This document shows positions 1 to 64,000 of a stretch of 64,000 bases of DNA, in pieces. A program made the translations under genes and the position numbers. The stretch lies in the NCBI GenBank assembly GCA_902596775.1, contig CACJVE010000009.1, positions 1 through 64,000 of the forward strand. Direction: 5' to 3'. The notes beneath the pieces were generated by a model. That model was not told where the DNA came from. It ran no database searches and saw nothing but the letters and a program-made list of their open reading frames with translations. This DNA comes from an uncultured SAR92 cluster bacterium. GTDB lineage: Bacteria > Pseudomonadota > Gammaproteobacteria > Pseudomonadales > Porticoccaceae. Every line of letters begins with the position of its first letter. Position 1 is the first letter of the stretch.

Positions 1-75
1 CCAGCCATGGATTTGCCATGAGACCAATTGTTCAAATAACGGGTATGCTAAACTTAATATTTTTAGGATAGTTCA

Positions 76-255
76 ATGCATTGTCCCTTTTGTAATGCAG
101 ATGATACCAAGGTAATCGATTCAAGGTTGGTGGCTGATGGCGGTCAAGTTCGGCGGCATAAAACTTATCGAACCCTCTCGATGTTTTTGAATCGCGCTTT
201 TAGGACTGATCCACTGATAATCTATAATCTCACTGCCATCGACCAGAATGCGTGA
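76..255 (+). pseudogene. nrdR: NrdR 5' fragment (transcriptional repressor of ribonucleotide reductase), truncated
   Basis: An ATG at 76 opens a frame whose first 27 codons match the NrdR amino terminus: MHCPFC, then KVIDSRLV, then GGQVRR. This is the first half of the NrdR zinc ribbon (Cys3 and Cys6). At about base 156 the similarity stops. The second CxxC and the whole ATP-cone domain are absent, and the frame continues through sequence antisense to the Nudix gene to a TGA at 253-255. Intact NrdR is about 150 residues, so this cannot be functional. NrdR often lies directly downstream of glyA in gammaproteobacteria; glyA is nearby here but on the opposite strand. That fits an inversion or an assembly/amplification chimera at the left edge. 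Confidence 0.8.
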
Positions 256-594
256 GGATGCTTGATCTGAAACAGCCACAAAAAACCAAGTAGAGAACCG
301 CTTTTTTTCTTCACGTGGAGTAGTCCATTTGCAAAAATGACGCAATTCAACCTCACCCACATCCAAACCACATTCCTCAAATATTTCTCTTCTAGCAGCC
401 ACTTTAGCTGCTGAACACTCATCTGCAAAGGCCCTAGTCTCGTCTTCATCAACAGCACCGCCTGGGAATACCCATACACCGCCCGCAAACGCGAGCTTTG
501 GATTTTTTTTCAACAATAAAACCTCAAAACTTTGTTCAGACGCCCGAAGGAGAACTACAGTCCCTGCAGGTTTGGCGGGAACATAATTATCCAT
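121..594 (-). CDS. Nudix hydrolase (3' end possibly rearranged)
   Basis: This 157-residue protein belongs to the Nudix superfamily, which hydrolyses nucleoside diphosphates linked to another moiety; the substrate is not predictable. The Nudix box is visible as WVFPGGAV followed by [12 protein letters not shown] (GG...REIxEExG). The start ATG lies 2 nt after the glyA stop, so the two are probably co-transcribed and translationally coupled. The body after the box (KWTTP, WFFVAV, DYQWISP) resembles the NUDT19-like branch. The last dozen codons are antisense to the nrdR fragment, so the natural carboxyl terminus after the FMPP motif may be lost or replaced. Confidence 0.8.
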
Positions 595-596
595 GT

Positions 597-1856
597 CTAT
601 TTATAAACCGGGTATCTCGAACAGATGTCTAATACTTTAGCTTTTACCTCTGGAATTACGGTATCGGAAGTACCATTCTCTAGGCTCTCCAGAATATCAG
701 TCATCCAGTGAGTGAGCTCGATCGTTTCAGCTTCTCGAAATCCCCTCGTTGTGATTGCTGGTGTCCCAACTCTCAAACCAGAGGTCACAAAAGGTGACCT
801 TGGATCATTAGGCACGGCATTTTTGTTAACAGTGATAAATGCTTCACTCATTGCATTATCGGCATCTGTTCCTGTAAATGTCTTACCAATGAGATCAACG
901 AGCATCAAATGATTCTCAGTACCATTTGAAACAATTTTTATACCGCGCTCTATAAACGTTGATGCCATTGCTTTGGCATTGGCTAGCACTTGCTTTTGGT
1001 AGTCAACAAATTCCTTTGTATCGGCTTCCTTAAACGCTACAGCCTTTGCTGCTATAACATGACATAACGGCCCACCCTGACTTCCGGGAAAAACAGCAGA
1101 ATCACATTTTTTTCCGATTTCTAAGTTATTACCAATAATGATTCCGCCTCTGGGTCCCCTGAGAGTCTTGTGAGTTGTTGAGGTGATAACATCTGCATAT
1201 GGAGCAGGACTGGGATAAACCCCCGCAGCGACAAGACCCGAAATATGCGCCATATCAACAAGTAAGTAAGCGCTCACTTTATCAGCTATCTCTCGAAATC
1301 TTTTCCAATCTAAAATTCCCGAATAAGCTGAAAATCCCGCTATTATCATTTTCGGTTTGTGCTCTAACGCTAGGCTCTCTATCTGTGCGTAGTTGATGAC
1401 CCCTGTTTTTGGATCCAAGCCATATTGAATTGAGTTATACAATTTACCCGAAAAGTTTGGCTTTGCTCCATGAGTTAAATGACCGCCATCCGCTAGACTC
1501 ATCCCTAAAACAGTATCTCCACCTTTCAAGAGAGCTAAAAAAACGGCACTATTTGCTTGAGATCCTGAATGAGGCTGCACGTTTGCATAGGTTACCCCAT
1601 ACAATTTCTTTAGTCTCTTAATAGCAAGTTCTTCAGCTACATCCACATAAGTGCAACCGCCGTAATACCGCTTACCTGCGTATCCTTCAGCGTACTTGTT
1701 CGTCATTTTACCGCCCTGTGCTTCCATAACGGCAGGACTTGCATAGTTTTCTGATGCTATGAGTTCGATATGTTGCTCTTGACGCAAGCTTTCATTACTA
1801 ATCGCTTCCCAAATCTCTGAGTCGCTTTCCTGAATGTTTTTTGTAGTTGTAAACAT
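597..1856 (-). CDS. glyA: Serine hydroxymethyltransferase
   Basis: GlyA interconverts serine and glycine using pyridoxal phosphate and tetrahydrofolate, the main source of one-carbon units in the cytoplasm. The 419-residue length is normal. Family signatures are clear: the amino-terminal [11 protein letters not shown], the [15 protein letters not shown] segment, the HSGSQAN loop, and the PLP-lysine motif [12 protein letters not shown]. The carboxyl terminus ICSRYPVYK is typical of bacterial GlyA. It is the first gene of a two-gene unit with the Nudix hydrolase. The 99-nt gap upstream (1857-1955) should hold its promoter, but I see no convincing -35/-10 pair. Confidence 0.98.
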
Positions 1857-1955
1857 AAATATCCGAGTCCGTTATTTTGCTCTTAAAAGCAGTCAAATTT
1901 TAATTGTTAATTGTACATTTTTGAGCGGTAATTTTCTCCAAATTTCACACTGAAA

Positions 1956-2711
1956 TTACCAATTTATTTCATAGCCTTCCCAATCAATAAATGCGAGATC
2001 ATCATCTAGATTAACTTGGCTCATCTTCTGAAGCAGTCTAGCTGCAACGTCATCTGGATCTAAAAGTTTCTTGACTCGCTTTGATTGAAAAGGTTTTGAT
2101 AGGTTTGTATCAACAGTCCCCGGATGATAAAGAATAAACTTCACATTATTCGCTCGCCTTGCATACTCAATTGAGGCTGTTTTAACCAGCATATTGAGTG
2201 CAGTTTTTGATGCGCGATAGGAATACCAACCGCCTAACCTATTGTCCTGCAAGCTACTAACGCGAGCACTCAGTAACGCGATAACACATTTTTTTTGGCC
2301 TTTAACAGCCGAAATTAGCGACTTTAGAAATAGCATTGGTGTGATTGAGTTCGCTGTGAAAATACTGACCATATTGTCTGCTGTTATTTCTTCCAACCTT
2401 TTTTCAGGCCAAATATCCTGATCATGTAAAACACCATTGCAGATTATTACTTTGGAGATATTGCCTCGAAAGAGGCTCAATTGTTCCACGACGCTCTCTA
2501 CTGACTCTGGGGTGTAATCAGTCTCGATAGATAAAACGTTAGCATCTCCAACAGTGGGGTGTTTACCAACATCGGAAATATTTCTACTAACCGCAATGAC
2601 ATCGGTGTATGTATTATCTAGACATAATTTCCTCAGAATTGCCGATCCAATTCCACCCGATGCTCCGATGACTACTGCTACGTTTTTGTCCGCTTTATCC
2701 TTCACTAGCAT
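1956..2711 (-). CDS. Short-chain dehydrogenase/reductase (SDR)
   Basis: A classical NAD(P)-dependent SDR of 251 residues. The amino terminus carries the dinucleotide motif VIGASGGIGSAIL, the middle has a C-factor-like CNGVLHD, and the active-site region reads YSYRASKTALNML (YxxxK). The late motif HPGTVDTNLSKPF is typical of C-factor/CsgA-like SDRs often found near photolyase genes. The frame is open further upstream, but I start at 2711 (MLVKDKADKN) because this overlaps the end of the DUF393 gene by 17 nt, an arrangement suited to translational coupling, and places the Rossmann motif at the usual distance. Substrate unknown. Confidence 0.88.
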   Translation of the reverse strand: MLVKDKADKNVAVVIGASGGIGSAILRKLCLDNTYTDVIAVSRNISDVGKHPTVGDANVLSIETDYTPESVESVVEQLSLFRGNISKVIICNGVLHDQDIWPEKRLEEITADNMVSIFTANSITPMLFLKSLISAVKGQKKCVIALLSARVSSLQDNRLGGWYSYRASKTALNMLVKTASIEYARRANNVKFILYHPGTVDTNLSKPFQSKRVKKLLDPDDVAARLLQKMSQVNLDDDLAFIDWEGYEINW

Positions 2712-3096
2712 CCCTTGCAGAGTTAGAACAATAAGTTTTTCCATAAAACAATCGAGCAATAAAGTGCCGATGTTTCGCAAAAACAAAATATAGTCTTCTA
2801 AAAATACTCCTTGCCACTGGCCATTTTAGTGGCGCAACGAGCCACTTATAGCCAACAAGGGACCAGGCCAAGTATGTTACCTCAAGCCCCAAAATGATCT
2901 CATCATCTCTATTAAGACCATGGAGAATTTTGCCCGCTTTATCTTTGTTTATAAAGCTGTACTTTGTTATGAAGTTCGGTTGATTAATGTCCTCAAATAA
3001 AATTTTCTGTTGCACATCTTTCTTTTGTAGCACCTTTACCTCGCGCATACAGAGAGGACAGAGACCATCGTAAAAAAATACTAAATAATGGCGCAC
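2695..3096 (-). CDS. DUF393 thiol-disulfide oxidoreductase-like protein (DCC family)
   Basis: A 133-residue protein of the DCC/DUF393 family. The defining motif FYDGLCPLCMRE near residue 8 supplies a CxxC pair in a thioredoxin-like setting. The start is GTG at 3096. The next gene (SDR) overlaps its 3' end by 17 nt and the preceding gene (DUF3429) ends 2 nt upstream, so the three form one operon. DUF393 genes recur beside DNA photolyases and SDRs in proteobacteria. That matches the divergent cryptochrome-DASH gene here and suggests a role in light or oxidative damage, which is inferred only from context. Confidence 0.88.
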   Translation of the reverse strand: MRHYLVFFYDGLCPLCMREVKVLQKKDVQQKILFEDINQPNFITKYSFINKDKAGKILHGLNRDDEIILGLEVTYLAWSLVGYKWLVAPLKWPVARSIFRRLYFVFAKHRHFIARLFYGKTYCSNSARDASEG

Positions 3097-3098
3097 AC

Positions 3099-3587
3099 CT
3101 AACTCCAGCTTAAACCAACAAAAAGACTAAAGTGACTGATGACCACAATCAAAGTCAACAGACGCCTCAAAGCTTTGTAGCCTGAAGGAATGGTCATATA
3201 AAAAACTTCTATGAGATAAATAGCAAAAAACGCTACTCCCAACAAAAGCACAGAAATCAATAGCAATAAGTTTGATAGGTGAGAGGCGATTATAAGTAGC
3301 CATGCTGATATTGCCATGAGATTTGTGAACACCAGCAATGAGGTTTGCTCTTTGGAGTTTCTAATATTATCTCGACTTCCCCACAAAGCACCACTTAAAA
3401 AGGCCAAAATAATTGCACTATAATTGACGAAAATAGATGGAGCATAGATTCCCAAAATCTGCGAGCTTGCTGCGTTACCTGCTGATATGACACTATAATT
3501 AACCACCACCGGCACAATCAAAAATGGCAGGCTTCCTAAAAGACCTAGGACAACAATGACAGGTGAGATATTTTTAAAAGAGAGCAT
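3099..3587 (-). CDS. DUF3429 integral membrane protein
   Basis: A hydrophobic protein of about 162 residues with four to five predicted membrane helices, and the SGALWG segment after the second helix that is characteristic of DUF3429. A GTG at 3590 and an ATG at 3587 are both possible; I prefer the ATG. It heads the operon DUF3429-DUF393-SDR and is divergent from cryptochrome-DASH across a 141-nt gap. Function unknown; family members are found next to photolyase-type genes. Confidence 0.82.
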   Translation of the reverse strand: MLSFKNISPVIVVLGLLGSLPFLIVPVVVNYSVISAGNAASSQILGIYAPSIFVNYSAIILAFLSGALWGSRDNIRNSKEQTSLLVFTNLMAISAWLLIIASHLSNLLLLISVLLLGVAFFAIYLIEVFYMTIPSGYKALRRLLTLIVVISHFSLFVGLSWS

Positions 3588-3728
3588 CACGGAAGTGTTT
3601 CAAATAAAGATAATTTCTACGAGTTACTTTCTCTCTCAGATTACCGATCAGTAGCAGATACTTCCAGACGATCTGAGCTCAAATCAAAATCGTACCCTCA
3701 ATTCATATTAAACTTTAGTGGTAAGCAT

Positions 3729-5027
3729 TTGAATAAAGTTGGCGTGCTTCTATTTCGGAAAGACCTAAGGACCTTCGATAATATAGCTTTATTAAAGGCC
3801 TGCGAGGTCAATGATCAGCTACTTTGCATCTATTGTTATGACAATAATAATTGTGAAAAATATAAGCCTGCAAAAATATCAAAAAAAAGAGAAGCTTTTA
3901 TATTTAAATCACTTCAAGATTTGGACAATAGACTTCAAAAGATGGGACAAAAGCTGCTTGTCTTTAAGACCTCTCCTCTGGAAGCCTTAAACCACTTAAA
4001 CGCAAACGTACCGATATCAACATTTATAATAAGCCAAGATCCAGGCTGGTATGAGAAAAAGCAAGTAGCGGAAATCAAATCCAGCTATAAAGAGCTCGAG
4101 ATTCTTCAATTCCATAACAATACTCTTTTTGACGAAAGTGAAATACCTTTTGATCTAATAAACTTTCCATCTAGCTTCTCAAAATTTAGAAAAACCTTAG
4201 AGGATCAAGAAATAAAGCATCCATGGGCAGCACCCGATCGGCTGCCACCAATGCCTGATTTAAATACAGACAAATTCTCTTTAAATGGCGAGCCTATTGA
4301 CGCTGAGCTCGAATTTGCCGGGGGTGAGTCCGCAGGAAAGCAGCGACTGTTGCATTATTTTGAAACTAATTCCGCAAGCACTTACAAAGAAACTCGAAAT
4401 GCTTTGGATGGGAAAAATTACTCTACAAAATTTTCAATTTGGTTAAGTAATGGCTGTATCTCTGCCAGAAATATTATTTCTAACTTAAAAAAATATGAAT
4501 CTCTAAATGGGAAAAACAACTCAACCTATTGGATATTCTTTGAACTTCTTTGGCGGGAGTATTTTCAATGGTATGCGCATCATTATAAAGAGAGCCTGTA
4601 TAAGATATCTGGAGTGACTGGAATAAGGCCTCTATCAAGCTTCTATGCTGAACGCTTAAAAAAATGGGAACAAGGCACTACTCCCTATCCGTTGGTAAAT
4701 GCTCTTATGAATCAATTAGTCAGCACTGGTTATATGTCCAACAGAGGGAGACAAATAGTGGCAAGCTGTCTAGTCAACGAGCTCGAATTGGACTGGAGAT
4801 ATGGCGCTAGTTTTATGGAATCTCATCTCATAGATTACGACGTTGCCTCAAACTGGGGAAATTGGCAATCGATTGCGGGTGTTGGCTCAGACGGCAAAAA
4901 GAAACATTTTGATTTAAATAAACAAACTAAATTATTTGACCCGCACCGTTCTTTTATAAAGCATTGGAAAGGGGAGAGGGGGGCAAGACAACTTGATTCA
5001 GTTGATCAGTCAGACTGGCCTATTTAG
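3729..5027 (+). CDS. Cryptochrome DASH (FAD/folate blue-light photolyase family)
   Basis: A 432-residue photolyase/cryptochrome. The amino-terminal photolyase domain begins VGVLLFRKDLRTFDN, which should bind the antenna chromophore. The FAD domain contains YKETRNALDG, SIWLSNGCISAR, ELLWREYFQW and NRGRQIVASCL. The signature DYDVASNWGNW (residues 369-379) followed by AGVG and then LFDPHRSFIKHW near the carboxyl terminus is diagnostic of the DASH group, which repairs CPD lesions in single-stranded DNA. No ATG is available; translation starts at TTG 3729, preceded by a GTGGTAAG-like ribosome site. It is divergent from the DUF3429-DUF393-SDR operon, and its 3' end faces the lipoprotein gene at 5036. 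Confidence 0.93.
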   Translation: MNKVGVLLFRKDLRTFDNIALLKACEVNDQLLCIYCYDNNNCEKYKPAKISKKREAFIFKSLQDLDNRLQKMGQKLLVFKTSPLEALNHLNANVPISTFIISQDPGWYEKKQVAEIKSSYKELEILQFHNNTLFDESEIPFDLINFPSSFSKFRKTLEDQEIKHPWAAPDRLPPMPDLNTDKFSLNGEPIDAELEFAGGESAGKQRLLHYFETNSASTYKETRNALDGKNYSTKFSIWLSNGCISARNIISNLKKYESLNGKNNSTYWIFFELLWREYFQWYAHHYKESLYKISGVTGIRPLSSFYAERLKKWEQGTTPYPLVNALMNQLVSTGYMSNRGRQIVASCLVNELELDWRYGASFMESHLIDYDVASNWGNWQSIAGVGSDGKKKHFDLNKQTKLFDPHRSFIKHWKGERGARQLDSVDQSDWPI

Positions 5028-5035
5028 ATGGAACT

Positions 5036-5464
5036 TTAATTTTCCGCCATATCTCGGTAACTAACGGTTACCGTAATATCAGCTTCATCAATTTGAACGG
5101 ATGCAAAACGATTTCCTTTCTCATAATTCAATACAGATACCTTTGATTGAACACTTGTCACAAGTACCCAACCATAGGTAGGCATTTCGTTGACATAATA
5201 ATCAAACGCAACCTCAGCAGATTGAGAAGATTTTATTACAGCTTGACCCAGCCATGATTCTCCTGAATTAAATAAAAGTGATCTACTCATATCGATTGAA
5301 TCAGACCGAGAAACTGGAATATCGGCAAATGATTTGCGAGCATCTACGTCAATCTCTATGTTAACTGGATTCGATACACTCGTGCCGAGGTTACCTACGA
5401 TTTGGCTTGTACAGCCTGAAAGAACAATGACAAAACCAAATATTAATAGAGAGTTTAAAGACAT
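5036..5464 (-). CDS. Small lipoprotein, function unknown
   Basis: A 142-residue protein with a lipoprotein signal peptide: a hydrophobic stretch followed by the lipobox VLSGC (Cys18). The mature part contains SFADIPVSRSDSID, a GESWLGQA segment and YVNEMPTYGWVLV, a pattern of 'conserved lipoprotein' families in marine gammaproteobacteria that I cannot tie to a named domain. It ends 9 nt from the convergent cryptochrome gene and is divergent from proteorhodopsin. Probably anchored to the outer membrane. No function assigned. Confidence 0.75.
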   Translation of the reverse strand: MSLNSLLIFGFVIVLSGCTSQIVGNLGTSVSNPVNIEIDVDARKSFADIPVSRSDSIDMSRSLLFNSGESWLGQAVIKSSQSAEVAFDYYVNEMPTYGWVLVTSVQSKVSVLNYEKGNRFASVQIDEADITVTVSYRDMAEN

Positions 5465-5561
5465 TTTTTGTTACCCCATGTTTGTTATTATTATTCATCG
5501 GTGACACTGAAATATAACTCGTTATTCTATTAATTAATACATTTTATGTATGTCTATATGA

Positions 5562-5590
5562 GCAATTTGAGGCAATTTAAGCAATCTATT
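5562..5590. repeat. Three near-direct GCAAT(T/C)T repeats at ~10-bp phase
   Basis: GCAATTTGAG, GCAATTTAA and GCAATCTATT follow one another at 5562, 5572 and 5581. Same-face spacing suggests a possible cooperative protein-binding site upstream of the proteorhodopsin promoter. The region is A+T-rich, so chance similarity is possible. Confidence 0.3.
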
Positions 5591-5779
5591 TGGTATTTTT
5601 GCAAATAATTGTATACGGTTTATTTGACTATATATAAGAAACCGACTCGTAATGCATTAACATCGTAAGTTACTGAATGTTATACATAAATTTTTCTATC
5701 AAACGGTCTCCAAGATTAAGCATTAGGTTTTTTTATGTTTTAAAAATATTCGCCCCCACGCATTAATTAGCCCAATGGT

Positions 5780-5808
5780 TTGCACTTTTCCAAAAAAGGC
5801 GCTAAATT
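5780..5808 (+). promoter_or_regulatory. Candidate proteorhodopsin promoter
   Basis: TTGCAC (5780-5785), a 17-nt spacer and TAAATT (5803-5808) form a weak sigma70-like pair. Transcription would start near 5815 and leave a leader of about 115 nt before the ATG at 5932. An alternative, A+T-richer pair lies at 5609-5636. Neither is a strong consensus match. Confidence 0.3.
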
Positions 5809-5931
5809 TACACATCCAGTGCCCCATAGATATTGAAATCCAGGCGGTTCTGTAACACGTGGCATGGTCCGAAATCAGTTTTGAATAGGATTCGTGCTAA
5901 AAAAAATACAAGATTAAGAAGGGTATTTACA

Positions 5932-6621
5932 ATGAATGGTAACTTAAGTGTCAGCGATCCAGTTGGAGTTTCCTTTTGGATTATATCTATGGCGATGGTA
6001 GCCTCTACTGCATTCTTCTTCCTTGAGCGTGATCGAGTATCAGGCAAGTGGAAGACGTCTTTAACAGTAGCCGGCTTGGTAACACTCATCGCTGCGGTTC
6101 ACTATTATTACATGCGTGATGTATGGGTAGGCTCTGGAGAATCTCCAACAGTCTTCCGTTATATCGATTGGTTATTAACTGTTCCTTTACAAATGGTAGA
6201 GTTCTACTTGATTCTAGCTGCGATTACTGCTGTTAGCGGTGGGGTATTCTGGCGTCTATTTATCGGTTCAGTAATCATGTTGCTAGGTGGTTTCCTCGGA
6301 GAAGCTGGATACATACACGCAACGCTCGGTTTCGTCATTGGGATGTTAGGTTGGGCATACATCCTTTGGGAAGTGTTCAAAGGTGAAGCAGCACAAGTTA
6401 ATGCGGCAAGCGCAAATGCTAGCTGTCAGAAAGCTTTTGGTGCAATGAAGATGATCGTAAGTGTTGGTTGGTCTATCTACCCATTAGGGTATGCCTTCGG
6501 GTATCTAGGTGGAGCAGTTGATGCAAACACATTGAATGTGGTTTATAACATCGCAGACTTTGTTAACAAGATCGCCTTCGGACTTGTTATTTGGGCAGCT
6601 GCAGTAGCTGACTCAGAGTAA
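5932..6621 (+). CDS. Proteorhodopsin, blue-tuned light-driven proton pump, without signal peptide
   Basis: A 229-residue seven-helix type-1 rhodopsin. Helix C reads RYIDWLLTVPLQMVEF: Asp79 is the Schiff-base proton acceptor (D97 in standard numbering), Glu90 the proton donor (E108), and Gln87 occupies the tuning position 105, where Gln gives blue and Leu green absorption. His57 is the H75 equivalent and Lys213 in DFVNKIAFG binds retinal (K231). All pump residues are intact, so outward proton pumping is expected. The ATG at 5932 has a good ribosome site (AGAAGGG). The frame is open back to 5833, but that extension is basic and is not a signal peptide, so the leader found on many proteorhodopsins is absent. 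A strong terminator follows at 6648-6672; the retinal-synthesis operon starts 110 nt downstream. Confidence 0.98.
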   Translation: MNGNLSVSDPVGVSFWIISMAMVASTAFFFLERDRVSGKWKTSLTVAGLVTLIAAVHYYYMRDVWVGSGESPTVFRYIDWLLTVPLQMVEFYLILAAITAVSGGVFWRLFIGSVIMLLGGFLGEAGYIHATLGFVIGMLGWAYILWEVFKGEAAQVNAASANASCQKAFGAMKMIVSVGWSIYPLGYAFGYLGGAVDANTLNVVYNIADFVNKIAFGLVIWAAAVADSE

Positions 6622-6647
6622 GTTTTAAGCTTCATTTAAAACTTCGG

Positions 6648-6672
6648 AAAAAGCCAGCTATGCTGGCTTTTT
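6648..6672 (+). terminator. Rho-independent terminator after proteorhodopsin
   Basis: Perfect 11-bp stem AAAAAGCCAGC / GCTGGCTTTTT with a TAT loop, followed by CTTTC. The stem is GC-rich at its top and flanked by an A-tract and a U-tract, so it could act in both directions. It should end most proteorhodopsin transcripts and separate them from the crt operon. Confidence 0.9.
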
Positions 6673-6730
6673 CTTTCTGAGGCTTCCAAAAAATTTAATC
6701 AAGAAAATTAATACAAATAGAAGGACAAAT

Positions 6731-7696
6731 ATGTCCCACGTATTCAACCATCCAGGGGTAAATCTAGAATCTAAGTTAAGTAATCTTTTACTTAATGAGA
6801 TGCCAGATATTGAAAGTAGTCTTTACAGCGCAGCTATTCATCATTTTCAAACACCTGGCAAGGCCTTCAGAGCTCATCTTGCGCTCTCAAGCGGTATCGC
6901 TCTGAAATTAGAACCAGAGAGCTTTTTAGAGTGGGCTGCTGCTTGTGAACTGCTTCATAATGCATCACTTGTTCATGATGATATTAGTGACGCAAGTACT
7001 CATAGACGGGGCCGACCGAGTGTTAACCACCATTTTGGTAAGGATGTTGCTCTATGTCTCGGTGATTGGATGATAGCGAAAGCTTTCGAACTTGCATCTA
7101 GACATCATCAATACGGAGGAAAACTTACTTCAATTTTATCCTCTGTAATGCAAGAGACTTGCAATGGACAAGTTTCAGATACGGTTCAACGCAGAATTAG
7201 CTCATTGCACTCATGGCAGTCAATCGCAAAGAGCAAAACAGCTCCATTGCTGATGGCTCCCATTGAGGGAGTAGCTTCTATTGCTAAATTAAATTACGAG
7301 AAGGAATCACTAGAAAAGATTGTAGGCCTCTGCGGCTTAGCATATCAAGGCAGGAATGATATCGACGATATCGTGCCTTCCACTCAAAAATCAAGTGACT
7401 TAATAGGGAGAAAACCAAATTTAGTAATCAGCCTCTACGCGGCTACCAAGCAGCATAAAACTGATTCGTTCACAGAGTGGTATAATTCGAACGATATCGG
7501 TGCAGCTGGTAAATGGCAAAAGATAATTGGCGTTAGCGATGCCATTCAGCAATCCAATAACCTTGTTGATACTTGGCTAATTGAAGCCAACCATTCAATC
7601 ACGACTATGCCAGAATCCTTGCATAATACACTGAAACATATTGTTGATTCAGTTAAACTACCGGTTAAGAAAATCAGTCGCAACCGATTAGCATAG
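6731..7696 (+). CDS. crtE: Geranylgeranyl diphosphate synthase
   Basis: A 321-residue trans-prenyltransferase that should condense IPP units to GGPP, the first committed step to retinal. The first aspartate-rich motif is HDDISD (Asp83, Asp84, Asp87), followed by HRRGRPS with the diphosphate-binding arginines. The second motif reads NDIDD (residues 209-213), with Asn in place of the first Asp of DDxxD, a mild deviation. The ribosome site AGAAGGAC precedes the ATG. First gene of the retinal operon, 8 nt upstream of crtB. The short gap after the proteorhodopsin terminator must hold a promoter, or the operon relies on readthrough. Confidence 0.92.
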   Translation: MSHVFNHPGVNLESKLSNLLLNEMPDIESSLYSAAIHHFQTPGKAFRAHLALSSGIALKLEPESFLEWAAACELLHNASLVHDDISDASTHRRGRPSVNHHFGKDVALCLGDWMIAKAFELASRHHQYGGKLTSILSSVMQETCNGQVSDTVQRRISSLHSWQSIAKSKTAPLLMAPIEGVASIAKLNYEKESLEKIVGLCGLAYQGRNDIDDIVPSTQKSSDLIGRKPNLVISLYAATKQHKTDSFTEWYNSNDIGAAGKWQKIIGVSDAIQQSNNLVDTWLIEANHSITTMPESLHNTLKHIVDSVKLPVKKISRNRLA

Positions 7697-7703
7697 AGTT
7701 AAA

Positions 7704-8597
7704 ATGAAAATAGATTCACCCATTGAGGTCATGCATAAGTATGGCAAATCATTTTATTGGGCGAGCTTTTTTCTTGGCCGTGAACATACATCAAATGCCG
7801 CCATACTCTATCAATTTTGCAGATTTTTGGATGATGTTGCCGATGGAAGTGAGACCAACAGAGTCGGTTTACTAAAGGCGGTCTCAGAGTCTGTAAGACT
7901 AAAACAAGATCATCCTGAACCTTGTGTGAAAAACTTTCTGGCAATGAGTAAAAAAAATAATCTCTCCTCGCAACCTGCCGTGGAATTAATTGCTGGTATG
8001 CTCTCAGACCAAGAGATTGTTGAGCTTACCTCAGAAAGAGAGTTATTGAGATATTGTCACGCCGTCGCCGGAACCGTTGGAGTAATGATGTGTAAGATTC
8101 TTGGATGCAAAACTCAAACTGCGAACCAATTTGCAGTAGATCTTGGCATTGCTATGCAATTAACAAATATTGCACGAGATGTACTTGAAGATGCCAATAT
8201 GGGTCGGCGCTATCTGCCATCTGAATGGCTTAGTGACTCGATAAAAACAAATGATATTCTTAATATAACTCCATCATGTAAAGAACCTGTCTCTCTTGCA
8301 ATTCAGAGGCTTCTTAACTTATCGCAGAAATATTACCAAAGCGCTCTTAAAGGCACAAAGTTACTTCCTATCAGCTCGAGATTCGCGATTATCGTTGCAC
8401 TTCGGATTTACGAAGCTATAGGAACTAAACTTGCAAAAAATAACTTCAACTGGTGGATGGGAAGAACTATTGTCAGCAAGTGGAGTAAATTTATTTTGAC
8501 CTTAAGATCTCTCATTGATTTGGCAACTATTAGAACAGTGCCTCATGATAAAAATCTCCACATCCACTTAAAAGGACTATCAGGCGTTGACTATTGA
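7704..8597 (+). CDS. crtB: Phytoene synthase
   Basis: A 297-residue squalene/phytoene synthase family enzyme that joins two GGPP molecules to phytoene. Both Mg-diphosphate motifs are present: RFLDDVADG (Asp43, Asp44, Asp47) and NIARDVLEDA (Asp159, Asp163), followed by GRRYLP. The YWASFFLG amino-terminal segment is typical. Its stop overlaps the start of crtY by 11 nt, implying coupled translation. Confidence 0.95.
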   Translation: MKIDSPIEVMHKYGKSFYWASFFLGREHTSNAAILYQFCRFLDDVADGSETNRVGLLKAVSESVRLKQDHPEPCVKNFLAMSKKNNLSSQPAVELIAGMLSDQEIVELTSERELLRYCHAVAGTVGVMMCKILGCKTQTANQFAVDLGIAMQLTNIARDVLEDANMGRRYLPSEWLSDSIKTNDILNITPSCKEPVSLAIQRLLNLSQKYYQSALKGTKLLPISSRFAIIVALRIYEAIGTKLAKNNFNWWMGRTIVSKWSKFILTLRSLIDLATIRTVPHDKNLHIHLKGLSGVDY

Positions 8598-9714
8598 CGA
8601 ATTTGACATTGCAATTCTTGGTGGCGGTAACGCGGGAATGACTCTTGCTGCAAAGTTATCATTAGCCCGCTGTGACAAAAGCATAATTATATTTGAACCC
8701 CACTCTCCTAAACTTAAAAGTGCAACTTGGAGCACTTGGGCGGATGACTCAGAAGTATCAAGGCTAAAGCCTTATTTGAAGGGTATATGGAAACGCTGGA
8801 AAATAGTTGGGAACCAGTCTGAAGTAGTCCACAAAAGTTTGGACTTTAGCTATATTGCAATCGATGCAACAAAGTATCTTGAGGGATGTGCCAAAATTAT
8901 AGATGACAGAGTGAAGTTAATTTCTAGTTATGTGGAAACAGAAAAAATCTCAGATAGGATTCTTTTATTGGCGCAAGAAAAAAGATTTAAAGCAGATTTA
9001 ATTTTTGACAGCCGTCCTGCAAATCCAGACGAAAACGGACTCAAACAACACTTTATTGGTTGGGAAATAGAAGTAAATCAGATATTGACTGACACTGATA
9101 CAGTGACACTAATGGACTTCAGAGCTGATCAATCGAGAGGAATTCATTTTATTTATGCTCTTCCGCTTTCGGGAAACAAACTACTTGTCGAATCAACGAT
9201 GTTATCTAAGAATGTTGAAAATGACGATTGGTATTATGATGCGATTGAAGAATGGCTCACCTTAAATAAATTAAGTATAAAAGAGAAGTTAAGAGAGGAG
9301 CGTGGAGTAATTCCGATGCACAAAACAAAACTGCCATCCTCAGATTTAATTGACATTGGAGTTCGCGGGGGCAGCGTTCGATTATCATCAGGATATTCAT
9401 TTTCAATTGTCCAACAACAGGCAAATGCCCTTGTTGAGAAAATAATTAACAATGATTCAAGTTTATTGCTGAAAACCAAAGGTTATCCTTTAGGTTTTTT
9501 AGATAGTGTTTTCAACCGTGTGCTATTAGATTATCCGAGCATTGCAGCTGAGATTTTTGTTAAACATTCAAGCGCCTTAGATGGAAATGAGTTTGCATCT
9601 TTCATGCGAGGCTCACAAAATATTAGGATATGGTTTAAAGTAATGTCAGCACTGCCGAAATTTATTTTTATACAATCATTTTTTAAAACGCTTTTTAGCT
9701 ATGACTATCGTTGA
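8587..9714 (+). CDS. crtY: Lycopene beta-cyclase
   Basis: A 375-residue flavoprotein of the CrtY family that closes both ends of lycopene to give beta-carotene. It has an amino-terminal dinucleotide fold ILGGGNAGMTLAAKL, the cyclase motif QHFIGWEIEV, the LMDFRADQ...HFIYALP block, and the ERGVIPM segment. The start codon is TTG (8587), inside the end of crtB; its own 3' end overlaps blh by 14 nt. The overlaps leave no space for internal promoters. Confidence 0.93.
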   Translation: MTIDEFDIAILGGGNAGMTLAAKLSLARCDKSIIIFEPHSPKLKSATWSTWADDSEVSRLKPYLKGIWKRWKIVGNQSEVVHKSLDFSYIAIDATKYLEGCAKIIDDRVKLISSYVETEKISDRILLLAQEKRFKADLIFDSRPANPDENGLKQHFIGWEIEVNQILTDTDTVTLMDFRADQSRGIHFIYALPLSGNKLLVESTMLSKNVENDDWYYDAIEEWLTLNKLSIKEKLREERGVIPMHKTKLPSSDLIDIGVRGGSVRLSSGYSFSIVQQQANALVEKIINNDSSLLLKTKGYPLGFLDSVFNRVLLDYPSIAAEIFVKHSSALDGNEFASFMRGSQNIRIWFKVMSALPKFIFIQSFFKTLFSYDYR

Positions 9715-10507
9715 CATAATCTCTATTGCTCTAATTATTATCCTTGGCGTTCCTCATGGCAGCTTAGATGGAGTGATTGCTAGAAAACTTGGGTGGTCAA
9801 AGAATTTAATGGAGTGGATATCATTTAATGTTTTATATCTATCTATTGCCTTAGTGGTCATTATTATTTGGTCTAGCTTGCCGTTTATTAGTCTTACCAT
9901 ATTTTTATTAATTTCAGGAATTCATTTTGGGCTCAGTGATATTTCGAACTTGTCGAAAGATAATAAATTGACCCTTTTGCCTTTAATAGCTCATGCAGGT
10001 TTCATACCTATTGCGCTCCCAACTCTGCAGAAAGATCAAGTTAGCTCTATTTTTGCAGCACTATCCAACGATGATCATAGTGCTCTACTAATATTGATAA
10101 TCGAAAACATTTTTCCATTTTATATAATAATAGTAAGTACTTACTTAATATATTCGTTTTATTATATGAAATGGCTTAAGCATAGTCTCGCTCTAACTTG
10201 TTTTATTTTTATTTCCAATTTTTTACCCGCTTTACTTACTTTCGCATTGTATTTCTGTTTTTGGCATAGTCGCGGACATATGTTGAGAATTTGGAAATCA
10301 ATTGATGTGTCTGAAAGGACCTCTTATATTATTGAAACGTTAAGTTATACGATCGTTACTTGGTCATTGTTAGCTATTGCATTTTTTGCACTAAATGACA
10401 CTTTTAGCACTACACTAATCAAATTGGTATTCATTGGTCTGGCTGCATTGACGGTGCCTCACATGATTTTAGTAGATTTCTGGGCAAATAAAAGGCGAGT
10501 AATTTGA
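9701..10507 (+). CDS. blh: Beta-carotene 15,15'-dioxygenase, Brp/Blh family
   Basis: A 268-residue polytopic membrane enzyme that cleaves beta-carotene into two retinals. The four iron-binding histidines of the Blh family are all visible: His19 in GVPHGS, His75 in HFGLSD, and His189 and His193 in WHSRGHM. A further PHM motif lies near the carboxyl end. This completes retinal supply for the adjacent proteorhodopsin. It starts inside crtY, and its TGA overlaps the TTG start of idi. Confidence 0.95.
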   Translation: MTIVDIISIALIIILGVPHGSLDGVIARKLGWSKNLMEWISFNVLYLSIALVVIIIWSSLPFISLTIFLLISGIHFGLSDISNLSKDNKLTLLPLIAHAGFIPIALPTLQKDQVSSIFAALSNDDHSALLILIIENIFPFYIIIVSTYLIYSFYYMKWLKHSLALTCFIFISNFLPALLTFALYFCFWHSRGHMLRIWKSIDVSERTSYIIETLSYTIVTWSLLAIAFFALNDTFSTTLIKLVFIGLAALTVPHMILVDFWANKRRVI

Positions 10508-11511
10508 CTTCGATTGATAAGCGTAAAGATGAACACATCGAATATGCGATGGATCCCACAAATCGAAAAACAGAGAATTCAGAATTCGATAGATTAGTTC
10601 TGGAACACGATTGTGTGCCTGAAATCTCGTTTGATGAGATTGATGTTAGCTCTATGTTCCTAAACCAATCGATCTCGGCACCCCTTATAATTGGAGCAAT
10701 GACGGGTGGCAGTCGTGAAGGCGATAGAATAAACGAAAATTTAGCCAAAGCAGCACAAAAACTACAAATCCCTCTAGCGCTTGGTTCGCAACGTGCTGCA
10801 ATTGAAACTGGTAGAACACAAAAAATCCGAGAGATAGCGCCAGATGCTTTAATACTAGGAAATTTAGGTGCGACGCAAGTGAGAGATCACGGCGTAGAAT
10901 TTGTGAAGAGAGCCGTAGAGTCTGTTAATGCCGATGCAATGGTAATTCACTTTAACCCACTTCAAGAACTCATTCAGCCAGGAGGTGATACCGATTGGTC
11001 GAGAATATTAAGTGAGATAAAAAAATGCTCAGAATCACTCAGGATTCCAATAATTGCGAAAGAGGTAGGGTCTGGGATAAGTGTAAGGTCAGCAAAAAAA
11101 TTGCAATTTGGGGGAATTAACTGGATGGAAGTTGCAGGAAGAGGTGGAACGAGTTGGGCTAGGATAGAGATGAGTAGAAACTCAAATGACTACTTAAAGA
11201 AAGTTGCTGAACCATTTTTAGACTGGGGAATGGATACAGTTTCGTTGATTAAGTTAATTAGACGAAATATGAACACGGCTAACCTAATTGGTTCTGGTGG
11301 GATTAGGAATGGTCTAGATGTGGCAAAATGTTTAATCTTAGGCTGTGACCTTGCAGCAGTTGCTCAACCATTTTTGAGCCCTGCTCGTAAATCAAGTGAA
11401 GCTGTGATTGAAGCTGTTTCGGTTTATACCGAACAGTTAAAATGGGCGCTATTTTTGACAGGCAGTAGGAACTTGATCGACCTTAAAAAAGTAAAGGTAT
11501 ATGAAAAATGA
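10504..11511 (+). CDS. fni: Type 2 isopentenyl-diphosphate delta-isomerase (FMN)
   Basis: A 335-residue FMN enzyme that interconverts IPP and DMAPP, balancing precursors for crtE. Type-2 signatures: RKDEHIEYAM, GAMTGGSREGD, ALGSQRAA, HFNPLQELIQPGGD, KEVGSGIS, VAGRGGTSWARIE and GSGGIRNG. TTG start at 10504 overlapping the blh stop by 4 nt. Type 2 (Fni/Idi2) is unrelated to the Nudix-type Idi1 of E. coli and is commonly found in bacterial retinal or carotenoid operons. Confidence 0.96.
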   Translation: MTSIDKRKDEHIEYAMDPTNRKTENSEFDRLVLEHDCVPEISFDEIDVSSMFLNQSISAPLIIGAMTGGSREGDRINENLAKAAQKLQIPLALGSQRAAIETGRTQKIREIAPDALILGNLGATQVRDHGVEFVKRAVESVNADAMVIHFNPLQELIQPGGDTDWSRILSEIKKCSESLRIPIIAKEVGSGISVRSAKKLQFGGINWMEVAGRGGTSWARIEMSRNSNDYLKKVAEPFLDWGMDTVSLIKLIRRNMNTANLIGSGGIRNGLDVAKCLILGCDLAAVAQPFLSPARKSSEAVIEAVSVYTEQLKWALFLTGSRNLIDLKKVKVYEK

Positions 11512-11557
11512 TGAGACATTTTTATTCAATCAACCGGGAGCACTGTGGGTTAAATAG

Positions 11558-12655
11558 ATGAATCATGTTATCTCAAAAGTTGCTAATGGCATTGGACTTA
11601 TTACTCTAAATAGACCCGAGGCAATAAATGCACTCTCTTTAGATATGGTTTTGTGTTTATCTAAGATTCTAAATGAGTGGGCGGCTGATTCGAAGATCGA
11701 GGCTGTAGCTATTCGAGGTACGGACAAGAATGGAAATTTTGGAAACTTTTGTGCTGGGGGTGACATACGGTTTTTTCATAAAGCGTGTATTGATGAAATT
11801 TCTGATCTTGGTCGTTTTTTTACAGAAGAATATAAGCTAAATCATCTGATTTTTAACTACTCCAAACCTTACATCGCATTTATGGATGGTATTGTCATGG
11901 GAGGAGGAATGGGTATTTCTCAAGGTGCATCACTTCGGATCGTAACCGAGAGATCAAAAGTTGCTATGCCTGAGACAAATATTGGGCTTTTTCCTGATGT
12001 TGGAGGAGGATATTTCCTCCCAAAATGTCCTGGGTTTATTGGGGAGTATCTTGGGCTTACCGGACAAGTATTAACTGGTCAACAGTCGTTGGCCGCAAAT
12101 TTGGCGGATTATGCGGTTAACAGCACAAAAATAGAGGATCTTTGGGATCTAATTGAATCAGATTCCGGGCTCGCCAGTGAGCGAATAAAGGAATTTTATT
12201 TAGGGGTAGAGGCATCATCTCTAAGCGAGGATAGTGCTTGGATAACATCCGAGATTGACGATGCTTTTCAACATAAGCATCTAGAGCAAATAATAACCTC
12301 GCTTTCAAAATCAGATACAAAATGGGCACAAAAAACTCTTTCATTGCTTTCCAAAAGATCGCCGCTAATGATGAATGTCTCGCTTAAGCAGATAAAAATG
12401 GGACGGGAAATGTCACTGGCTGATGAGTTAAGACTGGAGAGAACTCTTGTTCACCATTGCTTTAATACAAAACACCTAGATAGATACAGAGAAAAAACTG
12501 AAACGGTTGAAGGCATAAGAGCTTTGGTTATTGATAAAGATAATTCCCCGAACTGGAATCCAAAGACTATTAAGGAAGTCACCGATGCAATGGTTAATCC
12601 TTTTTTTGATAGTCCTTGGACGGAATCTCAACATCCTCTTGCAGACCTTAAATGA
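11558..12655 (+). CDS. 3-hydroxyisobutyryl-CoA hydrolase-like enoyl-CoA hydratase family protein
   Basis: A 365-residue crotonase-fold protein of the HIBCH/ECH_2 subgroup. The oxyanion-hole segment FCAGGDIR, the VMGGGMGIS loop, and the catalytic region [19 protein letters not shown] are all conserved. HIBCH hydrolyses 3-hydroxyisobutyryl-CoA in valine breakdown. It sits inside the retinal operon, 46 nt after fni, and its stop overlaps the crtI start (ATGA). No carotenoid role is known for this family. It may be a passenger or may supply short-chain CoA metabolites. Confidence 0.9.
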
Positions 12656-14283
12656 TGAAAGATCATAAAAGTGAACTTCATAAAAGCCGTAACACCGCGA
12701 TTATAATTGGTGCTGGATTCGGTGGGCTTTCATTAGGGATTAGATTACAAAGCCTTGGCTTTAATACAATAATACTAGAGAAATTAGATGCTCCCGGCGG
12801 AAGGGCCTATGTAAAAAAAGTGAAAGGGTTTACTTTCGATATGGGCCCCACAGTCATTACCGTCCCACATTTTATTGAAGAGTTATTTTCTTTAGAACAA
12901 CTACAAGATGATCTTAATAAGCCGGACTTCCCTCAAGAGGTTCTTCTTAATAAGGATTCAGAAAAAACCTCAACAAAAAAATATGCAAAGATTGTCCCAA
13001 TAAAGCCATTCTACAGAATCTACTTCCATGACAAAACCTACTTTGACTATGATGGTGATCCAGTTAATACACGAAGACAGATCAAAGAGATTGAGGAGGA
13101 GGACCTAGAAGGCTATGAAAGATTTCATCAGGATGCTGAAGCAATTTTTAAAAGGGGATTTTTAGAGTTAGGTTATACTTTTTTTGGCAGCGCAAAAGAG
13201 ATGTTTAAAGTACTGCCTGATCTCTTAAAACTAGATGCAGTAAGAAGTCTTTTCTCATTTACTAGTAAATACTTTAAAAGTGACAAGTTGCGTCAAGTTT
13301 TTAGTTTTGAAACACTTTTGGTAGGAGGAAATCCTCTATCAGTACCCGCCATTTATTCGATGATACACTTCGTCGAAAAAACATGGGGTGTTCATTATGT
13401 GATGGGAGGCACTGGAGCTTTGATCAATGGGATGGTTAAAAAATATCACGAGCTAGGCGGTCAAATAAAATACAATTCTGAAATTGAAGAAATTACAATA
13501 AATAAAAGACAAAACTTCTTCTCAAAACCCAAGGTATCTGGGGTTCAAATAAGAAATGGTGAATTACTTAAATCTAATGTGGTAGTAAGCAATGGTGATT
13601 ATGCCAATACCTATATGCGTCTTATAAATAATAAGTTTCGAAGATGGAATAAAGATTGGAAAGTCAAAAAAATGAATTACTCGATGTCTCTAGTTGTTAT
13701 TTATTTTGGCTTTAAATATGACAAAGAATTAAATCTCAGGCATCACAATATAATTCTTGGACCAAGATATGAAGCATTATTGAGCGATATATTTAAAAGA
13801 AAAATATTAGCTAAAGATTTTAGCCAATACCTTCACATACCAACTTTAACAGACAGGTCTCTTGCACCAAAGGGACACCATGCTGCATATACCCTTGTCC
13901 CGGTACCCAACAATGCGAGTAATATTGATTGGTCGATTGAAGGGCCGAAGCTGACAAAGATAGTTCTGTCTTTTTTAGACTCAGAAGGATACATCCCTGA
14001 CTTACAAAAAAATCTTGTTCATAGTGAATTTATTACTCCAGACTATTTTGAAAACATATTAAATAGCCATTTAGGTAATAGCTTTGGCGTTGAACCTCGG
14101 CTTACTCATTCGGCATTCTTTAGACCGCATAACAAATCGGAGGATATCGAAGGTTTATACCTTGTAGGTGCGAGTACGCAACCTGGTGCCGGGACACCAA
14201 GCGTTATGATGTCTGCAAAAATGACTGCTCGGGTAATAGCGAATGATTTCTATGATGACCTAAAAGAATGGCGGGGTGAATAG
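12652..14283 (+). CDS. crtI: Phytoene desaturase
   Basis: A 543-residue FAD-dependent desaturase that converts phytoene to lycopene. It has the amino-terminal FAD motif [16 protein letters not shown], the [11 protein letters not shown] segment, [12 protein letters not shown] with [14 protein letters not shown], and the carboxyl-terminal CrtI signature [18 protein letters not shown]. It is about 40-50 residues longer than typical bacterial CrtI, the excess lying in a Lys-rich segment around residues 90-125 and near 265-285. Position is unusual: it sits after the HIBCH-like gene rather than between crtE and crtB. Two adjacent ATGs exist (12652, 12655). Confidence 0.93.
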
Positions 14284-14286
14284 TAC

Positions 14287-14481
14287 GTGTTTGGAGAATT
14301 ACTTGAAGAATCTATAACCTGCCCTTACTGTTGGGAGACGATTGATTTATTAATAGATCCGTCAGAATCTCAAACTTACACTGAAGACTGTCATGTATGT
14401 TGCAGACCTATTCTTGTAAATGCATTTATTTCGAATGGGAAAGCTATTATTCAAGTCACCCAAGAAGACCTCGGATTTTAA
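14287..14481 (+). CDS. CPXCG-family small cysteine-rich protein
   Basis: A 64-residue zinc-ribbon-like protein. Cys12-x-x-Cys15 (TCPYCWETIDLLID) and Cys35-x-x-Cys38 with CRPI following define the CPXCG family (Cys_rich_CPXG). GTG start at 14287, 3 nt after the crtI stop. Its last base is the first base of the next gene's ATG (TAATG), so it is translationally linked to the amidohydrolase. Function unknown; the four cysteines probably bind zinc. Confidence 0.88.
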   Translation: MFGELLEESITCPYCWETIDLLIDPSESQTYTEDCHVCCRPILVNAFISNGKAIIQVTQEDLGF

Positions 14482-16259
14482 TGGGGTCGTGTAAAAAGAA
14501 TGAAAACATTAAGAGAGTGACACATCACTTTAGCTTTAAATTTTTCTCCTTCACATTTTTGTTCTTTAACATATTATTCTCCCACTCAGATCCAGAACCC
14601 ACCACTCAATCTATTAAGTCTCCCGGATCTTACATCATTCATGGTGGGCCAATAATACCGATGAGTAATCCAAATAGAGCCTCATATCATGAAGCCATTG
14701 CGATCAACAAAAACAAAATTATATTCGTTGGCTCCAGAAATGAAGCAATAAAACGTAATCCCAATGCAATAGAGATCAATCTTAAAGGCAAAACTCTTTT
14801 GCCTGGATTTATTGAACCTCACGTGCATCCATCGTTAGCAGCAATAATTCTGCCCAATAAAATTATCGCTCCATTTGAATGGTCACTTCCAAATGGACTT
14901 AGTCAAGCTGCTCAAAGTCACAGTGAGTACATCAAAATTCTATCCAATACAGTTTCAAATCACTCATCATTGGAAAAAGTTCTTTTTTCGTGGGGTTATC
15001 ATCAATTATGGCATGGGCAAATATCCCGCGACTTGCTTAATAAAGTATCATCCAAGATCCCTCTGGTAATAATTCATCGATCCTTCCATGAGGCTTACTT
15101 GAATGACAAAGCAATACAATTATTTAATATAAAAAAGTCTAATTTCACCAATCATCCGCAGGTCAATTGGGAGAAAGGACATTTTTTTGAAGCTGGTTTT
15201 GCTTCAATTATTCCCATGTTGTCAAAGCATCTCCTCGAGCCAAAAAGGTACTTAAGAGGACTCGCTATAATGTCTGAAATAATTCAAAGGAATGGAATTA
15301 CCACAATAGCTGAACCGGGATTTCCGAATATCAACTTCGAAAATGAATTGGCACTTTTGAAGTATGAGATGGAAAAAAAACCGCCATATAGCGTGTATTT
15401 AATTCCAAACGCAGCGCGACTAGAAAATGCAAAAAAATCAAGGCAAGAGACATTGGAATTTATTAATTCACTGACAAAATATGATACGGGGAACATAAAG
15501 TTTTTAAATGAGCAAATTAAGATCTTTGCAGATGGTGCTATCTATTCACAAGCAATGCAGGTATCTGATGGCTATAATAATTTGTCTGAAGGAAAGTGGA
15601 TGACTCCTCCAGCCTACTTATCTGATCTATTCCATTTCTATTGGCGAGAGAAATTCAAACTACATATTCATGCCAACGGAGACAAAGCTATAAGTCATCT
15701 TTTAGAGTTAGTTGATGAATCTAATAAGGCTTATCCAAGAAAAAATCATAATACAACACTTCATCATATGGGCTATTTTACAGATTCCCTTGCTGAAAGA
15801 ATCAAAAATCTGGATGCAGAAGCATCAATCAATCCCTATTATCTATGGGCACTTTCTAACAAATACACAGAATCAGGACTTGGTGCACAGAGAGCACAAA
15901 ATTTAGTAACAGCAAATTCATTGGCTAGAAGAGATATAAATTTTTCATTTCACTCTGATTTTGCGATGGCCCCACTCTCTCCACTGACATTAGCCTCAAC
16001 CGCAATAAACAGAATCTCTCATCGATCTACAAAAGTGTCTCAACATCAGAGACTGAATAGTTACGATGCTTTAAAAGCAATTACAATTTCAGCCGCAAAA
16101 ACATTAGAATTACAAGATGAGTTAGGCTCTATTGAGGTCGGGAAGATGGCAAATTTTGTGGTCTTAAATAAAAATCCATTGACGGTTATTCAAAGCAGAA
16201 TCTCAAGTATTAAAGTCGAAGGGACAGTTTATCAAGGAGTTTATTACTCTAATAACTGA
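14481..16259 (+). CDS. Exported amidohydrolase (YtcJ-like, amidohydrolase 3 family)
   Basis: A 592-residue metal-dependent hydrolase. The metal site HVH (His114, His116) lies in LLPGFIEPHVHPS; KIFADGAIYSQA, LHIHANGDKA, LHHMGYF and FHSDFAM supply the later metal and acid/base residues. This order matches the YtcJ-like group, which hydrolyses amide or ester bonds of small molecules. I start at the ATG 14481 that overlaps the CPXCG stop; the region after residue 18 is hydrophobic (FKFFSFTFLFFNILF) and looks like a signal sequence, so the enzyme is probably periplasmic. The frame is open to 14397 but the added residues only mirror the CPXCG gene. Its 3' end overlaps the convergent GH3 gene by 11 nt. 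Confidence 0.87.
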   Translation: MGSCKKNENIKRVTHHFSFKFFSFTFLFFNILFSHSDPEPTTQSIKSPGSYIIHGGPIIPMSNPNRASYHEAIAINKNKIIFVGSRNEAIKRNPNAIEINLKGKTLLPGFIEPHVHPSLAAIILPNKIIAPFEWSLPNGLSQAAQSHSEYIKILSNTVSNHSSLEKVLFSWGYHQLWHGQISRDLLNKVSSKIPLVIIHRSFHEAYLNDKAIQLFNIKKSNFTNHPQVNWEKGHFFEAGFASIIPMLSKHLLEPKRYLRGLAIMSEIIQRNGITTIAEPGFPNINFENELALLKYEMEKKPPYSVYLIPNAARLENAKKSRQETLEFINSLTKYDTGNIKFLNEQIKIFADGAIYSQAMQVSDGYNNLSEGKWMTPPAYLSDLFHFYWREKFKLHIHANGDKAISHLLELVDESNKAYPRKNHNTTLHHMGYFTDSLAERIKNLDAEASINPYYLWALSNKYTESGLGAQRAQNLVTANSLARRDINFSFHSDFAMAPLSPLTLASTAINRISHRSTKVSQHQRLNSYDALKAITISAAKTLELQDELGSIEVGKMANFVVLNKNPLTVIQSRISSIKVEGTVYQGVYYSNN

Positions 16260-18174
16260 GTCCAAAACCAAAAGAATACGTCGGTAGGTCAGTATCATCT
16301 GGTAAGTCTTCTTTCTGAAGCAATACCTCATTCATTGATTTTGGGATTTCGAAAGGCAACTTACCTGTCGGATTGAAATCTCCAAATATCATCTTAAAGA
16401 TTACTTCGTCTGACACTCCAAACGTTCCAACGAGCCCATCCACAAAATTATCTATTGAGCTCAAAATAGCAGGCCTATTAAGATCTACGACAACAATTAA
16501 AGTTGCTACCTTGCTATATTCTATAACTTTGGCAATGGTATCTGGATTCAAATTAAGATTCACATCAGGAATAACCGTAGACAACAATTCATCTATCAAC
16601 TTATTTGAGCCAGGATCTTGATTTCCGTTAAAAACAGAAGCAATGTTCATAATGATAAAGTCAGCATTTTTTGGATCTGATACAATTTCGCCAAATTGAC
16701 TACCAACCTCAGCATTCAATCCGTCGATATATATATGCGAACTTGAAGAAATAGGTAAGACAGCTTCATCCAAATCGCTATTTTTAAGCAGTACAACTGA
16801 TCTTTTTTGAGCATTTAATCCTGCTCTTTTGTATTCGGTCTTATCTAGAGATCGATCTATCAGAGATTCATCCACAAAAGGTTTTTCGAATAGGCCAAGA
16901 TCGAATTTATTTTTTAATATTCTTATAACCGAGCGATCAATTAAGGATTCTGAAATTTTCCCCGTTTGAACAAGATTGATTACTTTTTTCACATCATTCT
17001 CTCCTCCAAACTGATCGACACCCGCCAAGATTGCTTTTTCATATCTTTGAGACTCTGAAAGACTTTCTACACCCCAAGGTCGTCCAGAGATAATTCCCCA
17101 ATCAGAACAAACTACACCTTCAAAAGCTAATTCATCTCTGAGAAGTTCTGTTAGAATATTGCGGTTAAATCCCATTGCAACATCCTCGCTTGTTTGTCCC
17201 ATGGGTATTCCATAGTAAGGCATGATAGCTCGCAATCCATTGTTTATTGCTTTTAAGAAAGGTAATACATGATAATCGAAATTGTTTCCGGGATAGATCT
17301 GATTTTTGCCACTAGGAAGATGAGCATCTAAGCCATTTTCTTGAGGCCCACCTCCCGGAAAATGTTTCACCATTGTCATTACACTTTCCGAGGATAACTC
17401 CTTTCCTTGAAATCCCTTCATATAAGCGTATGTAAACTCTGAAGCTAAATCAGCATTTGATCCAAAAGTACCAAAATTTCTGGCCCATCTTGGATCAGTT
17501 GCAAGATCAGCCATTGGATGCAGAGCGGTATGAATGCCGACAGCTCTATATTCCTTAGCTGCTATTTCCCCATATTTTTCAATTAGTTTCGAATCTCTAG
17601 TTGCAGCAAATCCGAGCTGCGACGGCCATTTAGAAAATCCATTAATGGAAAAAGCTGCTATACCACCTCCTTTTACCTCATGTAGCGGGTCTGAACTAAT
17701 TGAGAGCGGAATTCCTAATCTTCCCTTAGAAGCAACCCGCTGCAAATAATTTAATCGTTTAGCCAAACCTTTGGGCGATGGGTTTCCATAAAAATTAAAA
17801 TGCGTTATATGTCTCTCTAAAATATTGCTCTCATCAAGTGTTTTTCTACCCATGGCAAAATGAAAAGCTCTCAAAGCCATATCAGGATTAATGCTCACTG
17901 CCGGATGCATCATCTGACCGACTTTTTCTGCGAGCGTCATTTTTTTTAAAAGGTCATCAACCCGCAATGATGTAGCATTTCTAAAGTCTTCATATTCATC
18001 TAGTAATTTATTTCTATTGAGGTCCCTGAATTTTAAGTTATCTATCTCCATTACAATCGGTTGATCAAAACTTTTAGATGCGAGCTTAATTCGTTCAATC
18101 GGTTGATATAAATAATTGAATGTTAACAAACTAAACAGCAACGAGAAGCCAATTAAGATTTTGCGCAGTGCCAT
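16249..18174 (-). CDS. Glycoside hydrolase family 3 beta-glucosidase/N-acetylglucosaminidase-like protein
   Basis: A 641-residue GH3 enzyme with an amino-terminal signal sequence or anchor (residues 5-24). The GH3 barrel includes MTLAEKVGQMM, KHFPGGGP and the nucleophile region GVVCSDWG (Asp near residue 360); the second domain includes KRSVVLLKN and the terminal YSFGFGLSY. The mature protein should be periplasmic and act on beta-linked oligosaccharides; substrate uncertain. It differs clearly from the second GH3 at 62244, with no CBM. It shares its 3' end with the convergent amidohydrolase and is divergent from the acylase at 18277. Confidence 0.9.
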   Translation of the reverse strand: MALRKILIGFSLLFSLLTFNYLYQPIERIKLASKSFDQPIVMEIDNLKFRDLNRNKLLDEYEDFRNATSLRVDDLLKKMTLAEKVGQMMHPAVSINPDMALRAFHFAMGRKTLDESNILERHITHFNFYGNPSPKGLAKRLNYLQRVASKGRLGIPLSISSDPLHEVKGGGIAAFSINGFSKWPSQLGFAATRDSKLIEKYGEIAAKEYRAVGIHTALHPMADLATDPRWARNFGTFGSNADLASEFTYAYMKGFQGKELSSESVMTMVKHFPGGGPQENGLDAHLPSGKNQIYPGNNFDYHVLPFLKAINNGLRAIMPYYGIPMGQTSEDVAMGFNRNILTELLRDELAFEGVVCSDWGIISGRPWGVESLSESQRYEKAILAGVDQFGGENDVKKVINLVQTGKISESLIDRSVIRILKNKFDLGLFEKPFVDESLIDRSLDKTEYKRAGLNAQKRSVVLLKNSDLDEAVLPISSSSHIYIDGLNAEVGSQFGEIVSDPKNADFIIMNIASVFNGNQDPGSNKLIDELLSTVIPDVNLNLNPDTIAKVIEYSKVATLIVVVDLNRPAILSSIDNFVDGLVGTFGVSDEVIFKMIFGDFNPTGKLPFEIPKSMNEVLLQKEDLPDDTDLPTYSFGFGLSY

Positions 18175-18276
18175 ACTCGATACTTACCTGAATGCATATA
18201 AAAAGATATCATGTCAGTGATTTAATCTTTTATTAAGTTTAATAACAATTTGATATTCCGACGGGAAAACTTCGTG

Positions 18277-20430
18277 ATGAAATTTAATATGCTTTTAATT
18301 ATATTTTCCTCCCTATTTATAAATTCATGCGCGATTTCCAAAGGGCCACCAGACATTGTAAACGAATTTGAAAATTATGATGTATTCATAGAGCGTGATA
18401 TTAGAGGTGTCCCACATATCTTCGGTGAGACTGATAGAGACGCGGCATTTGGCTTTGCTTATGCACAAGCTGAAGACAACTGGGAATTAATTCATGACAG
18501 CATTCCGTTTTTCAGGGGATCAAATGCAGCCATCAATGGCTTAGATGCAGTCACAACAGATTATCTAATCCATTGGCTTGAAATTTGGGACTCTATTGAC
18601 AAATATTATGATTCAGAGCTCAGTGAACACACCAAAGAATATCTCAATGCATTTGTCGATGGTTTAAATTTTTATGCCTCAAAACACCCAGAATCAACCA
18701 ATAAAAATCTCTTACCTATAACATCTAAAGACATTATCGCAGGCTACATGGTCAGACACCTTCTTTTTTATGGTTTCGAAAGTTACATAACTGAACTTTT
18801 TGAAGAAAAACGAGCACGACCTATTAGTATGAAAACAGAAGAAAACCGATTAAACGAAACTTTACAACCTGACGGTGTTGTCATTGATAATCTTCCCGTC
18901 GGATCAAATGCAATTGCCGTTTCCAAACCTTTTACCTCTGATCAAGCTACTAGAATCGCGATTAATTCACATCAGCCTGCTACGGGTCCTGTCGCTTGGT
19001 ATGAAGCGCATATTCAATCTAAAGAAGGCCTGAATGTGATGGGTGGTTTATTTCCAAGTAGCCCCACAATAGGTGTAGGTTTTAACGAAAACTTAGCCTG
19101 GGGTGCTACTGTTAATCGACCAGATTTGATGGATATCTTTGTTTTAAAAATTAATCCAAATAATTCACGTCAATACCTTCTTGATGGCGAGTGGCAGACG
19201 TTTCGCGAAAAAACAATATCTTTGAGAGTAAAAATATTAGGGTTCCTGCCCTGGCGTGTGAAACGCACAGTTTTATATTCGAAACATGGTCCCGCTATTG
19301 AAACTGATCATGGCACATATGCAATTAGATATGCGGGAATGAATGAAATCAAACAAGTGGAGCAGTGGCTTGCGATGAGCAAAGCAAAAAATTTTGATGA
19401 ATGGTTTTCAGCTATGGAAATGCATACATTCGCTAGCTTCAATTTTGTTTATGCGGACCGAGAGGGAAATATTGCATTTATTCATAACTCTATGACACCA
19501 ATTCGAGAACCCGGTTACAACTGGAATAACTATCTCCCGGGTGATAAAAGCTCACTGATCTGGAAGGACTATATGGATTTTAATAAACTTCCTATGGTTA
19601 TAAATCCATCATCTGGCTATTTAATAAGTGCGAATCAATCTCCATTTTTTGTGACAGCAGAGATCGACAACCCAGTAAAAGACAATTACTCACTGGAAGA
19701 TGGGTTTCCAACCAGAATGACCAATCGAGCCGTTAGAGGGCTTGATTTGCTCTCAAATCTAGACTCCATTGACGAAAGAACATTTTTTGAGATAAAGCAT
19801 GATAAAAAATATAGTAAAAATTCGCGCGCATACAAGTATCTCAAAAAAGCAATCCTCGCAGACTCAAAAGAATTTAACTCAGAAAAACGGGAATTGTATA
19901 GAAGCGCTCAAGCGATTCTAAGAAATTGGGATGCGTCAACAGCGAAAAATAATCAAGGTGCCGCTTTAGGTACCTGTATCATAGGAGCAGAATGGTTAGC
20001 CGAGCAACAAGGTAAAACTCCTCCTGATCCCGTTAAAGAGTTGAAAAGGTGTACTGATTTAATTCTTGATAAAATGGGCCGCCTTGATCCTAACTGGGGC
20101 TCAGTAAATCGTCACATAAGAGGAGATATAAACGTTCCACTAGGTGGAGGCCCCGATACATTGAGAGCAATTTATGGTATTGGTCTTGAAGAAGAGGGAT
20201 ATCTAACCAACATTGCAGGTGATGGTCTATATTATTTAGTTTCATGGGATGAGAACAAAAAACAAAAGATTTCAGGTGTTCACCAATTTGGTTCTGCCAC
20301 TTTAGATTCGAGCTCTTCTCACTACTCGGATCAAGCTTTAGATTTTGCAAACGAAGTTTTACACGACCCACTGTTTGATGACAAGAAACGTCAACATTTA
20401 ATCGAACGGAGGTATCGACCGGGCGAATAA
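18277..20430 (+). CDS. Penicillin acylase-family lipoprotein (Ntn hydrolase)
   Basis: A 717-residue N-terminal-nucleophile amidase. The self-cleavage site GSNAIAV gives the nucleophile Ser210. Upstream lies the alpha-chain motif DVFIERDIRGVPHI and FGFAYAQAEDNW; downstream SHQPATGPVAWYE, NLAWGAT and the late HQFGSATLDSS. It has a lipoprotein leader ending INSC (Cys18), so it is anchored in the periplasm. I choose ATG 18277, preceded by GGGAAAA, over a TTG at 18250. The family hydrolyses amides such as beta-lactam side chains and acyl-homoserine lactones; here it may scavenge N-acyl amino compounds or quench signals. Its stop directly abuts the convergent DUF1800 gene. Confidence 0.9.
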   Translation: MKFNMLLIIFSSLFINSCAISKGPPDIVNEFENYDVFIERDIRGVPHIFGETDRDAAFGFAYAQAEDNWELIHDSIPFFRGSNAAINGLDAVTTDYLIHWLEIWDSIDKYYDSELSEHTKEYLNAFVDGLNFYASKHPESTNKNLLPITSKDIIAGYMVRHLLFYGFESYITELFEEKRARPISMKTEENRLNETLQPDGVVIDNLPVGSNAIAVSKPFTSDQATRIAINSHQPATGPVAWYEAHIQSKEGLNVMGGLFPSSPTIGVGFNENLAWGATVNRPDLMDIFVLKINPNNSRQYLLDGEWQTFREKTISLRVKILGFLPWRVKRTVLYSKHGPAIETDHGTYAIRYAGMNEIKQVEQWLAMSKAKNFDEWFSAMEMHTFASFNFVYADREGNIAFIHNSMTPIREPGYNWNNYLPGDKSSLIWKDYMDFNKLPMVINPSSGYLISANQSPFFVTAEIDNPVKDNYSLEDGFPTRMTNRAVRGLDLLSNLDSIDERTFFEIKHDKKYSKNSRAYKYLKKAILADSKEFNSEKRELYRSAQAILRNWDASTAKNNQGAALGTCIIGAEWLAEQQGKTPPDPVKELKRCTDLILDKMGRLDPNWGSVNRHIRGDINVPLGGGPDTLRAIYGIGLEEEGYLTNIAGDGLYYLVSWDENKKQKISGVHQFGSATLDSSSSHYSDQALDFANEVLHDPLFDDKKRQHLIERRYRPGE

Positions 20431-23103
20431 TTATTGTTGTATCTGAAATTCAGGCGCCAAAGCCGCACCATAAATCAGTAGTTTATCACGATCACAAATC
20501 GGTGCTGATACACAACTCGCACTCTCTACCTGCTCAATAAGCTCGGAACGGGTTCCTGAGTTAGAGGTCCTTTTTAACTTTCCGCTATTCAGATAAAAAT
20601 CCACAAAATCAACCAAAGCAGTTGCTTTCTCTTGCGTATCACCTGGTGTGCTCTCCCAAAGATCTCCTAAGCCAGTGGTATCAATTCGAACCCTTGCCTC
20701 TTCGCTGGAGAACGGATTTCGTCTGAAATTGACAAATCCATTATGGAGAAGTTGGTCATATTGATTAAACATTGAATAAATCTGACTCTCTGTTATCAAA
20801 GTTAATTCTGGGGCTACGAGGCCCTCACTCGCTAGCTTGCCAGACGGTGAATAGTCTGGTGAAAAGAAATTAAAGACTGATGGTGCCGCTTGTGCTTCTT
20901 GTCCAATACCCCCTCCCACATTTCCAATCTTGATAAAAGTTGCGTTTGAGGCAAAATGATCAGCATTCACATAGTCAGTTTCTATTAACCCTAAATCAGC
21001 ATCGCCCTCTCCTAACGCTATCTTTGAGCTAGCATTAAAAAGCCTAAATACTGCCGTCAGCTGGAGGATTGGCTCTTTAAATTTTCCAAATGAGCTAGAT
21101 GCGACCACAGATGGTGAACGCGCTTCGGGATCCAGCAAAATAGCTTTAATCACTTGCTTTAAATCACCATCTTGACCAAATGCCGAACTTACCTTCTCAA
21201 TGTAAGCGTTGCTTGGATTTGAAGTTACAAACCTTTGAATTAAGCGACGTGCTATAAAAGGTGCTGTTGTGTTGTGTTCAACTAAAGCTTCGATCACCAT
21301 TTCGAGCTCATTTACGGCTTGATCAACACCAGTGTCTGCGCTCCCAGGTATAACTATCTGATCCCCATTATCAACAAATAAAAGTTTCTCTTCGAAGTCA
21401 TGATAACTTGGGAAAAATTTCATTGGTTGAGTCCAACAATAATGTAAAGAACCATTTGGACCGCAATAAGAGCGGTTAAAATTAGTATTTTCATAGACTG
21501 AGTTTCCAGTACTATCAGCAGCATAACTGAGCCCAAGTCCAGTAAATACTCTAGCTAAATTACGTATAGTCTCGTTATCGTATGTCGCAAGGGGGAGATT
21601 ATCATCACCAAGAACTACCGAGCCGTCTTTATTTCTGTGCACTAATCCGAAGGTAAATAGCTGCATAACTTCTCGTGCATAATTCTCGTCTGGAAAAGTT
21701 CCAGCGTCCTCATTTGCTTTGCTGTTTATCAGATGACTTAAATATACACCCATCATCGGATGCAGGGTGACATCCTTGAGCAAAGCTTTGTATGAACCAA
21801 ATGATTCGTTAGCAAGTGTATCCCAATATGAACCCAAACCTTGCGGCCTATTACGAATCATGGAATTTTCTGTACTTATAACTAAGATTTCACTAAGAGC
21901 AAAAGTCATCCTCTGCCTAAGTTGATCATTTGCATAAAGAGCAATAGGCCAAAAACTCTCTCTTTTTAGTGAACTCTGGCTATATTCAGAAAATACAGAG
22001 TAAGTATGATTATCAAGATCCTGCATGCTAGTTCTCGGAGCTGATATCTGCTGATCTATCCATAACTCATAAACCTGCAGGCGATTTGCGCCATCTTGAT
22101 CAATCAAACTACGCAATTGCTCATAATCTCTCGGAGTCGCACCAAATGTAGCCTGATTAAGAAAACGAACAATATCATAGTCAACATCAGCCACCGTTAA
22201 CTCTTCTTGGAGAGGTGGCTCTGCAAATGCGTCAAATGACATATAGGCGAGAATCTCACCACCAGGATTGTCTGCAGAATGAACATTTACATAAAATTCT
22301 CCATTAAATAGAGTGTCTAACATTTGCTGTTTTGTGGTAAAAATACCCCCTGGTTCCATATTCCATTCGTACTGACTTAGAGAGCCACTTTGCTCTAAGT
22401 CTTCATCCTTGATGTCGTGGATGACTGTCCCAGAAGGCGATAAATGAATATGTTGATCGATTCTTTCGCTGCCTAAATTGTCATATGTGTACGTGAGCAC
22501 TCCTTTTGAATTATCACCCTGCAATAAAAAACTCAGTAGCCCGGAAGCCGCAGTTTGAACATTATCCTGCGATCTAAACGTGCCCAGGAATAATCTACTA
22601 TTCCCGTATTCATTCGATGCATCATTTATCAAAATTTCAGCAGATATTTGATCAGATAAAGTGTAACCACTATTTTCAACAGCTGTTATAACAAGAGTCT
22701 CTGGTACCTCTCTCACATCATCTGAAACTGGTCGAATAATAATTCTTTTTGTGCTCTCACCTTGTACCAAATTAATCGAATCACTTAGAATTTCATCATT
22801 CTCATTAAATAATTGGTAATCATTAGAAGAGGCGGAGCTCTCTACCGGGGATTCACTTCCAGCAAAAGCTAGTAAAACTTCTATAGCTTCCGTATCGCCA
22901 GTTCTACTGATCAAAATTTCCGCTGCAATTCCAGATTTTTCATACGCCATATTTTGATCAACTAGCAGTGAAATTTCCGAGGAGGCTGGTGGCTCAGGAG
23001 GAGCAGGTGGGGATGGAGCTGGTTCAGGAGGAGCACCTCCACCGCCGCCACACGAAACAATAAGAGTCAGAAAAACGAAACTTGTTAGCTTTATATACCG
23101 CAT
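20431..23103 (-). CDS. DUF1800 surface lipoprotein with Calx-beta-like and CHRD domains
   Basis: An 890-residue multi-domain protein. A lipobox IVSC (Cys18) is followed by a GGGGG and Pro/Glu/Ser-rich linker (residues 19-43), then a Calx-beta-like domain (about 45-150; SSNDYQL, RPVSDD), a CHRD domain (about 153-290; YVNVHSADNPGGEILAYM), and a long DUF1800 domain (about 305-890; RFLNQATFGAT, NYAREVMQLFTFG, LARVFTGLG, FIARRLIQRFV). The gene directly downstream on the same strand is DUF1501, its standard partner. The pair is exported and widespread, of unknown function. The addition of CHRD and Calx-beta suggests adhesion or extracellular binding. Confidence 0.9.
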   Translation of the reverse strand: MRYIKLTSFVFLTLIVSCGGGGGAPPEPAPSPPAPPEPPASSEISLLVDQNMAYEKSGIAAEILISRTGDTEAIEVLLAFAGSESPVESSASSNDYQLFNENDEILSDSINLVQGESTKRIIIRPVSDDVREVPETLVITAVENSGYTLSDQISAEILINDASNEYGNSRLFLGTFRSQDNVQTAASGLLSFLLQGDNSKGVLTYTYDNLGSERIDQHIHLSPSGTVIHDIKDEDLEQSGSLSQYEWNMEPGGIFTTKQQMLDTLFNGEFYVNVHSADNPGGEILAYMSFDAFAEPPLQEELTVADVDYDIVRFLNQATFGATPRDYEQLRSLIDQDGANRLQVYELWIDQQISAPRTSMQDLDNHTYSVFSEYSQSSLKRESFWPIALYANDQLRQRMTFALSEILVISTENSMIRNRPQGLGSYWDTLANESFGSYKALLKDVTLHPMMGVYLSHLINSKANEDAGTFPDENYAREVMQLFTFGLVHRNKDGSVVLGDDNLPLATYDNETIRNLARVFTGLGLSYAADSTGNSVYENTNFNRSYCGPNGSLHYCWTQPMKFFPSYHDFEEKLLFVDNGDQIVIPGSADTGVDQAVNELEMVIEALVEHNTTAPFIARRLIQRFVTSNPSNAYIEKVSSAFGQDGDLKQVIKAILLDPEARSPSVVASSSFGKFKEPILQLTAVFRLFNASSKIALGEGDADLGLIETDYVNADHFASNATFIKIGNVGGGIGQEAQAAPSVFNFFSPDYSPSGKLASEGLVAPELTLITESQIYSMFNQYDQLLHNGFVNFRRNPFSSEEARVRIDTTGLGDLWESTPGDTQEKATALVDFVDFYLNSGKLKRTSNSGTRSELIEQVESASCVSAPICDRDKLLIYGAALAPEFQIQQ

Positions 23104-23109
23104 TTTCGC

Positions 23110-24585
23110 CTAGCTCACCTTGATAAAATTTAGATTAGTTTGCTCATCAAAAGGGCTATCAAAGTTTTGGAGTGATGGAAATATAATATTTAAATCACTT
23201 TGAGCAACACCCATCCAATTTGCAACAATTGCGGAGCACTGCGATGACGAATTCGTTGGAATAAACCTGCCACGGCCGACGTCTAGACCACTTCCTAGAG
23301 CAAGATCAGGATGAGTCCCAAAGAATTTACCACCATCAATCATATCTCCAAAAGCAAAGGCATGGCCACTCCATGCGTGATCACTCCCACTTGTACTTGG
23401 ATCATTCCCATTTGGAGTGAGTGTTCTTGCAAATTCTGAACCCACGTATGTTAAAACCTTATCATAATCACCTTGCTCCATAAGACAGTCACGGAATCCT
23501 TTCAGTGCTGCATTCATCTCTCTCATCCGATTTCTGTGGTTGGGCAGCATATTCGCATGTTGATCAAAACCATTCATTTCAACAAAATAAATTGGCCTTT
23601 TATTGGACTCTTGAGATCGTCCTTTTATCATCTTCGCTACAGTCTTTAGCCTATTTCCAATCACGCTATCAGACTCAACACCTGCATTTGTGAATATATC
23701 ATCAAAATTAACTCCAGAACTCTCAGCAGTTGAAAATGCCGATTCTATAATCTCTTGAGCAACCGTGGCAGAGCTAAAAACATTGGTGTATTTCTGTGCC
23801 ATCAGATGTGCGTTTTCATCAATAGTCGCCATATAATTTGTCACCATCTGACTTCGAGCACCCTCAAATCGCTTCAATGGAACAATACCTTCATTACCCA
23901 GTGTATATGGATTTATCTCCCCCTCTAAACTGACTTGAAATGGATTCAATCCCGCTAATGAAATTAATGGCGATATTAGTGGATTGGTATTATATGAGGT
24001 TAACAACTCGGCCAGTCTCCCTCCCCATCCATAAGAATATCGACTCGTGGGCTCACTTTGGAACTGTCGCTGCTGATCGGAATGTGAAAATAATTTCGGT
24101 GGCAGACTGACTGATTGCGTGGTATTACCCATGTATTGATCTCGAGTAACTGGGGCGACAAGATTCCCAATATTGCACATCACCGCGAGCTCTCTATTGT
24201 TAAACATTTCAGCTAAATGCGCACATTCAGGGTGTATGCCAAAACTACTTGACTCAAGTTCTCCAAAAACCCTCACTGAGTTTTGTATGTTTAACTCTAT
24301 GAGTTCAGATTGGCTTAAACCTAAAACGCCTCTGTTTGTCACGTAATTATTTCTGAGCGCGCTAGAGCCAAGTGGTGCAAAAGTATTAAATGAATCATTA
24401 CCACCATTCAAAAAAACGAATACAAGAGCTTTGTATCCTTCGGTACTTGCCATTGACTGGCTTGCTCTCATCAATCCTGCGACTCCCAACGAGTTGGATG
24501 CTATCGCTGATGCAATTGCAAAACGTGACGTTCCTCGCAAAAACGAACGCCGTGACAATAGATGTGACCCACAATCTTTAACCAT
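23110..24585 (-). CDS. DUF1501 exported protein (Tat substrate)
   Basis: A 491-residue protein with a twin-arginine leader (SRRSFLRGTSRFAIASAIAS, residues 11-30). The body holds the DUF1501 block with the sulfatase/alkaline-phosphatase-like motifs FVFLNGGNDSFNTF, MNGFDQHANM, VLTYVGSEFARTLTPNG and GSDHAWSGHAFAFGD. It is transcribed ahead of DUF1800 with a 6-nt gap, so the pair is one operon. Folded export through Tat fits a metal-containing enzyme of the alkaline-phosphatase-like superfamily. Substrate unknown. Confidence 0.92.
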   Translation of the reverse strand: MVKDCGSHLLSRRSFLRGTSRFAIASAIASNSLGVAGLMRASQSMASTEGYKALVFVFLNGGNDSFNTFAPLGSSALRNNYVTNRGVLGLSQSELIELNIQNSVRVFGELESSSFGIHPECAHLAEMFNNRELAVMCNIGNLVAPVTRDQYMGNTTQSVSLPPKLFSHSDQQRQFQSEPTSRYSYGWGGRLAELLTSYNTNPLISPLISLAGLNPFQVSLEGEINPYTLGNEGIVPLKRFEGARSQMVTNYMATIDENAHLMAQKYTNVFSSATVAQEIIESAFSTAESSGVNFDDIFTNAGVESDSVIGNRLKTVAKMIKGRSQESNKRPIYFVEMNGFDQHANMLPNHRNRMREMNAALKGFRDCLMEQGDYDKVLTYVGSEFARTLTPNGNDPSTSGSDHAWSGHAFAFGDMIDGGKFFGTHPDLALGSGLDVGRGRFIPTNSSSQCSAIVANWMGVAQSDLNIIFPSLQNFDSPFDEQTNLNFIKVS

Positions 24586-24765
24586 TTTGTAACTTTATAA
24601 TCCTTTTCTTTAGAAGTAAGTATATTTTAAAACGAATCATAGTTACATTCAGCCTACTTAAAATGTTATCAAACAATATACTATTTTTATCGACAGTTAT
24701 ACTTGATACCATACATGAGTTATTTAAATAATTTTTAATAGTTGTTGCCTTAGAGAAATTTCAAG

Positions 24766-25605
24766 ATGTCTATTCAGTGGTACCCCGGACATATGCATAA
24801 AGCTACCAAAGAGATAGCTCGGAGCTTATCTTCCATTGATGTGATTATTGAAATATTAGATGCCAGAGCCCCACATAGCTCTTCTAACCCGGTAATTGAC
24901 AAAATTGTCAAAGAAAAACCAGTGATTAAACTTCTTAACAAAAGCGATCTCAGTGATCCTCTCGATACGAAAAAATGGCAGCAATACTACAACAAGTCTG
25001 AGTATCAAAATTCCATTGCTATTAATGCAATGACAAGTGAGTCAAAAAATGAAATCGTGAATTTAATTTCACAACTAAGTGAACGAAAAGAAGGGAAAAA
25101 TACGTTGACTATGGTCGTTGGAATACCAAATGTTGGTAAATCAAGCGTGATAAATATGTTGGCGGGCAAAAAGATTGCAAAAACTGGTAACGAACCCGCA
25201 ATTACAAAAGGTCAACAAAAAATTAATTTAAGAAATGGCATTATGTTAATTGATACCCCAGGAATCTTATGGCCGAAAATAGAGGACCCTGAAAGTGGAT
25301 TAAAATTAGCTGCATTGGGATCAATCAGAAATACCGCTGTTGGATATGATGAAATCGCTATCTACATCATAAAATTTTTAATTCAAAAATACCCTGATTA
25401 TTTGAAAGCTAGATACAAAATAGATCTTTTATCTCAAGACGAACATGAAATCATTGAATTGCTAGCGAAAAAACGTGGGTGCCTCTCTAAAGGCGGCAAG
25501 ATAGATTTAACAAAAATATCAGAAATTATTGTTGATGAACTTCGAACAGGTATCTTTGGCCAAATCAGCTTTGAGAATACTGAAATAGTTGCGAGTAAAA
25601 TCTAA
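24766..25605 (+). CDS. Ribosome biogenesis GTPase YlqF/RbgA-like
   Basis: A 279-residue circularly permuted GTPase. The start IQWYPGHMHKATKEI is diagnostic of YlqF/RbgA. G motifs occur in permuted order: LLNKSD (G4), then GIPNVGKSS (G1), then DTPGILWPK (G3). In Bacillus, RbgA is needed for late 50S assembly; proteobacterial homologues are less studied. It lies 64 nt upstream of the DnaQ-Cho fusion on the same strand and is divergent from the DUF1501-DUF1800 operon across 180 nt. Confidence 0.93.
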   Translation: MSIQWYPGHMHKATKEIARSLSSIDVIIEILDARAPHSSSNPVIDKIVKEKPVIKLLNKSDLSDPLDTKKWQQYYNKSEYQNSIAINAMTSESKNEIVNLISQLSERKEGKNTLTMVVGIPNVGKSSVINMLAGKKIAKTGNEPAITKGQQKINLRNGIMLIDTPGILWPKIEDPESGLKLAALGSIRNTAVGYDEIAIYIIKFLIQKYPDYLKARYKIDLLSQDEHEIIELLAKKRGCLSKGGKIDLTKISEIIVDELRTGIFGQISFENTEIVASKI

Positions 25606-25669
25606 ATAATTGAATCCTAATTAGAACGATATTTCGTACGGTCAAAGACCTTTAACAATTACTAAAAAA

Positions 25670-27193
25670 ATGCAACTAGATTGGTTTGAAAAATCCTTCT
25701 CCTCGATTTCTAAAGGCTTTCCAAAGAAAATGGTGCTTTTTGACTGTGAAACGACAGGGGGTAATCCAAATTACCACAGGATTATTGAAGTCGGGCTATT
25801 AATCATTGAAAACGGTCTCATAATTGAAAGATGGCAAAGTTTTGTTAATCCTGGGGTAATAGTCCCCGAATTAATCACTAAAATTACCGGAATCGATTCA
25901 GAAATGATTCGCAATGCTCCAGATTTTGAGCAACTATCGAATAAAATTGAGGAAGTTTTAAAAGATCGTGTATTTGTTGCTCATAATGCTCGGTTTGATT
26001 ATGGCTTTCTAAAAGCTGAATTTGCACGTCTTGGATTGAAGGTTAATTCAAAAACACTATGCTCAGTAAAGCTCAGCCGATATTTATATCCTCAATTTAA
26101 AAGTCATGGACTTAGCGCAATAATAAAAAGATTTGATCTTCCTATAGCAAACCGTCACAGAGCACTCGATGATGCTGAAATGATTGCTGAATTTTTTATT
26201 CGTACTTCTCAAATATTTGATATTGATGCTATATCAAGCGCCTGCGCCTCGCAATTTAAAAGGCCCTCAATACCTCCAAACGTAGCGGTATCAGAGATTG
26301 ATAAGCTTCCCCAAAAACCTGGCGTGTACTATTTTTATGATAAGGACCGGAATTTACTTTATATAGGTAAGAGCATTAACATCAATAACCGAGTAATGTC
26401 TCATTTTTACTCGGATCATAAGAACTCGAAAGATTTTAAATTAAATCTAAAGATTTCTCATATCGATTTTAAAGAAACAATATCCGACTTTAGTGCACAA
26501 CTTTTAGAGAGCAAAGAGATTAAAAGTCTCAATCCGATATATAACAGACGTTTAAAAAAAACAAAACATCTGTATCAAATCAAAACGAAAACCAATGAAC
26601 ATGGGTATAAAGAGATAGACATTGAAAAAGTTCAGATTAATGACGAACTGCTTCTTGATAGGTATGGATTATTCCGGTCTCTTACTCAAGCAAAAAAACA
26701 GATAACTAAACTTGTAGATGAATATTCACTTTGCCATCAATTATCCTGCTTGGAAAAAAGTAGAAATAAAGCATGTTTTAGAACCCAGCTGAACAAATGT
26801 TTCGGTGCTTGCGTTAATCAGGAAAGTGCTTCAGATTACAATCTGCGAGTAGATTCAGCTGTAAGAAAATATCAGAGACATATTTGGCCATATGCAGGTC
26901 CTATTCTTATCGAAGAAAAATCTACAGATTCAAATATCGAAAATGCTTATCATTTAATCAGTGATTGGAAATATATAGGACAAATTAAAAATGAGGAGGA
27001 TTTTTATAATTTTGGATTGTCGGGAAGCTCTCGCCCAATTCTGAAAATTCCCTCAGAGAAAATTAATTCTTTACAAGATTTTGAATTTGATTTGGACACT
27101 TATCATATATTAATAAAATTTCTACTCGCAAAAAGTGAAATGAATAATCTTAGGATATTAAATATTTCAAAAGTCTCAGATAATCATCATTGA
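25670..27193 (+). CDS. DnaQ-type 3'-5' exonuclease fused to a UvrC-like GIY-YIG endonuclease (Cho-like)
   Basis: A 507-residue two-domain nuclease. Residues 20-180 form a DEDDh exonuclease: Asp25 and Glu27 in FDCETTG, Asp110 in HNARFD, His163 and Asp168 in HRALDDAE. Residues about 210-300 form a GIY-YIG nuclease of UvrC/Cho type: KPGVYYFYD, LLYIGKS, Arg241, and a glutamate in LLESKEIKSLNP. A Cys-containing region (around residue 372) has the KCFGAC element also seen in Cho/UvrC. The protein likely cuts and trims damaged DNA; the fusion is known in other bacteria, but the role is not settled. Confidence 0.92.
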   Translation: MQLDWFEKSFSSISKGFPKKMVLFDCETTGGNPNYHRIIEVGLLIIENGLIIERWQSFVNPGVIVPELITKITGIDSEMIRNAPDFEQLSNKIEEVLKDRVFVAHNARFDYGFLKAEFARLGLKVNSKTLCSVKLSRYLYPQFKSHGLSAIIKRFDLPIANRHRALDDAEMIAEFFIRTSQIFDIDAISSACASQFKRPSIPPNVAVSEIDKLPQKPGVYYFYDKDRNLLYIGKSININNRVMSHFYSDHKNSKDFKLNLKISHIDFKETISDFSAQLLESKEIKSLNPIYNRRLKKTKHLYQIKTKTNEHGYKEIDIEKVQINDELLLDRYGLFRSLTQAKKQITKLVDEYSLCHQLSCLEKSRNKACFRTQLNKCFGACVNQESASDYNLRVDSAVRKYQRHIWPYAGPILIEEKSTDSNIENAYHLISDWKYIGQIKNEEDFYNFGLSGSSRPILKIPSEKINSLQDFEFDLDTYHILIKFLLAKSEMNNLRILNISKVSDNHH

Positions 27194-27236
27194 CTCTATT
27201 TAATGTAAAATTATCAATAAAAAATGGTATTAATTA

Positions 27237-29273
27237 ATGAAAAAGTTATTGCGTTACACTCAGATCTTAAGCCTTATGTTCTCTGCTGCTTTGTTAAGCT
27301 CTTGCCAAAATAAAGAGCATACTGATCCAAAAATATCCGAAGAAATAATAAAGGTTTCGAATGCGCTCGATGGGTGGGACTATAATATCGCGCCAGACTC
27401 TCTCACTTCGATGTGTGAAAACGTGATTGAAGAATCGAGAGAAATCCTTACAAGACTTGAAAATAGCAATGACGAACCAACACTTCAATCTGTTTTCCAA
27501 CCTTATGATGAAATGGGAAAATCTCTACAAAGAATTCAACATGTTTGGTATATGAGATCAGTTCATCCTGATCCAGAAATTAGAAATGCCGCCACCATTT
27601 GTGTGCAAAACTACTCTAGCTTTGCAACTGAGATAAGCCTCTCTAGAAAATTTTTTGATCGTGTAGCATTAATAGAAACCAAAAGTTTAAACGATCCTGA
27701 AAAACTTATGGTCAAAAGAAAACTTCGAGATTTTAGAAAAAGTGGTGTTGATAAAAGTGAGGAAATTAGGGCAAAAATTAAGAATTTAAACGAACGAATA
27801 ACAGAACTAGGGAGCAACTTTGATCAAACAATTCGAGAGGATACTCGATACATCGAAACAACTTTAGAGGCGCTTGATGGGCTACCCGCTGATTTCATTG
27901 CATCACGCGAAGCTGACAAGAATGGAAAAATCAAAATCAGTACAGATTACACTGATTACTTTCCTATCATGCAATATGCTCATAATGACGAACTCAGAAG
28001 AAGACTCTATGTCGCTTCTAAATCAATAGGATCGCCCTCAAATTCAGATAATTTAATGAAACTTATCACTAAAAGGCATGAACTAGCGAGTGTTCTCGGG
28101 TATGAAAACTATGCAGCATTAGCGATGGACGGATTAATGATGCAATCGCCAAGTAGAGCTGCCAAGTTTTTAAACGAATTGGGTGTGGCAGTGAAAAATG
28201 CATCAAAAAATGACTTAGCAGTACTTTTGGAGAGGCAGAAAAAAATAAATCCTGAAGCAACTGAGATACAAGCCTGGCAAAGTAGTTATCTTTCAAACTT
28301 AGTCAGGCAAGAATCCTATGCCCTAGATGCTAAAGAAGTTCGAAGATATTTTCACTTTGATAAAGTCCAATCGGGCATATTTGATTTAACAGAATCGCTT
28401 TTTGGCGTAAGTATTGTCAGCTGGAAAACAGATACTTGGCATGAAGATGTTTCAGCTTGGGAAATTCAAGAAAATGGAAGTCCCATTGGTCGCTTTTATC
28501 TTGATATGCATCCAAGGGAGGATAAATATAAACATGCCGCTCACTGGACTCTTCGATCTGGATTAAAAAATTCCGATCAACTCCCATTGTCGGGACTTGC
28601 AACCAATTTCCCAAAAGACTACATGGAGCATAATCAGGTCGAAACTTATCTTCACGAGTTTGGGCATCTTTTACATAATATGTTCTCTGGAACTCAGGAC
28701 TGGCTTGATCTTACTGGTATGTCAATGGAGAGAGACTTTGTAGAAGCTCCATCTCAAATGTTAGAGGAATGGATATGGGACAAATCAACACTTCAGAAGT
28801 TTGCTACCAATGATGCTGGAGAACCCATTCCTGATAGATTGATAAATAAGATGAATGCAGCAAGAAATTTTACAAAGGCCATGGGCACCGCACAACAACT
28901 CTTTTATTCAAATGTATCCCTTTCTTTTTACTCCAAAAGTCCAGAAGAAATTAACTTAATCGAAATGTTAAAAGATTTACAAAAAGAGTACTCACCATAT
29001 CCATACGTTGATGGAACCTACTTTTACAACAACTTCGGCCATCTAAATGGATACTCCTCCAACTATTATATTTATCAGTGGTCCTTGGCTATTGCGACTG
29101 ATCTATTTGAGAGATTTAAAGATGAGGGACTTAATAATGTTGCGGTGGCGAGTGATTATAGAAGAAAAATTTTAGAGGTAGCAGGCTCAAAACCAGCAGA
29201 TGAATTTATTGAAGAATTCTTAGGCCGACCATTTTCAATCGAAGCATATATCGACCTACTTTCTAATCTATGA
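27237..29273 (+). CDS. M3-family oligopeptidase, lipoprotein (thimet oligopeptidase-like)
   Basis: A 678-residue zinc peptidase. The active site HEFGH (His473-His477) and the third ligand Glu503 in DFVEAPSQMLEEW match M3 (thimet/Dcp group). A lipoprotein leader ends LLSSC (Cys23), so it is anchored in the periplasm, unlike the usually cytoplasmic family. It should trim oligopeptides of up to about 20 residues. A TTGACT / TATCAA pair (27190-27217) may be its own promoter. Its 3' end faces the carboxylesterase gene 12 nt away. Confidence 0.92.
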   Translation: MKKLLRYTQILSLMFSAALLSSCQNKEHTDPKISEEIIKVSNALDGWDYNIAPDSLTSMCENVIEESREILTRLENSNDEPTLQSVFQPYDEMGKSLQRIQHVWYMRSVHPDPEIRNAATICVQNYSSFATEISLSRKFFDRVALIETKSLNDPEKLMVKRKLRDFRKSGVDKSEEIRAKIKNLNERITELGSNFDQTIREDTRYIETTLEALDGLPADFIASREADKNGKIKISTDYTDYFPIMQYAHNDELRRRLYVASKSIGSPSNSDNLMKLITKRHELASVLGYENYAALAMDGLMMQSPSRAAKFLNELGVAVKNASKNDLAVLLERQKKINPEATEIQAWQSSYLSNLVRQESYALDAKEVRRYFHFDKVQSGIFDLTESLFGVSIVSWKTDTWHEDVSAWEIQENGSPIGRFYLDMHPREDKYKHAAHWTLRSGLKNSDQLPLSGLATNFPKDYMEHNQVETYLHEFGHLLHNMFSGTQDWLDLTGMSMERDFVEAPSQMLEEWIWDKSTLQKFATNDAGEPIPDRLINKMNAARNFTKAMGTAQQLFYSNVSLSFYSKSPEEINLIEMLKDLQKEYSPYPYVDGTYFYNNFGHLNGYSSNYYIYQWSLAIATDLFERFKDEGLNNVAVASDYRRKILEVAGSKPADEFIEEFLGRPFSIEAYIDLLSNL

Positions 29274-29284
29274 ATTAATAGATT

Positions 29285-30847
29285 CTAAAAAAATTCACAT
29301 AGCGGCTCGCTGTAGTGTGATCCTGTTGAGTACCTATCGCCAATATAAAGAACGCTCCTAGTTTTCTTAGTGAATCTTGGCCATAACACCAGATTCTCTC
29401 CATTAGGATCGCCATATTTAACGAAATTAATCCAATATTTTTGGATTTCATCTGTCAAAGCAACATCCATTTCTTTTGTCGGAAGCCATGAATCATGGGT
29501 ATTGAAAACATATGGTAGCTCGGCACCATGGTACGCGCCCATTTTTGATCCTAACTCGCCAGCTCGCTGGCGAGTAAAATTGTAAAACCAGGCATTGCCT
29601 CCTTGATCTGATAATTCATCGGCCAACTCTAAAGAAGGGCATACATAATATTTTGCAGTTCGAGAAAGATCTATTTTTCTTATGTCGGTTTGTTCAGTTG
29701 CCAGAATTTCCTTTATAGCTTTATGATTTTTAAATTTTGCCTCTTGATTCAACCAATCATCGATATCTTGCTTGCCATCCATGTACATAAGCCACTCGTC
29801 ATTATTTGATCCAATTAAAACATCGATCCTTCCCAGTTCATTCTTAATAATAGTTTCTCTTATTGGTTCAATTACACTTTGCATATCCACAACAGGTTCA
29901 AAAATATGCCCATCATAAATAGCGGAGGAGATAGTCAAAATCTCTTTAGCTGGCAAGTTTTTTAGCTTTTCTATTGGGTCAATCTCGGATCCTTCGGACA
30001 CTTTTGTTCCGAGTCTCTCGCCCAGCAATAAATGCTCCGATCTTTTTGCTCTTCCAGTGATAGAAGAACCTCCACTTTGATGGATAATTCTTGTAAACAA
30101 ATTTTTAGATAATGGTGAAGAGACTAGAAAGTCAATCGAGTTTGCGCCTGCAGATTCTCCCATAACTACGATCCGTGACTTATCAATATTTAATCTTTCT
30201 GCATTATCATTAATCCATTTTATCGCCTGTATTTGATCAAGTAGTCCAAAATTTGAATGAGTCAAATTCGGATGGGAAAAATAACCAAAAACGCCAAGAC
30301 GATATGCAATCGTAACTACTACAATGCCGCGTTTTGCCAATTCCCGACCAATATAATTTGGTTCATAAGACCATCCACCTTTATTGCTTCCTCCATGAAT
30401 ATAAATAATCACTGGAATTTTTTCTGATTCCTTTAATTTAGCTGGACGCCAAATATTCAGATAAAGACAATCCTCACTGACGTCGGGTGCTAATATTTCG
30501 TCTGGATTCCCACCAAAGCCTTCTGCTACATCCTTGTACCAATCAGTAATATGTGTCCCTTGAAAGCAAGCCGGCGCAAAATTCTTTGCTGATTTTATCT
30601 CCTCAGTATCCCGGGTAGATTTCGGTGGCAACCAACGAAGATCACCGATAGGAGGCTCCGCAAAAGGTACACCCAAGAATGCTTCCGTATTAGTTTTTAC
30701 ATCGAACAAACCAAGATAGGTAACGCCCGATTCAAGGGTAAATTTAGGATAAATTTTGGACTCGGTGTCTGCAAAAACGGATGTTACAAATAATACAAAA
30801 AGACACAAAAATACTAGTACTATTTTTCTTCTGAGCCACATAATCAT
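29285..30847 (-). CDS. Type-B carboxylesterase, exported
   Basis: A 520-residue alpha/beta hydrolase of the carboxylesterase/lipase B family. A hydrophobic leader (residues 7-26, ending VFADT) targets it to the periplasm. The family signature FLGVPFAEPPIGDLRW is near the start, SEDCLYLNIWRP follows, the oxyanion hole is IYIHGGS, and the nucleophile elbow is GESAGAN. The histidine is probably in GAYHGAELPYVF. It is 7 nt downstream of the Bax-like gene. Likely hydrolyses carboxylic esters; substrate unknown. Confidence 0.92.
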   Translation of the reverse strand: MIMWLRRKIVLVFLCLFVLFVTSVFADTESKIYPKFTLESGVTYLGLFDVKTNTEAFLGVPFAEPPIGDLRWLPPKSTRDTEEIKSAKNFAPACFQGTHITDWYKDVAEGFGGNPDEILAPDVSEDCLYLNIWRPAKLKESEKIPVIIYIHGGSNKGGWSYEPNYIGRELAKRGIVVVTIAYRLGVFGYFSHPNLTHSNFGLLDQIQAIKWINDNAERLNIDKSRIVVMGESAGANSIDFLVSSPLSKNLFTRIIHQSGGSSITGRAKRSEHLLLGERLGTKVSEGSEIDPIEKLKNLPAKEILTISSAIYDGHIFEPVVDMQSVIEPIRETIIKNELGRIDVLIGSNNDEWLMYMDGKQDIDDWLNQEAKFKNHKAIKEILATEQTDIRKIDLSRTAKYYVCPSLELADELSDQGGNAWFYNFTRQRAGELGSKMGAYHGAELPYVFNTHDSWLPTKEMDVALTDEIQKYWINFVKYGDPNGENLVLWPRFTKKTRSVLYIGDRYSTGSHYSEPLCEFF

Positions 30848-30854
30848 AATTTTA

Positions 30855-31592
30855 TTAGGTGTCGTGTTTACTTAATTTATTAATCCTAATAACAGCTCTA
30901 ACTTCTTCAATATACTTTTCTCTCATTTCTGAGTAATTTAATAAGCCCTCTGCAAGCTTATTACCAGACAAAACTTGATTACCTTGTCTTAAATTTTTTC
31001 GAACTTCTCTCAAATAATTATAAGCATTGTTAGTATTTAAGTTATGCAAATACTCTTCTATCGCATCTTCAACTGAATCGAACTTTTTAACTTCATGTTT
31101 GCTTCCAGGATTTCTTCTCAGCGGAACCAGTCCACAACCTTTTTTATAACACCATTGTCCGAATAGATTATTTGCATCACGTGCAAACCTCGAGGTACCC
31201 CATGCCGACTCTATTGCTGCTTGCGCTAAAACCATTGATACTGGTATCTCATCCACTCTGTTTAATAACTGCACTAATCCATCCATCTCGATATCAAGCT
31301 CGGGTAACCTATATTTGCTACTGAGCTTTTTAACTTTACTTATTTCGCTGGGAGAAAATTCTATCTTTGACTTGTCTCTGATTGACAAAAGGAATTGACG
31401 CTCGCTCTTAATATCAAGATTTTTTTTAATAACAAGAGGCAACATGAAAGAGAAAAACGCTTCCTTTTTCTCTTTCACATTGGTGTAGACCGAAAAATCT
31501 GGCAAGCTTTGGCTAGATTTTAACGTAAAATAACCTAATACGAGAGCAATCGAAATCGAGAGTAATACAGCTTTATAATTTATGTTTATCAC
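30855..31592 (-). CDS. Bax-like glucosaminidase-domain protein
   Basis: A 245-residue protein with an amino-terminal membrane helix or signal (about residues 8-24) and a glucosaminidase domain: VLAQAAIESAWGTSRFA contains the catalytic glutamate, followed by NNLFGQWCY, GSKHEVKKFDSVEDAIEEYLHNLNTN and LLNYSEMREKYIEEVR. This matches E. coli Bax and related muralytic proteins acting on peptidoglycan GlcNAc bonds. It is co-oriented with the esterase downstream and DUF4399 upstream. Confidence 0.88.
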   Translation of the reverse strand: MININYKAVLLSISIALVLGYFTLKSSQSLPDFSVYTNVKEKKEAFFSFMLPLVIKKNLDIKSERQFLLSIRDKSKIEFSPSEISKVKKLSSKYRLPELDIEMDGLVQLLNRVDEIPVSMVLAQAAIESAWGTSRFARDANNLFGQWCYKKGCGLVPLRRNPGSKHEVKKFDSVEDAIEEYLHNLNTNNAYNYLREVRKNLRQGNQVLSGNKLAEGLLNYSEMREKYIEEVRAVIRINKLSKHDT

Positions 31593-31617
31593 CTTTCAAA
31601 TTATATCCCGAATGTGA

Positions 31618-32082
31618 TTATTTTACTTCGACATAAATAGGATCTGACATAACTGGTGGCTTATGTGGAACGTGCACATGATTACCGAGAATCAACTGTA
31701 ACTTGTGCCTGCCTTTTGGAAGATCAATAACCGTACGCTCTTGACCTTTTCCAAAGTGAATGAATTGATCACTCGCAGGGATAGGCATCGATAAATCAGG
31801 CAAAAGACCAACGTTAATTAGAAGATGATGATGTCCTGAATTTGGAACAAGTTCACCTGCAGATTTTATTGAAATATTTTTTGATCCAAAGACAACATTA
31901 ATTTTTTTCGCCTGTTCAATAGTAAAAATCTGATTATCAATAGGTTCAATGATGAAGACTTTTGCCTTTTCTGACGCAGATTCATTAATAACGTCGGCAT
32001 CATGATCTTGGTCCGAATAACAAAGTGGATTTACAAAAATAAAAGCGAGAAGTAAGATGTTTGTATATAGCTTTTGTTTCAT
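31618..32082 (-). CDS. DUF4399 exported protein
   Basis: A 154-residue protein with a signal peptide (cleavage near LCYSD, residue 23). The mature part is a DUF4399 domain: FIIEPIDNQIF, SGHHHLLINVG, IHFGKGQERTVIDLPKGRHKLQLILG and VPHKPPVMS. DUF4399 proteins are small periplasmic beta proteins of unknown role; the histidine clusters could bind metal. Confidence 0.85.
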   Translation of the reverse strand: MKQKLYTNILLLAFIFVNPLCYSDQDHDADVINESASEKAKVFIIEPIDNQIFTIEQAKKINVVFGSKNISIKSAGELVPNSGHHHLLINVGLLPDLSMPIPASDQFIHFGKGQERTVIDLPKGRHKLQLILGNHVHVPHKPPVMSDPIYVEVK

Positions 32083-32151
32083 ATCATCTCCATGAAAGAT
32101 TTATAACTTTAGTACGAGGTAAATTAGTTAATCAGTTTCCTTCTAAGCAAG

Positions 32152-33471
32152 CTAATTATTTGCAGCTAATTCAATATTTCTCAACTCTGCATTCTTCCAA
32201 TCTCTAGGTAATATTTTGGCAACTATTACAAAGCTGATAATAGACGGAATAAGACCGAGATAAACTGCAGACATGGCATATCGCGTTGCAACCAACTCAC
32301 TAGAGCCTGCTTTGAAGAAGTCAATGAGCCAACCCGCAAAAGTCGGACCACCACCAAGAGCAATCATATTTAAGATAAAGAAAAACAAAGCAGTTGACAT
32401 GGCACGCTGATTTATAGGAGCTAATGTTTGCGCAATTGCGAAACAAGGCCCAAAGTATATACCCGAAAAAAATAATAAAAAAGTTACTGAAATTAAATGC
32501 AAATCTACTGTAGGTACCCAAAAACACATTAATCCAAGAGGTAAAGTGATTAGCACAGCTAGTGCTGGTAACCATCCGTATGCTTTGATGTTTTGAGCCC
32601 CCCACTTGTCCGCAATGCGTGCTCCAAAGAACGTTCCCCCGGCATAAGTTGTCCCATTCAGAATACCCAAAACAATAAGCAATAATTTAAAATCATAACT
32701 CGGATCTAACAGAATCAAGTACTTCGTTTGAAAAGCAGAAAATGCATATGCAACAAAGGAGCCGAATGCAATGCCAAAACACATCGCCCACCATGAAGGT
32801 ATGCTTAGCAGTGTAATTAACGACTCCTTAAATGGTGGCTGTCTTAAATTAGTCGCCGGCTTTAGCTCCATATTGCCTCTTTTCGGTTCTCTTATAATGA
32901 CACGAACCAATATCGCTAGTGCTATCCCAGACAATCCCAACACCACAAAAATCCGTCGCCAATCAACTGCTTCAGTCGAAGATCCAATTAAAGAAGCCGT
33001 CACAAGGTAGGCCGCCATTACTCCAAATGGGATTCCCATTGAATATACACCGAGAGCACTTGCGCGCTCCTCTTTAGAATATAAATCTGAAATTATAGAA
33101 TGGGAGGGAGGACTTCCACCTGCCTCACCTATACCAACACCCATTCTAGCCAAGCTTATCTGTAAATAATTACCCGCTAAGCCAAAAAGTGCAGTAAAAC
33201 CACTCCAAGTTGCTAGAGCAATAGAGACTATATTAACCCGGCTGTATCTATCAGCAAGCCAAGCAATTGGTATTGCGACGACAGTATAAAAAAGAGCAAA
33301 ATAAAAACCAGTCAGGAGACCTAATTGAGTATTGGTTAAACCTAAATCTTTTTGTATGAAGGGTGCAAGAATCCCAACAATTTGGCGATCAATAAAATTA
33401 AAGCTATAAACCAGTGTAAGAAGAATTAGAACTATTGTGCGGTAGTTATTTTTATTATTTTGCGACCCCAT
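32152..33471 (-). CDS. Major facilitator superfamily transporter (Spns-like)
   Basis: A 439-residue, 12-helix MFS permease. The first helix contains YSFNFIDRQIVGILAPFIQ, followed by GLTNTQLGLLTGFYFALFY and the loop motif WLADRYSRVNIV; helix 4-5 has GIGEAGGSPPSHSIISD, typical of the spinster-like branch. A GTG at 33477 is in frame, but AGGAG lies 7 nt before the ATG at 33471, which I use. Substrate unknown; lipid-like or small organic anions are possible. It follows oligopeptidase B by 15 nt on the same strand. Confidence 0.92.
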   Translation of the reverse strand: MGSQNNKNNYRTIVLILLTLVYSFNFIDRQIVGILAPFIQKDLGLTNTQLGLLTGFYFALFYTVVAIPIAWLADRYSRVNIVSIALATWSGFTALFGLAGNYLQISLARMGVGIGEAGGSPPSHSIISDLYSKEERASALGVYSMGIPFGVMAAYLVTASLIGSSTEAVDWRRIFVVLGLSGIALAILVRVIIREPKRGNMELKPATNLRQPPFKESLITLLSIPSWWAMCFGIAFGSFVAYAFSAFQTKYLILLDPSYDFKLLLIVLGILNGTTYAGGTFFGARIADKWGAQNIKAYGWLPALAVLITLPLGLMCFWVPTVDLHLISVTFLLFFSGIYFGPCFAIAQTLAPINQRAMSTALFFFILNMIALGGGPTFAGWLIDFFKAGSSELVATRYAMSAVYLGLIPSIISFVIVAKILPRDWKNAELRNIELAANN

Positions 33472-33486
33472 TTGCACGCTCCTTTT

Positions 33487-35694
33487 TTATTTTTCTATTT
33501 CGTGCGCTCTTAATACGAAAGAATATTCTTCAGCATAATCTCTTAACCTTCCATACCGCCCACTATTAGCAAAGTGACCAGCTCCCATGTTAATTCGCAT
33601 AACTAAAAGGTTAGTATCAATTTTTAAATGTCTCATTTTGGCAGTCCATTTAGCTGGCTCCCAATAAGTCACTCTTGGATCATTTAATCCCCCTGTAACT
33701 AGCATCGGAGGATAAGATTCCGCTTTAATGTTATCATATGGCGAGTATTTTCTTATTAAATCAAAAGCCTCTACATTTTTAATTGGATTACCCCATTCCT
33801 CCCATTCTGGGGGTGTTAAAGGCAGGTCCTCGTCCAACATTGTGTTTAAGACATCTACAAAAGGTACTCCCAAAATCACAGACCGCCAAAGTTCTGGAGC
33901 CTGAACTACCGCAGCACCCATCAATTCTCCTCCAGCACTTCTTCCAGAAATTGATATGTTACCTTTATCAGAATAGCCTAACTCAATAAGCTCTCGACCT
34001 ACATCTACAAAGTCATTAAACGTATTTTCTCTTTTTTCTAGTTTTCCATCTAGGTACCACTGATAACCAAGCATGGCACCACCCCTGACATGAGCGATTG
34101 CATAAATGAATCCTCTATCAAGAAAACTTAGCCTCATCGTTGAAAAGGTCGGAGATATTGTTGAACCATAGGCTCCATAGCCATAAAGCATCATTGGAGA
34201 GCTACCATCTCTTTCCATTCCATTTTTGTAAACTAAAGAGACTGGTATTTCCACTCCATCTCGCGCCTTGATCATTATTCTTTCGGTTTTGTACAAAGAA
34301 CTATCATAGCCTGAAGGAATGTTCTGAATTTTTCTTGTCACAAACCGCCCATCTTTAAACTGATAGTCAAAGGTGGTTCGCGGCGTTATCATCGATTGGA
34401 AATTTAAGCGAACAAAAGATTGATCAAATTCGGGATTGTATGAAAGATTAACTGTTGCAGGTGACTCTGGAAATTCTATCCCCTCAAAAGAGCCAGCATA
34501 ATTACCAATCAATAATGTATCTAAACCCTTGTCACGACATTTTAAAATTAAAAACTTCTCAAATGTTTTTATGTCTAGAAAATATCGATCATCAGTACCT
34601 TCCAGAATTACTTCCCAGTTATCGTAAGAGAGATTATTATCTAAGACGGAGACAAGCCTAAAATTTTTATGTATGTCATTTGCTAACAAGTAAAATCTAT
34701 CACCCGCATGATCTAGCCGAATATCGAATCCCTGATCTCTGCTCACCACTTGTGTAAGCCTCGAAAAAATATCATTTCTCGGGACTATATAGCTTTCAGT
34801 GACCTCACTACGCGAACTACTAACAACTAAATATTTTTCATCGCTTGTAAGACTAAAATCAATAAAAAAACCGTCATCTTTTTCTAAATAAATAGTTTCA
34901 TCTGATGCTTGATCTTCACCAATTAAATGAACCTTCAACTCTTTCGCATGCCATCTATCTGGCTCAAGAAGAAGATAGATTATCTCTCGACTGTTGCCGC
35001 CAAAAACAATACTCCCTTCCACATCATTTAAAACATCATTTTTATGTTGCATTGTTTCAAGATCAAGGATTTTTAACTGATATCTCTCATCTCCAGACGT
35101 GTCTATCGTATATGCGAGAAGAGTATTATCAGGACTTATTTCCCAATCACCGAGTACAAAATAATCGTAACTTTTTGACAATTCTGTTTCATTAAGAATA
35201 ATTTGTATTTCATCAGAACCAATCTCTTTTCTGACATGAGTCTGATAATCGCTGTCTGCCTCAAAATACCACCAGTACTCATAGCCATTTTTTGTATAGG
35301 GAAGTGATTTTTCCTCTTTGTCCACTCTACTCTTAAATTCTTCAAATAAAGTATCAACTAGGTTTTGATTAGAATCTAAGAATGTTTTGAAGTAGTTATT
35401 TTCTTGCTCTAAATAATCAAGAACTTCCGTATCATCAATAATGGGATAGCTTTGATCTTTCAACCAGAAATAATAATCGTCAACTTCTCGACCGTGATGA
35501 GTGATAATTTCTCTTTCTCTCTTGGCCGCCGGTGCTTTAATTGTCAGCTCCGATAATTGGCTATAGCTATTTTCCATACTATCTATTTCTAAAGTCCGAT
35601 CTCCACATGAGCTCAAAAATACCATAAAAACAGTCGTTATTATGGTTCTAAAAAAATTTATCGATCCTTCAGTATTATTAATATCTGCAAACAT
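33487..35694 (-). CDS. Oligopeptidase B-like prolyl oligopeptidase (S9A), lipoprotein
   Basis: A 735-residue serine peptidase. It has an amino-terminal beta-propeller and a carboxyl-terminal hydrolase domain with the nucleophile SGRSAGGELMG, the aspartate in GGLNDPRVTYWEP, and the histidine in MGAGHFANSGR. The segment REREIITHHGREVDDYYFWLKD is typical of PtrB. The start at 35694, 1 nt after the GGT stop, gives a lipoprotein leader (VFLSSC); a longer frame reaching 35748 lies inside the GGT gene. PtrB cleaves after basic residues; a periplasmic form suits peptide scavenging. Confidence 0.92.
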   Translation of the reverse strand: MFADINNTEGSINFFRTIITTVFMVFLSSCGDRTLEIDSMENSYSQLSELTIKAPAAKREREIITHHGREVDDYYFWLKDQSYPIIDDTEVLDYLEQENNYFKTFLDSNQNLVDTLFEEFKSRVDKEEKSLPYTKNGYEYWWYFEADSDYQTHVRKEIGSDEIQIILNETELSKSYDYFVLGDWEISPDNTLLAYTIDTSGDERYQLKILDLETMQHKNDVLNDVEGSIVFGGNSREIIYLLLEPDRWHAKELKVHLIGEDQASDETIYLEKDDGFFIDFSLTSDEKYLVVSSSRSEVTESYIVPRNDIFSRLTQVVSRDQGFDIRLDHAGDRFYLLANDIHKNFRLVSVLDNNLSYDNWEVILEGTDDRYFLDIKTFEKFLILKCRDKGLDTLLIGNYAGSFEGIEFPESPATVNLSYNPEFDQSFVRLNFQSMITPRTTFDYQFKDGRFVTRKIQNIPSGYDSSLYKTERIMIKARDGVEIPVSLVYKNGMERDGSSPMMLYGYGAYGSTISPTFSTMRLSFLDRGFIYAIAHVRGGAMLGYQWYLDGKLEKRENTFNDFVDVGRELIELGYSDKGNISISGRSAGGELMGAAVVQAPELWRSVILGVPFVDVLNTMLDEDLPLTPPEWEEWGNPIKNVEAFDLIRKYSPYDNIKAESYPPMLVTGGLNDPRVTYWEPAKWTAKMRHLKIDTNLLVMRINMGAGHFANSGRYGRLRDYAEEYSFVLRAHEIEK

Positions 35695-35695
35695 A

Positions 35696-37477
35696 CTATT
35701 TTTGCACCGCCTCTCCAGCACCTTGTCTCCTTGGATCTGATTTACCAAATAAAAAATTGTTGGGACCTTTCTGAATACTCTGAGTTGATCCCATTATTCT
35801 AGTTCTTGGTGAAATTTTATGTCCGATAGTTTTAAGTACTGACTTAGTATCTTCTGATATCCCAGATTCTAAATACAGCCGATCGGGGAACCATTGATGG
35901 TGAATCCTTGGAACAGATGAGGCCTCAGCTATACCCATATCAAACTCCAATACATTCAAAATTATTTGCAGAACGATAGTAATAATAGTTGATCCTCCGG
36001 GACTTCCCGTTGTGAGTATAGGTGATCCCTTTTGATCAAATACTATTGTCGGTGTCATCGATGACAGGGGTCTTTTCCCCGGTTCAATCTCATTGGCCGT
36101 ACCACCTAAAAGTCCAAATCCATTTGGCGCTCCGGGCTTCGAGGAGAAATCATCCATTTCATTGTTTAATAAAAAGCCTCCTCCTGAAACTGAAATTCCA
36201 CTTCCATAAGAAAAGTTTAGTGTGGTCGTATTGCTGACAACATTTCCAAATGAATCCCATACTGAGAAATGAGTTGTCTCTTCAGATTCTCTGTATTGTC
36301 GTTTTTTGGACAAACTCTCAATATCAATTCCAAGGCCCGGCAAAACATTACTGGAATCTGATGATTTGGTTAAACTAATTTTTGATACTAATTCTTTTGC
36401 ATATTCTTTATCGATTATTCTCTCCACCGGAACATCATAATAATCAGGATCACCCAAATAAGCGCTCCTATCTGCATATGCTCTTCTCATTACCTCAACG
36501 AGCGCATGTATGTATGCCGCACTATTATGCCCTAACTGCTGAAGTTCAAAATTTTCCAACATATTTAGCATCTGAATTAGATGCACGCCGCCTGATGACG
36601 GCGGTGGCATTGCACAAACACGCTTGTCATGATAGCTACCGCAGACTGGGTTTCTTTCCACTACTCTATAATTTTTCAGATCGCTATGAGTTATAAGGCC
36701 GCCTGACTCTAACATTTCCTTTACTATCAAGTCAGCAGTTAAACCTTGATAAAATCCAGGCCTTCCATATGATTTAATTCGTTTTAATGTTTCAGCAAGA
36801 TCGTTCTGTTTTAGGACTTCTCCTGGAAGGTAGCTATCGCCATTCTTCTTATAAAAGTATACTCTGGATCCATCATCTTTCATTAATCGCGCTCTCCGAG
36901 TCGCAAGTGATGATGACAAATCAATTGATACCTCAATCCCATTTTTTGCAAGATCTATCGCTGGCGTAATAACTTCAGCTAGACTTAACGAGCCAAATTT
37001 TGCGTGAGCATATAATAAGCCTGCAACCGTCCCGGGAACGCCACTGGAATAAATACTGTACCGCGCTTTTTTGTTGTCGACCTCTCCCGATTCGTCCAGA
37101 AACATTTCTGTGGTGGCAGCGATTGGTGCCATCTCACGATAATCAATCGTTATTGTATCTTTAGAATCAGCAAGATGGATGACCATAAAACCTCCACCTC
37201 CAAGGTTCCCGGCTCTTGGGAGAGTTACTGCCAATGCAAATCCTGTAGCTACCGCAGCATCTATTGCGTTACCACCTTTTGTTAAGATAGCTGCCCCTAT
37301 CTCACTGGCAACTTGTTCTTGTGAGACCACCATACCAAGCGAACCAAAGACTGGATGAAATCTTGAATTAGAATCAATAATTGGCACATCGTTTGATGAT
37401 ACAAGCGATGAAAAACAAAGCACAAAAGACAGAATCAAAACTCTAAGACGATGCTTCTCACAAATTTTAACTTTCAT
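35696..37477 (-). CDS. ggt: Gamma-glutamyltransferase
   Basis: A 593-residue Ntn hydrolase with a signal peptide (residues 11-28). The processing site gives the nucleophile Thr401 (EETTHFSVWD). Arg114 in DYREMAP, which binds the glutamate carboxylate in E. coli GGT, is present at the same position. LLNNEMDDFS, RPLSSMTPTIV and GSPGGSTII complete the active site. It should hydrolyse glutathione and other gamma-glutamyl compounds in the periplasm. It is coupled to oligopeptidase B and lies directly after a second, divergent paralogue. Confidence 0.95.
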   Translation of the reverse strand: MKVKICEKHRLRVLILSFVLCFSSLVSSNDVPIIDSNSRFHPVFGSLGMVVSQEQVASEIGAAILTKGGNAIDAAVATGFALAVTLPRAGNLGGGGFMVIHLADSKDTITIDYREMAPIAATTEMFLDESGEVDNKKARYSIYSSGVPGTVAGLLYAHAKFGSLSLAEVITPAIDLAKNGIEVSIDLSSSLATRRARLMKDDGSRVYFYKKNGDSYLPGEVLKQNDLAETLKRIKSYGRPGFYQGLTADLIVKEMLESGGLITHSDLKNYRVVERNPVCGSYHDKRVCAMPPPSSGGVHLIQMLNMLENFELQQLGHNSAAYIHALVEVMRRAYADRSAYLGDPDYYDVPVERIIDKEYAKELVSKISLTKSSDSSNVLPGLGIDIESLSKKRQYRESEETTHFSVWDSFGNVVSNTTTLNFSYGSGISVSGGGFLLNNEMDDFSSKPGAPNGFGLLGGTANEIEPGKRPLSSMTPTIVFDQKGSPILTTGSPGGSTIITIVLQIILNVLEFDMGIAEASSVPRIHHQWFPDRLYLESGISEDTKSVLKTIGHKISPRTRIMGSTQSIQKGPNNFLFGKSDPRRQGAGEAVQK

Positions 37478-37523
37478 AATCAGTTGCCAAAATAGCTCAA
37501 TTTAATTGATTTTTATGGTCGAA

Positions 37524-39215
37524 CTATCGCCCACATTTTATTGAGGCCGTTGCAGACCCCTCCCAGTCAGGATCAGATTGTCCCATAATAACACTTGATT
37601 TGTTTGTGACAGCATTCACTCTTCCAAATGATGCGCGAGAATGCACTAAATTAACGTTAAAACCACTCTTTTCCCAATACTGAACATTTCTATCATTCCA
37701 ACCTTGATCTGACGCCTCAGCTTCAAACGAGTTTAGGTTGATTACTCGTTCATTCTCACTATTAATAGTCATTGATGGATGGACTCGTGGTGCAGAAATT
37801 GCGCGCTCTAATGTCAATCCTTGATCTATAATTCTCGACAGAGTCTGTGTGATCGCTGATGGAATTCTTATTCCTCCCGCGGCTCCCAAAACTAAATCTA
37901 CTTGCCCATCTTTCGTAACAATTACCGGTGCAATAGATGTCCTTGGCCTTTGACCAGGTTTCTGCTTACCTGTTCTTAAATATCCCCCCATCGTCGCTGC
38001 ATAAGGAAATCCCAGTTCTTTAGTTGACACCTTTGCTCCAAAAATTGGTCCCAAAGTTTGAGTCATCGAGATAGCAAGTCCATCACAATCAAAAACTGAA
38101 ATATGTGAAGTGTGAGAATTAGAATTTTGAACCCAGTCCGTTTTACTTCTCTCTAAAGCCGAGTTATAAACTTTTTCCAGATTGTTAGTCTTAGGTAACG
38201 ATATTTTCAAAGTTTGATGATTTATCCAATCAATATTTAATGCTTTTAAAGGGTCCTCTTCATAATAATTCTCACTCATGGATTTGATACTGAGTGCCAA
38301 AGCTTGACTAACTAGGGCTGCCCACCGATCTTCATCAAAATCCAAATACTCATATTGATTTAAAATAGATAATGTTTTTGCGACTAATAAACCACCTGCG
38401 GGAGCGGCAAGAGTATGAATCGTCCTATCGCGATATTTGAAACTAAAATAATTACCGGGCAATATTTCATAATTATTTAAATCCCCAATATTGATAAAAC
38501 CACCATTATCTGAACTATCATCAGCAATTATTTTTGCGATATCACCAAAGTAAAAATTATTATGAGGATCTGTTGATATTTTTTTAAGTGTATTCGCTAA
38601 TGCTTCCTGAGTTACAACCTTATTGTTAGGATGTATATCTCCAGATTCATCAATATAAACATGCCTCATACCATCACTCTCAAAAATTTTTTCAACAACA
38701 CTTAATTGACGTGTTCGCTCCCCCGGTAAAAATTTAATACCTTCAGATGCATGCTTTATCGCTGGGTTAGTAAGACTAGAAAAAGGTAAGGAGCCAAAAT
38801 CATTATGCATTTTTGCCAAAAGCGCAACCAATCCTGGAACTGCCACAGTTTGATAACCATATGACGGTAGAGCATTATCATTTTTAAATGCTTTTGGAAT
38901 CTCGGTCATACCGTTGTAACCAACAAAATTCTGCTTATTGTTGCTCACAATTGCTTGAGCGCGACCACCCAGACCACTCATAGTTGGTTCTACAACGGAT
39001 AAAACCAAGGAGGCTGCAATAGCAGCATCAACACTATTTCCTCCTTTTATGAGAATTGCTTCTCCAGCCATGGTCGCCATTGGATGTGAGGTAGATATGA
39101 CACCAGAAAGGTTATTGATGTCTTTACTTCCGTGATCTAGAGAGTGGCTAGACACTGATACGAAAAAAAGAAACAATAAATGAGGTTTAATTAAGGTCGC
39201 TACAATTTTATTCAT
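37524..39215 (-). CDS. Divergent gamma-glutamyltransferase-family Ntn hydrolase
   Basis: A 563-residue paralogue of the neighbouring GGT, with a signal peptide. The predicted nucleophile is Thr369 in HTSHISVFD. Several glutamate-binding features are absent: the position of Arg114 is Asn (YNGMTEIP), the NNEMDDF loop is missing (ELGFPYAATMGG instead), and SSM is replaced by TSI (RPRTSIAPVIV). The glycine-rich GAAGGIRIPSA remains. This is therefore an active-looking Ntn hydrolase with altered specificity, perhaps toward another N-acyl substrate. It is followed by ggt (46-nt gap) and is preceded by the receptor terminator. Confidence 0.88.
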   Translation of the reverse strand: MNKIVATLIKPHLLFLFFVSVSSHSLDHGSKDINNLSGVISTSHPMATMAGEAILIKGGNSVDAAIAASLVLSVVEPTMSGLGGRAQAIVSNNKQNFVGYNGMTEIPKAFKNDNALPSYGYQTVAVPGLVALLAKMHNDFGSLPFSSLTNPAIKHASEGIKFLPGERTRQLSVVEKIFESDGMRHVYIDESGDIHPNNKVVTQEALANTLKKISTDPHNNFYFGDIAKIIADDSSDNGGFINIGDLNNYEILPGNYFSFKYRDRTIHTLAAPAGGLLVAKTLSILNQYEYLDFDEDRWAALVSQALALSIKSMSENYYEEDPLKALNIDWINHQTLKISLPKTNNLEKVYNSALERSKTDWVQNSNSHTSHISVFDCDGLAISMTQTLGPIFGAKVSTKELGFPYAATMGGYLRTGKQKPGQRPRTSIAPVIVTKDGQVDLVLGAAGGIRIPSAITQTLSRIIDQGLTLERAISAPRVHPSMTINSENERVINLNSFEAEASDQGWNDRNVQYWEKSGFNVNLVHSRASFGRVNAVTNKSSVIMGQSDPDWEGSATASIKCGR

Positions 39216-39240
39216 GAGCTCACTATACTATATGGAAAAA

Positions 39241-39264
39241 AAAGGGAGCCATTCGGCTCCCTTT
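39241..39264 (-). terminator. Rho-independent terminator of the TonB receptor gene
   Basis: Stem AAAGGGAGCC / GGCTCCCTTT with an ATTC loop. On the minus strand it lies 17 nt after the stop of the receptor and is followed by a run of T residues (complement of 39233-39240). It separates the receptor from the GGT-family genes. Confidence 0.9.
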
Positions 39265-39281
39265 ATAAAAAGAGAACAGAA

Positions 39282-42230
39282 TTACATATCCACTTTTAAA
39301 CTAACGTAATAATTTCGCCCATAGTCCTGATGTGCATCTGCATAGAAGCCGTAAAAACGGTCAGCGATTGGAGCTCGCTCGTCTTCTAAGTTCTTCACTG
39401 CAAACCTTAATCGGGCATCTGAGCCACCAATATCAAATCTATAATCAACAGAAGCATCCATGGTAGTCATTGATGGGATTACATACTCCGTGCCGTCAGC
39501 TAACGTCAAACTGCTCTGTATGAATGAACCCTTCTTTAAGCCTGACAAAGACGCTCCCCATGGTCCTTTTCTCCAAGATAATCTCATGGAGTGCTTTTCA
39601 TCATAATTTCCATCAATGCCAAGCAAGTCTCCAAAACCACCTAAATTAACATACAACGGAACAAGTCCCGATTGTTGAGCATCATTGATTACGCCGAAAG
39701 CGCCAGTTGGAATCTGATCGAAGGTATCTGTATAAGATGCATTATATCTGAATCTAAAGCTACCTATGTCGGTATCAAGATCATATAACACACCTAGATC
39801 TTGCCCTTCTAAGGTTCTCTTAGCCATGTTGATATACTCATCTAAAACTCTTGTTGTTTCTCCAACCGGACAAATACCAGCTGCTGCAAAAAGCTCAAGG
39901 TCATCAGGATCCACATCGTCCCTTACTGTGGCTGGGTTACCAACAAATGAAGCGCAATCGTCAGTTCCGTGCTCTAGCAAAAGAACAAGATCTTGGATTG
40001 TATGATTTGACCTACCAAATAATCCTATGGTCTTATCTTTCTCTATTCTCCAAAAGTCATAAGTTAGTGTAAGACCATCTAAAATCTCAGCCATCGGAGA
40101 TGAGCCATCCAAAAACATGGCGGGATCTAATACAAGTCCTATTGATGAATTCGTAGACTCCTCTGGAACTAACTTATCCGCTCCAGTAGCATATCTTTGA
40201 ATTGACCAATCATAATCCCTAACATCCTTATCACTGCCGCCAATGTATTGATACACAGCATCTACACGTGTACCCGCTCTCGCTACTTCTAGCTGGTTTA
40301 CCTGCACTAAGTTCGGAGCTCTAAATGCTGTTTGAGTTGATCCTCTAAGTAAGAGCCCCTCCGCAACGTTATAACCGACTGCTAATTTACCTACAGTTGC
40401 TGTTCCTGCATCTGAAATATCTTCATGCCGGACCGCAAGCTGGGCCTGAATTTTTTCAGTAATAGGGATTTGAAATTCAGTAAAAACAGAAATTGTATTT
40501 TTACTTCCAGATGCATCTGTTGTTGGACTAGAACCTAAAACATCACCAACAAACGGGAAAGTTCCTCCGTTGTCTGCAACAAAGGCGATAGTGCCGTCAA
40601 GACGCGGATCTCTATCATCTGCATAAGACTCCTTCCGATACTCAAAACCTACCAACATAGCGACTGGACCAGCGGGCAGTGAGAGTAATTCTTCATCTAT
40701 TGCTTTGAAGTCCCAAAGACTTAACACACTCTCATCATTCCTATATACATCAACGAGGGCCCTTTCAATATTTGTAGAATCTATTGAAAAAATGTTAAAC
40801 GCCGCAGGGGTTGAATCATAAAGCGCCTCTTGAAGAAGAGTATTAGAGATTCTATTCAAAGTTACATCATTAGATACCGCTTTCGAGTGCAAGATAGCAG
40901 TTTCCCAATCCCATTCTCCTTGTGTTCCCCTGAAGCCCGCTAAGAATCGAGTTGTTTTTTTCTCATTTACTACAGTTCGTCCATACTTAGGATTTCTCAT
41001 TCCATCGACAGTTATTTTCATATCCGCCAATGGAAACTCCCCATCTTGCATCAATTGCTGCGTGTAATAGTACTCTGGACCTATCGATAACCTGGCTGAA
41101 GAAAAAATACCGCCTGGTTCCTTCTCTCGTTTTGACTTGGCATTGTAATATCCAAGCTCCGAGAAAAATTCCACACCACTTTCCATCTCATGAGTAAACG
41201 TTGCAAATACATTCTGACGCTCCGTAGTACCCCTAAAATCTCTATACAAGCCAGGATTTAAGTAGTAGTTTGAAGAGGACGAGGTATCAGGCACTAGGCA
41301 GGTTCCATAACCAGTATCTAGGGCTGTAGATCCCGCACATTTGGGGTCATCTATTGGCAGTATTTGCGCCTCTCCCCTGGAATCCGTGAAACTATTTCTA
41401 CCAGACTGATCAATTTGTGCGTATTGGTATGAATACATGTTACGAAAAGCAGTGTTAGTTTTCCAAGGAGAATCATCTGGCAACAGTTCTCTATGGTCAC
41501 CAATACTCCATCTGTCATCTTCTGTTGCTTTTATTCGATCCCTGTCATAATAGTCAACAAGTACTGTCAAATGCGAAGCATCATCATTAAATTTCATCCC
41601 GAACTTACTTGTAAATGTAAGATCCTCTGCCTCAAAGTGGTCATATCCCTTTAATCTAGTGCTAAAGCTAAATCCTTCATATTCAGCATCTATTACATTA
41701 TTTACAACGCCTGCTAATGCGTCTGCTCCATAAATTGCTGAGGCACCGTCCTTTAATATCTCAACACGATCGAGCCCAGTAGTTGGAATTAAGTTGGAGT
41801 TTACGGTGAGTGTTGGAACATAATCACCACCTATCAACTCGGTCTGATAACCCGCTGAGTTTACAAGCCTTCTGCCGTTCAACAAGACAAGAGTATTGCC
41901 GACTCCCATATTTCGAAGATTGTAAGCTCCAATATCGCCACGAGCAGCATTGACTCCTCCTGACATCGCTTCCTGTTCTGTGAAGTAATTTAAACCCTGT
42001 TCCGCCATGTTCTCGAGTAATTCAACTCCAGAATCCAGTCCTAAGATATCGATATCGTCCGATGAAATAACTGAAACCGGAAGTGCTGTGCTAATTGAGG
42101 CCCCCTTAATCTGCGAACCCAGTACCACTACTTCTTCAAGCTGCGCATCCCCTTGCGCGAGTGCAAATGAACTAATCAAAGAAAATCCCGCTATCAATGC
42201 CAATCCAAATATGTTTTTAAACAAACCCAT
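39282..42230 (-). CDS. TonB-dependent receptor (substrate unknown)
   Basis: A 982-residue outer-membrane receptor. Signal peptide to FALAQ (residue 26), then a TonB box LEEVVVLGS. The plug contains ALPVSVISSDDI, GAYNLRNMGVGNTLVLLNGRR, and VEILKDGASAIYGADALAGVVNNV. A 22-strand barrel follows, ending in an aromatic-rich strand and VSLKVDM. The plug type resembles oligomer/peptide-linked receptors of marine Gammaproteobacteria rather than siderophore receptors. It is downstream of a dicarboxylate transporter and lyase on the same strand, and upstream of GGT, oligopeptidase and MFS genes, suggesting uptake of a peptide- or amide-linked substrate. Confidence 0.93.
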   Translation of the reverse strand: MGLFKNIFGLALIAGFSLISSFALAQGDAQLEEVVVLGSQIKGASISTALPVSVISSDDIDILGLDSGVELLENMAEQGLNYFTEQEAMSGGVNAARGDIGAYNLRNMGVGNTLVLLNGRRLVNSAGYQTELIGGDYVPTLTVNSNLIPTTGLDRVEILKDGASAIYGADALAGVVNNVIDAEYEGFSFSTRLKGYDHFEAEDLTFTSKFGMKFNDDASHLTVLVDYYDRDRIKATEDDRWSIGDHRELLPDDSPWKTNTAFRNMYSYQYAQIDQSGRNSFTDSRGEAQILPIDDPKCAGSTALDTGYGTCLVPDTSSSSNYYLNPGLYRDFRGTTERQNVFATFTHEMESGVEFFSELGYYNAKSKREKEPGGIFSSARLSIGPEYYYTQQLMQDGEFPLADMKITVDGMRNPKYGRTVVNEKKTTRFLAGFRGTQGEWDWETAILHSKAVSNDVTLNRISNTLLQEALYDSTPAAFNIFSIDSTNIERALVDVYRNDESVLSLWDFKAIDEELLSLPAGPVAMLVGFEYRKESYADDRDPRLDGTIAFVADNGGTFPFVGDVLGSSPTTDASGSKNTISVFTEFQIPITEKIQAQLAVRHEDISDAGTATVGKLAVGYNVAEGLLLRGSTQTAFRAPNLVQVNQLEVARAGTRVDAVYQYIGGSDKDVRDYDWSIQRYATGADKLVPEESTNSSIGLVLDPAMFLDGSSPMAEILDGLTLTYDFWRIEKDKTIGLFGRSNHTIQDLVLLLEHGTDDCASFVGNPATVRDDVDPDDLELFAAAGICPVGETTRVLDEYINMAKRTLEGQDLGVLYDLDTDIGSFRFRYNASYTDTFDQIPTGAFGVINDAQQSGLVPLYVNLGGFGDLLGIDGNYDEKHSMRLSWRKGPWGASLSGLKKGSFIQSSLTLADGTEYVIPSMTTMDASVDYRFDIGGSDARLRFAVKNLEDERAPIADRFYGFYADAHQDYGRNYYVSLKVDM

Positions 42231-42320
42231 TATGTCCCCCTAAGTGTATAAACCTATTGTTGTTAGACAAATCATAAATGTTTTTTAGACTCAAAACGAG
42301 TATTTCTTTAGTGATATTAC

Positions 42321-43808
42321 CTAAGTTAAAAAGATTAAAGGTGCTAACCAATATGAGATAACTATTAAAAGCCCTAAACCCAGAATATTTAGGTAAAGGC
42401 CCGCGCGAATCATTTGAGGAATCGTGATAAATCCTGATGAAAAAACTACCGCATTGGGTGGAGTCGCTACAGGTAACATAAAAGCGCAACTAGCTGCCAA
42501 TGTAACAGGAACACATAAAACAACTGGTGAGATTCCAATCTGGAGTGCGAGTGCACCAAGAATCGGCAAGAAGGTTGCTGTTGTTGCGAGATTACTCGTC
42601 ATCTCAGTCAAAAAAATAACCAGGGCAGTTGCGCAAAATACGACAAATCCTACTCCCATAAACGATAAAGGAGACAAACTTTGTCCCAGCCAACTCGCCA
42701 ACCCACTATTAGAGATGGCCGACGCTAGACTCAAACCACCGCCAAATAAAATCAGAACACCCCAGGGTAATCCCTTCAAATCATCCCAAACAAGCAATTT
42801 AGACTGTCCTCTCTCACCACTTGGCAATATAAAAAGAAGAAGGGCTCCAGTTAATGCGATAGAGGCATCGGATAAGCCTGAGAGATCGAGTGCGGCTGTC
42901 AATGGCCTTCGGACTACCCAAAATAATATTACTAGCGCAAAAGTCAACGCTACCCTTTTTTCTGGGGTCGTTAGCTTTCCGAGTGCAACACTCTCACTCA
43001 ATAAGTGTTGCCTAACCTCCGCAGACTCTTGAATGTCTGATGGATATACAACAATCGTAAGAACGCTCCACGCTAAAATTAACATTATCGATGCAAGTGG
43101 AACTCCAACCATCATCCAATCAAAAAAACTAATAGAAATATCAAAAGTCTCTCTCATATATGCAGCAAACAGGGCGTTAGGAGGCGTTCCAATTAATGTT
43201 GACATTCCTCCTATCGTTGCAGCGAAAGCTAGTCCCAATAACATTGATATCTGAAAATTTTGTTGACTTATGTCTGATAAATTTTGCATCTGAATTAAAA
43301 TCACAGAAATCACAGATAAAGCGATCGGCAGAAGCATCATAGTAGTTGATGTATTAGTCATCCACATAGACAGGAGTGCAGCGACCAACATAAATCCACC
43401 GATTAGTCTTCTTCCATCAGTTCCCGTTTTGCTAAGGATAAAAAAGGCTATTCGCTTATGTAAATTCCATCTCTGAACCGCAATCGCTAAAATAAAGGCA
43501 CCTAAAAATAAATATATAGTCGGATTTGCATAAGGCGCAGCTGCCTCCTTCATTGAAGATATCTCTAAAATATCAAAAGTTACCAAAGGAACAAGTGCCG
43601 TAACTGCGACAGGCAGAGCTTCTGTTGCCCACCAAATAGCCATCAAGAGACCCACTGCGGCGACTCTCCAAGCAATGATAGACATAACATCCTGATGATC
43701 ACTAAAAAGCATCATAAGAATAAAAATGATTGGCCCAAAAAGAAGACCAATATTTTGGTATAACCTGCGGTCTAAAGAATCTGGATCAACAACCGTTTCA
43801 GAATCCAT
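42321..43808 (-). CDS. DASS/SLC13-family sodium:dicarboxylate symporter
   Basis: A 495-residue membrane transporter. The two substrate-binding Ser-Asn-Thr-type motifs of the DASS family appear as MWMTNTSTTMMLLP in the first repeat and EMTSNLATTATFLP in the second. The amino-terminal WWATEALPVAVTALVPL is also typical. Members import succinate, fumarate, malate or sulfate with Na+. It lies 35 nt after the exported lyase gene and 90 nt before the TonB receptor, so the three may act in one uptake route. Confidence 0.93.
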   Translation of the reverse strand: MDSETVVDPDSLDRRLYQNIGLLFGPIIFILMMLFSDHQDVMSIIAWRVAAVGLLMAIWWATEALPVAVTALVPLVTFDILEISSMKEAAAPYANPTIYLFLGAFILAIAVQRWNLHKRIAFFILSKTGTDGRRLIGGFMLVAALLSMWMTNTSTTMMLLPIALSVISVILIQMQNLSDISQQNFQISMLLGLAFAATIGGMSTLIGTPPNALFAAYMRETFDISISFFDWMMVGVPLASIMLILAWSVLTIVVYPSDIQESAEVRQHLLSESVALGKLTTPEKRVALTFALVILFWVVRRPLTAALDLSGLSDASIALTGALLLFILPSGERGQSKLLVWDDLKGLPWGVLILFGGGLSLASAISNSGLASWLGQSLSPLSFMGVGFVVFCATALVIFLTEMTSNLATTATFLPILGALALQIGISPVVLCVPVTLAASCAFMLPVATPPNAVVFSSGFITIPQMIRAGLYLNILGLGLLIVISYWLAPLIFLT

Positions 43809-43843
43809 AAAGCAATACCTCTGTTTTCATATTCATTAGTCGA

Positions 43844-45244
43844 CTAATCTAAAATCGCATCTTCCAACTTTCGTTTTTCAAATATTTCTTTTACCACACT
43901 CTCAGTTTGCTCGGCCGACAATCCAATATAAGTGGTTGGGTCCAATAGATTATCCAACTGCTCATTCGAAAAATATTTTGATATCTCGGGCGATAGAGTA
44001 ATTGCCTCTTTTAAAGGTATATTCTCTTGGAATGCTTTCTTTACGACTTTTCGCATCAAATTATTTGCTGTTGCTTTCCCAATCTTATCTGCGAGCTCAA
44101 AAGCTATTCGTTGTGACATTATTAAACCGTTGGTTCTTTCCAGATTATCCAGCATTACCTGCTCATTTATCTTCAATTTCTTAAGAAGTAAGTTCGCCTG
44201 GAGTAACATTTGCTCAGTTTCTAAACTTATACTGGCTAATACTTTGGCAGTCCTCGAGGTGTCATCGCGCTCAAATGTATTAATCATATCGTCCATTATC
44301 ACTTCAGCCATACTTGGAATCACTCGAGAATAAAATATGAGGGCTTCAGGTTTCGAGGGATTTTTTTTATGTGGCATTGTGCTGCTGCTGACTGATGACT
44401 TTGACAAAATCTCCTCAGTTTCACCGATATCAGTCATTTGTAATAAAAAAAGCTCATTTCCAATTCTCCCAAATGATTTACTGACAAGCGCTAGCACCGA
44501 GGCATACTCGGCGAGAACGTCTCTTGCGGGATGCCAATCGTCTGAAAAAGGTTTACTCAGCTTAAGCTCTTCCATCATTAATAATTCTGTATTTTTACCT
44601 TTTTCCCCCAAACCTAAATGTGTTCCGACAGCTCCCTTTAAAATGCCTGATTTAGCTAAACGACTCTGTACTTCCTTTAACCTATCAATGTTCCGTCGGT
44701 TCTCACCTAGCCAAGTAGATACTTTTTTACCAAAGGTGATAGGTAATGCATGTTGTCCTCTGGTTCTTCCTGCCATCACAGTATCTCGATGTTTCATCGC
44801 AAGAGTCATTAGGGTAGCCTCAACATTGAGAAGATAATTTAAAATGACTGTTGAAGCTTCATTGAGCTGAAGGATTAAAACAGTGTCATAGATATCGACA
44901 GTAGTCGCTCCAAAATGGACATACTCATGCGCACCATTTTTAATCGATCTACTCCAAACGTTTAACAGTGCCACCATCCTATGATTAACTACCTCGTACT
45001 CCTCCCGGATTTCAATCAAAGGTGCATATTTTATGTCAGCTTTTGATGATATTTCTTCGGCCGCCCAAGTTGGAATTATTCCCTGCGCCGCTTGAGCCGA
45101 CGCGAGTGCAGCTTCAAAATCGAGAACTAGTTGGTTTTTGTTGTTTTCTTCAAATATCTTGATGACAGTTCTTGCCGAATCTGAATTCAAAGCATGTGCA
45201 TTCAAAAATCCAAAAATTAAAGTTATTAAAATTACTCTTCGCAT
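43844..45244 (-). CDS. Exported lyase of the fumarase/aspartase superfamily (CMLE/adenylosuccinate lyase-like)
   Basis: A 466-residue protein with all superfamily signatures: HFGATTVDIYDT (His110), GRTRGQHALP (residues 159-168) and SSTMPHKKNPSKPE (287-300). In the second motif the His of GRTH is Arg162, with His following Gln, as in carboxymuconate-lactonizing enzymes. Residues 1-18 (MRRVILITLIFGFLNAHA) look like a cleavable signal peptide placed before the normal amino-terminal domain (VLDFEAALASAQ). Such enzymes are normally cytoplasmic, so a periplasmic location is unusual. Reaction unknown: either fumarate release from a succinyl compound or a cycloisomerisation. It precedes the dicarboxylate transporter by 35 nt. 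Confidence 0.88.
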   Translation of the reverse strand: MRRVILITLIFGFLNAHALNSDSARTVIKIFEENNKNQLVLDFEAALASAQAAQGIIPTWAAEEISSKADIKYAPLIEIREEYEVVNHRMVALLNVWSRSIKNGAHEYVHFGATTVDIYDTVLILQLNEASTVILNYLLNVEATLMTLAMKHRDTVMAGRTRGQHALPITFGKKVSTWLGENRRNIDRLKEVQSRLAKSGILKGAVGTHLGLGEKGKNTELLMMEELKLSKPFSDDWHPARDVLAEYASVLALVSKSFGRIGNELFLLQMTDIGETEEILSKSSVSSSTMPHKKNPSKPEALIFYSRVIPSMAEVIMDDMINTFERDDTSRTAKVLASISLETEQMLLQANLLLKKLKINEQVMLDNLERTNGLIMSQRIAFELADKIGKATANNLMRKVVKKAFQENIPLKEAITLSPEISKYFSNEQLDNLLDPTTYIGLSAEQTESVVKEIFEKRKLEDAILD

Positions 45245-45338
45245 TTAAAACTAAGTCTCCTTTTTATCGCCTTAAATTTAGTTCTGATATGAGATATCAC
45301 ATAAATCTGCTTTGATTAGTCGAAAACGCAGGTATCAA

Positions 45339-46295
45339 TTAAATGGTGTCTATAATGCCTAGCTTCCTCAAAAATACCTCGATGCGAACGGCCGTATCAT
45401 AAAGATATCTGTCTCGATTAAAAAAACTATGCTCCTGATCTTCATACATAACAATATCACATGGAACCCTTTGCTTTTTAAGAAGAGCACAAAATTCCTC
45501 TGCTTCTGATTGAGACGTCCAAAAATCCTCAGTGCCAAGCAATATAAGAGTAGGAGGATAGTTCTCATCTATTTCAGAAAAGGTTGCGTCACGCCCTCTT
45601 TTTGGAAAATATTTTTGCGTATTTAATTCCAAGCTAAGACCAGGGTTCAAAAGGATTGAAGCCTGTGGGAAAATTAATTTAGGTATTAACCCAGTAGTGC
45701 CGATGTTTGGCTTTTTTAAATTGGAATTGATAATGATATCCGTGGGAATAGCCGTCACAGCTGCCATATAGCCTCCAGCTGAACCACCACCTACAGAAAT
45801 GCTGTTCCTATTAATACCTAGCTTTTCTGCATTTTCAGTTACCCAACTGACTGCTGACTTTCCATCTAAAATACTATGAATTCGCTCAGTTCCATGTTTA
45901 TTCTTAATTCTATACTCCGCACAAATTACGGTGATACCGTAATTCGTTAAATGTTTCGCGTATGGATAAAATTGTCCTGGACTACCATTTTTAAAACCGC
46001 CTCCGTGAAAAAAAATAAGTGCAGGGGGACTGGTATCTTGGTCAAAAAGTTTCGACTTGAAAACGTGCAGATATAAATCTCCTTGAGGAGTTACTTTATA
46101 GTTGATCTTTTCTACCCCTTTAAAACTGTTTAGTTTCAAATTCGGACCAACTAAAATGTCTCCATCGCCTAACGAGACAATATTTGAAATTTCATCAATT
46201 TCTTCAGCTTGACTATCAAAAACGATGCAATTTACACATATATTCAAAGTAACCAGGAGAAATAACGCCACTTTAAACCCGTTAAAAACTTGCAT
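45339..46295 (-). CDS. Exported alpha/beta hydrolase (HSL/acetyl-esterase family)
   Basis: A 318-residue esterase with an amino-terminal signal (residues 8-29). The oxyanion motif FFHGGGFKNG and nucleophile elbow GGGSAGGYMA place it in the hormone-sensitive-lipase-like group; LLGTEDFW carries the Asp and DQEHSFF the His. It is the last gene of the minus-strand series starting at the halogenases, 3 nt after the methyltransferase. Substrate unknown; it could de-esterify the product of the cluster or an imported ester. Confidence 0.88.
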   Translation of the reverse strand: MQVFNGFKVALFLLVTLNICVNCIVFDSQAEEIDEISNIVSLGDGDILVGPNLKLNSFKGVEKINYKVTPQGDLYLHVFKSKLFDQDTSPPALIFFHGGGFKNGSPGQFYPYAKHLTNYGITVICAEYRIKNKHGTERIHSILDGKSAVSWVTENAEKLGINRNSISVGGGSAGGYMAAVTAIPTDIIINSNLKKPNIGTTGLIPKLIFPQASILLNPGLSLELNTQKYFPKRGRDATFSEIDENYPPTLILLGTEDFWTSQSEAEEFCALLKKQRVPCDIVMYEDQEHSFFNRDRYLYDTAVRIEVFLRKLGIIDTI

Positions 46296-46298
46296 CTA

Positions 46299-46919
46299 TC
46301 ACTTCACCTTAGCTATGCCCCAATAGTTATAACCTGCAAACTTTGGAGTGGATGGAATATACATTTGATCAAGCTTATCAAAGACAAAGCCACCATCAGA
46401 AATAAGTTTGGGTATATTTCTATTAAGATTACAACCGCCCATGCATTTTTTCCAAATTGGATTTAATCTATCCTGCCACTTTTTTATATTTTTGTCCGGC
46501 GCAACTCCATGTTCACAAAAAATCAACTTTCCATCTTCTTTGAGCACTCTTTTAAACTCGTTAATCGCTTTTGCAATGTTAGGTATTGTGCACATTGTGT
46601 AAGTTACTAATACTGTGTCGACTGAACCATGAGGAATTGGTATCTCCTCCCCGTCAGCCTGCATAAACTCCATTGCAATATCATTTTTTTCTTTAACCTT
46701 AGAGGCTATTTTCCAATTTTCAGAATAAGGATCTAATCCAATTAATTTCCCCACATTACTATTTTTGTAGAAGGGGATGTTAAGGCCTGTTCCGACGCCA
46801 ATTTCAAGGGTAACACCAGACACTTTCGGCACCACTTTTTCTCTTTGACGTGTTATTGGTTTTGAACCACATGCACAGTGCAAAATGCGAGGCAATACAT
46901 GCTTCTCATAAATATTCAT
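46299..46919 (-). CDS. SAM-dependent methyltransferase (class I)
   Basis: A 206-residue methyltransferase. Motif I is LEIGVGTGLNIPFY, followed by LIGLDPYSEN, QADGEEIPIPHGSVDTVLVTYTMCTIP, and FCEHGVAPDK. The last part resembles the thiol or lipid methyltransferase METTL7/UbiE-like group. It contains a CGSKP and CMGGCNLNR cysteine cluster. It is adjacent (3 nt) to the esterase and 26 nt after DUF2237. Confidence 0.88.
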   Translation of the reverse strand: MNIYEKHVLPRILHCACGSKPITRQREKVVPKVSGVTLEIGVGTGLNIPFYKNSNVGKLIGLDPYSENWKIASKVKEKNDIAMEFMQADGEEIPIPHGSVDTVLVTYTMCTIPNIAKAINEFKRVLKEDGKLIFCEHGVAPDKNIKKWQDRLNPIWKKCMGGCNLNRNIPKLISDGGFVFDKLDQMYIPSTPKFAGYNYWGIAKVK

Positions 46920-46945
46920 TATGATTACTTTGTAATGTTGCTTGT

Positions 46946-47314
46946 TTAATGAACATCAATTGCATAGGGCAATAGTATATCTAGAGGAACTAAATCTAAT
47001 GCAAGAATATTTGTGCTTTTTAAGTAAACTTTGGGTGCGCACCCAAAATTATGAGCCTCTAACCATCGATTAGCGCACAAACACCAAGATTGACCATCTA
47101 ACAATCCTGGAAACTGAAATTCCGGAACTGGGGTAGACAAATCATTTCCTTTCGATTTAGAAAATTTCAAAAATTTATCAGTCACATGTGCACATATCGT
47201 GTGGGAACCACGATCATATGAATTAGTATTGCAAAATCCATCTCTGAAAAATCCCGTTACTGGATTTCCACAGCACAACTCAAGTTCCTCGCCAAAAACG
47301 TTTTGTTGATTCAT
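46946..47314 (-). CDS. DUF2237 family protein
   Basis: A 122-residue protein fully covered by DUF2237: LCCGNPVTGFFRDGFCNT, GSHTICAHVTDKFLKFSKSKGNDLSTP, FPGLLDGQSWCLCANRW and APKVYLKSTN. Seven cysteines in total. DUF2237 proteins are small, soluble and of unknown function. It lies between the second halogenase and the methyltransferase. Confidence 0.92.
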   Translation of the reverse strand: MNQQNVFGEELELCCGNPVTGFFRDGFCNTNSYDRGSHTICAHVTDKFLKFSKSKGNDLSTPVPEFQFPGLLDGQSWCLCANRWLEAHNFGCAPKVYLKSTNILALDLVPLDILLPYAIDVH

Positions 47315-47359
47315 ATCAGATCTTCTTGCCTCTTGGGTAATTGGGGTTGCCTTAATGAT

Positions 47360-48847
47360 TTAAGTGGCTGGACAATACTTACTCAAAAAAAGTTCATGGC
47401 TAGGTAGTTGCTTTACTGATTGATCAACCATTTTTTTCAGACTTGACAAAAAATTCTCCAATTCAGAATCACTCATCATATTGACTATCGGATGATATTG
47501 GTTGGGCATCAATCCCTGCCCTAACATAACTTGAGTCCAACTGTTCTCCGCAAAAACATCTCCTTCTCCATGAAAGACTCGTCCAGCCTCAACAAACAAA
47601 TCCAATTTGTGTTGCAAGGTGCTGGGTATTTCCATCGATCTACAATCGCGCCAAAATTTTGAATCATCTCGTTGCGACACATGATAATGCATAATAATGA
47701 AGTCACGAATATACTCATACTCGTCACTCATTTGCTTGTTAAACTCATCCCTATCAGAGTCGGTAACTCCTTGGAATGGAAACATCTGCATTAATCGAAT
47801 GATAGCTCTCTGGATCAAATGGATACTAGTCGATTCAAGGGGTTCAAGAAATCCGGCAGATAAACCTACAGCAACACAATTTTTATTCCAATGCTGAGTT
47901 CGTTGTCCCGTCTTGAATTTGATAAAATTCGGAGTTGATAGAACTTCCCCATCAATGTTACTCATCAAGGTTTCTAGTGCAACTTCATCGCTCATGTATC
48001 TGCTACTAAAGACTAATCCATTCCCCACACGACTTTGCAAAGGAATTCTCCACTGCCACCCAGATTCGTGAGCGATTGATCGAGTATATGGAACTGGAGC
48101 TTGCGTATTCTTTGTCTGAATTGCAATTGCACGGTCACACGGCAACCAATGTGACCAATCCTGGTACTCCGTTTTAAGAGCCTTATCGATGAGTAATCCA
48201 GAAAATCCTGAGCAATCGACAAAAAAATCACCGACTATTGTTTTGCCTGACTCAATAACCACGCTAGCAATATTGCCACTTGCATCTTGATTAACTGTTT
48301 TAATTCGACCTTCTTGTCTGACAACATGATTTTTTTCGGCCAATTTCCTTAGATACTTGGCATATAAACCAGCATTTAAGTGATAAGCATAATTAAGTTT
48401 GTTCTGCTTTAAAAAGCCAAACTTTTCAGCCTTTGCAGCTGATAGCTCTGCAGAGTAACAACCATAATCATCACTATAACCACATTCCTTACCTTTCAAC
48501 CAAAAGTGATGAAATCCTGCTGCCCAACACGACTTACCTGTGTGTCCAAATGCATGAATGTAGTTTTCATTTAGTTTGTGCCAATTTTCAAAAGAAATAC
48601 CAAGCTTGATAGTTCCTTGAACTTCTGACAGAAACTCCGCCTCATCGATTTTTAATAGTTGATGCAATGCAAAGAAAGTGGGAATAGTAGCTTCACCTAC
48701 TCCCACCGTGCCTATCTCATCCGACTCTACTAAAGTGATTTCAAAATCTTTTCCAATAAGGCTCGAAATTGAGGCAGCTGTCATCCAACCGGCAGTCCCT
48801 CCTCCGACGATAACAATCTTTTTTAAAGTATCTTTTTCCACTTGCAT
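47360..48847 (-). CDS. Flavin-dependent tryptophan halogenase-like protein, copy B
   Basis: A 495-residue member of the tryptophan halogenase family. FAD motif GGGTAGW (residues 15-21), GVGEATIP, the catalytic lysine K81 in TIKLGISFENW, the WxWxI halogenase motif W264-W266-I268 (GWQWRIP), and EPLES with Glu338-Ser339. All residues needed for hypohalous acid chemistry are present. The true substrate is unlikely to be free tryptophan; homologues in Caulobacterales-type TonB clusters act on unknown substrates, and one (BrvH) brominates indole in vitro. Fourth gene after SapC and the cupin protein. Confidence 0.92.
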   Translation of the reverse strand: MQVEKDTLKKIVIVGGGTAGWMTAASISSLIGKDFEITLVESDEIGTVGVGEATIPTFFALHQLLKIDEAEFLSEVQGTIKLGISFENWHKLNENYIHAFGHTGKSCWAAGFHHFWLKGKECGYSDDYGCYSAELSAAKAEKFGFLKQNKLNYAYHLNAGLYAKYLRKLAEKNHVVRQEGRIKTVNQDASGNIASVVIESGKTIVGDFFVDCSGFSGLLIDKALKTEYQDWSHWLPCDRAIAIQTKNTQAPVPYTRSIAHESGWQWRIPLQSRVGNGLVFSSRYMSDEVALETLMSNIDGEVLSTPNFIKFKTGQRTQHWNKNCVAVGLSAGFLEPLESTSIHLIQRAIIRLMQMFPFQGVTDSDRDEFNKQMSDEYEYIRDFIIMHYHVSQRDDSKFWRDCRSMEIPSTLQHKLDLFVEAGRVFHGEGDVFAENSWTQVMLGQGLMPNQYHPIVNMMSDSELENFLSSLKKMVDQSVKQLPSHELFLSKYCPAT

Positions 48848-48858
48848 ATCAAATTTAC

Positions 48859-49857
48859 TTATCTAAATTTATCTGACAGGACATTTTTAATTTTATCCGC
48901 AATGTTTTCATCCATTGGATTTAAGGCACCTCTTGCATTCTCTGGAATATGACTTATGTTTTCCTCTTTCTGATTAAAAACATAGTAATCGAACAGACTT
49001 TTCCAAATACCCCTTTGCTCATCTGGGAGATCTCTCAATCCCATAATCGCATGCTGCAATACATTTAGTGGTGAGCCCATGAAGTTAGGTGTTGTTCTCC
49101 ACCAATAATTCACTAAAACATTTAAATCATTTCTTGCCTCAACATGATGCCACCACATACTAGGAATCAATACAGCATCACCAACATCAAGATCCGCCAC
49201 GATCGCGTCACTCTCTGCATTTCTATATTTTGGGAATTTCTCATAATCTGGATTTAAAAGATCTACTAAACTAATCGGCTGGCCGGCCGGTGAGAAATCT
49301 ATCGGTCCAACGTATAAATTATCAAGGTGCTCTGGTGAAAAAAAAGTAAAACGCCTCTTACCTGCTACTGAGCAGGCAATATTTGTAGGAAAATCATAGT
49401 GAGGCGCAACACGACTTCTATTGCCAATCCAGAGAGAGGCAATTGGTTGATGTTTACCCAAGGTGATATCGTTTTCCTCACGAAACCCAGGCAACCAGTT
49501 GTCTATGTTCGTGGAGCCAACATAAATCATGGGAGGCTCCTCGAGTTTGCTACATTCTGTTAACTTTTGGAATATCTCTTCCAAACTTACTCTTCGGTAG
49601 TCAAAATTAAAGCCGGATAAGTCTTCGTTATAAAAAATTCTACCTTTGATACTTGGATCTCCGGTCATTGCCGTCAATGGTTTTTTCGCATCAAAATTTC
49701 TTAAATAAGATATAACAGCACTATCTGATTTTTTAGCCTCTTTCACCAATGGCCAGTCATGTACAAAATTCTTCAGCAACAAGGGCTCATTGGAATAAAG
49801 AATTTCCTCCGAGAGGTGATTTGATTGACAGTTTTCTATAACTCTTATTGCTTTCAT
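48859..49857 (-). CDS. Cupin_8/JmjC-like Fe(II) oxygenase
   Basis: A 332-residue cupin-like protein. The metal site HxD is in VAPHYDFPTN and the distal histidine in MWWHHVEA. The amino-terminal EPLLLKNFVHDWPLV and the GKRRFTFFSPEHLDNLYVGP segment are typical of Cupin_8 proteins encoded beside tryptophan-halogenase-like genes and SapC. Likely a 2-oxoglutarate-dependent hydroxylase, possibly modifying a protein or peptide. It starts 6 nt after the SapC gene. Confidence 0.92.
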   Translation of the reverse strand: MKAIRVIENCQSNHLSEEILYSNEPLLLKNFVHDWPLVKEAKKSDSAVISYLRNFDAKKPLTAMTGDPSIKGRIFYNEDLSGFNFDYRRVSLEEIFQKLTECSKLEEPPMIYVGSTNIDNWLPGFREENDITLGKHQPIASLWIGNRSRVAPHYDFPTNIACSVAGKRRFTFFSPEHLDNLYVGPIDFSPAGQPISLVDLLNPDYEKFPKYRNAESDAIVADLDVGDAVLIPSMWWHHVEARNDLNVLVNYWWRTTPNFMGSPLNVLQHAIMGLRDLPDEQRGIWKSLFDYYVFNQKEENISHIPENARGALNPMDENIADKIKNVLSDKFR

Positions 49858-49863
49858 TATCGA

Positions 49864-50589
49864 CTACCCAACCCGTTTATCCTTTTTATCAACAAGACTT
49901 CTCATACGTGCATGAGATGCAACTGCCATATAAATTGGCAGTAGGTATCCCTTTTTCTGCAATGACGCAAGTTGATCTTTGTTCAAATTATTTAGTGTTG
50001 TCTCTTTAATAGTATAGAATCCTGAAAGCGCATGCTTGGAACCATCAGAAAGCGTTACCTCAAGAGTGAATAACTCCAACAAATCTAACTCTAAAATTTC
50101 ACTGATAAAGTCGCTATTGCTTTGATTTCCAAGATGGATAGACTTTAGAATTTTCATGATCTGCTTGGTGTATGTGCTTGGTTGTCCGTCATCTTTAAAA
50201 AGAAGTTCTCCCTCAATTTCATTAACGCGAGGATTTCCCATATCTATTGAAATAACAGGCTTTTTGTCATCACTTTTGTCACCGCTAGACTGCATTGCGA
50301 TAAGAAATGGATGTCTTCTAGACATGAGCGGGATATATGTCGCATCCCACATATCCTGATCATCTAGAAACAAATTTTGACCTTCCTCTAAACCAAACAA
50401 GGCAATGGGGTAAAAACTTCCAGTTTCAGGATCTTTTTTGAAATAAATTGGATAACAGGACTGTACATCCCTAAACTCGTGCGGAAATGTCATGACATGC
50501 ATGACATCATCACCAAGACTCTTGGATCGTTTGGTGATCACTTTGAGAGCCCCATGATCTCGATAATTTAAGACGACATAGTTATTCAT
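49864..50589 (-). CDS. SapC family protein
   Basis: A 241-residue SapC-domain protein. YPIYFKKDPETGSFYPIALFGLEEGQNLFL and YIPLMSRRHPFLIA are characteristic. SapC was named in a surface-array secretion locus of Campylobacter, but the same domain recurs in TonB receptor-halogenase-cupin clusters of proteobacteria, where its role is unknown. It is 24 nt after halogenase A and 6 nt before the cupin gene. Confidence 0.92.
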   Translation of the reverse strand: MNNYVVLNYRDHGALKVITKRSKSLGDDVMHVMTFPHEFRDVQSCYPIYFKKDPETGSFYPIALFGLEEGQNLFLDDQDMWDATYIPLMSRRHPFLIAMQSSGDKSDDKKPVISIDMGNPRVNEIEGELLFKDDGQPSTYTKQIMKILKSIHLGNQSNSDFISEILELDLLELFTLEVTLSDGSKHALSGFYTIKETTLNNLNKDQLASLQKKGYLLPIYMAVASHARMRSLVDKKDKRVG

Positions 50590-50613
50590 TTTTATCTAAC
50601 TACAAGCCGTTTA

Positions 50614-52179
50614 TTATATTTTTTGTAAGCCATATTGATGTACTTTAGCAATAAAATCTCTGTTTGTGGGCATAGAACTAACCAGCTGCTTTGTCCGCAT
50701 GGCGTTCTCATCAAAAAGATCAAGAGCAACCGCGCTTGTTTCTTGATTAGATAGCCTGAAATTACCCGGATTTGTTTTGAAACCCATGCCATAGAGAATA
50801 TATTGATAGCTAGCAGATGGAAACATCTCATCAATATGCAATGTATCCTTGTGATAGGGACCCTGCCATTTCCATAGATCCATTTTTTCCTGAAGGCTTG
50901 CAGGAATGCTCTCGCGGCTTACATTATCTCTCCAGTATTCTGAATTATCCCTTTCTGTCAAAATATAATGAAGCTTTAAAAACTCAATTATTGTGTCCCA
51001 ACGGTACAAAAATTTTTCATTGAACCTTTTTGAAACGATATCCATTATTTTTCTGTTTTGAGGCAGTTGCTCTGCAATCATGTTTGCAGAGAGCTCAACA
51101 AGAACTAACGCGGATGCCTCCAAGGGCTCGACAAATCCTGCTGCCATGCCAATGGCAACACAATTTTTATGCCAAAACTTCTCACGGTGTCCTGGAGAAA
51201 ATTCTATTTTTCTAGTACTTACTTGCTCAGCGACCTCCTCCCCTACTAAATTCTTTATATGATGTCGTAACTCTGTTTCAGCTAAGGTAGCATCAGTGTA
51301 TGAACTTGAGAAAACATGTCCAATACCTCTCCGTGAGGGTAGTCCGATATCCCATATCCAACCGCTTGACTGAGCTGTAGACAAAGTACTAGATGCTATT
51401 GGATCATCATCACTAGAATAGGGTACTTGCGAGGCAATTGCGCTATCGTTGAAGAGATACTTTTGTTTCGAAGAAAAAGGAATCCCGTAATGCTTACCTA
51501 ACAGAAGACTTCTCGATCCACTGCAATCGATAAATAAATCACCCTGGATAATTTCACCAGAATCAAGTTGCAAAGATTTTAAGTCGCCATTTTCATGAGA
51601 ATTTATATTAATAACCTCAGCTCGTTTATGAATAACGCCTAAAATCTCAGTACAGTGCGTGTTAAGCTTTTCTGCAAATTTACCTGCATCTAGGTGGTAT
51701 CCATAATTTAAATTAAACGAATATTCAGGCGTAGTTATATTTTTGGGGGCCTGATTTCTCAGCATTAGTGTGTTCTGAGAGCAGACCGCCTCCGCAAATG
51801 GAATGTGAGAAGATGATTCCTGCCACTCATTTACAAGATTATGCTCTGCATACCCATATGGCACTGTAAAAGGATGGGTATAAACATCAGATCCATTCTT
51901 CCATCCAGCAAATAAAGTTCCTTGCTTTAAACTTACGTCACAGTCTTTGATAAATGCTGTCTCTGAAATACCAATTTTTTTTAAAGTTGTTCGCATTGAG
52001 GGCCAGGTGCCCTCGCCAACTCCAATGCTACTTATGTTAGGTGATTCAATTAATGTCACATTAATAAAATGAACATCGTGCTTGGGATTATTATGTTCAG
52101 CCGCAATTATACCAGCCGCCAACCAACCGGCAGATCCGCCTCCTATAATTACTATGTCTTTTATTGCTTTGTCATTCAT
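50614..52179 (-). CDS. Flavin-dependent tryptophan halogenase-like protein, copy A
   Basis: A 521-residue paralogue of copy B. FAD motif GGGSAGW (13-19), GVGEGTWPSM, catalytic Lys85 in SLKQGTLFAGW, and the WxWxI motif W274-W276-I278. The EPLEAS segment keeps Glu354, but Ala355 replaces the Ser that follows it in copy B. The two copies are divergent, not a recent duplication. It is the first gene after the TonB receptor and its terminator, so it may be expressed by readthrough or from a promoter in 52180-52250. Confidence 0.92.
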   Translation of the reverse strand: MNDKAIKDIVIIGGGSAGWLAAGIIAAEHNNPKHDVHFINVTLIESPNISSIGVGEGTWPSMRTTLKKIGISETAFIKDCDVSLKQGTLFAGWKNGSDVYTHPFTVPYGYAEHNLVNEWQESSSHIPFAEAVCSQNTLMLRNQAPKNITTPEYSFNLNYGYHLDAGKFAEKLNTHCTEILGVIHKRAEVININSHENGDLKSLQLDSGEIIQGDLFIDCSGSRSLLLGKHYGIPFSSKQKYLFNDSAIASQVPYSSDDDPIASSTLSTAQSSGWIWDIGLPSRRGIGHVFSSSYTDATLAETELRHHIKNLVGEEVAEQVSTRKIEFSPGHREKFWHKNCVAIGMAAGFVEPLEASALVLVELSANMIAEQLPQNRKIMDIVSKRFNEKFLYRWDTIIEFLKLHYILTERDNSEYWRDNVSRESIPASLQEKMDLWKWQGPYHKDTLHIDEMFPSASYQYILYGMGFKTNPGNFRLSNQETSAVALDLFDENAMRTKQLVSSMPTNRDFIAKVHQYGLQKI

Positions 52180-52250
52180 TAAAGATTAAACCCAAAACTA
52201 AAATTGCATCATATGTCCAAATAAAAATAATATTCTTTTACGTCCCCATG

Positions 52251-52280
52251 AAAAAAGCCGCTTAATATAAGCGGCTTTTT
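52251..52280 (-). terminator. Strong hairpin terminator between TonB receptor and halogenase A
   Basis: Stem AAAAAGCCGCTTA / TAAGCGGCTTTTT with an ATA loop, A-tract on one side and T-tract on the other, so it can act on both strands. It is 20 nt after the receptor stop (minus strand) and 71 nt before the halogenase start, and so could limit expression of the halogenase genes relative to the receptor. Confidence 0.9.
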
Positions 52281-52300
52281 CTTTAGCTTAAATTACCAAG

Positions 52301-55270
52301 TTAAAACAACTTATATCTCAATGCTAAGTCATATCGAGCTCCACCTTGCACTGCTTGCAAGACTTGGTCCTCTGACAAACCATAAACATGAACGGTTTCA
52401 TCGGTAATATTTAGTCCCGAAGCATATAAAGTCATTCGATCGTTCACTTCGTATGTGACACCAATATCCCACTGACCATAAGCCTTAACATTAGTTGGGT
52501 TAGTATAAGTACCTTGACCCTGACCTACACCAGCCAAGAAATCATCTCGCCAGTTGTATGCTAATCTAACCGATAACCCATCCTTATCGTAGATACCAAC
52601 AAAGTTTGCAGAATCGCTCAATCCATTCAGAACAAACTGGCCCTCCAAGGAATTCATGGGGTCATAAGATAGGTCTGAATCTGCAAAAGTTGCGTTCGCT
52701 ATGAACCCGTAGCCAGAATCTCCAAAGAAGTGCTGGAGATTTACCTCAATGCCATCGGCATGAGCTTCTCGCTCATTAACTGGACGCGTTAAAGTCCACA
52801 CTAAGTCTGGATCACCTGGCGCGCCAGAAATCGTATCGCCATCAACATATGGACTGTCTTGATAATTATCTAAAATATATTGTCCAACCGTAGTGTAGTT
52901 ATTTGGATCTAAACCACCCTCTGCAATGGCCTGATCCCACAAGGCACCACCAACAATGTTTGGTATGTTAAACAACGTATCCTCTTCAATCCCTGAGCCG
53001 ATAAATTTATCAACACTCTTATCGAATATACCCACAGAAAGATAGCTTTCCTCGCCGTAATACCACTCCACGGAGATATCAATATTTTCAGCATGAATAG
53101 GTTCTAATCCCGGATTTCCAGCTGACGCGTTTGCATTCACACCAGGATAATATTGCGTACTGCTCGCAGTAAGTCCTCCCTTTATGTCCTCGTAACTCGG
53201 ACGAGTAATTGTCTCGCTATATGATGCTCTAAGGATTAGATCGTCACTAAGCTCAAAATCGACATCTAGACTTGGTAATACAAAATCATAATTACCATAG
53301 AAATCTTCGAATGTTTGAGCAGTCTGACCATTTTCAACAGCTTCTGTAATATATAATTCATTTCCAGCTTGGGACCAACGCGATCCATCATATTTGATAC
53401 TCAAAGCAGCTGAAGTAATATCAGTCTCCTCGTATCTAACACCTAAATGAAGGTTCATCGGCATTCCACTTAACTCGGTACTTAAGTTGTACCGAAGGAA
53501 AGCAGACTGTGACTCTTCAAGTGTTCTAATATCGTTTGGCCAAACCGTAGAAGGACAATAACCCGTCCCGCAATCTCCTACTGCCTCGTAGTCAGCTCCA
53601 CTTGCCTCATACGACGCCTCTCCTGCAGCTATAAGATCTGCTAAGGACGCGGTGAAATACTCTGTCTGAAGGTCCGGATGATCACTGCCTGATAATTGAT
53701 CAAACTGGCCTGCAATACTTGATCTTATGACGATATCTGCTAGATCACCAGGATTTGTGCTTCCTCCCCAGTTGTTAAGCTGGATGAAATTTGACACCGA
53801 ACGGTTATCGACATCAGACATCTGAACACCAAAATCAATACTTGCATTATCAGCAAAATCCCAAGTACCACTCATTGTTGCTTGTTCGACATTCATCTCG
53901 GATGCATCATTTCTGAACACACTCCCCGTAATGATCATGTCATTTTTATACATCGGCCTATTTTCTTCTCCGCCAGAATTTAAGTTCAAGACCATGATGG
54001 GCATTTCTGACCCAGTGATAATTGTCTGTCCAACTTTATTGAACGACGCCATCGTTATTAGAGCATCTGTTCCATTGGGCCCATTTGCACCGGTCTCGGC
54101 AGATGAATCATGCCAATCGAGTTTCAAAGACAATTCGTCGTTAACTTGAATATCAAAATTTAACCCTAACGACGTATTTTTATTTAACCTACCGTCTTCT
54201 CCCGTTCCCATAGCAAAGTCTGCGTTGTCAACAACTTCACTATAATAGATTGGACTAGAGATCGGCCCATCAGACCACTGACTTGATTGAGAGACCGCTG
54301 CAGTATTGGAAAACCATGCAGATAAATCACTATACGAGCGCTCTAATTCAAATTCAGACCTTATGTAATCCAATGTTACAGAAGTATTATCTGACGGTGC
54401 CATTTGAAGCACCAGCTGCCCGTTTGTTCTTTTACTTCTGTATTCTGCGATGTTGTAAGCCATCGATTGTGGCAAAGAATAATTTGATCCGGCTGTCGTT
54501 GGCCTATCTATTTGATTTTCGTCATCCGCCACTTTTGGATCGCTCGATCCATTTGGCATAATGTCATCACCAGGGCGAGTGTACCATCCATTAACCACCG
54601 CTCCATTCACACCATTGTTTCTCTCTTGATGACTGGCGATTACCGCTATACCAATAGTATCGTCCGCAAACTTGTCCATGTATATTCCTGAGGCCTCAGG
54701 AGTATATTCATCGCCAACCCTTGTAGACGTGTCGTTAACGCTTTTTATTCCAAAGCTCATTGTTGTATCAGCATCTAGGGGTTTTGGGGTAGAGATATTT
54801 ATGGTTGAGCCGATACCACCACTTGGTACGTCTGCACGTCCAGTCTTATATACCTGAACACCTGCTATTCCCTCTGACGCTAAGTCACCGAAATCAAAAG
54901 ATCTTGAAGCACCATTGTGTGTTGGCATTTGTCTGCCATTTAATGTTACAAGATTATACTCAGGGCCAAATCCTCGCACAGTAACTTGACTTCCCTCTCC
55001 CCTTTGTCGAGATATAGAGACACCAGTTATTCTCTGAAGTGATTCGGCAAGGTTCGCATCTGGAAACTTTCCAATATCCTCCGCAGAAATTGCATCTACA
55101 ACTCCCATAGAATCACGTTTTATATCCATAGAACGTTTCAGACTGCCTTTGATGCCGCCTGTAACGATAATTTCTTCAATTTCTGCACTATTTTGTGCCA
55201 TTGCGGGTTGATATGCTCCAACCATTGCTAATGCCACGCTTGACGAAAGTAGACGCTTTCTAAATACCAT
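52301..55270 (-). CDS. TonB-dependent receptor, Xanthomonas/Caulobacter type
   Basis: A 989-residue outer-membrane receptor. Signal peptide ending AMAQN (residue 26), TonB box IEEIIVTGG, then RDSMGVVDAISAEDIGKFPDANLAESLQRITGVSISR, diagnostic of the large Caulobacter-type receptor subfamily. The plug includes VTVRGFGPEYNLVTLNGRQMP and GGIGSTINISTPKPL, and the barrel ends LALRYKLF. This subfamily takes up oligosaccharides or other nutrient oligomers and is often next to halogenase, SapC and cupin genes, as here. A palindromic site at 55322-55334 lies just upstream. Confidence 0.95.
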   Translation of the reverse strand: MVFRKRLLSSSVALAMVGAYQPAMAQNSAEIEEIIVTGGIKGSLKRSMDIKRDSMGVVDAISAEDIGKFPDANLAESLQRITGVSISRQRGEGSQVTVRGFGPEYNLVTLNGRQMPTHNGASRSFDFGDLASEGIAGVQVYKTGRADVPSGGIGSTINISTPKPLDADTTMSFGIKSVNDTSTRVGDEYTPEASGIYMDKFADDTIGIAVIASHQERNNGVNGAVVNGWYTRPGDDIMPNGSSDPKVADDENQIDRPTTAGSNYSLPQSMAYNIAEYRSKRTNGQLVLQMAPSDNTSVTLDYIRSEFELERSYSDLSAWFSNTAAVSQSSQWSDGPISSPIYYSEVVDNADFAMGTGEDGRLNKNTSLGLNFDIQVNDELSLKLDWHDSSAETGANGPNGTDALITMASFNKVGQTIITGSEMPIMVLNLNSGGEENRPMYKNDMIITGSVFRNDASEMNVEQATMSGTWDFADNASIDFGVQMSDVDNRSVSNFIQLNNWGGSTNPGDLADIVIRSSIAGQFDQLSGSDHPDLQTEYFTASLADLIAAGEASYEASGADYEAVGDCGTGYCPSTVWPNDIRTLEESQSAFLRYNLSTELSGMPMNLHLGVRYEETDITSAALSIKYDGSRWSQAGNELYITEAVENGQTAQTFEDFYGNYDFVLPSLDVDFELSDDLILRASYSETITRPSYEDIKGGLTASSTQYYPGVNANASAGNPGLEPIHAENIDISVEWYYGEESYLSVGIFDKSVDKFIGSGIEEDTLFNIPNIVGGALWDQAIAEGGLDPNNYTTVGQYILDNYQDSPYVDGDTISGAPGDPDLVWTLTRPVNEREAHADGIEVNLQHFFGDSGYGFIANATFADSDLSYDPMNSLEGQFVLNGLSDSANFVGIYDKDGLSVRLAYNWRDDFLAGVGQGQGTYTNPTNVKAYGQWDIGVTYEVNDRMTLYASGLNITDETVHVYGLSEDQVLQAVQGGARYDLALRYKLF

Positions 55271-55664
55271 TTTTAAACCCCTGCTAAATAAGAACTATTT
55301 GTTATACTTTTATTGTTTTCAACAAACCGTTTGTACATGTTAACTAGTTTACAAGACTCTCTCAACTATCAACACATTTACCCATTACTAAGGTTAATCC
55401 ACTCGAACAATTCAAACCCTTGGTTTGAGATTAAATGCATCAAATATGAGATAAAATGGCGCTTAAAGATCAAACCTAAATTAATAACCCAATTCTGCTT
55501 TCCTTCCAAGTTGAATTTAATCCGGATAACAGCAAAACAATGCAAACAAGTTAAAATTTACCTTCAAAAAAATATGATTAAATTTAATCCGATAATAGGC
55601 CAATATGGTAGAATTGTGTCTGACAAAATATCTTTCGATTAATCAGCAGGACACTCAAAAATTA
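55271..55664. other. 394-nt divergent intergenic region between TonB receptor and ferredoxin reductase
   Basis: A+T-rich, with no credible gene. An open frame at 55313-55642 is low-complexity in composition and resembles no protein. The left side holds a candidate -10 box (GTTATA complement at 55301-55306) and the 13-bp palindrome 55322-55334. The right side leads to the reductase start at 55665, with only a weak CAGGAC ribosome site. Confidence 0.5.
55301..55334 (-). promoter_or_regulatory. Candidate operator/promoter of the halogenase-associated TonB receptor
   Basis: The perfect inverted repeat ACAAAC-C-GTTTGT (55322-55334) overlaps the expected -35 region of a minus-strand promoter whose -10 would be TATAAC (complement of 55301-55306). 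A palindrome at this place fits binding of a repressor such as a LacI-family dimer. No regulator gene is in this window. Confidence 0.4.
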
Positions 55665-56438
55665 ATGGCCAATTTAATTACTGAAACAGTAACAAATGTT
55701 CATCATTGGAATGACAGTCTGTTTAGTTTCAAGACAACTCGGGAAACCAGCTTCCGATTTAAAAATGGACATTTTGTGATGATTGGACTCGAGGTCGACG
55801 GGCGACCACTGATGCGCGCTTATTCAATAGTCAGCGCAAATTATGAGGAAGAACTTGAATTCTTCAGCATAAAAGTGCCTGATGGCCCTTTAACGTCAAG
55901 ACTGCAACATTTAAAAGTAGGCGACAAACTGCTGATTGGGAAAAAGCCTACCGGGACATTAATTACTGATCATATGATTTCCGGAAAGCATTTGTATTTG
56001 ATCGGCACTGGAACTGGGCTCGCGCCATTTATGAGTATTATAAAAGATCCAGAGGTTTATGAACAATTCGACAAAATTATTTTAGCCCATGGCGTTCGCT
56101 ACATAAGTGAGCTTGCATATTCAAATTATATAAAAGAAGAACTCCCAAACCATGAGTATTTTGGGGAAATGGTTAGAGAAAAATTGATCTACTATCCACT
56201 CGTTACAAGAGAGCCATATCAACATAATGGTCGGATAACAGAAATGATGACCTGTGGAAAATTATTTATTGATATTGGGCTTCCCCTACCCAATAAAACG
56301 GACGATCGGTTTATGCTTTGTGGCAGTCCAAGTATGTTAAAAGACATGTGCGCCATTCTCGATGAGAGAGGTTTTTCTGAGGCCCGAAACATCGAGCCCG
56401 GAGAATATGTCATTGAACGTGCGTTCGTCGAGAGATAG
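55665..56438 (+). CDS. fpr: Ferredoxin/flavodoxin-NADP reductase
   Basis: A 257-residue FAD enzyme that transfers electrons between NADPH and ferredoxin or flavodoxin. FAD motif RAYSIVSANY, the phosphate segment FSIKVPDGPLTSRL, the NADP motif GTGTGLAPFMSI, CGSPSMLKDM, and the Fpr-type end VIERAFVER. I start at MANLITETV (55665), which aligns with Fpr proteins; an ATG at 55605 would add 20 unlike residues. It stands alone on the plus strand; its 3' end faces azurin 9 nt away. Confidence 0.93.
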   Translation: MANLITETVTNVHHWNDSLFSFKTTRETSFRFKNGHFVMIGLEVDGRPLMRAYSIVSANYEEELEFFSIKVPDGPLTSRLQHLKVGDKLLIGKKPTGTLITDHMISGKHLYLIGTGTGLAPFMSIIKDPEVYEQFDKIILAHGVRYISELAYSNYIKEELPNHEYFGEMVREKLIYYPLVTREPYQHNGRITEMMTCGKLFIDIGLPLPNKTDDRFMLCGSPSMLKDMCAILDERGFSEARNIEPGEYVIERAFVER

Positions 56439-56447
56439 CGTTTAAGC

Positions 56448-56897
56448 TTAATTTACGATGAACTTCCCTCTCATACTGTAAGAGTGTCCGGGGAAAGAAC
56501 AAAAGAATGTATAATCTGAACCGACAGACAAACTACTAGTTGAAAATTCTAAGGTCGTTGTCTCACCGCCTCCAATAACATTAGATACTGCTAGAACTCG
56601 ATCATCTCCTGCTGGAACATAACTTGCCACTAGGCCAGCTCGCATGCCTTCCATGGAAACAGCTTGGACGTCCGCAGTATTTGAGAGCACCCAGTTATGT
56701 CCCATGATCTTCGCAGGCAATTTTCCAGTATGTGTCATATTTACAGTAATCGTGCCGCAGCTTTTTTCTGCTGACATGGAAGCAGTGCTAAATTTAAGAT
56801 AATCTCCAACCTCAATATCAAACGAACAAGCCGCCATTACTGATGGAGTAGAAAAGCCGAAGAGTGCTAAAAATAAAAAATAAAACGCATTACGCAT
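56448..56897 (-). CDS. Azurin (periplasmic type-1 copper protein)
   Basis: A 149-residue cupredoxin with a signal peptide (residues 1-22, cut after VMA). Copper ligands are His67 in IMGHNWV, Cys133 and His138 in FFCSFPGHSYSM, and axial Met142. Cys24 and Cys47 form the usual azurin disulfide. It carries single electrons in the periplasm, for example to cytochrome oxidase or a peroxidase. It is 24 nt downstream of the Ni-SOD protease gene on the same strand and so probably part of that operon. Confidence 0.95.
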   Translation of the reverse strand: MRNAFYFLFLALFGFSTPSVMAACSFDIEVGDYLKFSTASMSAEKSCGTITVNMTHTGKLPAKIMGHNWVLSNTADVQAVSMEGMRAGLVASYVPAGDDRVLAVSNVIGGGETTTLEFSTSSLSVGSDYTFFCSFPGHSYSMRGKFIVN

Positions 56898-56921
56898 GGG
56901 ATATCCTCTAATTTAATTCAT

Positions 56922-57251
56922 TTAATACGGGGAACTCTGCGTCTTAGACCTTCTGAGAAACCAACGTTGCGAAAGGATTTTAGGAATCTTCAAAACCATC
57001 TTACCAACCACGTCTTCTTGACCGTATGACTGATAACACAAAGAAGATTCTGCATTCTTATTATCCCCACAAACTGATATTAAGCCGTTATTTATTGCAC
57101 TGATTCTCTTGACAATATTACCAGCCTGTTTAGTTCTCAGAATAATAACGTCGCCTACTCGGTAATTTTTGACTATGAGTGACACAAAGATCTGCCCCGA
57201 CACTAACGTCGGGGACATGCTATTTCCTGAAACTCTGTAGAGGTTTATCAA
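56922..57251 (-). CDS. sodX: Nickel superoxide dismutase maturation protease (SodX)
   Basis: A 109-residue S26-type signal-peptidase-like serine protease. The catalytic serine is in GNSMSPTL (near residue 11) and the lysine in VKRI; RVGDVIIL, SVCGDNKN and VVGKMVLKIP complete the family. It removes the propeptide of Ni-SOD so that the metal hook can fold. It has a TTG start (57251) directly after the sodN stop, so the two are coupled. The short size and lack of a clear membrane helix are typical of SodX. Confidence 0.93.
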   Translation of the reverse strand: MINLYRVSGNSMSPTLVSGQIFVSLIVKNYRVGDVIILRTKQAGNIVKRISAINNGLISVCGDNKNAESSLCYQSYGQEDVVGKMVLKIPKILSQRWFLRRSKTQSSPY

Positions 57252-57713
57252 TTATAACTTTGGTTGGACTACACTCATTGCAGGCGGATAGGGTGCAGCA
57301 ACAGTTTCGGTTGCAACTCCTTTTGTATCCCAAAACATTTCAGCAAACTTATTTACACTCTCCAATAACTTTTCGCCATTTTCTCTCGCAATTTCCTGTT
57401 TACACTTCGACGCTTGTTGCATTATCGAGTGCACTACTTCATGCACATTCGGATAAGCTTCTATTTGTGGCCCTTTAAAGTAATCTCCCCATATTGTAAC
57501 AACATCATGTTTAACACTCGCTGCGTGCGTTTCCTTTTGCTCAGTTAATCTTACTAATTGAGCGGCATCTGCAACAGATTTAAGGGGATCTCCAAGCTCA
57601 GCAATAAGATCTAGTAATCTAATGATACTGAGGGTTGCAATTTGGGCGGTAGCTGGATCATATATTTTGCAGGGTATATCACAGTGCGCCTTAACTTCTT
57701 TTATATCAAACAT
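57252..57713 (-). CDS. sodN: Nickel-containing superoxide dismutase
   Basis: A 153-residue Ni-SOD precursor. Propeptide MFDIKEVKA precedes the nickel hook H-CDIPC-KIYDP: His10 (mature His1), Cys11 and Cys15 bind nickel, and Tyr18 and Asp12 shape the active site. Residue 16 is Lys where the family usually has Gly. The four-helix core (TIWGDYFKG, HEVVHSIMQQASKCK) ends at FAEMFWDTKG, where known Ni-SODs stop; a further ~20 residues rich in Pro and Ala follow. It detoxifies superoxide without iron or manganese, useful in iron-poor surface water. Confidence 0.95.
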   Translation of the reverse strand: MFDIKEVKAHCDIPCKIYDPATAQIATLSIIRLLDLIAELGDPLKSVADAAQLVRLTEQKETHAASVKHDVVTIWGDYFKGPQIEAYPNVHEVVHSIMQQASKCKQEIARENGEKLLESVNKFAEMFWDTKGVATETVAAPYPPAMSVVQPKL

Positions 57714-57725
57714 TTTCTTATCCTA

Positions 57726-57962
57726 TTATTTATCTGAGCTACGTCGAGTTCTTGTTTGGTTATCGATCTTGATTGCCTGATTCAAAATATTATTCTTTTG
57801 TCTTTTTGCTCTAAGTGCAAAACTTGTCGCAATGAATAACGCGAAGATTAGAAGGCCCATAAATACACCATGATCGGCGATCATCAACTGATGACCCCCT
57901 TCGTGCGCTAAACTTAAAGATGGCACTATTATTATCGCCAAAAAGGCTGAAATTTTTTTCAC
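57726..57962 (-). CDS. Small His-rich single-span membrane protein upstream of Ni-SOD
   Basis: A 78-residue protein of no recognised family. A signal peptide (residues 1-19, PSLSLA) would be cleaved to leave HEGGHQLMIADHG as the new amino terminus, followed by one membrane helix (about 33-52) and a basic cytoplasmic tail (KRQKNN, TRTRRSSDK). The exposed N-terminal His with two more His nearby could bind Ni or Cu. GTG start with AAGGAT upstream. It lies 12 nt before sodN on the same strand. A role in metal supply is inferred from position and residues only. Confidence 0.7.
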   Translation of the reverse strand: MKKISAFLAIIIVPSLSLAHEGGHQLMIADHGVFMGLLIFALFIATSFALRAKRQKNNILNQAIKIDNQTRTRRSSDK

Positions 57963-58085
57963 AAGAATTATCCTTTGTTAATTAAACCAGTAGTTGATAC
58001 GACTAAAATTTGAATTTTAGATTAGAAGGGTATCACTAATTAGCACTAAACTGTAAAAAGTTTGAGGCACACCTAAGTTGATTTC

Positions 58086-58475
58086 TCAATACCCCAAAAT
58101 AGGATTTACCACGTTTATGATCAAAACTAGCATCGTCAAGACGACACTTGCTCCATGGAGTAGACCAAACCTTTTATTATTGCCTTCATCTCTCGCTCGA
58201 TTTGTTGCAGGGATGAGTAAGTAAGCTATCATTGCAAGAGTTGCTGTAAGCAAACCAACCACCGCACTATTTAACTGCTGTGATGAAAACGAAAAGGCAG
58301 CTCCAAGTATTCCGACAGTGACTAAAATAACAAAAAATTTAGGGAAAAGACTCCTCAAAAACTTTCCTGCATGGTCCTCACCAAGCACTCGAAAGACCGA
58401 AGGCGCTAACACGGAGGTTTGCAAAATTATTATGCCAATCACTACTCCATTTAATGCATGTATGGTGCCCATCAT
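58086..58475 (-). CDS. DUF4149/TMEM205-like membrane protein
   Basis: A 129-residue protein with four predicted membrane helices. Features: an amino-terminal IHALNGVVIGIIILQTSVLAPSVF, GKFLRSLFPKFF, LIPATNRARDEG, and FGLLHGASVVLTML near the end. This matches DUF4149. Function unknown. It is 124 nt upstream of the HEGGH protein and directly downstream of prolyl endopeptidase (30 nt). Confidence 0.82.
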   Translation of the reverse strand: MMGTIHALNGVVIGIIILQTSVLAPSVFRVLGEDHAGKFLRSLFPKFFVILVTVGILGAAFSFSSQQLNSAVVGLLTATLAMIAYLLIPATNRARDEGNNKRFGLLHGASVVLTMLVLIINVVNPILGY

Positions 58476-58505
58476 AAGGTTAATCCTTTAAATCAAGTCT
58501 GTAAT

Positions 58506-60674
58506 CTAATATTCTTTTGGCAGTTCCATATACCCCATGTTGAATAGGGTAAAGGCATACCTATCTGCATATTGACTGATTATTTTAGACACGGGCGTGC
58601 CTGCACCATGCCCTGCGCTTCTCTCTACTCTGATTAAGGTAGGATTCACGCCTGTATTTCTCGCTTGAAGGTGCGCTGCAAACTTGTATGAATGTGCTGG
58701 AACAACACGATCATCATGATCGCCTGTTGTCACAAGGACAGCGGGATAATCACGTTCGTTAACATTGTGTACCGGGGAGTATCCGAGTAGATACTTGAAC
58801 ATTTCTTCGCTCTGATCACTAGTCCCATAATCAAACGCCCAACCTGCACCAGCAGTAAATTTGTGATAACGAAGCATATCCAAAACTCCCACTGCAGGTA
58901 GAGCGACCTTAAACAAATCCTTATACTGCGTTACGAGAGCGCCTACTAAAAGGCCTCCATTCGAACCGCCACTAATCGCTAATTTATCTGAGCTTGTGTA
59001 TCCTCTGTCAATAAGATATCCCGCTGCGGCGGCAAAGTCGTCAAAAACATTTTGCTTATTCTGTTGAGTTCCTGCGACATGCCAAGTCTTTCCATACTCC
59101 CCACCACCTCGTATATTGGGAACAGCATAAATACCCCCTTGCTCAAGCCAAAATGCATTTGAAGTTCGAAAATTAGGCGTAAGACTTATATCGAAGCCAC
59201 CATATCCGTATAAAATGGTCGGATTGGATCCATCTAATATGAGGCTCTTTCTGTGAGTGATCATCATTGGAACTTTAGTCCCATCTTTAGATTCATAAAA
59301 CACTTGAGTAGATATGTATTTTTCGGGATCAAAATCAATCGAGGGCTTCTCATATAAAATTGACTCGCCCGACTCAACGTCAAATTTATAAATGCTACTG
59401 GGAGTTGAATAATTCGAGAAGCTATAAAAAAGAACCTTATCTTCTTTCTTGCCACTGAATGCACTGACGCTCCCCAATCCTGGTAGCTTAACTTGTCTCA
59501 CTAGGTTCCCACCATAATCGAACTGCGAGACAACCGATAACGCATCTTCAAGATATTCAACAAAAATATTGTTTCCACCCAGTGAAACTGTCATTACCGA
59601 ATCTTTCTCAGGCACAAAATCAACCCAATATTCTGGAGTTGGAGACTCAACACTCGCAGTCACAATTCTATTATTAGGAGATTTATAATCAGTAACGATA
59701 AGAAGACTATCCATATAATGGTCAAGCACATAAGCGTCTGAACTTGCATCATCAAGAATTGTTAAAATCGGGGATGTATCACTTTCCAGATCTTTTAAGT
59801 AAAGAAAATTTCCAGTTGTTGAATCCGTCGCAGATATTACCAAATACCTTTCATCGTCTGTTACAGACCCAGAAACATAGCGATGTTTTTGATCCTCACT
59901 ACCACCAAAAACCACCTCATCACTCTCTTGTGATTCGCCCAGGCGATGGAAATATAACTTATGGTGGTCCGTAATGTCAGACAAAATACTACCCTCTGGT
60001 TTTTCATAACTAGAGTAATAAAAACCCTCGTTACCAACCCAAGATATACCAGAGAATTTTATGTCATTTAGGGTTGGCTCAAGCTGCTCTTTAGTTTCTA
60101 CATCAATAACTATTACTTCTCTCCAATCTGAACCAGATCGCGATATTGAATAAGCTGCCAGAGCACCATCTTTCGAGAAACTTATTGAAGTTAAAGCCAC
60201 CGTGCCATCTTCACTAAAAGAATTCGGGTCAATAAAGATTTCGACATCTTCAAGATTCTCTTTGTAACGATAAAGGACATATTGATTTTGTAGCCCATCA
60301 TTTTTGTAGAAATAAGTGTAAGCGCCTTCTTGAAATGGGGCACCTACCTTCTCGTAATCCCAAAGAATAGACAATCTATCTGCAATTTTTTTCGTATAGG
60401 AAATTTGAGATAAATAATTAGAAGTAGTTGTATTTTGAGAGTCGACCCATTGTCCTGTCTTTTCTGATCGGTCGTCTTCCAACCACCGATACGGGTCGAT
60501 TACTTCATACCCAAAGTATGTATCTACAACCGGGTTTTTTTCGGTAACAGGGTAAGATAAATCGTTAGGTTGTTGAGACAATTCAATTTCCCCGTGTAAT
60601 TCTTTTTTCTGACAGCCTGAGACGGCAAATAAAATAGCCGTTAAACCGAAGTAATAGCCTAGAAATTTTGACAT
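58506..60674 (-). CDS. Prolyl endopeptidase (S9A), lipoprotein
   Basis: A 722-residue prolyl oligopeptidase. Signature DPYRWLEDDRS near the start, beta-propeller in the middle, then the hydrolase domain with GYGGFDIS, RGGGEYGKTWH, nucleophile SGGSNGGLL, Asp in DHDDRVVPAHSYKF and His in RSAGHGAGTP. A lipoprotein leader ends VSGC, so it is a periplasmic form. I use ATG 60674; an in-frame GTG lies at 60698. Distinct from the oligopeptidase B at 33487. Confidence 0.94.
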   Translation of the reverse strand: MSKFLGYYFGLTAILFAVSGCQKKELHGEIELSQQPNDLSYPVTEKNPVVDTYFGYEVIDPYRWLEDDRSEKTGQWVDSQNTTTSNYLSQISYTKKIADRLSILWDYEKVGAPFQEGAYTYFYKNDGLQNQYVLYRYKENLEDVEIFIDPNSFSEDGTVALTSISFSKDGALAAYSISRSGSDWREVIVIDVETKEQLEPTLNDIKFSGISWVGNEGFYYSSYEKPEGSILSDITDHHKLYFHRLGESQESDEVVFGGSEDQKHRYVSGSVTDDERYLVISATDSTTGNFLYLKDLESDTSPILTILDDASSDAYVLDHYMDSLLIVTDYKSPNNRIVTASVESPTPEYWVDFVPEKDSVMTVSLGGNNIFVEYLEDALSVVSQFDYGGNLVRQVKLPGLGSVSAFSGKKEDKVLFYSFSNYSTPSSIYKFDVESGESILYEKPSIDFDPEKYISTQVFYESKDGTKVPMMITHRKSLILDGSNPTILYGYGGFDISLTPNFRTSNAFWLEQGGIYAVPNIRGGGEYGKTWHVAGTQQNKQNVFDDFAAAAGYLIDRGYTSSDKLAISGGSNGGLLVGALVTQYKDLFKVALPAVGVLDMLRYHKFTAGAGWAFDYGTSDQSEEMFKYLLGYSPVHNVNERDYPAVLVTTGDHDDRVVPAHSYKFAAHLQARNTGVNPTLIRVERSAGHGAGTPVSKIISQYADRYAFTLFNMGYMELPKEY

Positions 60675-60837
60675 TTTTCTCGATTTATTTTCACCCACTA
60701 AGATTTCATCCTATCAATGACTTCATACTTTACCGACTAGACTAAGTTTACTCATTCACTAACAACCCAGTTCACATAAAAATTAAATCATATTCTGAAT
60801 ACAGCGCTGAAAGCCGAAATCATTTTAATTCATTGAT

Positions 60838-62217
60838 CTATTCTGTTGATCTAAAATCATCATCAAGATTAGCAACAATCCACGTGAAAGCAGCGTAAGC
60901 TGCCACATTTTGAGCCATGTCAGATGGGTCTATCTTATCAAGGGTATCATCTGCTGTATGATGATAATCAAAATAATCCCATCCATTTTGCTTCAAAGTA
61001 ACAGCAGGAACTCCTAGTTCTCTAATTGGTCCAATATCAGGACCTCCAGAGGCATTATTATCCCCCCTCCCAATACCTAAAGGCTCAAGAATTTTATGAA
61101 TAGCATCGCCCAAGTATAATTTTTCAGGAGCGAAATTCGTATCAAATTTCCATATACGACCTGCGCCAAAGTCAGATTCTGCACCAACAATATGTTTGTG
61201 AAGACTTGATTTATACTTTTCTGCGTAAGCTCTTGCTCCCACCAAACCTACTTCTTCCGAACCAAACATCACGACTCTAATAGTTCGCTTAGGCACTTTA
61301 TTTAAATCCATGATAAGTTTTGCCGCGCCAACCGTGATTCCAATCCCCGCTCCGTCGTCAATTGCGCCCGTTCCCAAATCCCAACTATCTAGATGAGCAC
61401 CAATAAGAACTATTTCATCGGTCAAGCCTGGTATTTCAGCAATTACATTGCCGGACTCCACCTTGCCTTTCGCTTCAACATGGAGAGATAGTTTTACTTT
61501 AACATCTCCTCTTTCGAGTGCTCTCTGAAGCTGATCAGCATCTGGCGCAGATAGAGCCGCCACAGGCACCTTCTTTATATCTTTCTCGTAAGTCATCTGT
61601 CCAGTATGAGCAAATCTATGGTGATCAGTCCCTACTGAGCGAATCAACGCGGCTATTGCTCCTCTTTTGCCTGCTTCATTCGCGGCTCCAGAACGCTTTT
61701 TCACTGCAATCCCGTAGCCTGAACCCCCCTGAGTTCGCGTCATATATTCATCAACAAAGACAACTTTTCCTTCCAACCCACTAAGTGGAGCGTCTTTGAG
61801 AGCCTGGAGTGTGGGGAAACTTACGATATCACCCGAAAGACCACCCGTCGGAGTTGAGACACTACCACCAAGCGTTGTAACTACTAAATTTTGTGGGAAA
61901 GGAGATATTATCTGGACATGTTCATGCCGTCTCTCCCAGTGATCAACCGAAAAAGGTTCACTTCTTATGTTTGAAAATTCCAGCTCTTTAAATTTTTTCT
62001 CTCCCCAATCTCGCGCTCGCTTTTCCGCTTCGGTCCCCGCCAATCTTGGCCCAACTTCTGTGGTTAAACTCTCAACTATTTCAAAACCGATATTACTATT
62101 CAAACCACGGTTGATTAAGAGTTTTGCCTCGTCGACAATGATCTGATCAATAACATCTTTACTATGTGCATTGCATCCAACGAAAAAAATAACGAAAAAA
62201 AGAAATCTTAAAAGCAA
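60838..62217 (-). CDS. M28-family metallopeptidase with PA domain, exported
   Basis: A 459-residue zinc exopeptidase. Metal-binding and catalytic motifs: GAHLDSWDLGTGAIDDGAGI (His, Asp), FGSEEVGLVGA (Glu pair), ESDFGAG (Asp) and YHHTADDT (His). A PA domain (GLEGKVVFVDEY, RSVGTDHHRFAHTG) is inserted before the peptidase core. The start is TTG 62217 with AAGGAG 6 nt upstream. The amino terminus FFVIFFVGCNAH suggests a lipobox at Cys15. Removes amino-terminal residues or dipeptides; similar to plasma glutamate carboxypeptidase. Confidence 0.93.
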   Translation of the reverse strand: MLLRFLFFVIFFVGCNAHSKDVIDQIIVDEAKLLINRGLNSNIGFEIVESLTTEVGPRLAGTEAEKRARDWGEKKFKELEFSNIRSEPFSVDHWERRHEHVQIISPFPQNLVVTTLGGSVSTPTGGLSGDIVSFPTLQALKDAPLSGLEGKVVFVDEYMTRTQGGSGYGIAVKKRSGAANEAGKRGAIAALIRSVGTDHHRFAHTGQMTYEKDIKKVPVAALSAPDADQLQRALERGDVKVKLSLHVEAKGKVESGNVIAEIPGLTDEIVLIGAHLDSWDLGTGAIDDGAGIGITVGAAKLIMDLNKVPKRTIRVVMFGSEEVGLVGARAYAEKYKSSLHKHIVGAESDFGAGRIWKFDTNFAPEKLYLGDAIHKILEPLGIGRGDNNASGGPDIGPIRELGVPAVTLKQNGWDYFDYHHTADDTLDKIDPSDMAQNVAAYAAFTWIVANLDDDFRSTE

Positions 62218-62243
62218 ATCTCACTCCTTAAAAATTACAGTTT

Positions 62244-64000
62244 CTAAATTCTAGTAAACCTCAACCAATTGATATTCCATGATGGTCCCAACGCATTTAT
62301 TCTAAGAACCTGTTGTCCGGCATCCAAGGTCAGTGTCGAACTCTCGGTAACCCAATTTTGCCAACCTCCCGTGCTTGGAACTGTCTGTGTATCTAACTTT
62401 TCATTATCAACCAAAACCTCAAAACCAGTACTACCATTCAAACTTGCGAGCCTATACTCCACAAAATAGTCACCAGAATCACCTACATCTATTAAGTACT
62501 CAATCCAATCTCCTGATTCAATGTAACCCACGTTTGAACCGCCTCCATTGTCAGTAGTATTTTCAATTTGAATTCCAAACATGTCGCTATAGTCCTCAGC
62601 TTGGACTAATCCTGGGATACTATTGATTACTATTTCACCGCCGGTTGAGGAACCACTTTCATCCAAATCATCACCGAGTGTATCCTGATCGCTGTAGGTC
62701 AGACCGAAACCATATGCGAACAAAGGTTCGTAGTCATTGTCAAAACGGTTCAAGCTAAACTGTGTTGGTGTGTTCGGCCATGAGAATGATAAGCGCCCAT
62801 CAAAATCGAAATTTGTTGATCCTTCATTATTTTGGAAAATTACATCAGCAACTCCAATACCCTCAGATCCAGGCAACCATGCAGCTATAAAAGCATCAGA
62901 TGCATTAATTTCAGCGTTAACCCATAACGGCCTTCCTGACAAAAATATTGAGACAACAGGGATATCTTGATCTTGCAAAGATCGTAAAAGATTTAAATCA
63001 GACTTGGAACCCGCTTGATATTCAAGTGTGGAGATATCACCTGCTCCCTCCGCATAAGGTGATTCACCAAAAACAACAATCGCTATATCTGGTTTTGCAC
63101 CTGAGTAACTACCATCCACACTCAATCTTGACGTACCTCCTCCTTCAGCGACGGCTTGAGATATTCCATCATAAATTGAGGTGCCGCCTGGAAAGTCAGC
63201 ATTCGAGTTGCCAGTACCCTGCCAAGTCACCGTCCATCCGCCGCTCTGTTGTCCAATATCATTGGCTCCACCTCCCGCGATAAGAACACTTTGGCCTCTT
63301 TCTAACGGGAGGATTGAGTTTTTATTTTTTAATAATACTATAGACTTTCGCACTGCCTCTCTTGCCACTGCTCGATGCTCTTGAGAGCCTAAAACATTCA
63401 AGCTCTCAGCGTATTCCCTATCTGAAGGACGAACTGAATCTAATAGGCCTGATCTGGCCTTGACCCTAAGAATTCTGGTGACTGCGTCATTAATTCGAGA
63501 CATTTCAATCTGGCCACTCCCAACTTGATTTATCGTATTTTCTATAAATGCTCTCCAAGAATTTGGCACCATGATCATATCAACGCCAGCGTTTATAGCC
63601 TGAGCACACTGATCATCGCTACATCCTGAAACTTGACCATGCCCATTCCAATCTCCGATTACAAACCCATCAAAACCCATCTGTTCTTTTAGAACATCGG
63701 TTAAGAGGTAATTATTCCCATGAACTTTATCGCCATTCCAACTATTGTAAGTCGCCATTATGGTTTGAACTCCAGCACGAAGGGCAGCAATATATCCCTG
63801 TCCATGAATATCTCTTAACTCTGACTCGGAAACCTCTGTGTCACCCTGATCAACTCCATCGGTTGTTCCACCATCACCAATGAAATGTTTTGCTGTTGCC
63901 ACCACTTTACTAGCTGAGAAAAGCGAGCTGGTCTCACTTTCACCCTGCAATCCCTTCACCATTGCGGTCATATATTCACTGACAATTTGCGGATCTTCAG
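62244..64000 (-). CDS. GH3 beta-glucosidase with carboxyl-terminal CBM6 (partial, 5' end outside window)
   Basis: At least 585 residues; the frame is open through 64000, so the amino terminus is missing. The GH3 part has KHFIGDGGT, GVQTIMATYNSW, the nucleophile Asp in FVIGDWNGHG, KSIVLLKN, and a probable acid/base region GESPYAEGAGD, as in ExoP/Cel3-type exo-beta-glucanases. After a Ser/Gly/Asp linker, the last ~130 residues form a CBM6 (VQAEDYSDMFG, GYIESGDWIEYLID, INWLRFTRI). It should release glucose from beta-1,3/1,4-glucans such as laminarin, with the CBM holding the polymer. Confidence 0.92.
   Translation of the reverse strand, partial: EDPQIVSEYMTAMVKGLQGESETSSLFSASKVVATAKHFIGDGGTTDGVDQGDTEVSESELRDIHGQGYIAALRAGVQTIMATYNSWNGDKVHGNNYLLTDVLKEQMGFDGFVIGDWNGHGQVSGCSDDQCAQAINAGVDMIMVPNSWRAFIENTINQVGSGQIEMSRINDAVTRILRVKARSGLLDSVRPSDREYAESLNVLGSQEHRAVAREAVRKSIVLLKNKNSILPLERGQSVLIAGGGANDIGQQSGGWTVTWQGTGNSNADFPGGTSIYDGISQAVAEGGGTSRLSVDGSYSGAKPDIAIVVFGESPYAEGAGDISTLEYQAGSKSDLNLLRSLQDQDIPVVSIFLSGRPLWVNAEINASDAFIAAWLPGSEGIGVADVIFQNNEGSTNFDFDGRLSFSWPNTPTQFSLNRFDNDYEPLFAYGFGLTYSDQDTLGDDLDESGSSTGGEIVINSIPGLVQAEDYSDMFGIQIENTTDNGGGSNVGYIESGDWIEYLIDVGDSGDYFVEYRLASLNGSTGFEVLVDNEKLDTQTVPSTGGWQNWVTESSTLTLDAGQQVLRINALGPSWNINWLRFTRI

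Follow-up and report, generated by a model that had tools for sequence, protein, structure and literature searches.

Halogenases of the BrvH and Xcc4156 group have reportedly been studied for years, as isolated biocatalysts, with their native substrates and those of their relatives unknown. In vitro, indole derivatives are converted by BrvH and by three halogenases of Xanthomonas, and the low activity made the BrvH authors doubt that indole is the native substrate; the native substrates are described as unknown in the available parts of both papers (PMC5945002, PMC7336383). In the accessible text of PMC5945002, BrvH does not accept free tryptophan, and its open active site is likened to that of MibH, an enzyme that halogenates tryptophan only inside its peptide. 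MibH (NAI-107) provides a precedent for tryptophan halogenation at the peptide level. The PrnA-, RebH- and PyrH-type halogenases of free tryptophan carry a Trp-binding lid motif, which, according to the available part of PMC8269204, is missing from the group C halogenases. Another kind of related system is the laminarin or glycan utilisation locus with a TonB-dependent receptor (TBDR). Its receptor, GH3, GH16 or GH1 enzymes, LacI-type regulator and sugar transporter are also found near many relatives of the operon described below. Searches of the open-access literature found no paper joining halogenase, SapC and TonB, none with three of the SapC, TonB, cupin and halogenase-type terms, none with "SapC family protein", and none joining laminarin, TonB-dependent and halogenase, or tryptophan halogenase and polysaccharide utilization. 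Other papers do have halogenase alongside TonB or carbohydrate-utilization terms; in the accessible part of PMC11337851, tryptophan halogenase and TonB appear in separate places.

The locus lies in a 64,000-nucleotide stretch of DNA from an uncultured SAR92 cluster bacterium (the window). Five genes follow one another on the minus strand, from position 55270 down to 47360, in the order TBDR, halB, SapC, cupin and halA. The receptor gene (52301..55270) encodes a protein of the Caulobacter/Xanthomonas type, 989 residues long, which matches TIGR01782 with 601 bits (cut-off 310) as well as the plug and barrel families PF07715 and PF00593. It is followed by halB (50614..52179; 521 residues; PF04820, 370 bits, cut-off 21), the gene of a 241-residue SapC-family protein (49864..50589; PF07277, 231 bits, cut-off 28.9), that of a JmjC-like Cupin_8 enzyme of the 2-oxoglutarate/Fe type (48859..49857; PF13621, 234 bits, cut-off 27.4) and halA (47360..48847; 495 residues; PF04820, 622 bits, cut-off 21). 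All of these Pfam and NCBIfam scores are far above the cut-offs, and the five genes lie where the first-pass annotation had put them. Its statement that no NRPS or PKS gene is present is also supported by size: the longest open reading frame of the window is that of the receptor, and none is as large as an NRPS or PKS gene.

The two flavin enzymes are both of the halogenase type with, as far as their sequences tell, intact catalytic residues. The catalytic lysine is K81 in halA (kept in 82 of 82 homologue rows) and K85 in halB (60 of 61, the remaining row having an X), and the catalytic glutamate is E335 in halA (82 of 82) and E351 in halB (60 of 61). The FAD-binding GxGxxG is present at G15-G20 and G13-G18, respectively, and WxWxI at W264-I268 and W274-I278. 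The first-pass annotation had named both lysines and the WxWxI motif and had called the two enzymes clearly diverged, in agreement with their identity of 30%. The full WxWxIP is found in halA only; halB reads WIWDIG, and 2PYX reads alike in the halB alignment. The assembly, 1.68 Mb long and 78% complete, has no other Trp_halogenase match at E<=0.001. The best PDB matches of halA are 6y1w, which we take to be Xcc4156 (615 bits), 9luq (529 bits) and 6frl (439 bits). The best match of halB is 2PYX, a structural-genomics halogenase of a type for which we know of no function (572 bits, full length), followed by 9ltb and 9lu2. The available part of PMC7336383 identifies 6frl as BrvH and describes 2PYX as an unnamed halogenase from unpublished work. 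halA thus shares with the BrvH/Xcc4156 group the family, over nearly the full length, the catalytic lysine and WxWxIP. It also shares the absence of the C-terminal Trp-binding lid motif (Trp4, as given in the accessible part of PMC8269204), which by pattern is found in neither halA nor halB. BrvH, too, has a second halogenase gene upstream (available part of PMC5945002). The receptor-SapC-cupin context was not found in the accessible texts of PMC5945002 and PMC7336383, where "tonb" occurs 0 times.

A point that the first-pass annotation missed is the glucan context of the operon. A gene of a GH3 exo-beta-glucanase with a C-terminal CBM6 (62244..63998, cut by the window end), which had been left unconnected, is likewise on the minus strand, some 7 kb upstream of the receptor gene. 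Its best PDB match is the exo-1,3/1,4-beta-glucanase 3rrx/3usz (567 bits), and over 449 residues it shares 60% identity with the GH3 of another five-gene locus (L104). Receptor and beta-glucanase genes are thus found in one locus, as in a beta-glucan utilisation locus. A second locus of the same genome reads GH30-GH16-TBDR-SapC-cupin-GH5. GH3, GH16, GH1 or GH30 genes occur within about 10 kb of 37 of the 53 related five-gene loci versus 1 of 20 control receptor loci; the other 16 five-gene loci have none, and in one annotated plasmid cluster there is none within 9 kb. LacI-type regulators are near 30 of the 53. Such glycosidases were near 1 of 18 receptor-halogenase pairs and 0 of 16 receptor-less SapC loci. 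In flank scans covering 79 of the 120 and 79 of the 119 open reading frames gathered, mostly the longer ones, and the best 25 of 77 and best 25 of 103 families, the alpha-amylase family accounted for 10 of 79 flank proteins of the pairs among the matches listed. These observations suggest that the operon is very probably a beta-glucan receptor operon and that the ligand here is most likely a beta-glucan, such as algal laminarin. The two flavin enzymes, the hydroxylase and SapC, which have no known role in glucan breakdown, set it apart from the known glycan utilisation loci. Because beta-glucanases are found at the five-gene loci and alpha-amylases at the receptor-halogenase pairs, the ligand appears to vary and to offer no ring to halogenate.

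The operon is conserved well beyond the window. Among 81 loci (the window and the 80 loci with the highest similarity to halA, with matches of 100 bits or less left out), 54 have the five genes in the same order, in alpha-, beta- and gammaproteobacteria. Of the other 27, there are ten in which the contig extends less than 4 kb beyond halA on the upstream side, and the rest are without one or more of the genes. Some loci have a subset that lacks SapC, cupin or halB, and in the stretches read of L303, L304 and L306 a halB-like gene stands with neither receptor nor SapC. By far most halA loci share one exported gene, that of the receptor. In distance trees over 52 loci, receptor and halA distances correlate with r 0.82, among the two tightest pairs, and with a partial correlation of 0.53, though these genes lie at opposite ends of the operon; the choice of the 80 loci by halA similarity may shape these correlations. 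In 11 whole genomes, a TIGR01782 receptor lies within 8 kb of 54 of 62 halogenases (E<=1e-40), leaving eight without one, of 21 of 25 SapC genes and of 19 of 22 Cupin_8 genes (E<=1e-20). One Sphingomonas genome has 14 halogenases; the enzymes are many, and mostly each has its own receptor. As to co-occurrence across genomes, the check proposed by the first-pass annotation, the outcome is divided. SapC is found in 35 of 36 Pseudomonadota genomes with a halogenase (E<=1e-60) versus 69 of 263 without, in a survey of 299 genomes with at most five candidates scored per genome and halogenase counts that are lower bounds. In the class sample the association is not significant (2 of 5 versus 14 of 109, p 0.14).

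The receptors linked to SapC form a tight group. All but one of 71 belong to one receptor clade, which includes the window receptor and was taken as the largest clade around it with at least 85% SapC-linked members, duplicate C-terminal rows being dropped. SapC linkage requires four changes on the receptor tree versus a mean of 18.2 and a minimum of 14 in 500 shuffles. Together with the fixed gene order, this supports the earlier description of a conserved cluster accompanying Caulobacter-type receptors. The receptor-halogenase pairs, on the other hand, are scattered over the tree (14 changes versus 16.3 in shuffles), which speaks against the receptor as the substrate. The L147 receptor is labelled SapC-only since downstream genes alone were counted; its halA sits upstream. 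Three tryptophans, W319, W501 and W907, are near-invariant in the clade, and W319 is kept in one of its four partnerless members, "partnerless" meaning no partner within 2.5 kb (some such receptors have a halogenase about 9 kb off). On the AlphaFold2 model of the receptor (pLDDT 87.6, pTM 0.85; 59 of 65 alignment rows mapped, window included) they are at strand ends, and they could be ligand contacts. They are kept, with D180 and N283, in two receptors that adjoin SapC and cupin or cupin only, with no halogenase beside them (G000:C12 and G120:C11:328544). These residues need therefore not be modification sites and were rejected as proof of modification; halogenases elsewhere in the two genomes could act in trans. 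In a clade of ten halogenase-linked and six unlinked receptors there is no clean tryptophan difference (W431 in 10 of 10 versus 4 of 6).

SapC (PF07277), presumably named after a Campylobacter surface-array gene, is a widespread family for which we know of no function. Its AlphaFold-type model is confident (pLDDT 96.6, pTM 0.90; 59 of 61 listed alignment rows mapped, window included). Foldseek gave no match at E<=0.001 in the PDB or BFVD, VIA-align 2 also gave none, and no solved relative was found in the PDB by sequence. The model may represent a new fold, as judged against these two libraries. The nearest PDB match of the cupin is the protein asparaginyl hydroxylase FIH (factor inhibiting HIF), with which it has in common an HxD...H iron site and a basic 2-oxoglutarate residue; the match is weak, 65.9 bits over about 127 residues. 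The iron triad H153, D155 and H237 and R168 are kept in 73 of 73 rows, and R168 stands where FIH has its 2-oxoglutarate lysine, Lys214. C2orf60, which we take to be an RNA hydroxylase, is also among the PDB relatives. By this resemblance the cupin would be an FIH-like hydroxylase and a candidate protein hydroxylase.

MibH has a lanthipeptide as its substrate. At the halA operon no gene for a precursor peptide was recognised. The small open reading frames in receptor-to-next gaps of at least 70 bases at halA loci, compared by eye and not by statistical clustering, are non-recurrent, and the idea of a ribosomal precursor peptide was rejected. Several of them resembled translated hairpins. Others read as GH16-like (L143, L158) or DUF6445-like (L091), families that domain search also found in those same loci. 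In the window, this gap contains a terminator-like hairpin (52252..52280), an inverted repeat with a T run on either strand. Of 59 TBDR-to-next junctions, that of the window among them, 25 have such a hairpin, versus 0 of 31 other internal junctions, as judged against an approximate control, a two-base-block shuffle. The predicted hairpin implies unequal, possibly partly independent, expression of receptor and enzymes; a terminator at this position would keep the amounts of the catalytic proteins low compared with that of the receptor.

By combining these observations, it is possible to propose how the operon might work. The best explanation of the whole, with a probability of about 0.4, is an operon for beta-glucan uptake that is equipped with modification enzymes of its own. 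The receptor would import beta-glucan oligosaccharides. As an aromatic ring is absent from glucans, it is unlikely that the imported nutrient is what becomes halogenated, and of the targets listed in the first-pass annotation (an imported nutrient, a surface molecule or the receptor system) the nutrient loses ground, while the receptor or another exported protein is tentatively favoured. The enzymes would most likely modify one of these proteins before export. A protein target would fit the exported neighbours that SapC often has elsewhere, the resemblance of the cupin to FIH and the open, MibH-like site of the halA relative BrvH; that the substrate is the receptor is a tentative proposal, at somewhat less than an even chance. 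The two flavin enzymes would act in the cytoplasm, halogenating or oxygenating an aromatic residue of the unfolded receptor or co-exported protein. The FIH-like hydroxylase might work on the same unfolded polypeptide before its Sec export, and SapC might be the subunit that holds or presents it. A complete receptor-maturation system, in which the halogenases and the FIH-type hydroxylase, guided by SapC, put halogen or hydroxyl on an outer-membrane sugar receptor, is conceivable and rather doubtful. The modified aromatics would then plausibly be at the extracellular mouth (W319, W501, W907), tuning glucan binding. To our knowledge, such a receptor would be the first transport protein of bacteria shown to carry a halogen.

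SapC is also found away from receptors. There it often adjoins giant exported proteins, beside two-partner-secreted (filamentous haemagglutinin-type), RTX or TolC/HlyD-associated genes. Of 14 plasmid SapC records, six have receptor and halogenase, two lack usable annotation, and six are receptor-less: two with a filamentous haemagglutinin gene, one with a DUF4214 protein and TolC nearby, the rest unclear. On a Pseudomonas plasmid SapC has no evident exported neighbour. The enzymes might thus modify another exported or envelope protein, such as a surface glycan binder or a secreted glycosidase, with SapC as a general export helper and the receptor merely co-regulated. This is unlikely given that the receptor is the exported gene the halA loci have in common, and that its distances track those of halA so closely. 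The constancy of gene order across three proteobacterial classes, with the tight receptor clade, makes it very improbable that a common regulator responding to sugar is all that keeps the genes together and that their jobs are unrelated, as the LacI-type regulators and the incomplete operons might otherwise suggest.

The known activity of PF04820, halogenation of small molecules, and the action of BrvH and its Xanthomonas counterparts on indoles would fit an aromatic imported by the receptor, or an indole- or tryptophan-derived signal reporting uptake. Such a substrate is rather unlikely, since most of the loci are glucan loci, the BrvH authors themselves doubted indole, and as many as 14 halogenases in one genome, most of them adjoining a receptor, fit receptor-specific work better. 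Bromide should be scarce outside the sea, and the operon is also present in Massilia, Duganella, Sphingomonas and Lysobacter, genera common there. The reaction of the flavin enzymes in vivo might therefore be the oxygenation or oxidation of a residue, aromatic or not, with halide as an in-vitro substitute; the lysine and glutamate of the halogenase mechanism are, however, kept throughout, and this appears improbable.

The tie to glucan receptors indicates where the substrate of these halogenases may be sought, namely in the receptor or among its neighbours when cells grow on starch or laminarin. Since algae store much of their glucan as laminarin, the operon may touch a large carbon flux. SapC, widespread and without a solved relative, gains a testable context beside exported proteins. 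Modification of the receptor or another cell protein by these enzymes, if true, would be new.

The TonB-dependent receptor (52301-55270), halB (50614-52179), SapC (49864-50589), a Cupin_8 enzyme (48859-49857) and halA (47360-48847) follow one another on the minus strand, all recognized by profile matches. Within the enzyme block, neighboring genes are 24, 6 and 11 bases apart, and 121 bases separate the receptor from halB. The two flavin-dependent halogenase-type enzymes, halA and halB, are 30% identical. The best PDB match of halA is 6y1w (615 bits), which we take to be Xcc4156, followed by 9luq and then BrvH (6frl); that of halB is 2pyx (572 bits), followed by 9ltb and 9lu2. The PDB entry closest to the cupin is factor inhibiting HIF (FIH, 66 bits).

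The operon is real and widespread. Among 81 loci (the window and the 80 genomic loci that rank highest in similarity to halA), 54 have the receptor, halB, SapC, cupin and halA in this order: 51 exactly, including the window, two with the receptor split into two ORFs and one with an extra halB. Eight lack halB alone, and the remaining 19 vary in other ways or are incomplete. In 10 of the 27 loci without the full set, the contig extends less than 4 kb upstream of halA. By their record titles, the organisms are alpha-, beta- and gammaproteobacteria, Shewanella, Massilia and Sphingomonas species being among the carriers of the operon. K81 and E335 of halA are kept in 82 of 82 aligned rows, K85 and E351 of halB in 60 of 61 (the remaining row has an X at each), and H153, D155, R168 and H237 of the cupin in 73 of 73.

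Several other genes accompany these loci. DUF2237 and methyltransferase genes lie closely 3' of halA in the window (46299-47314, minus strand), after halA in locus L081 and upstream of the receptor in L082. A diverged second Cupin_8-like gene on the opposite strand (minus) stands just past halA in L082 (11492-12490), L083 (11511-12536) and L085 (11623-12633), the Pfam check covering L082 alone. DUF6445 genes are another recurrent neighbor (for example L149, 1168-1896), present at 9 of 53 five-gene loci. Elsewhere in the window, a bacteriorhodopsin-family gene is followed by carotenoid/retinal genes (5833-10507, plus strand), including lycopene cyclase and beta-carotene 15,15'-dioxygenase families. 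Another TonB-dependent receptor (39282-42230) shares the minus strand at 35696-42230 with two gamma-glutamyltransferase-like genes, one of them covered by the Pfam check; together with an anion symporter (42321-43808) these perhaps form a separate peptide-related uptake locus.

The neighbors that recur at halA loci are GH3, LacI regulators, GH16, sugar transporters and GH1. Of the 53 five-gene loci other than the window, 37 have a GH3, GH16, GH1 or GH30 gene within about 10 kb. Among partnerless receptors drawn at random the figure is 1 of 20 (p 4e-7), among receptor-halogenase pairs 1 of 18, and among receptor-less SapC loci 0 of 16. The sole control match, L296, has a receptor that falls inside the SapC clade. 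Sixteen of the 53 five-gene loci lack these hydrolases, and nine lack both them and LacI. In the window, a CBM6-bearing GH3 exo-beta-glucanase, truncated where the window ends (62244-63998), lies 7 kb upstream of the receptor on the same strand. Over 449 residues it shares 60% identity with the GH3 of the five-gene locus L104, and its closest PDB entry is an exo-1,3/1,4-beta-glucanase (567 bits). The assembly's other SapC locus (L040, G000:C12:42500-59112) carries GH30, GH16-CBM6/CBM35, receptor, SapC, cupin and GH5-CBM6 genes and no halogenase; its receptor, SapC and cupin are 41%, 42% and 48% identical to those of the window. Because of these hydrolases near five-gene loci, the window's GH3-CBM6 and the second SapC locus, the prediction from gene context that the receptor binds a beta-glucan is well supported.

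Other receptors have other surroundings. Around receptor-halogenase pairs, the alpha-amylase family accounts for 10 of 79 flank proteins, and cyclomaltodextrinase, GH97 and pullulanase domains are also present. The flanks of partnerless receptors contain pectate lyase, GH115, GH67 and others, and alpha-amylase was not found there among the best 25 of 103 families. Annotated plasmid loci carry GH16/GH3/GH43, agarase, galactosidase or GH3; one plasmid cluster has no glycosidase annotation within 9 kb.

Eleven whole genomes, the window's own and ten picked from halA loci, contain 91 receptors above the TIGR01782 cut-off, 62 halogenases (E<=1e-40; 14 of them in one Sphingomonas genome), 25 SapC and 22 Cupin_8 proteins (E<=1e-20). 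Of these, 54 halogenase, 21 SapC and 19 cupin genes lie no more than 8 kb from such a receptor; 11 clusters have the full set, and in 13 the receptor is followed by a halogenase alone. In a tree built from the 91 receptors, linkage to SapC requires 4 changes (mean of 500 shuffles 18.2, minimum 14) and linkage to the cupin 3 (mean 17.5), while halogenase-only pairs among receptors without SapC are scattered (14 changes against a mean of 16.3). In a larger receptor set, a single clade of 80 takes in 70 of the 71 SapC-linked receptors, which, with the gene order, bears out the first-pass annotation's view of a cluster conserved with Caulobacter-type receptors. The co-occurrence that it proposed to examine was found in 299 Pseudomonadota genomes, where SapC is present in 35 of 36 with a halogenase (E<=1e-60) and in 69 of 263 without (Fisher p 2.9e-17), but was not significant in the class sample of 114 (2 of 5 against 14 of 109, p 0.14), genomes being paired by hand between listings for these counts. 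In two genomes (L307 and L308), SapC has a diverged halogenase match (298 and 276 bits) at a distance of about 5 kb. Caulobacter vibrioides likewise encodes SapC together with a halogenase in its genome.

The same annotation had named an imported nutrient, a surface molecule and the receptor system itself as the likelier halogenation targets. Flavin halogenases act on electron-rich aromatic rings, and alpha-glucans, beta-glucans and galactans have none. The same enzyme family stands beside receptors for different sugars, mostly with one enzyme set per receptor. Since the predicted ligands lack a ring and the receptor is what these settings share, we infer that the ligand is not the enzyme substrate.

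A protein substrate is suggested by the neighbors of SapC, the FIH-like cupin, the BrvH active site, the missing tryptophan lid and the distance correlations. The cupin's nearest solved relative, in a mixed list of PDB relatives, is a protein-modifying enzyme. The published BrvH work describes an enzyme that does not accept free tryptophan and likens its open site to that of MibH, which requires tryptophan inside its peptide. BrvH-group halogenases have no tryptophan lid, and the lid is absent from both halA and halB as well. In 52 five-gene loci, receptor and halA distances correlate from opposite ends of the operon (r 0.82, partial 0.53, half-sample 5-95% range 0.42-0.63). The distances of halB and cupin also correlate (r 0.82, partial 0.59), and the adjacent receptor and halB show a partial correlation of -0.03. 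Common ancestry of the species and the selection of loci by halA may account for part of these values.

SapC itself has no PDB relative by sequence search (best E 0.46). Its very confident model (pLDDT 96.6, pTM 0.90) gave nothing at E<=0.001 with Foldseek in 350,542 PDB chains or in BFVD, and nothing at Z>=2 with VIA-align 2 among 996 chains. Receptor-less SapC often adjoins giant exported proteins, such as the filamentous haemagglutinin-type proteins on Thalassospira and Azospirillum plasmids; the remaining receptor-less plasmid loci have less telling neighbors. In the class sample, by our own count, large ORFs (1,200-3,200 aa) occur at 10 of 16 receptor-less SapC loci, and TPS/ESPR, ShlB/FhaC, RTX, HlyD or TolC-type domains at five (L034-L036, L038, L039). 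Of ten giant-ORF pieces (<=1,000 residues) from receptor-less loci, five had no Pfam match and one had sub-threshold matches only.

The clade of 80 receptors (70 SapC-linked) differs from 67 other receptors at N283 (95% against 0%), D180 (96% against 3%), W319 (95% against 4%), W907 (95% against 25%) and W501 (91% against 21%). In the AlphaFold2 model, W319 and W907 lie at strand ends and W501 starts a long loop (500-578); read from strand order, the loops at all three tryptophans would be extracellular. All five residues are present in two cupin-bearing clade members without an adjoining halogenase, and W319 in one of four partnerless members. These residues may contact the ligand, serve as modification sites, or do both.

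A terminator-like hairpin (52252-52280) occupies the receptor-halB junction. Such hairpins occur at 25 of 59 receptor-to-next junctions of 40-700 bases (mean of 20 shuffle rounds 0.1, maximum 1), at none of 31 other internal junctions and at 4 of 81 stretches past halA. This position predicts, from sequence, that the receptor would be made in excess of the enzymes, which fits catalytic partners and is no proof of substrate.

The best reading is that of a beta-glucan receptor operon, whose cytoplasmic enzymes would modify either the receptor or some other exported protein. The literature searched yielded no description of the operon as a unit; its component families are already known, and their combination and likely job appear to be new.
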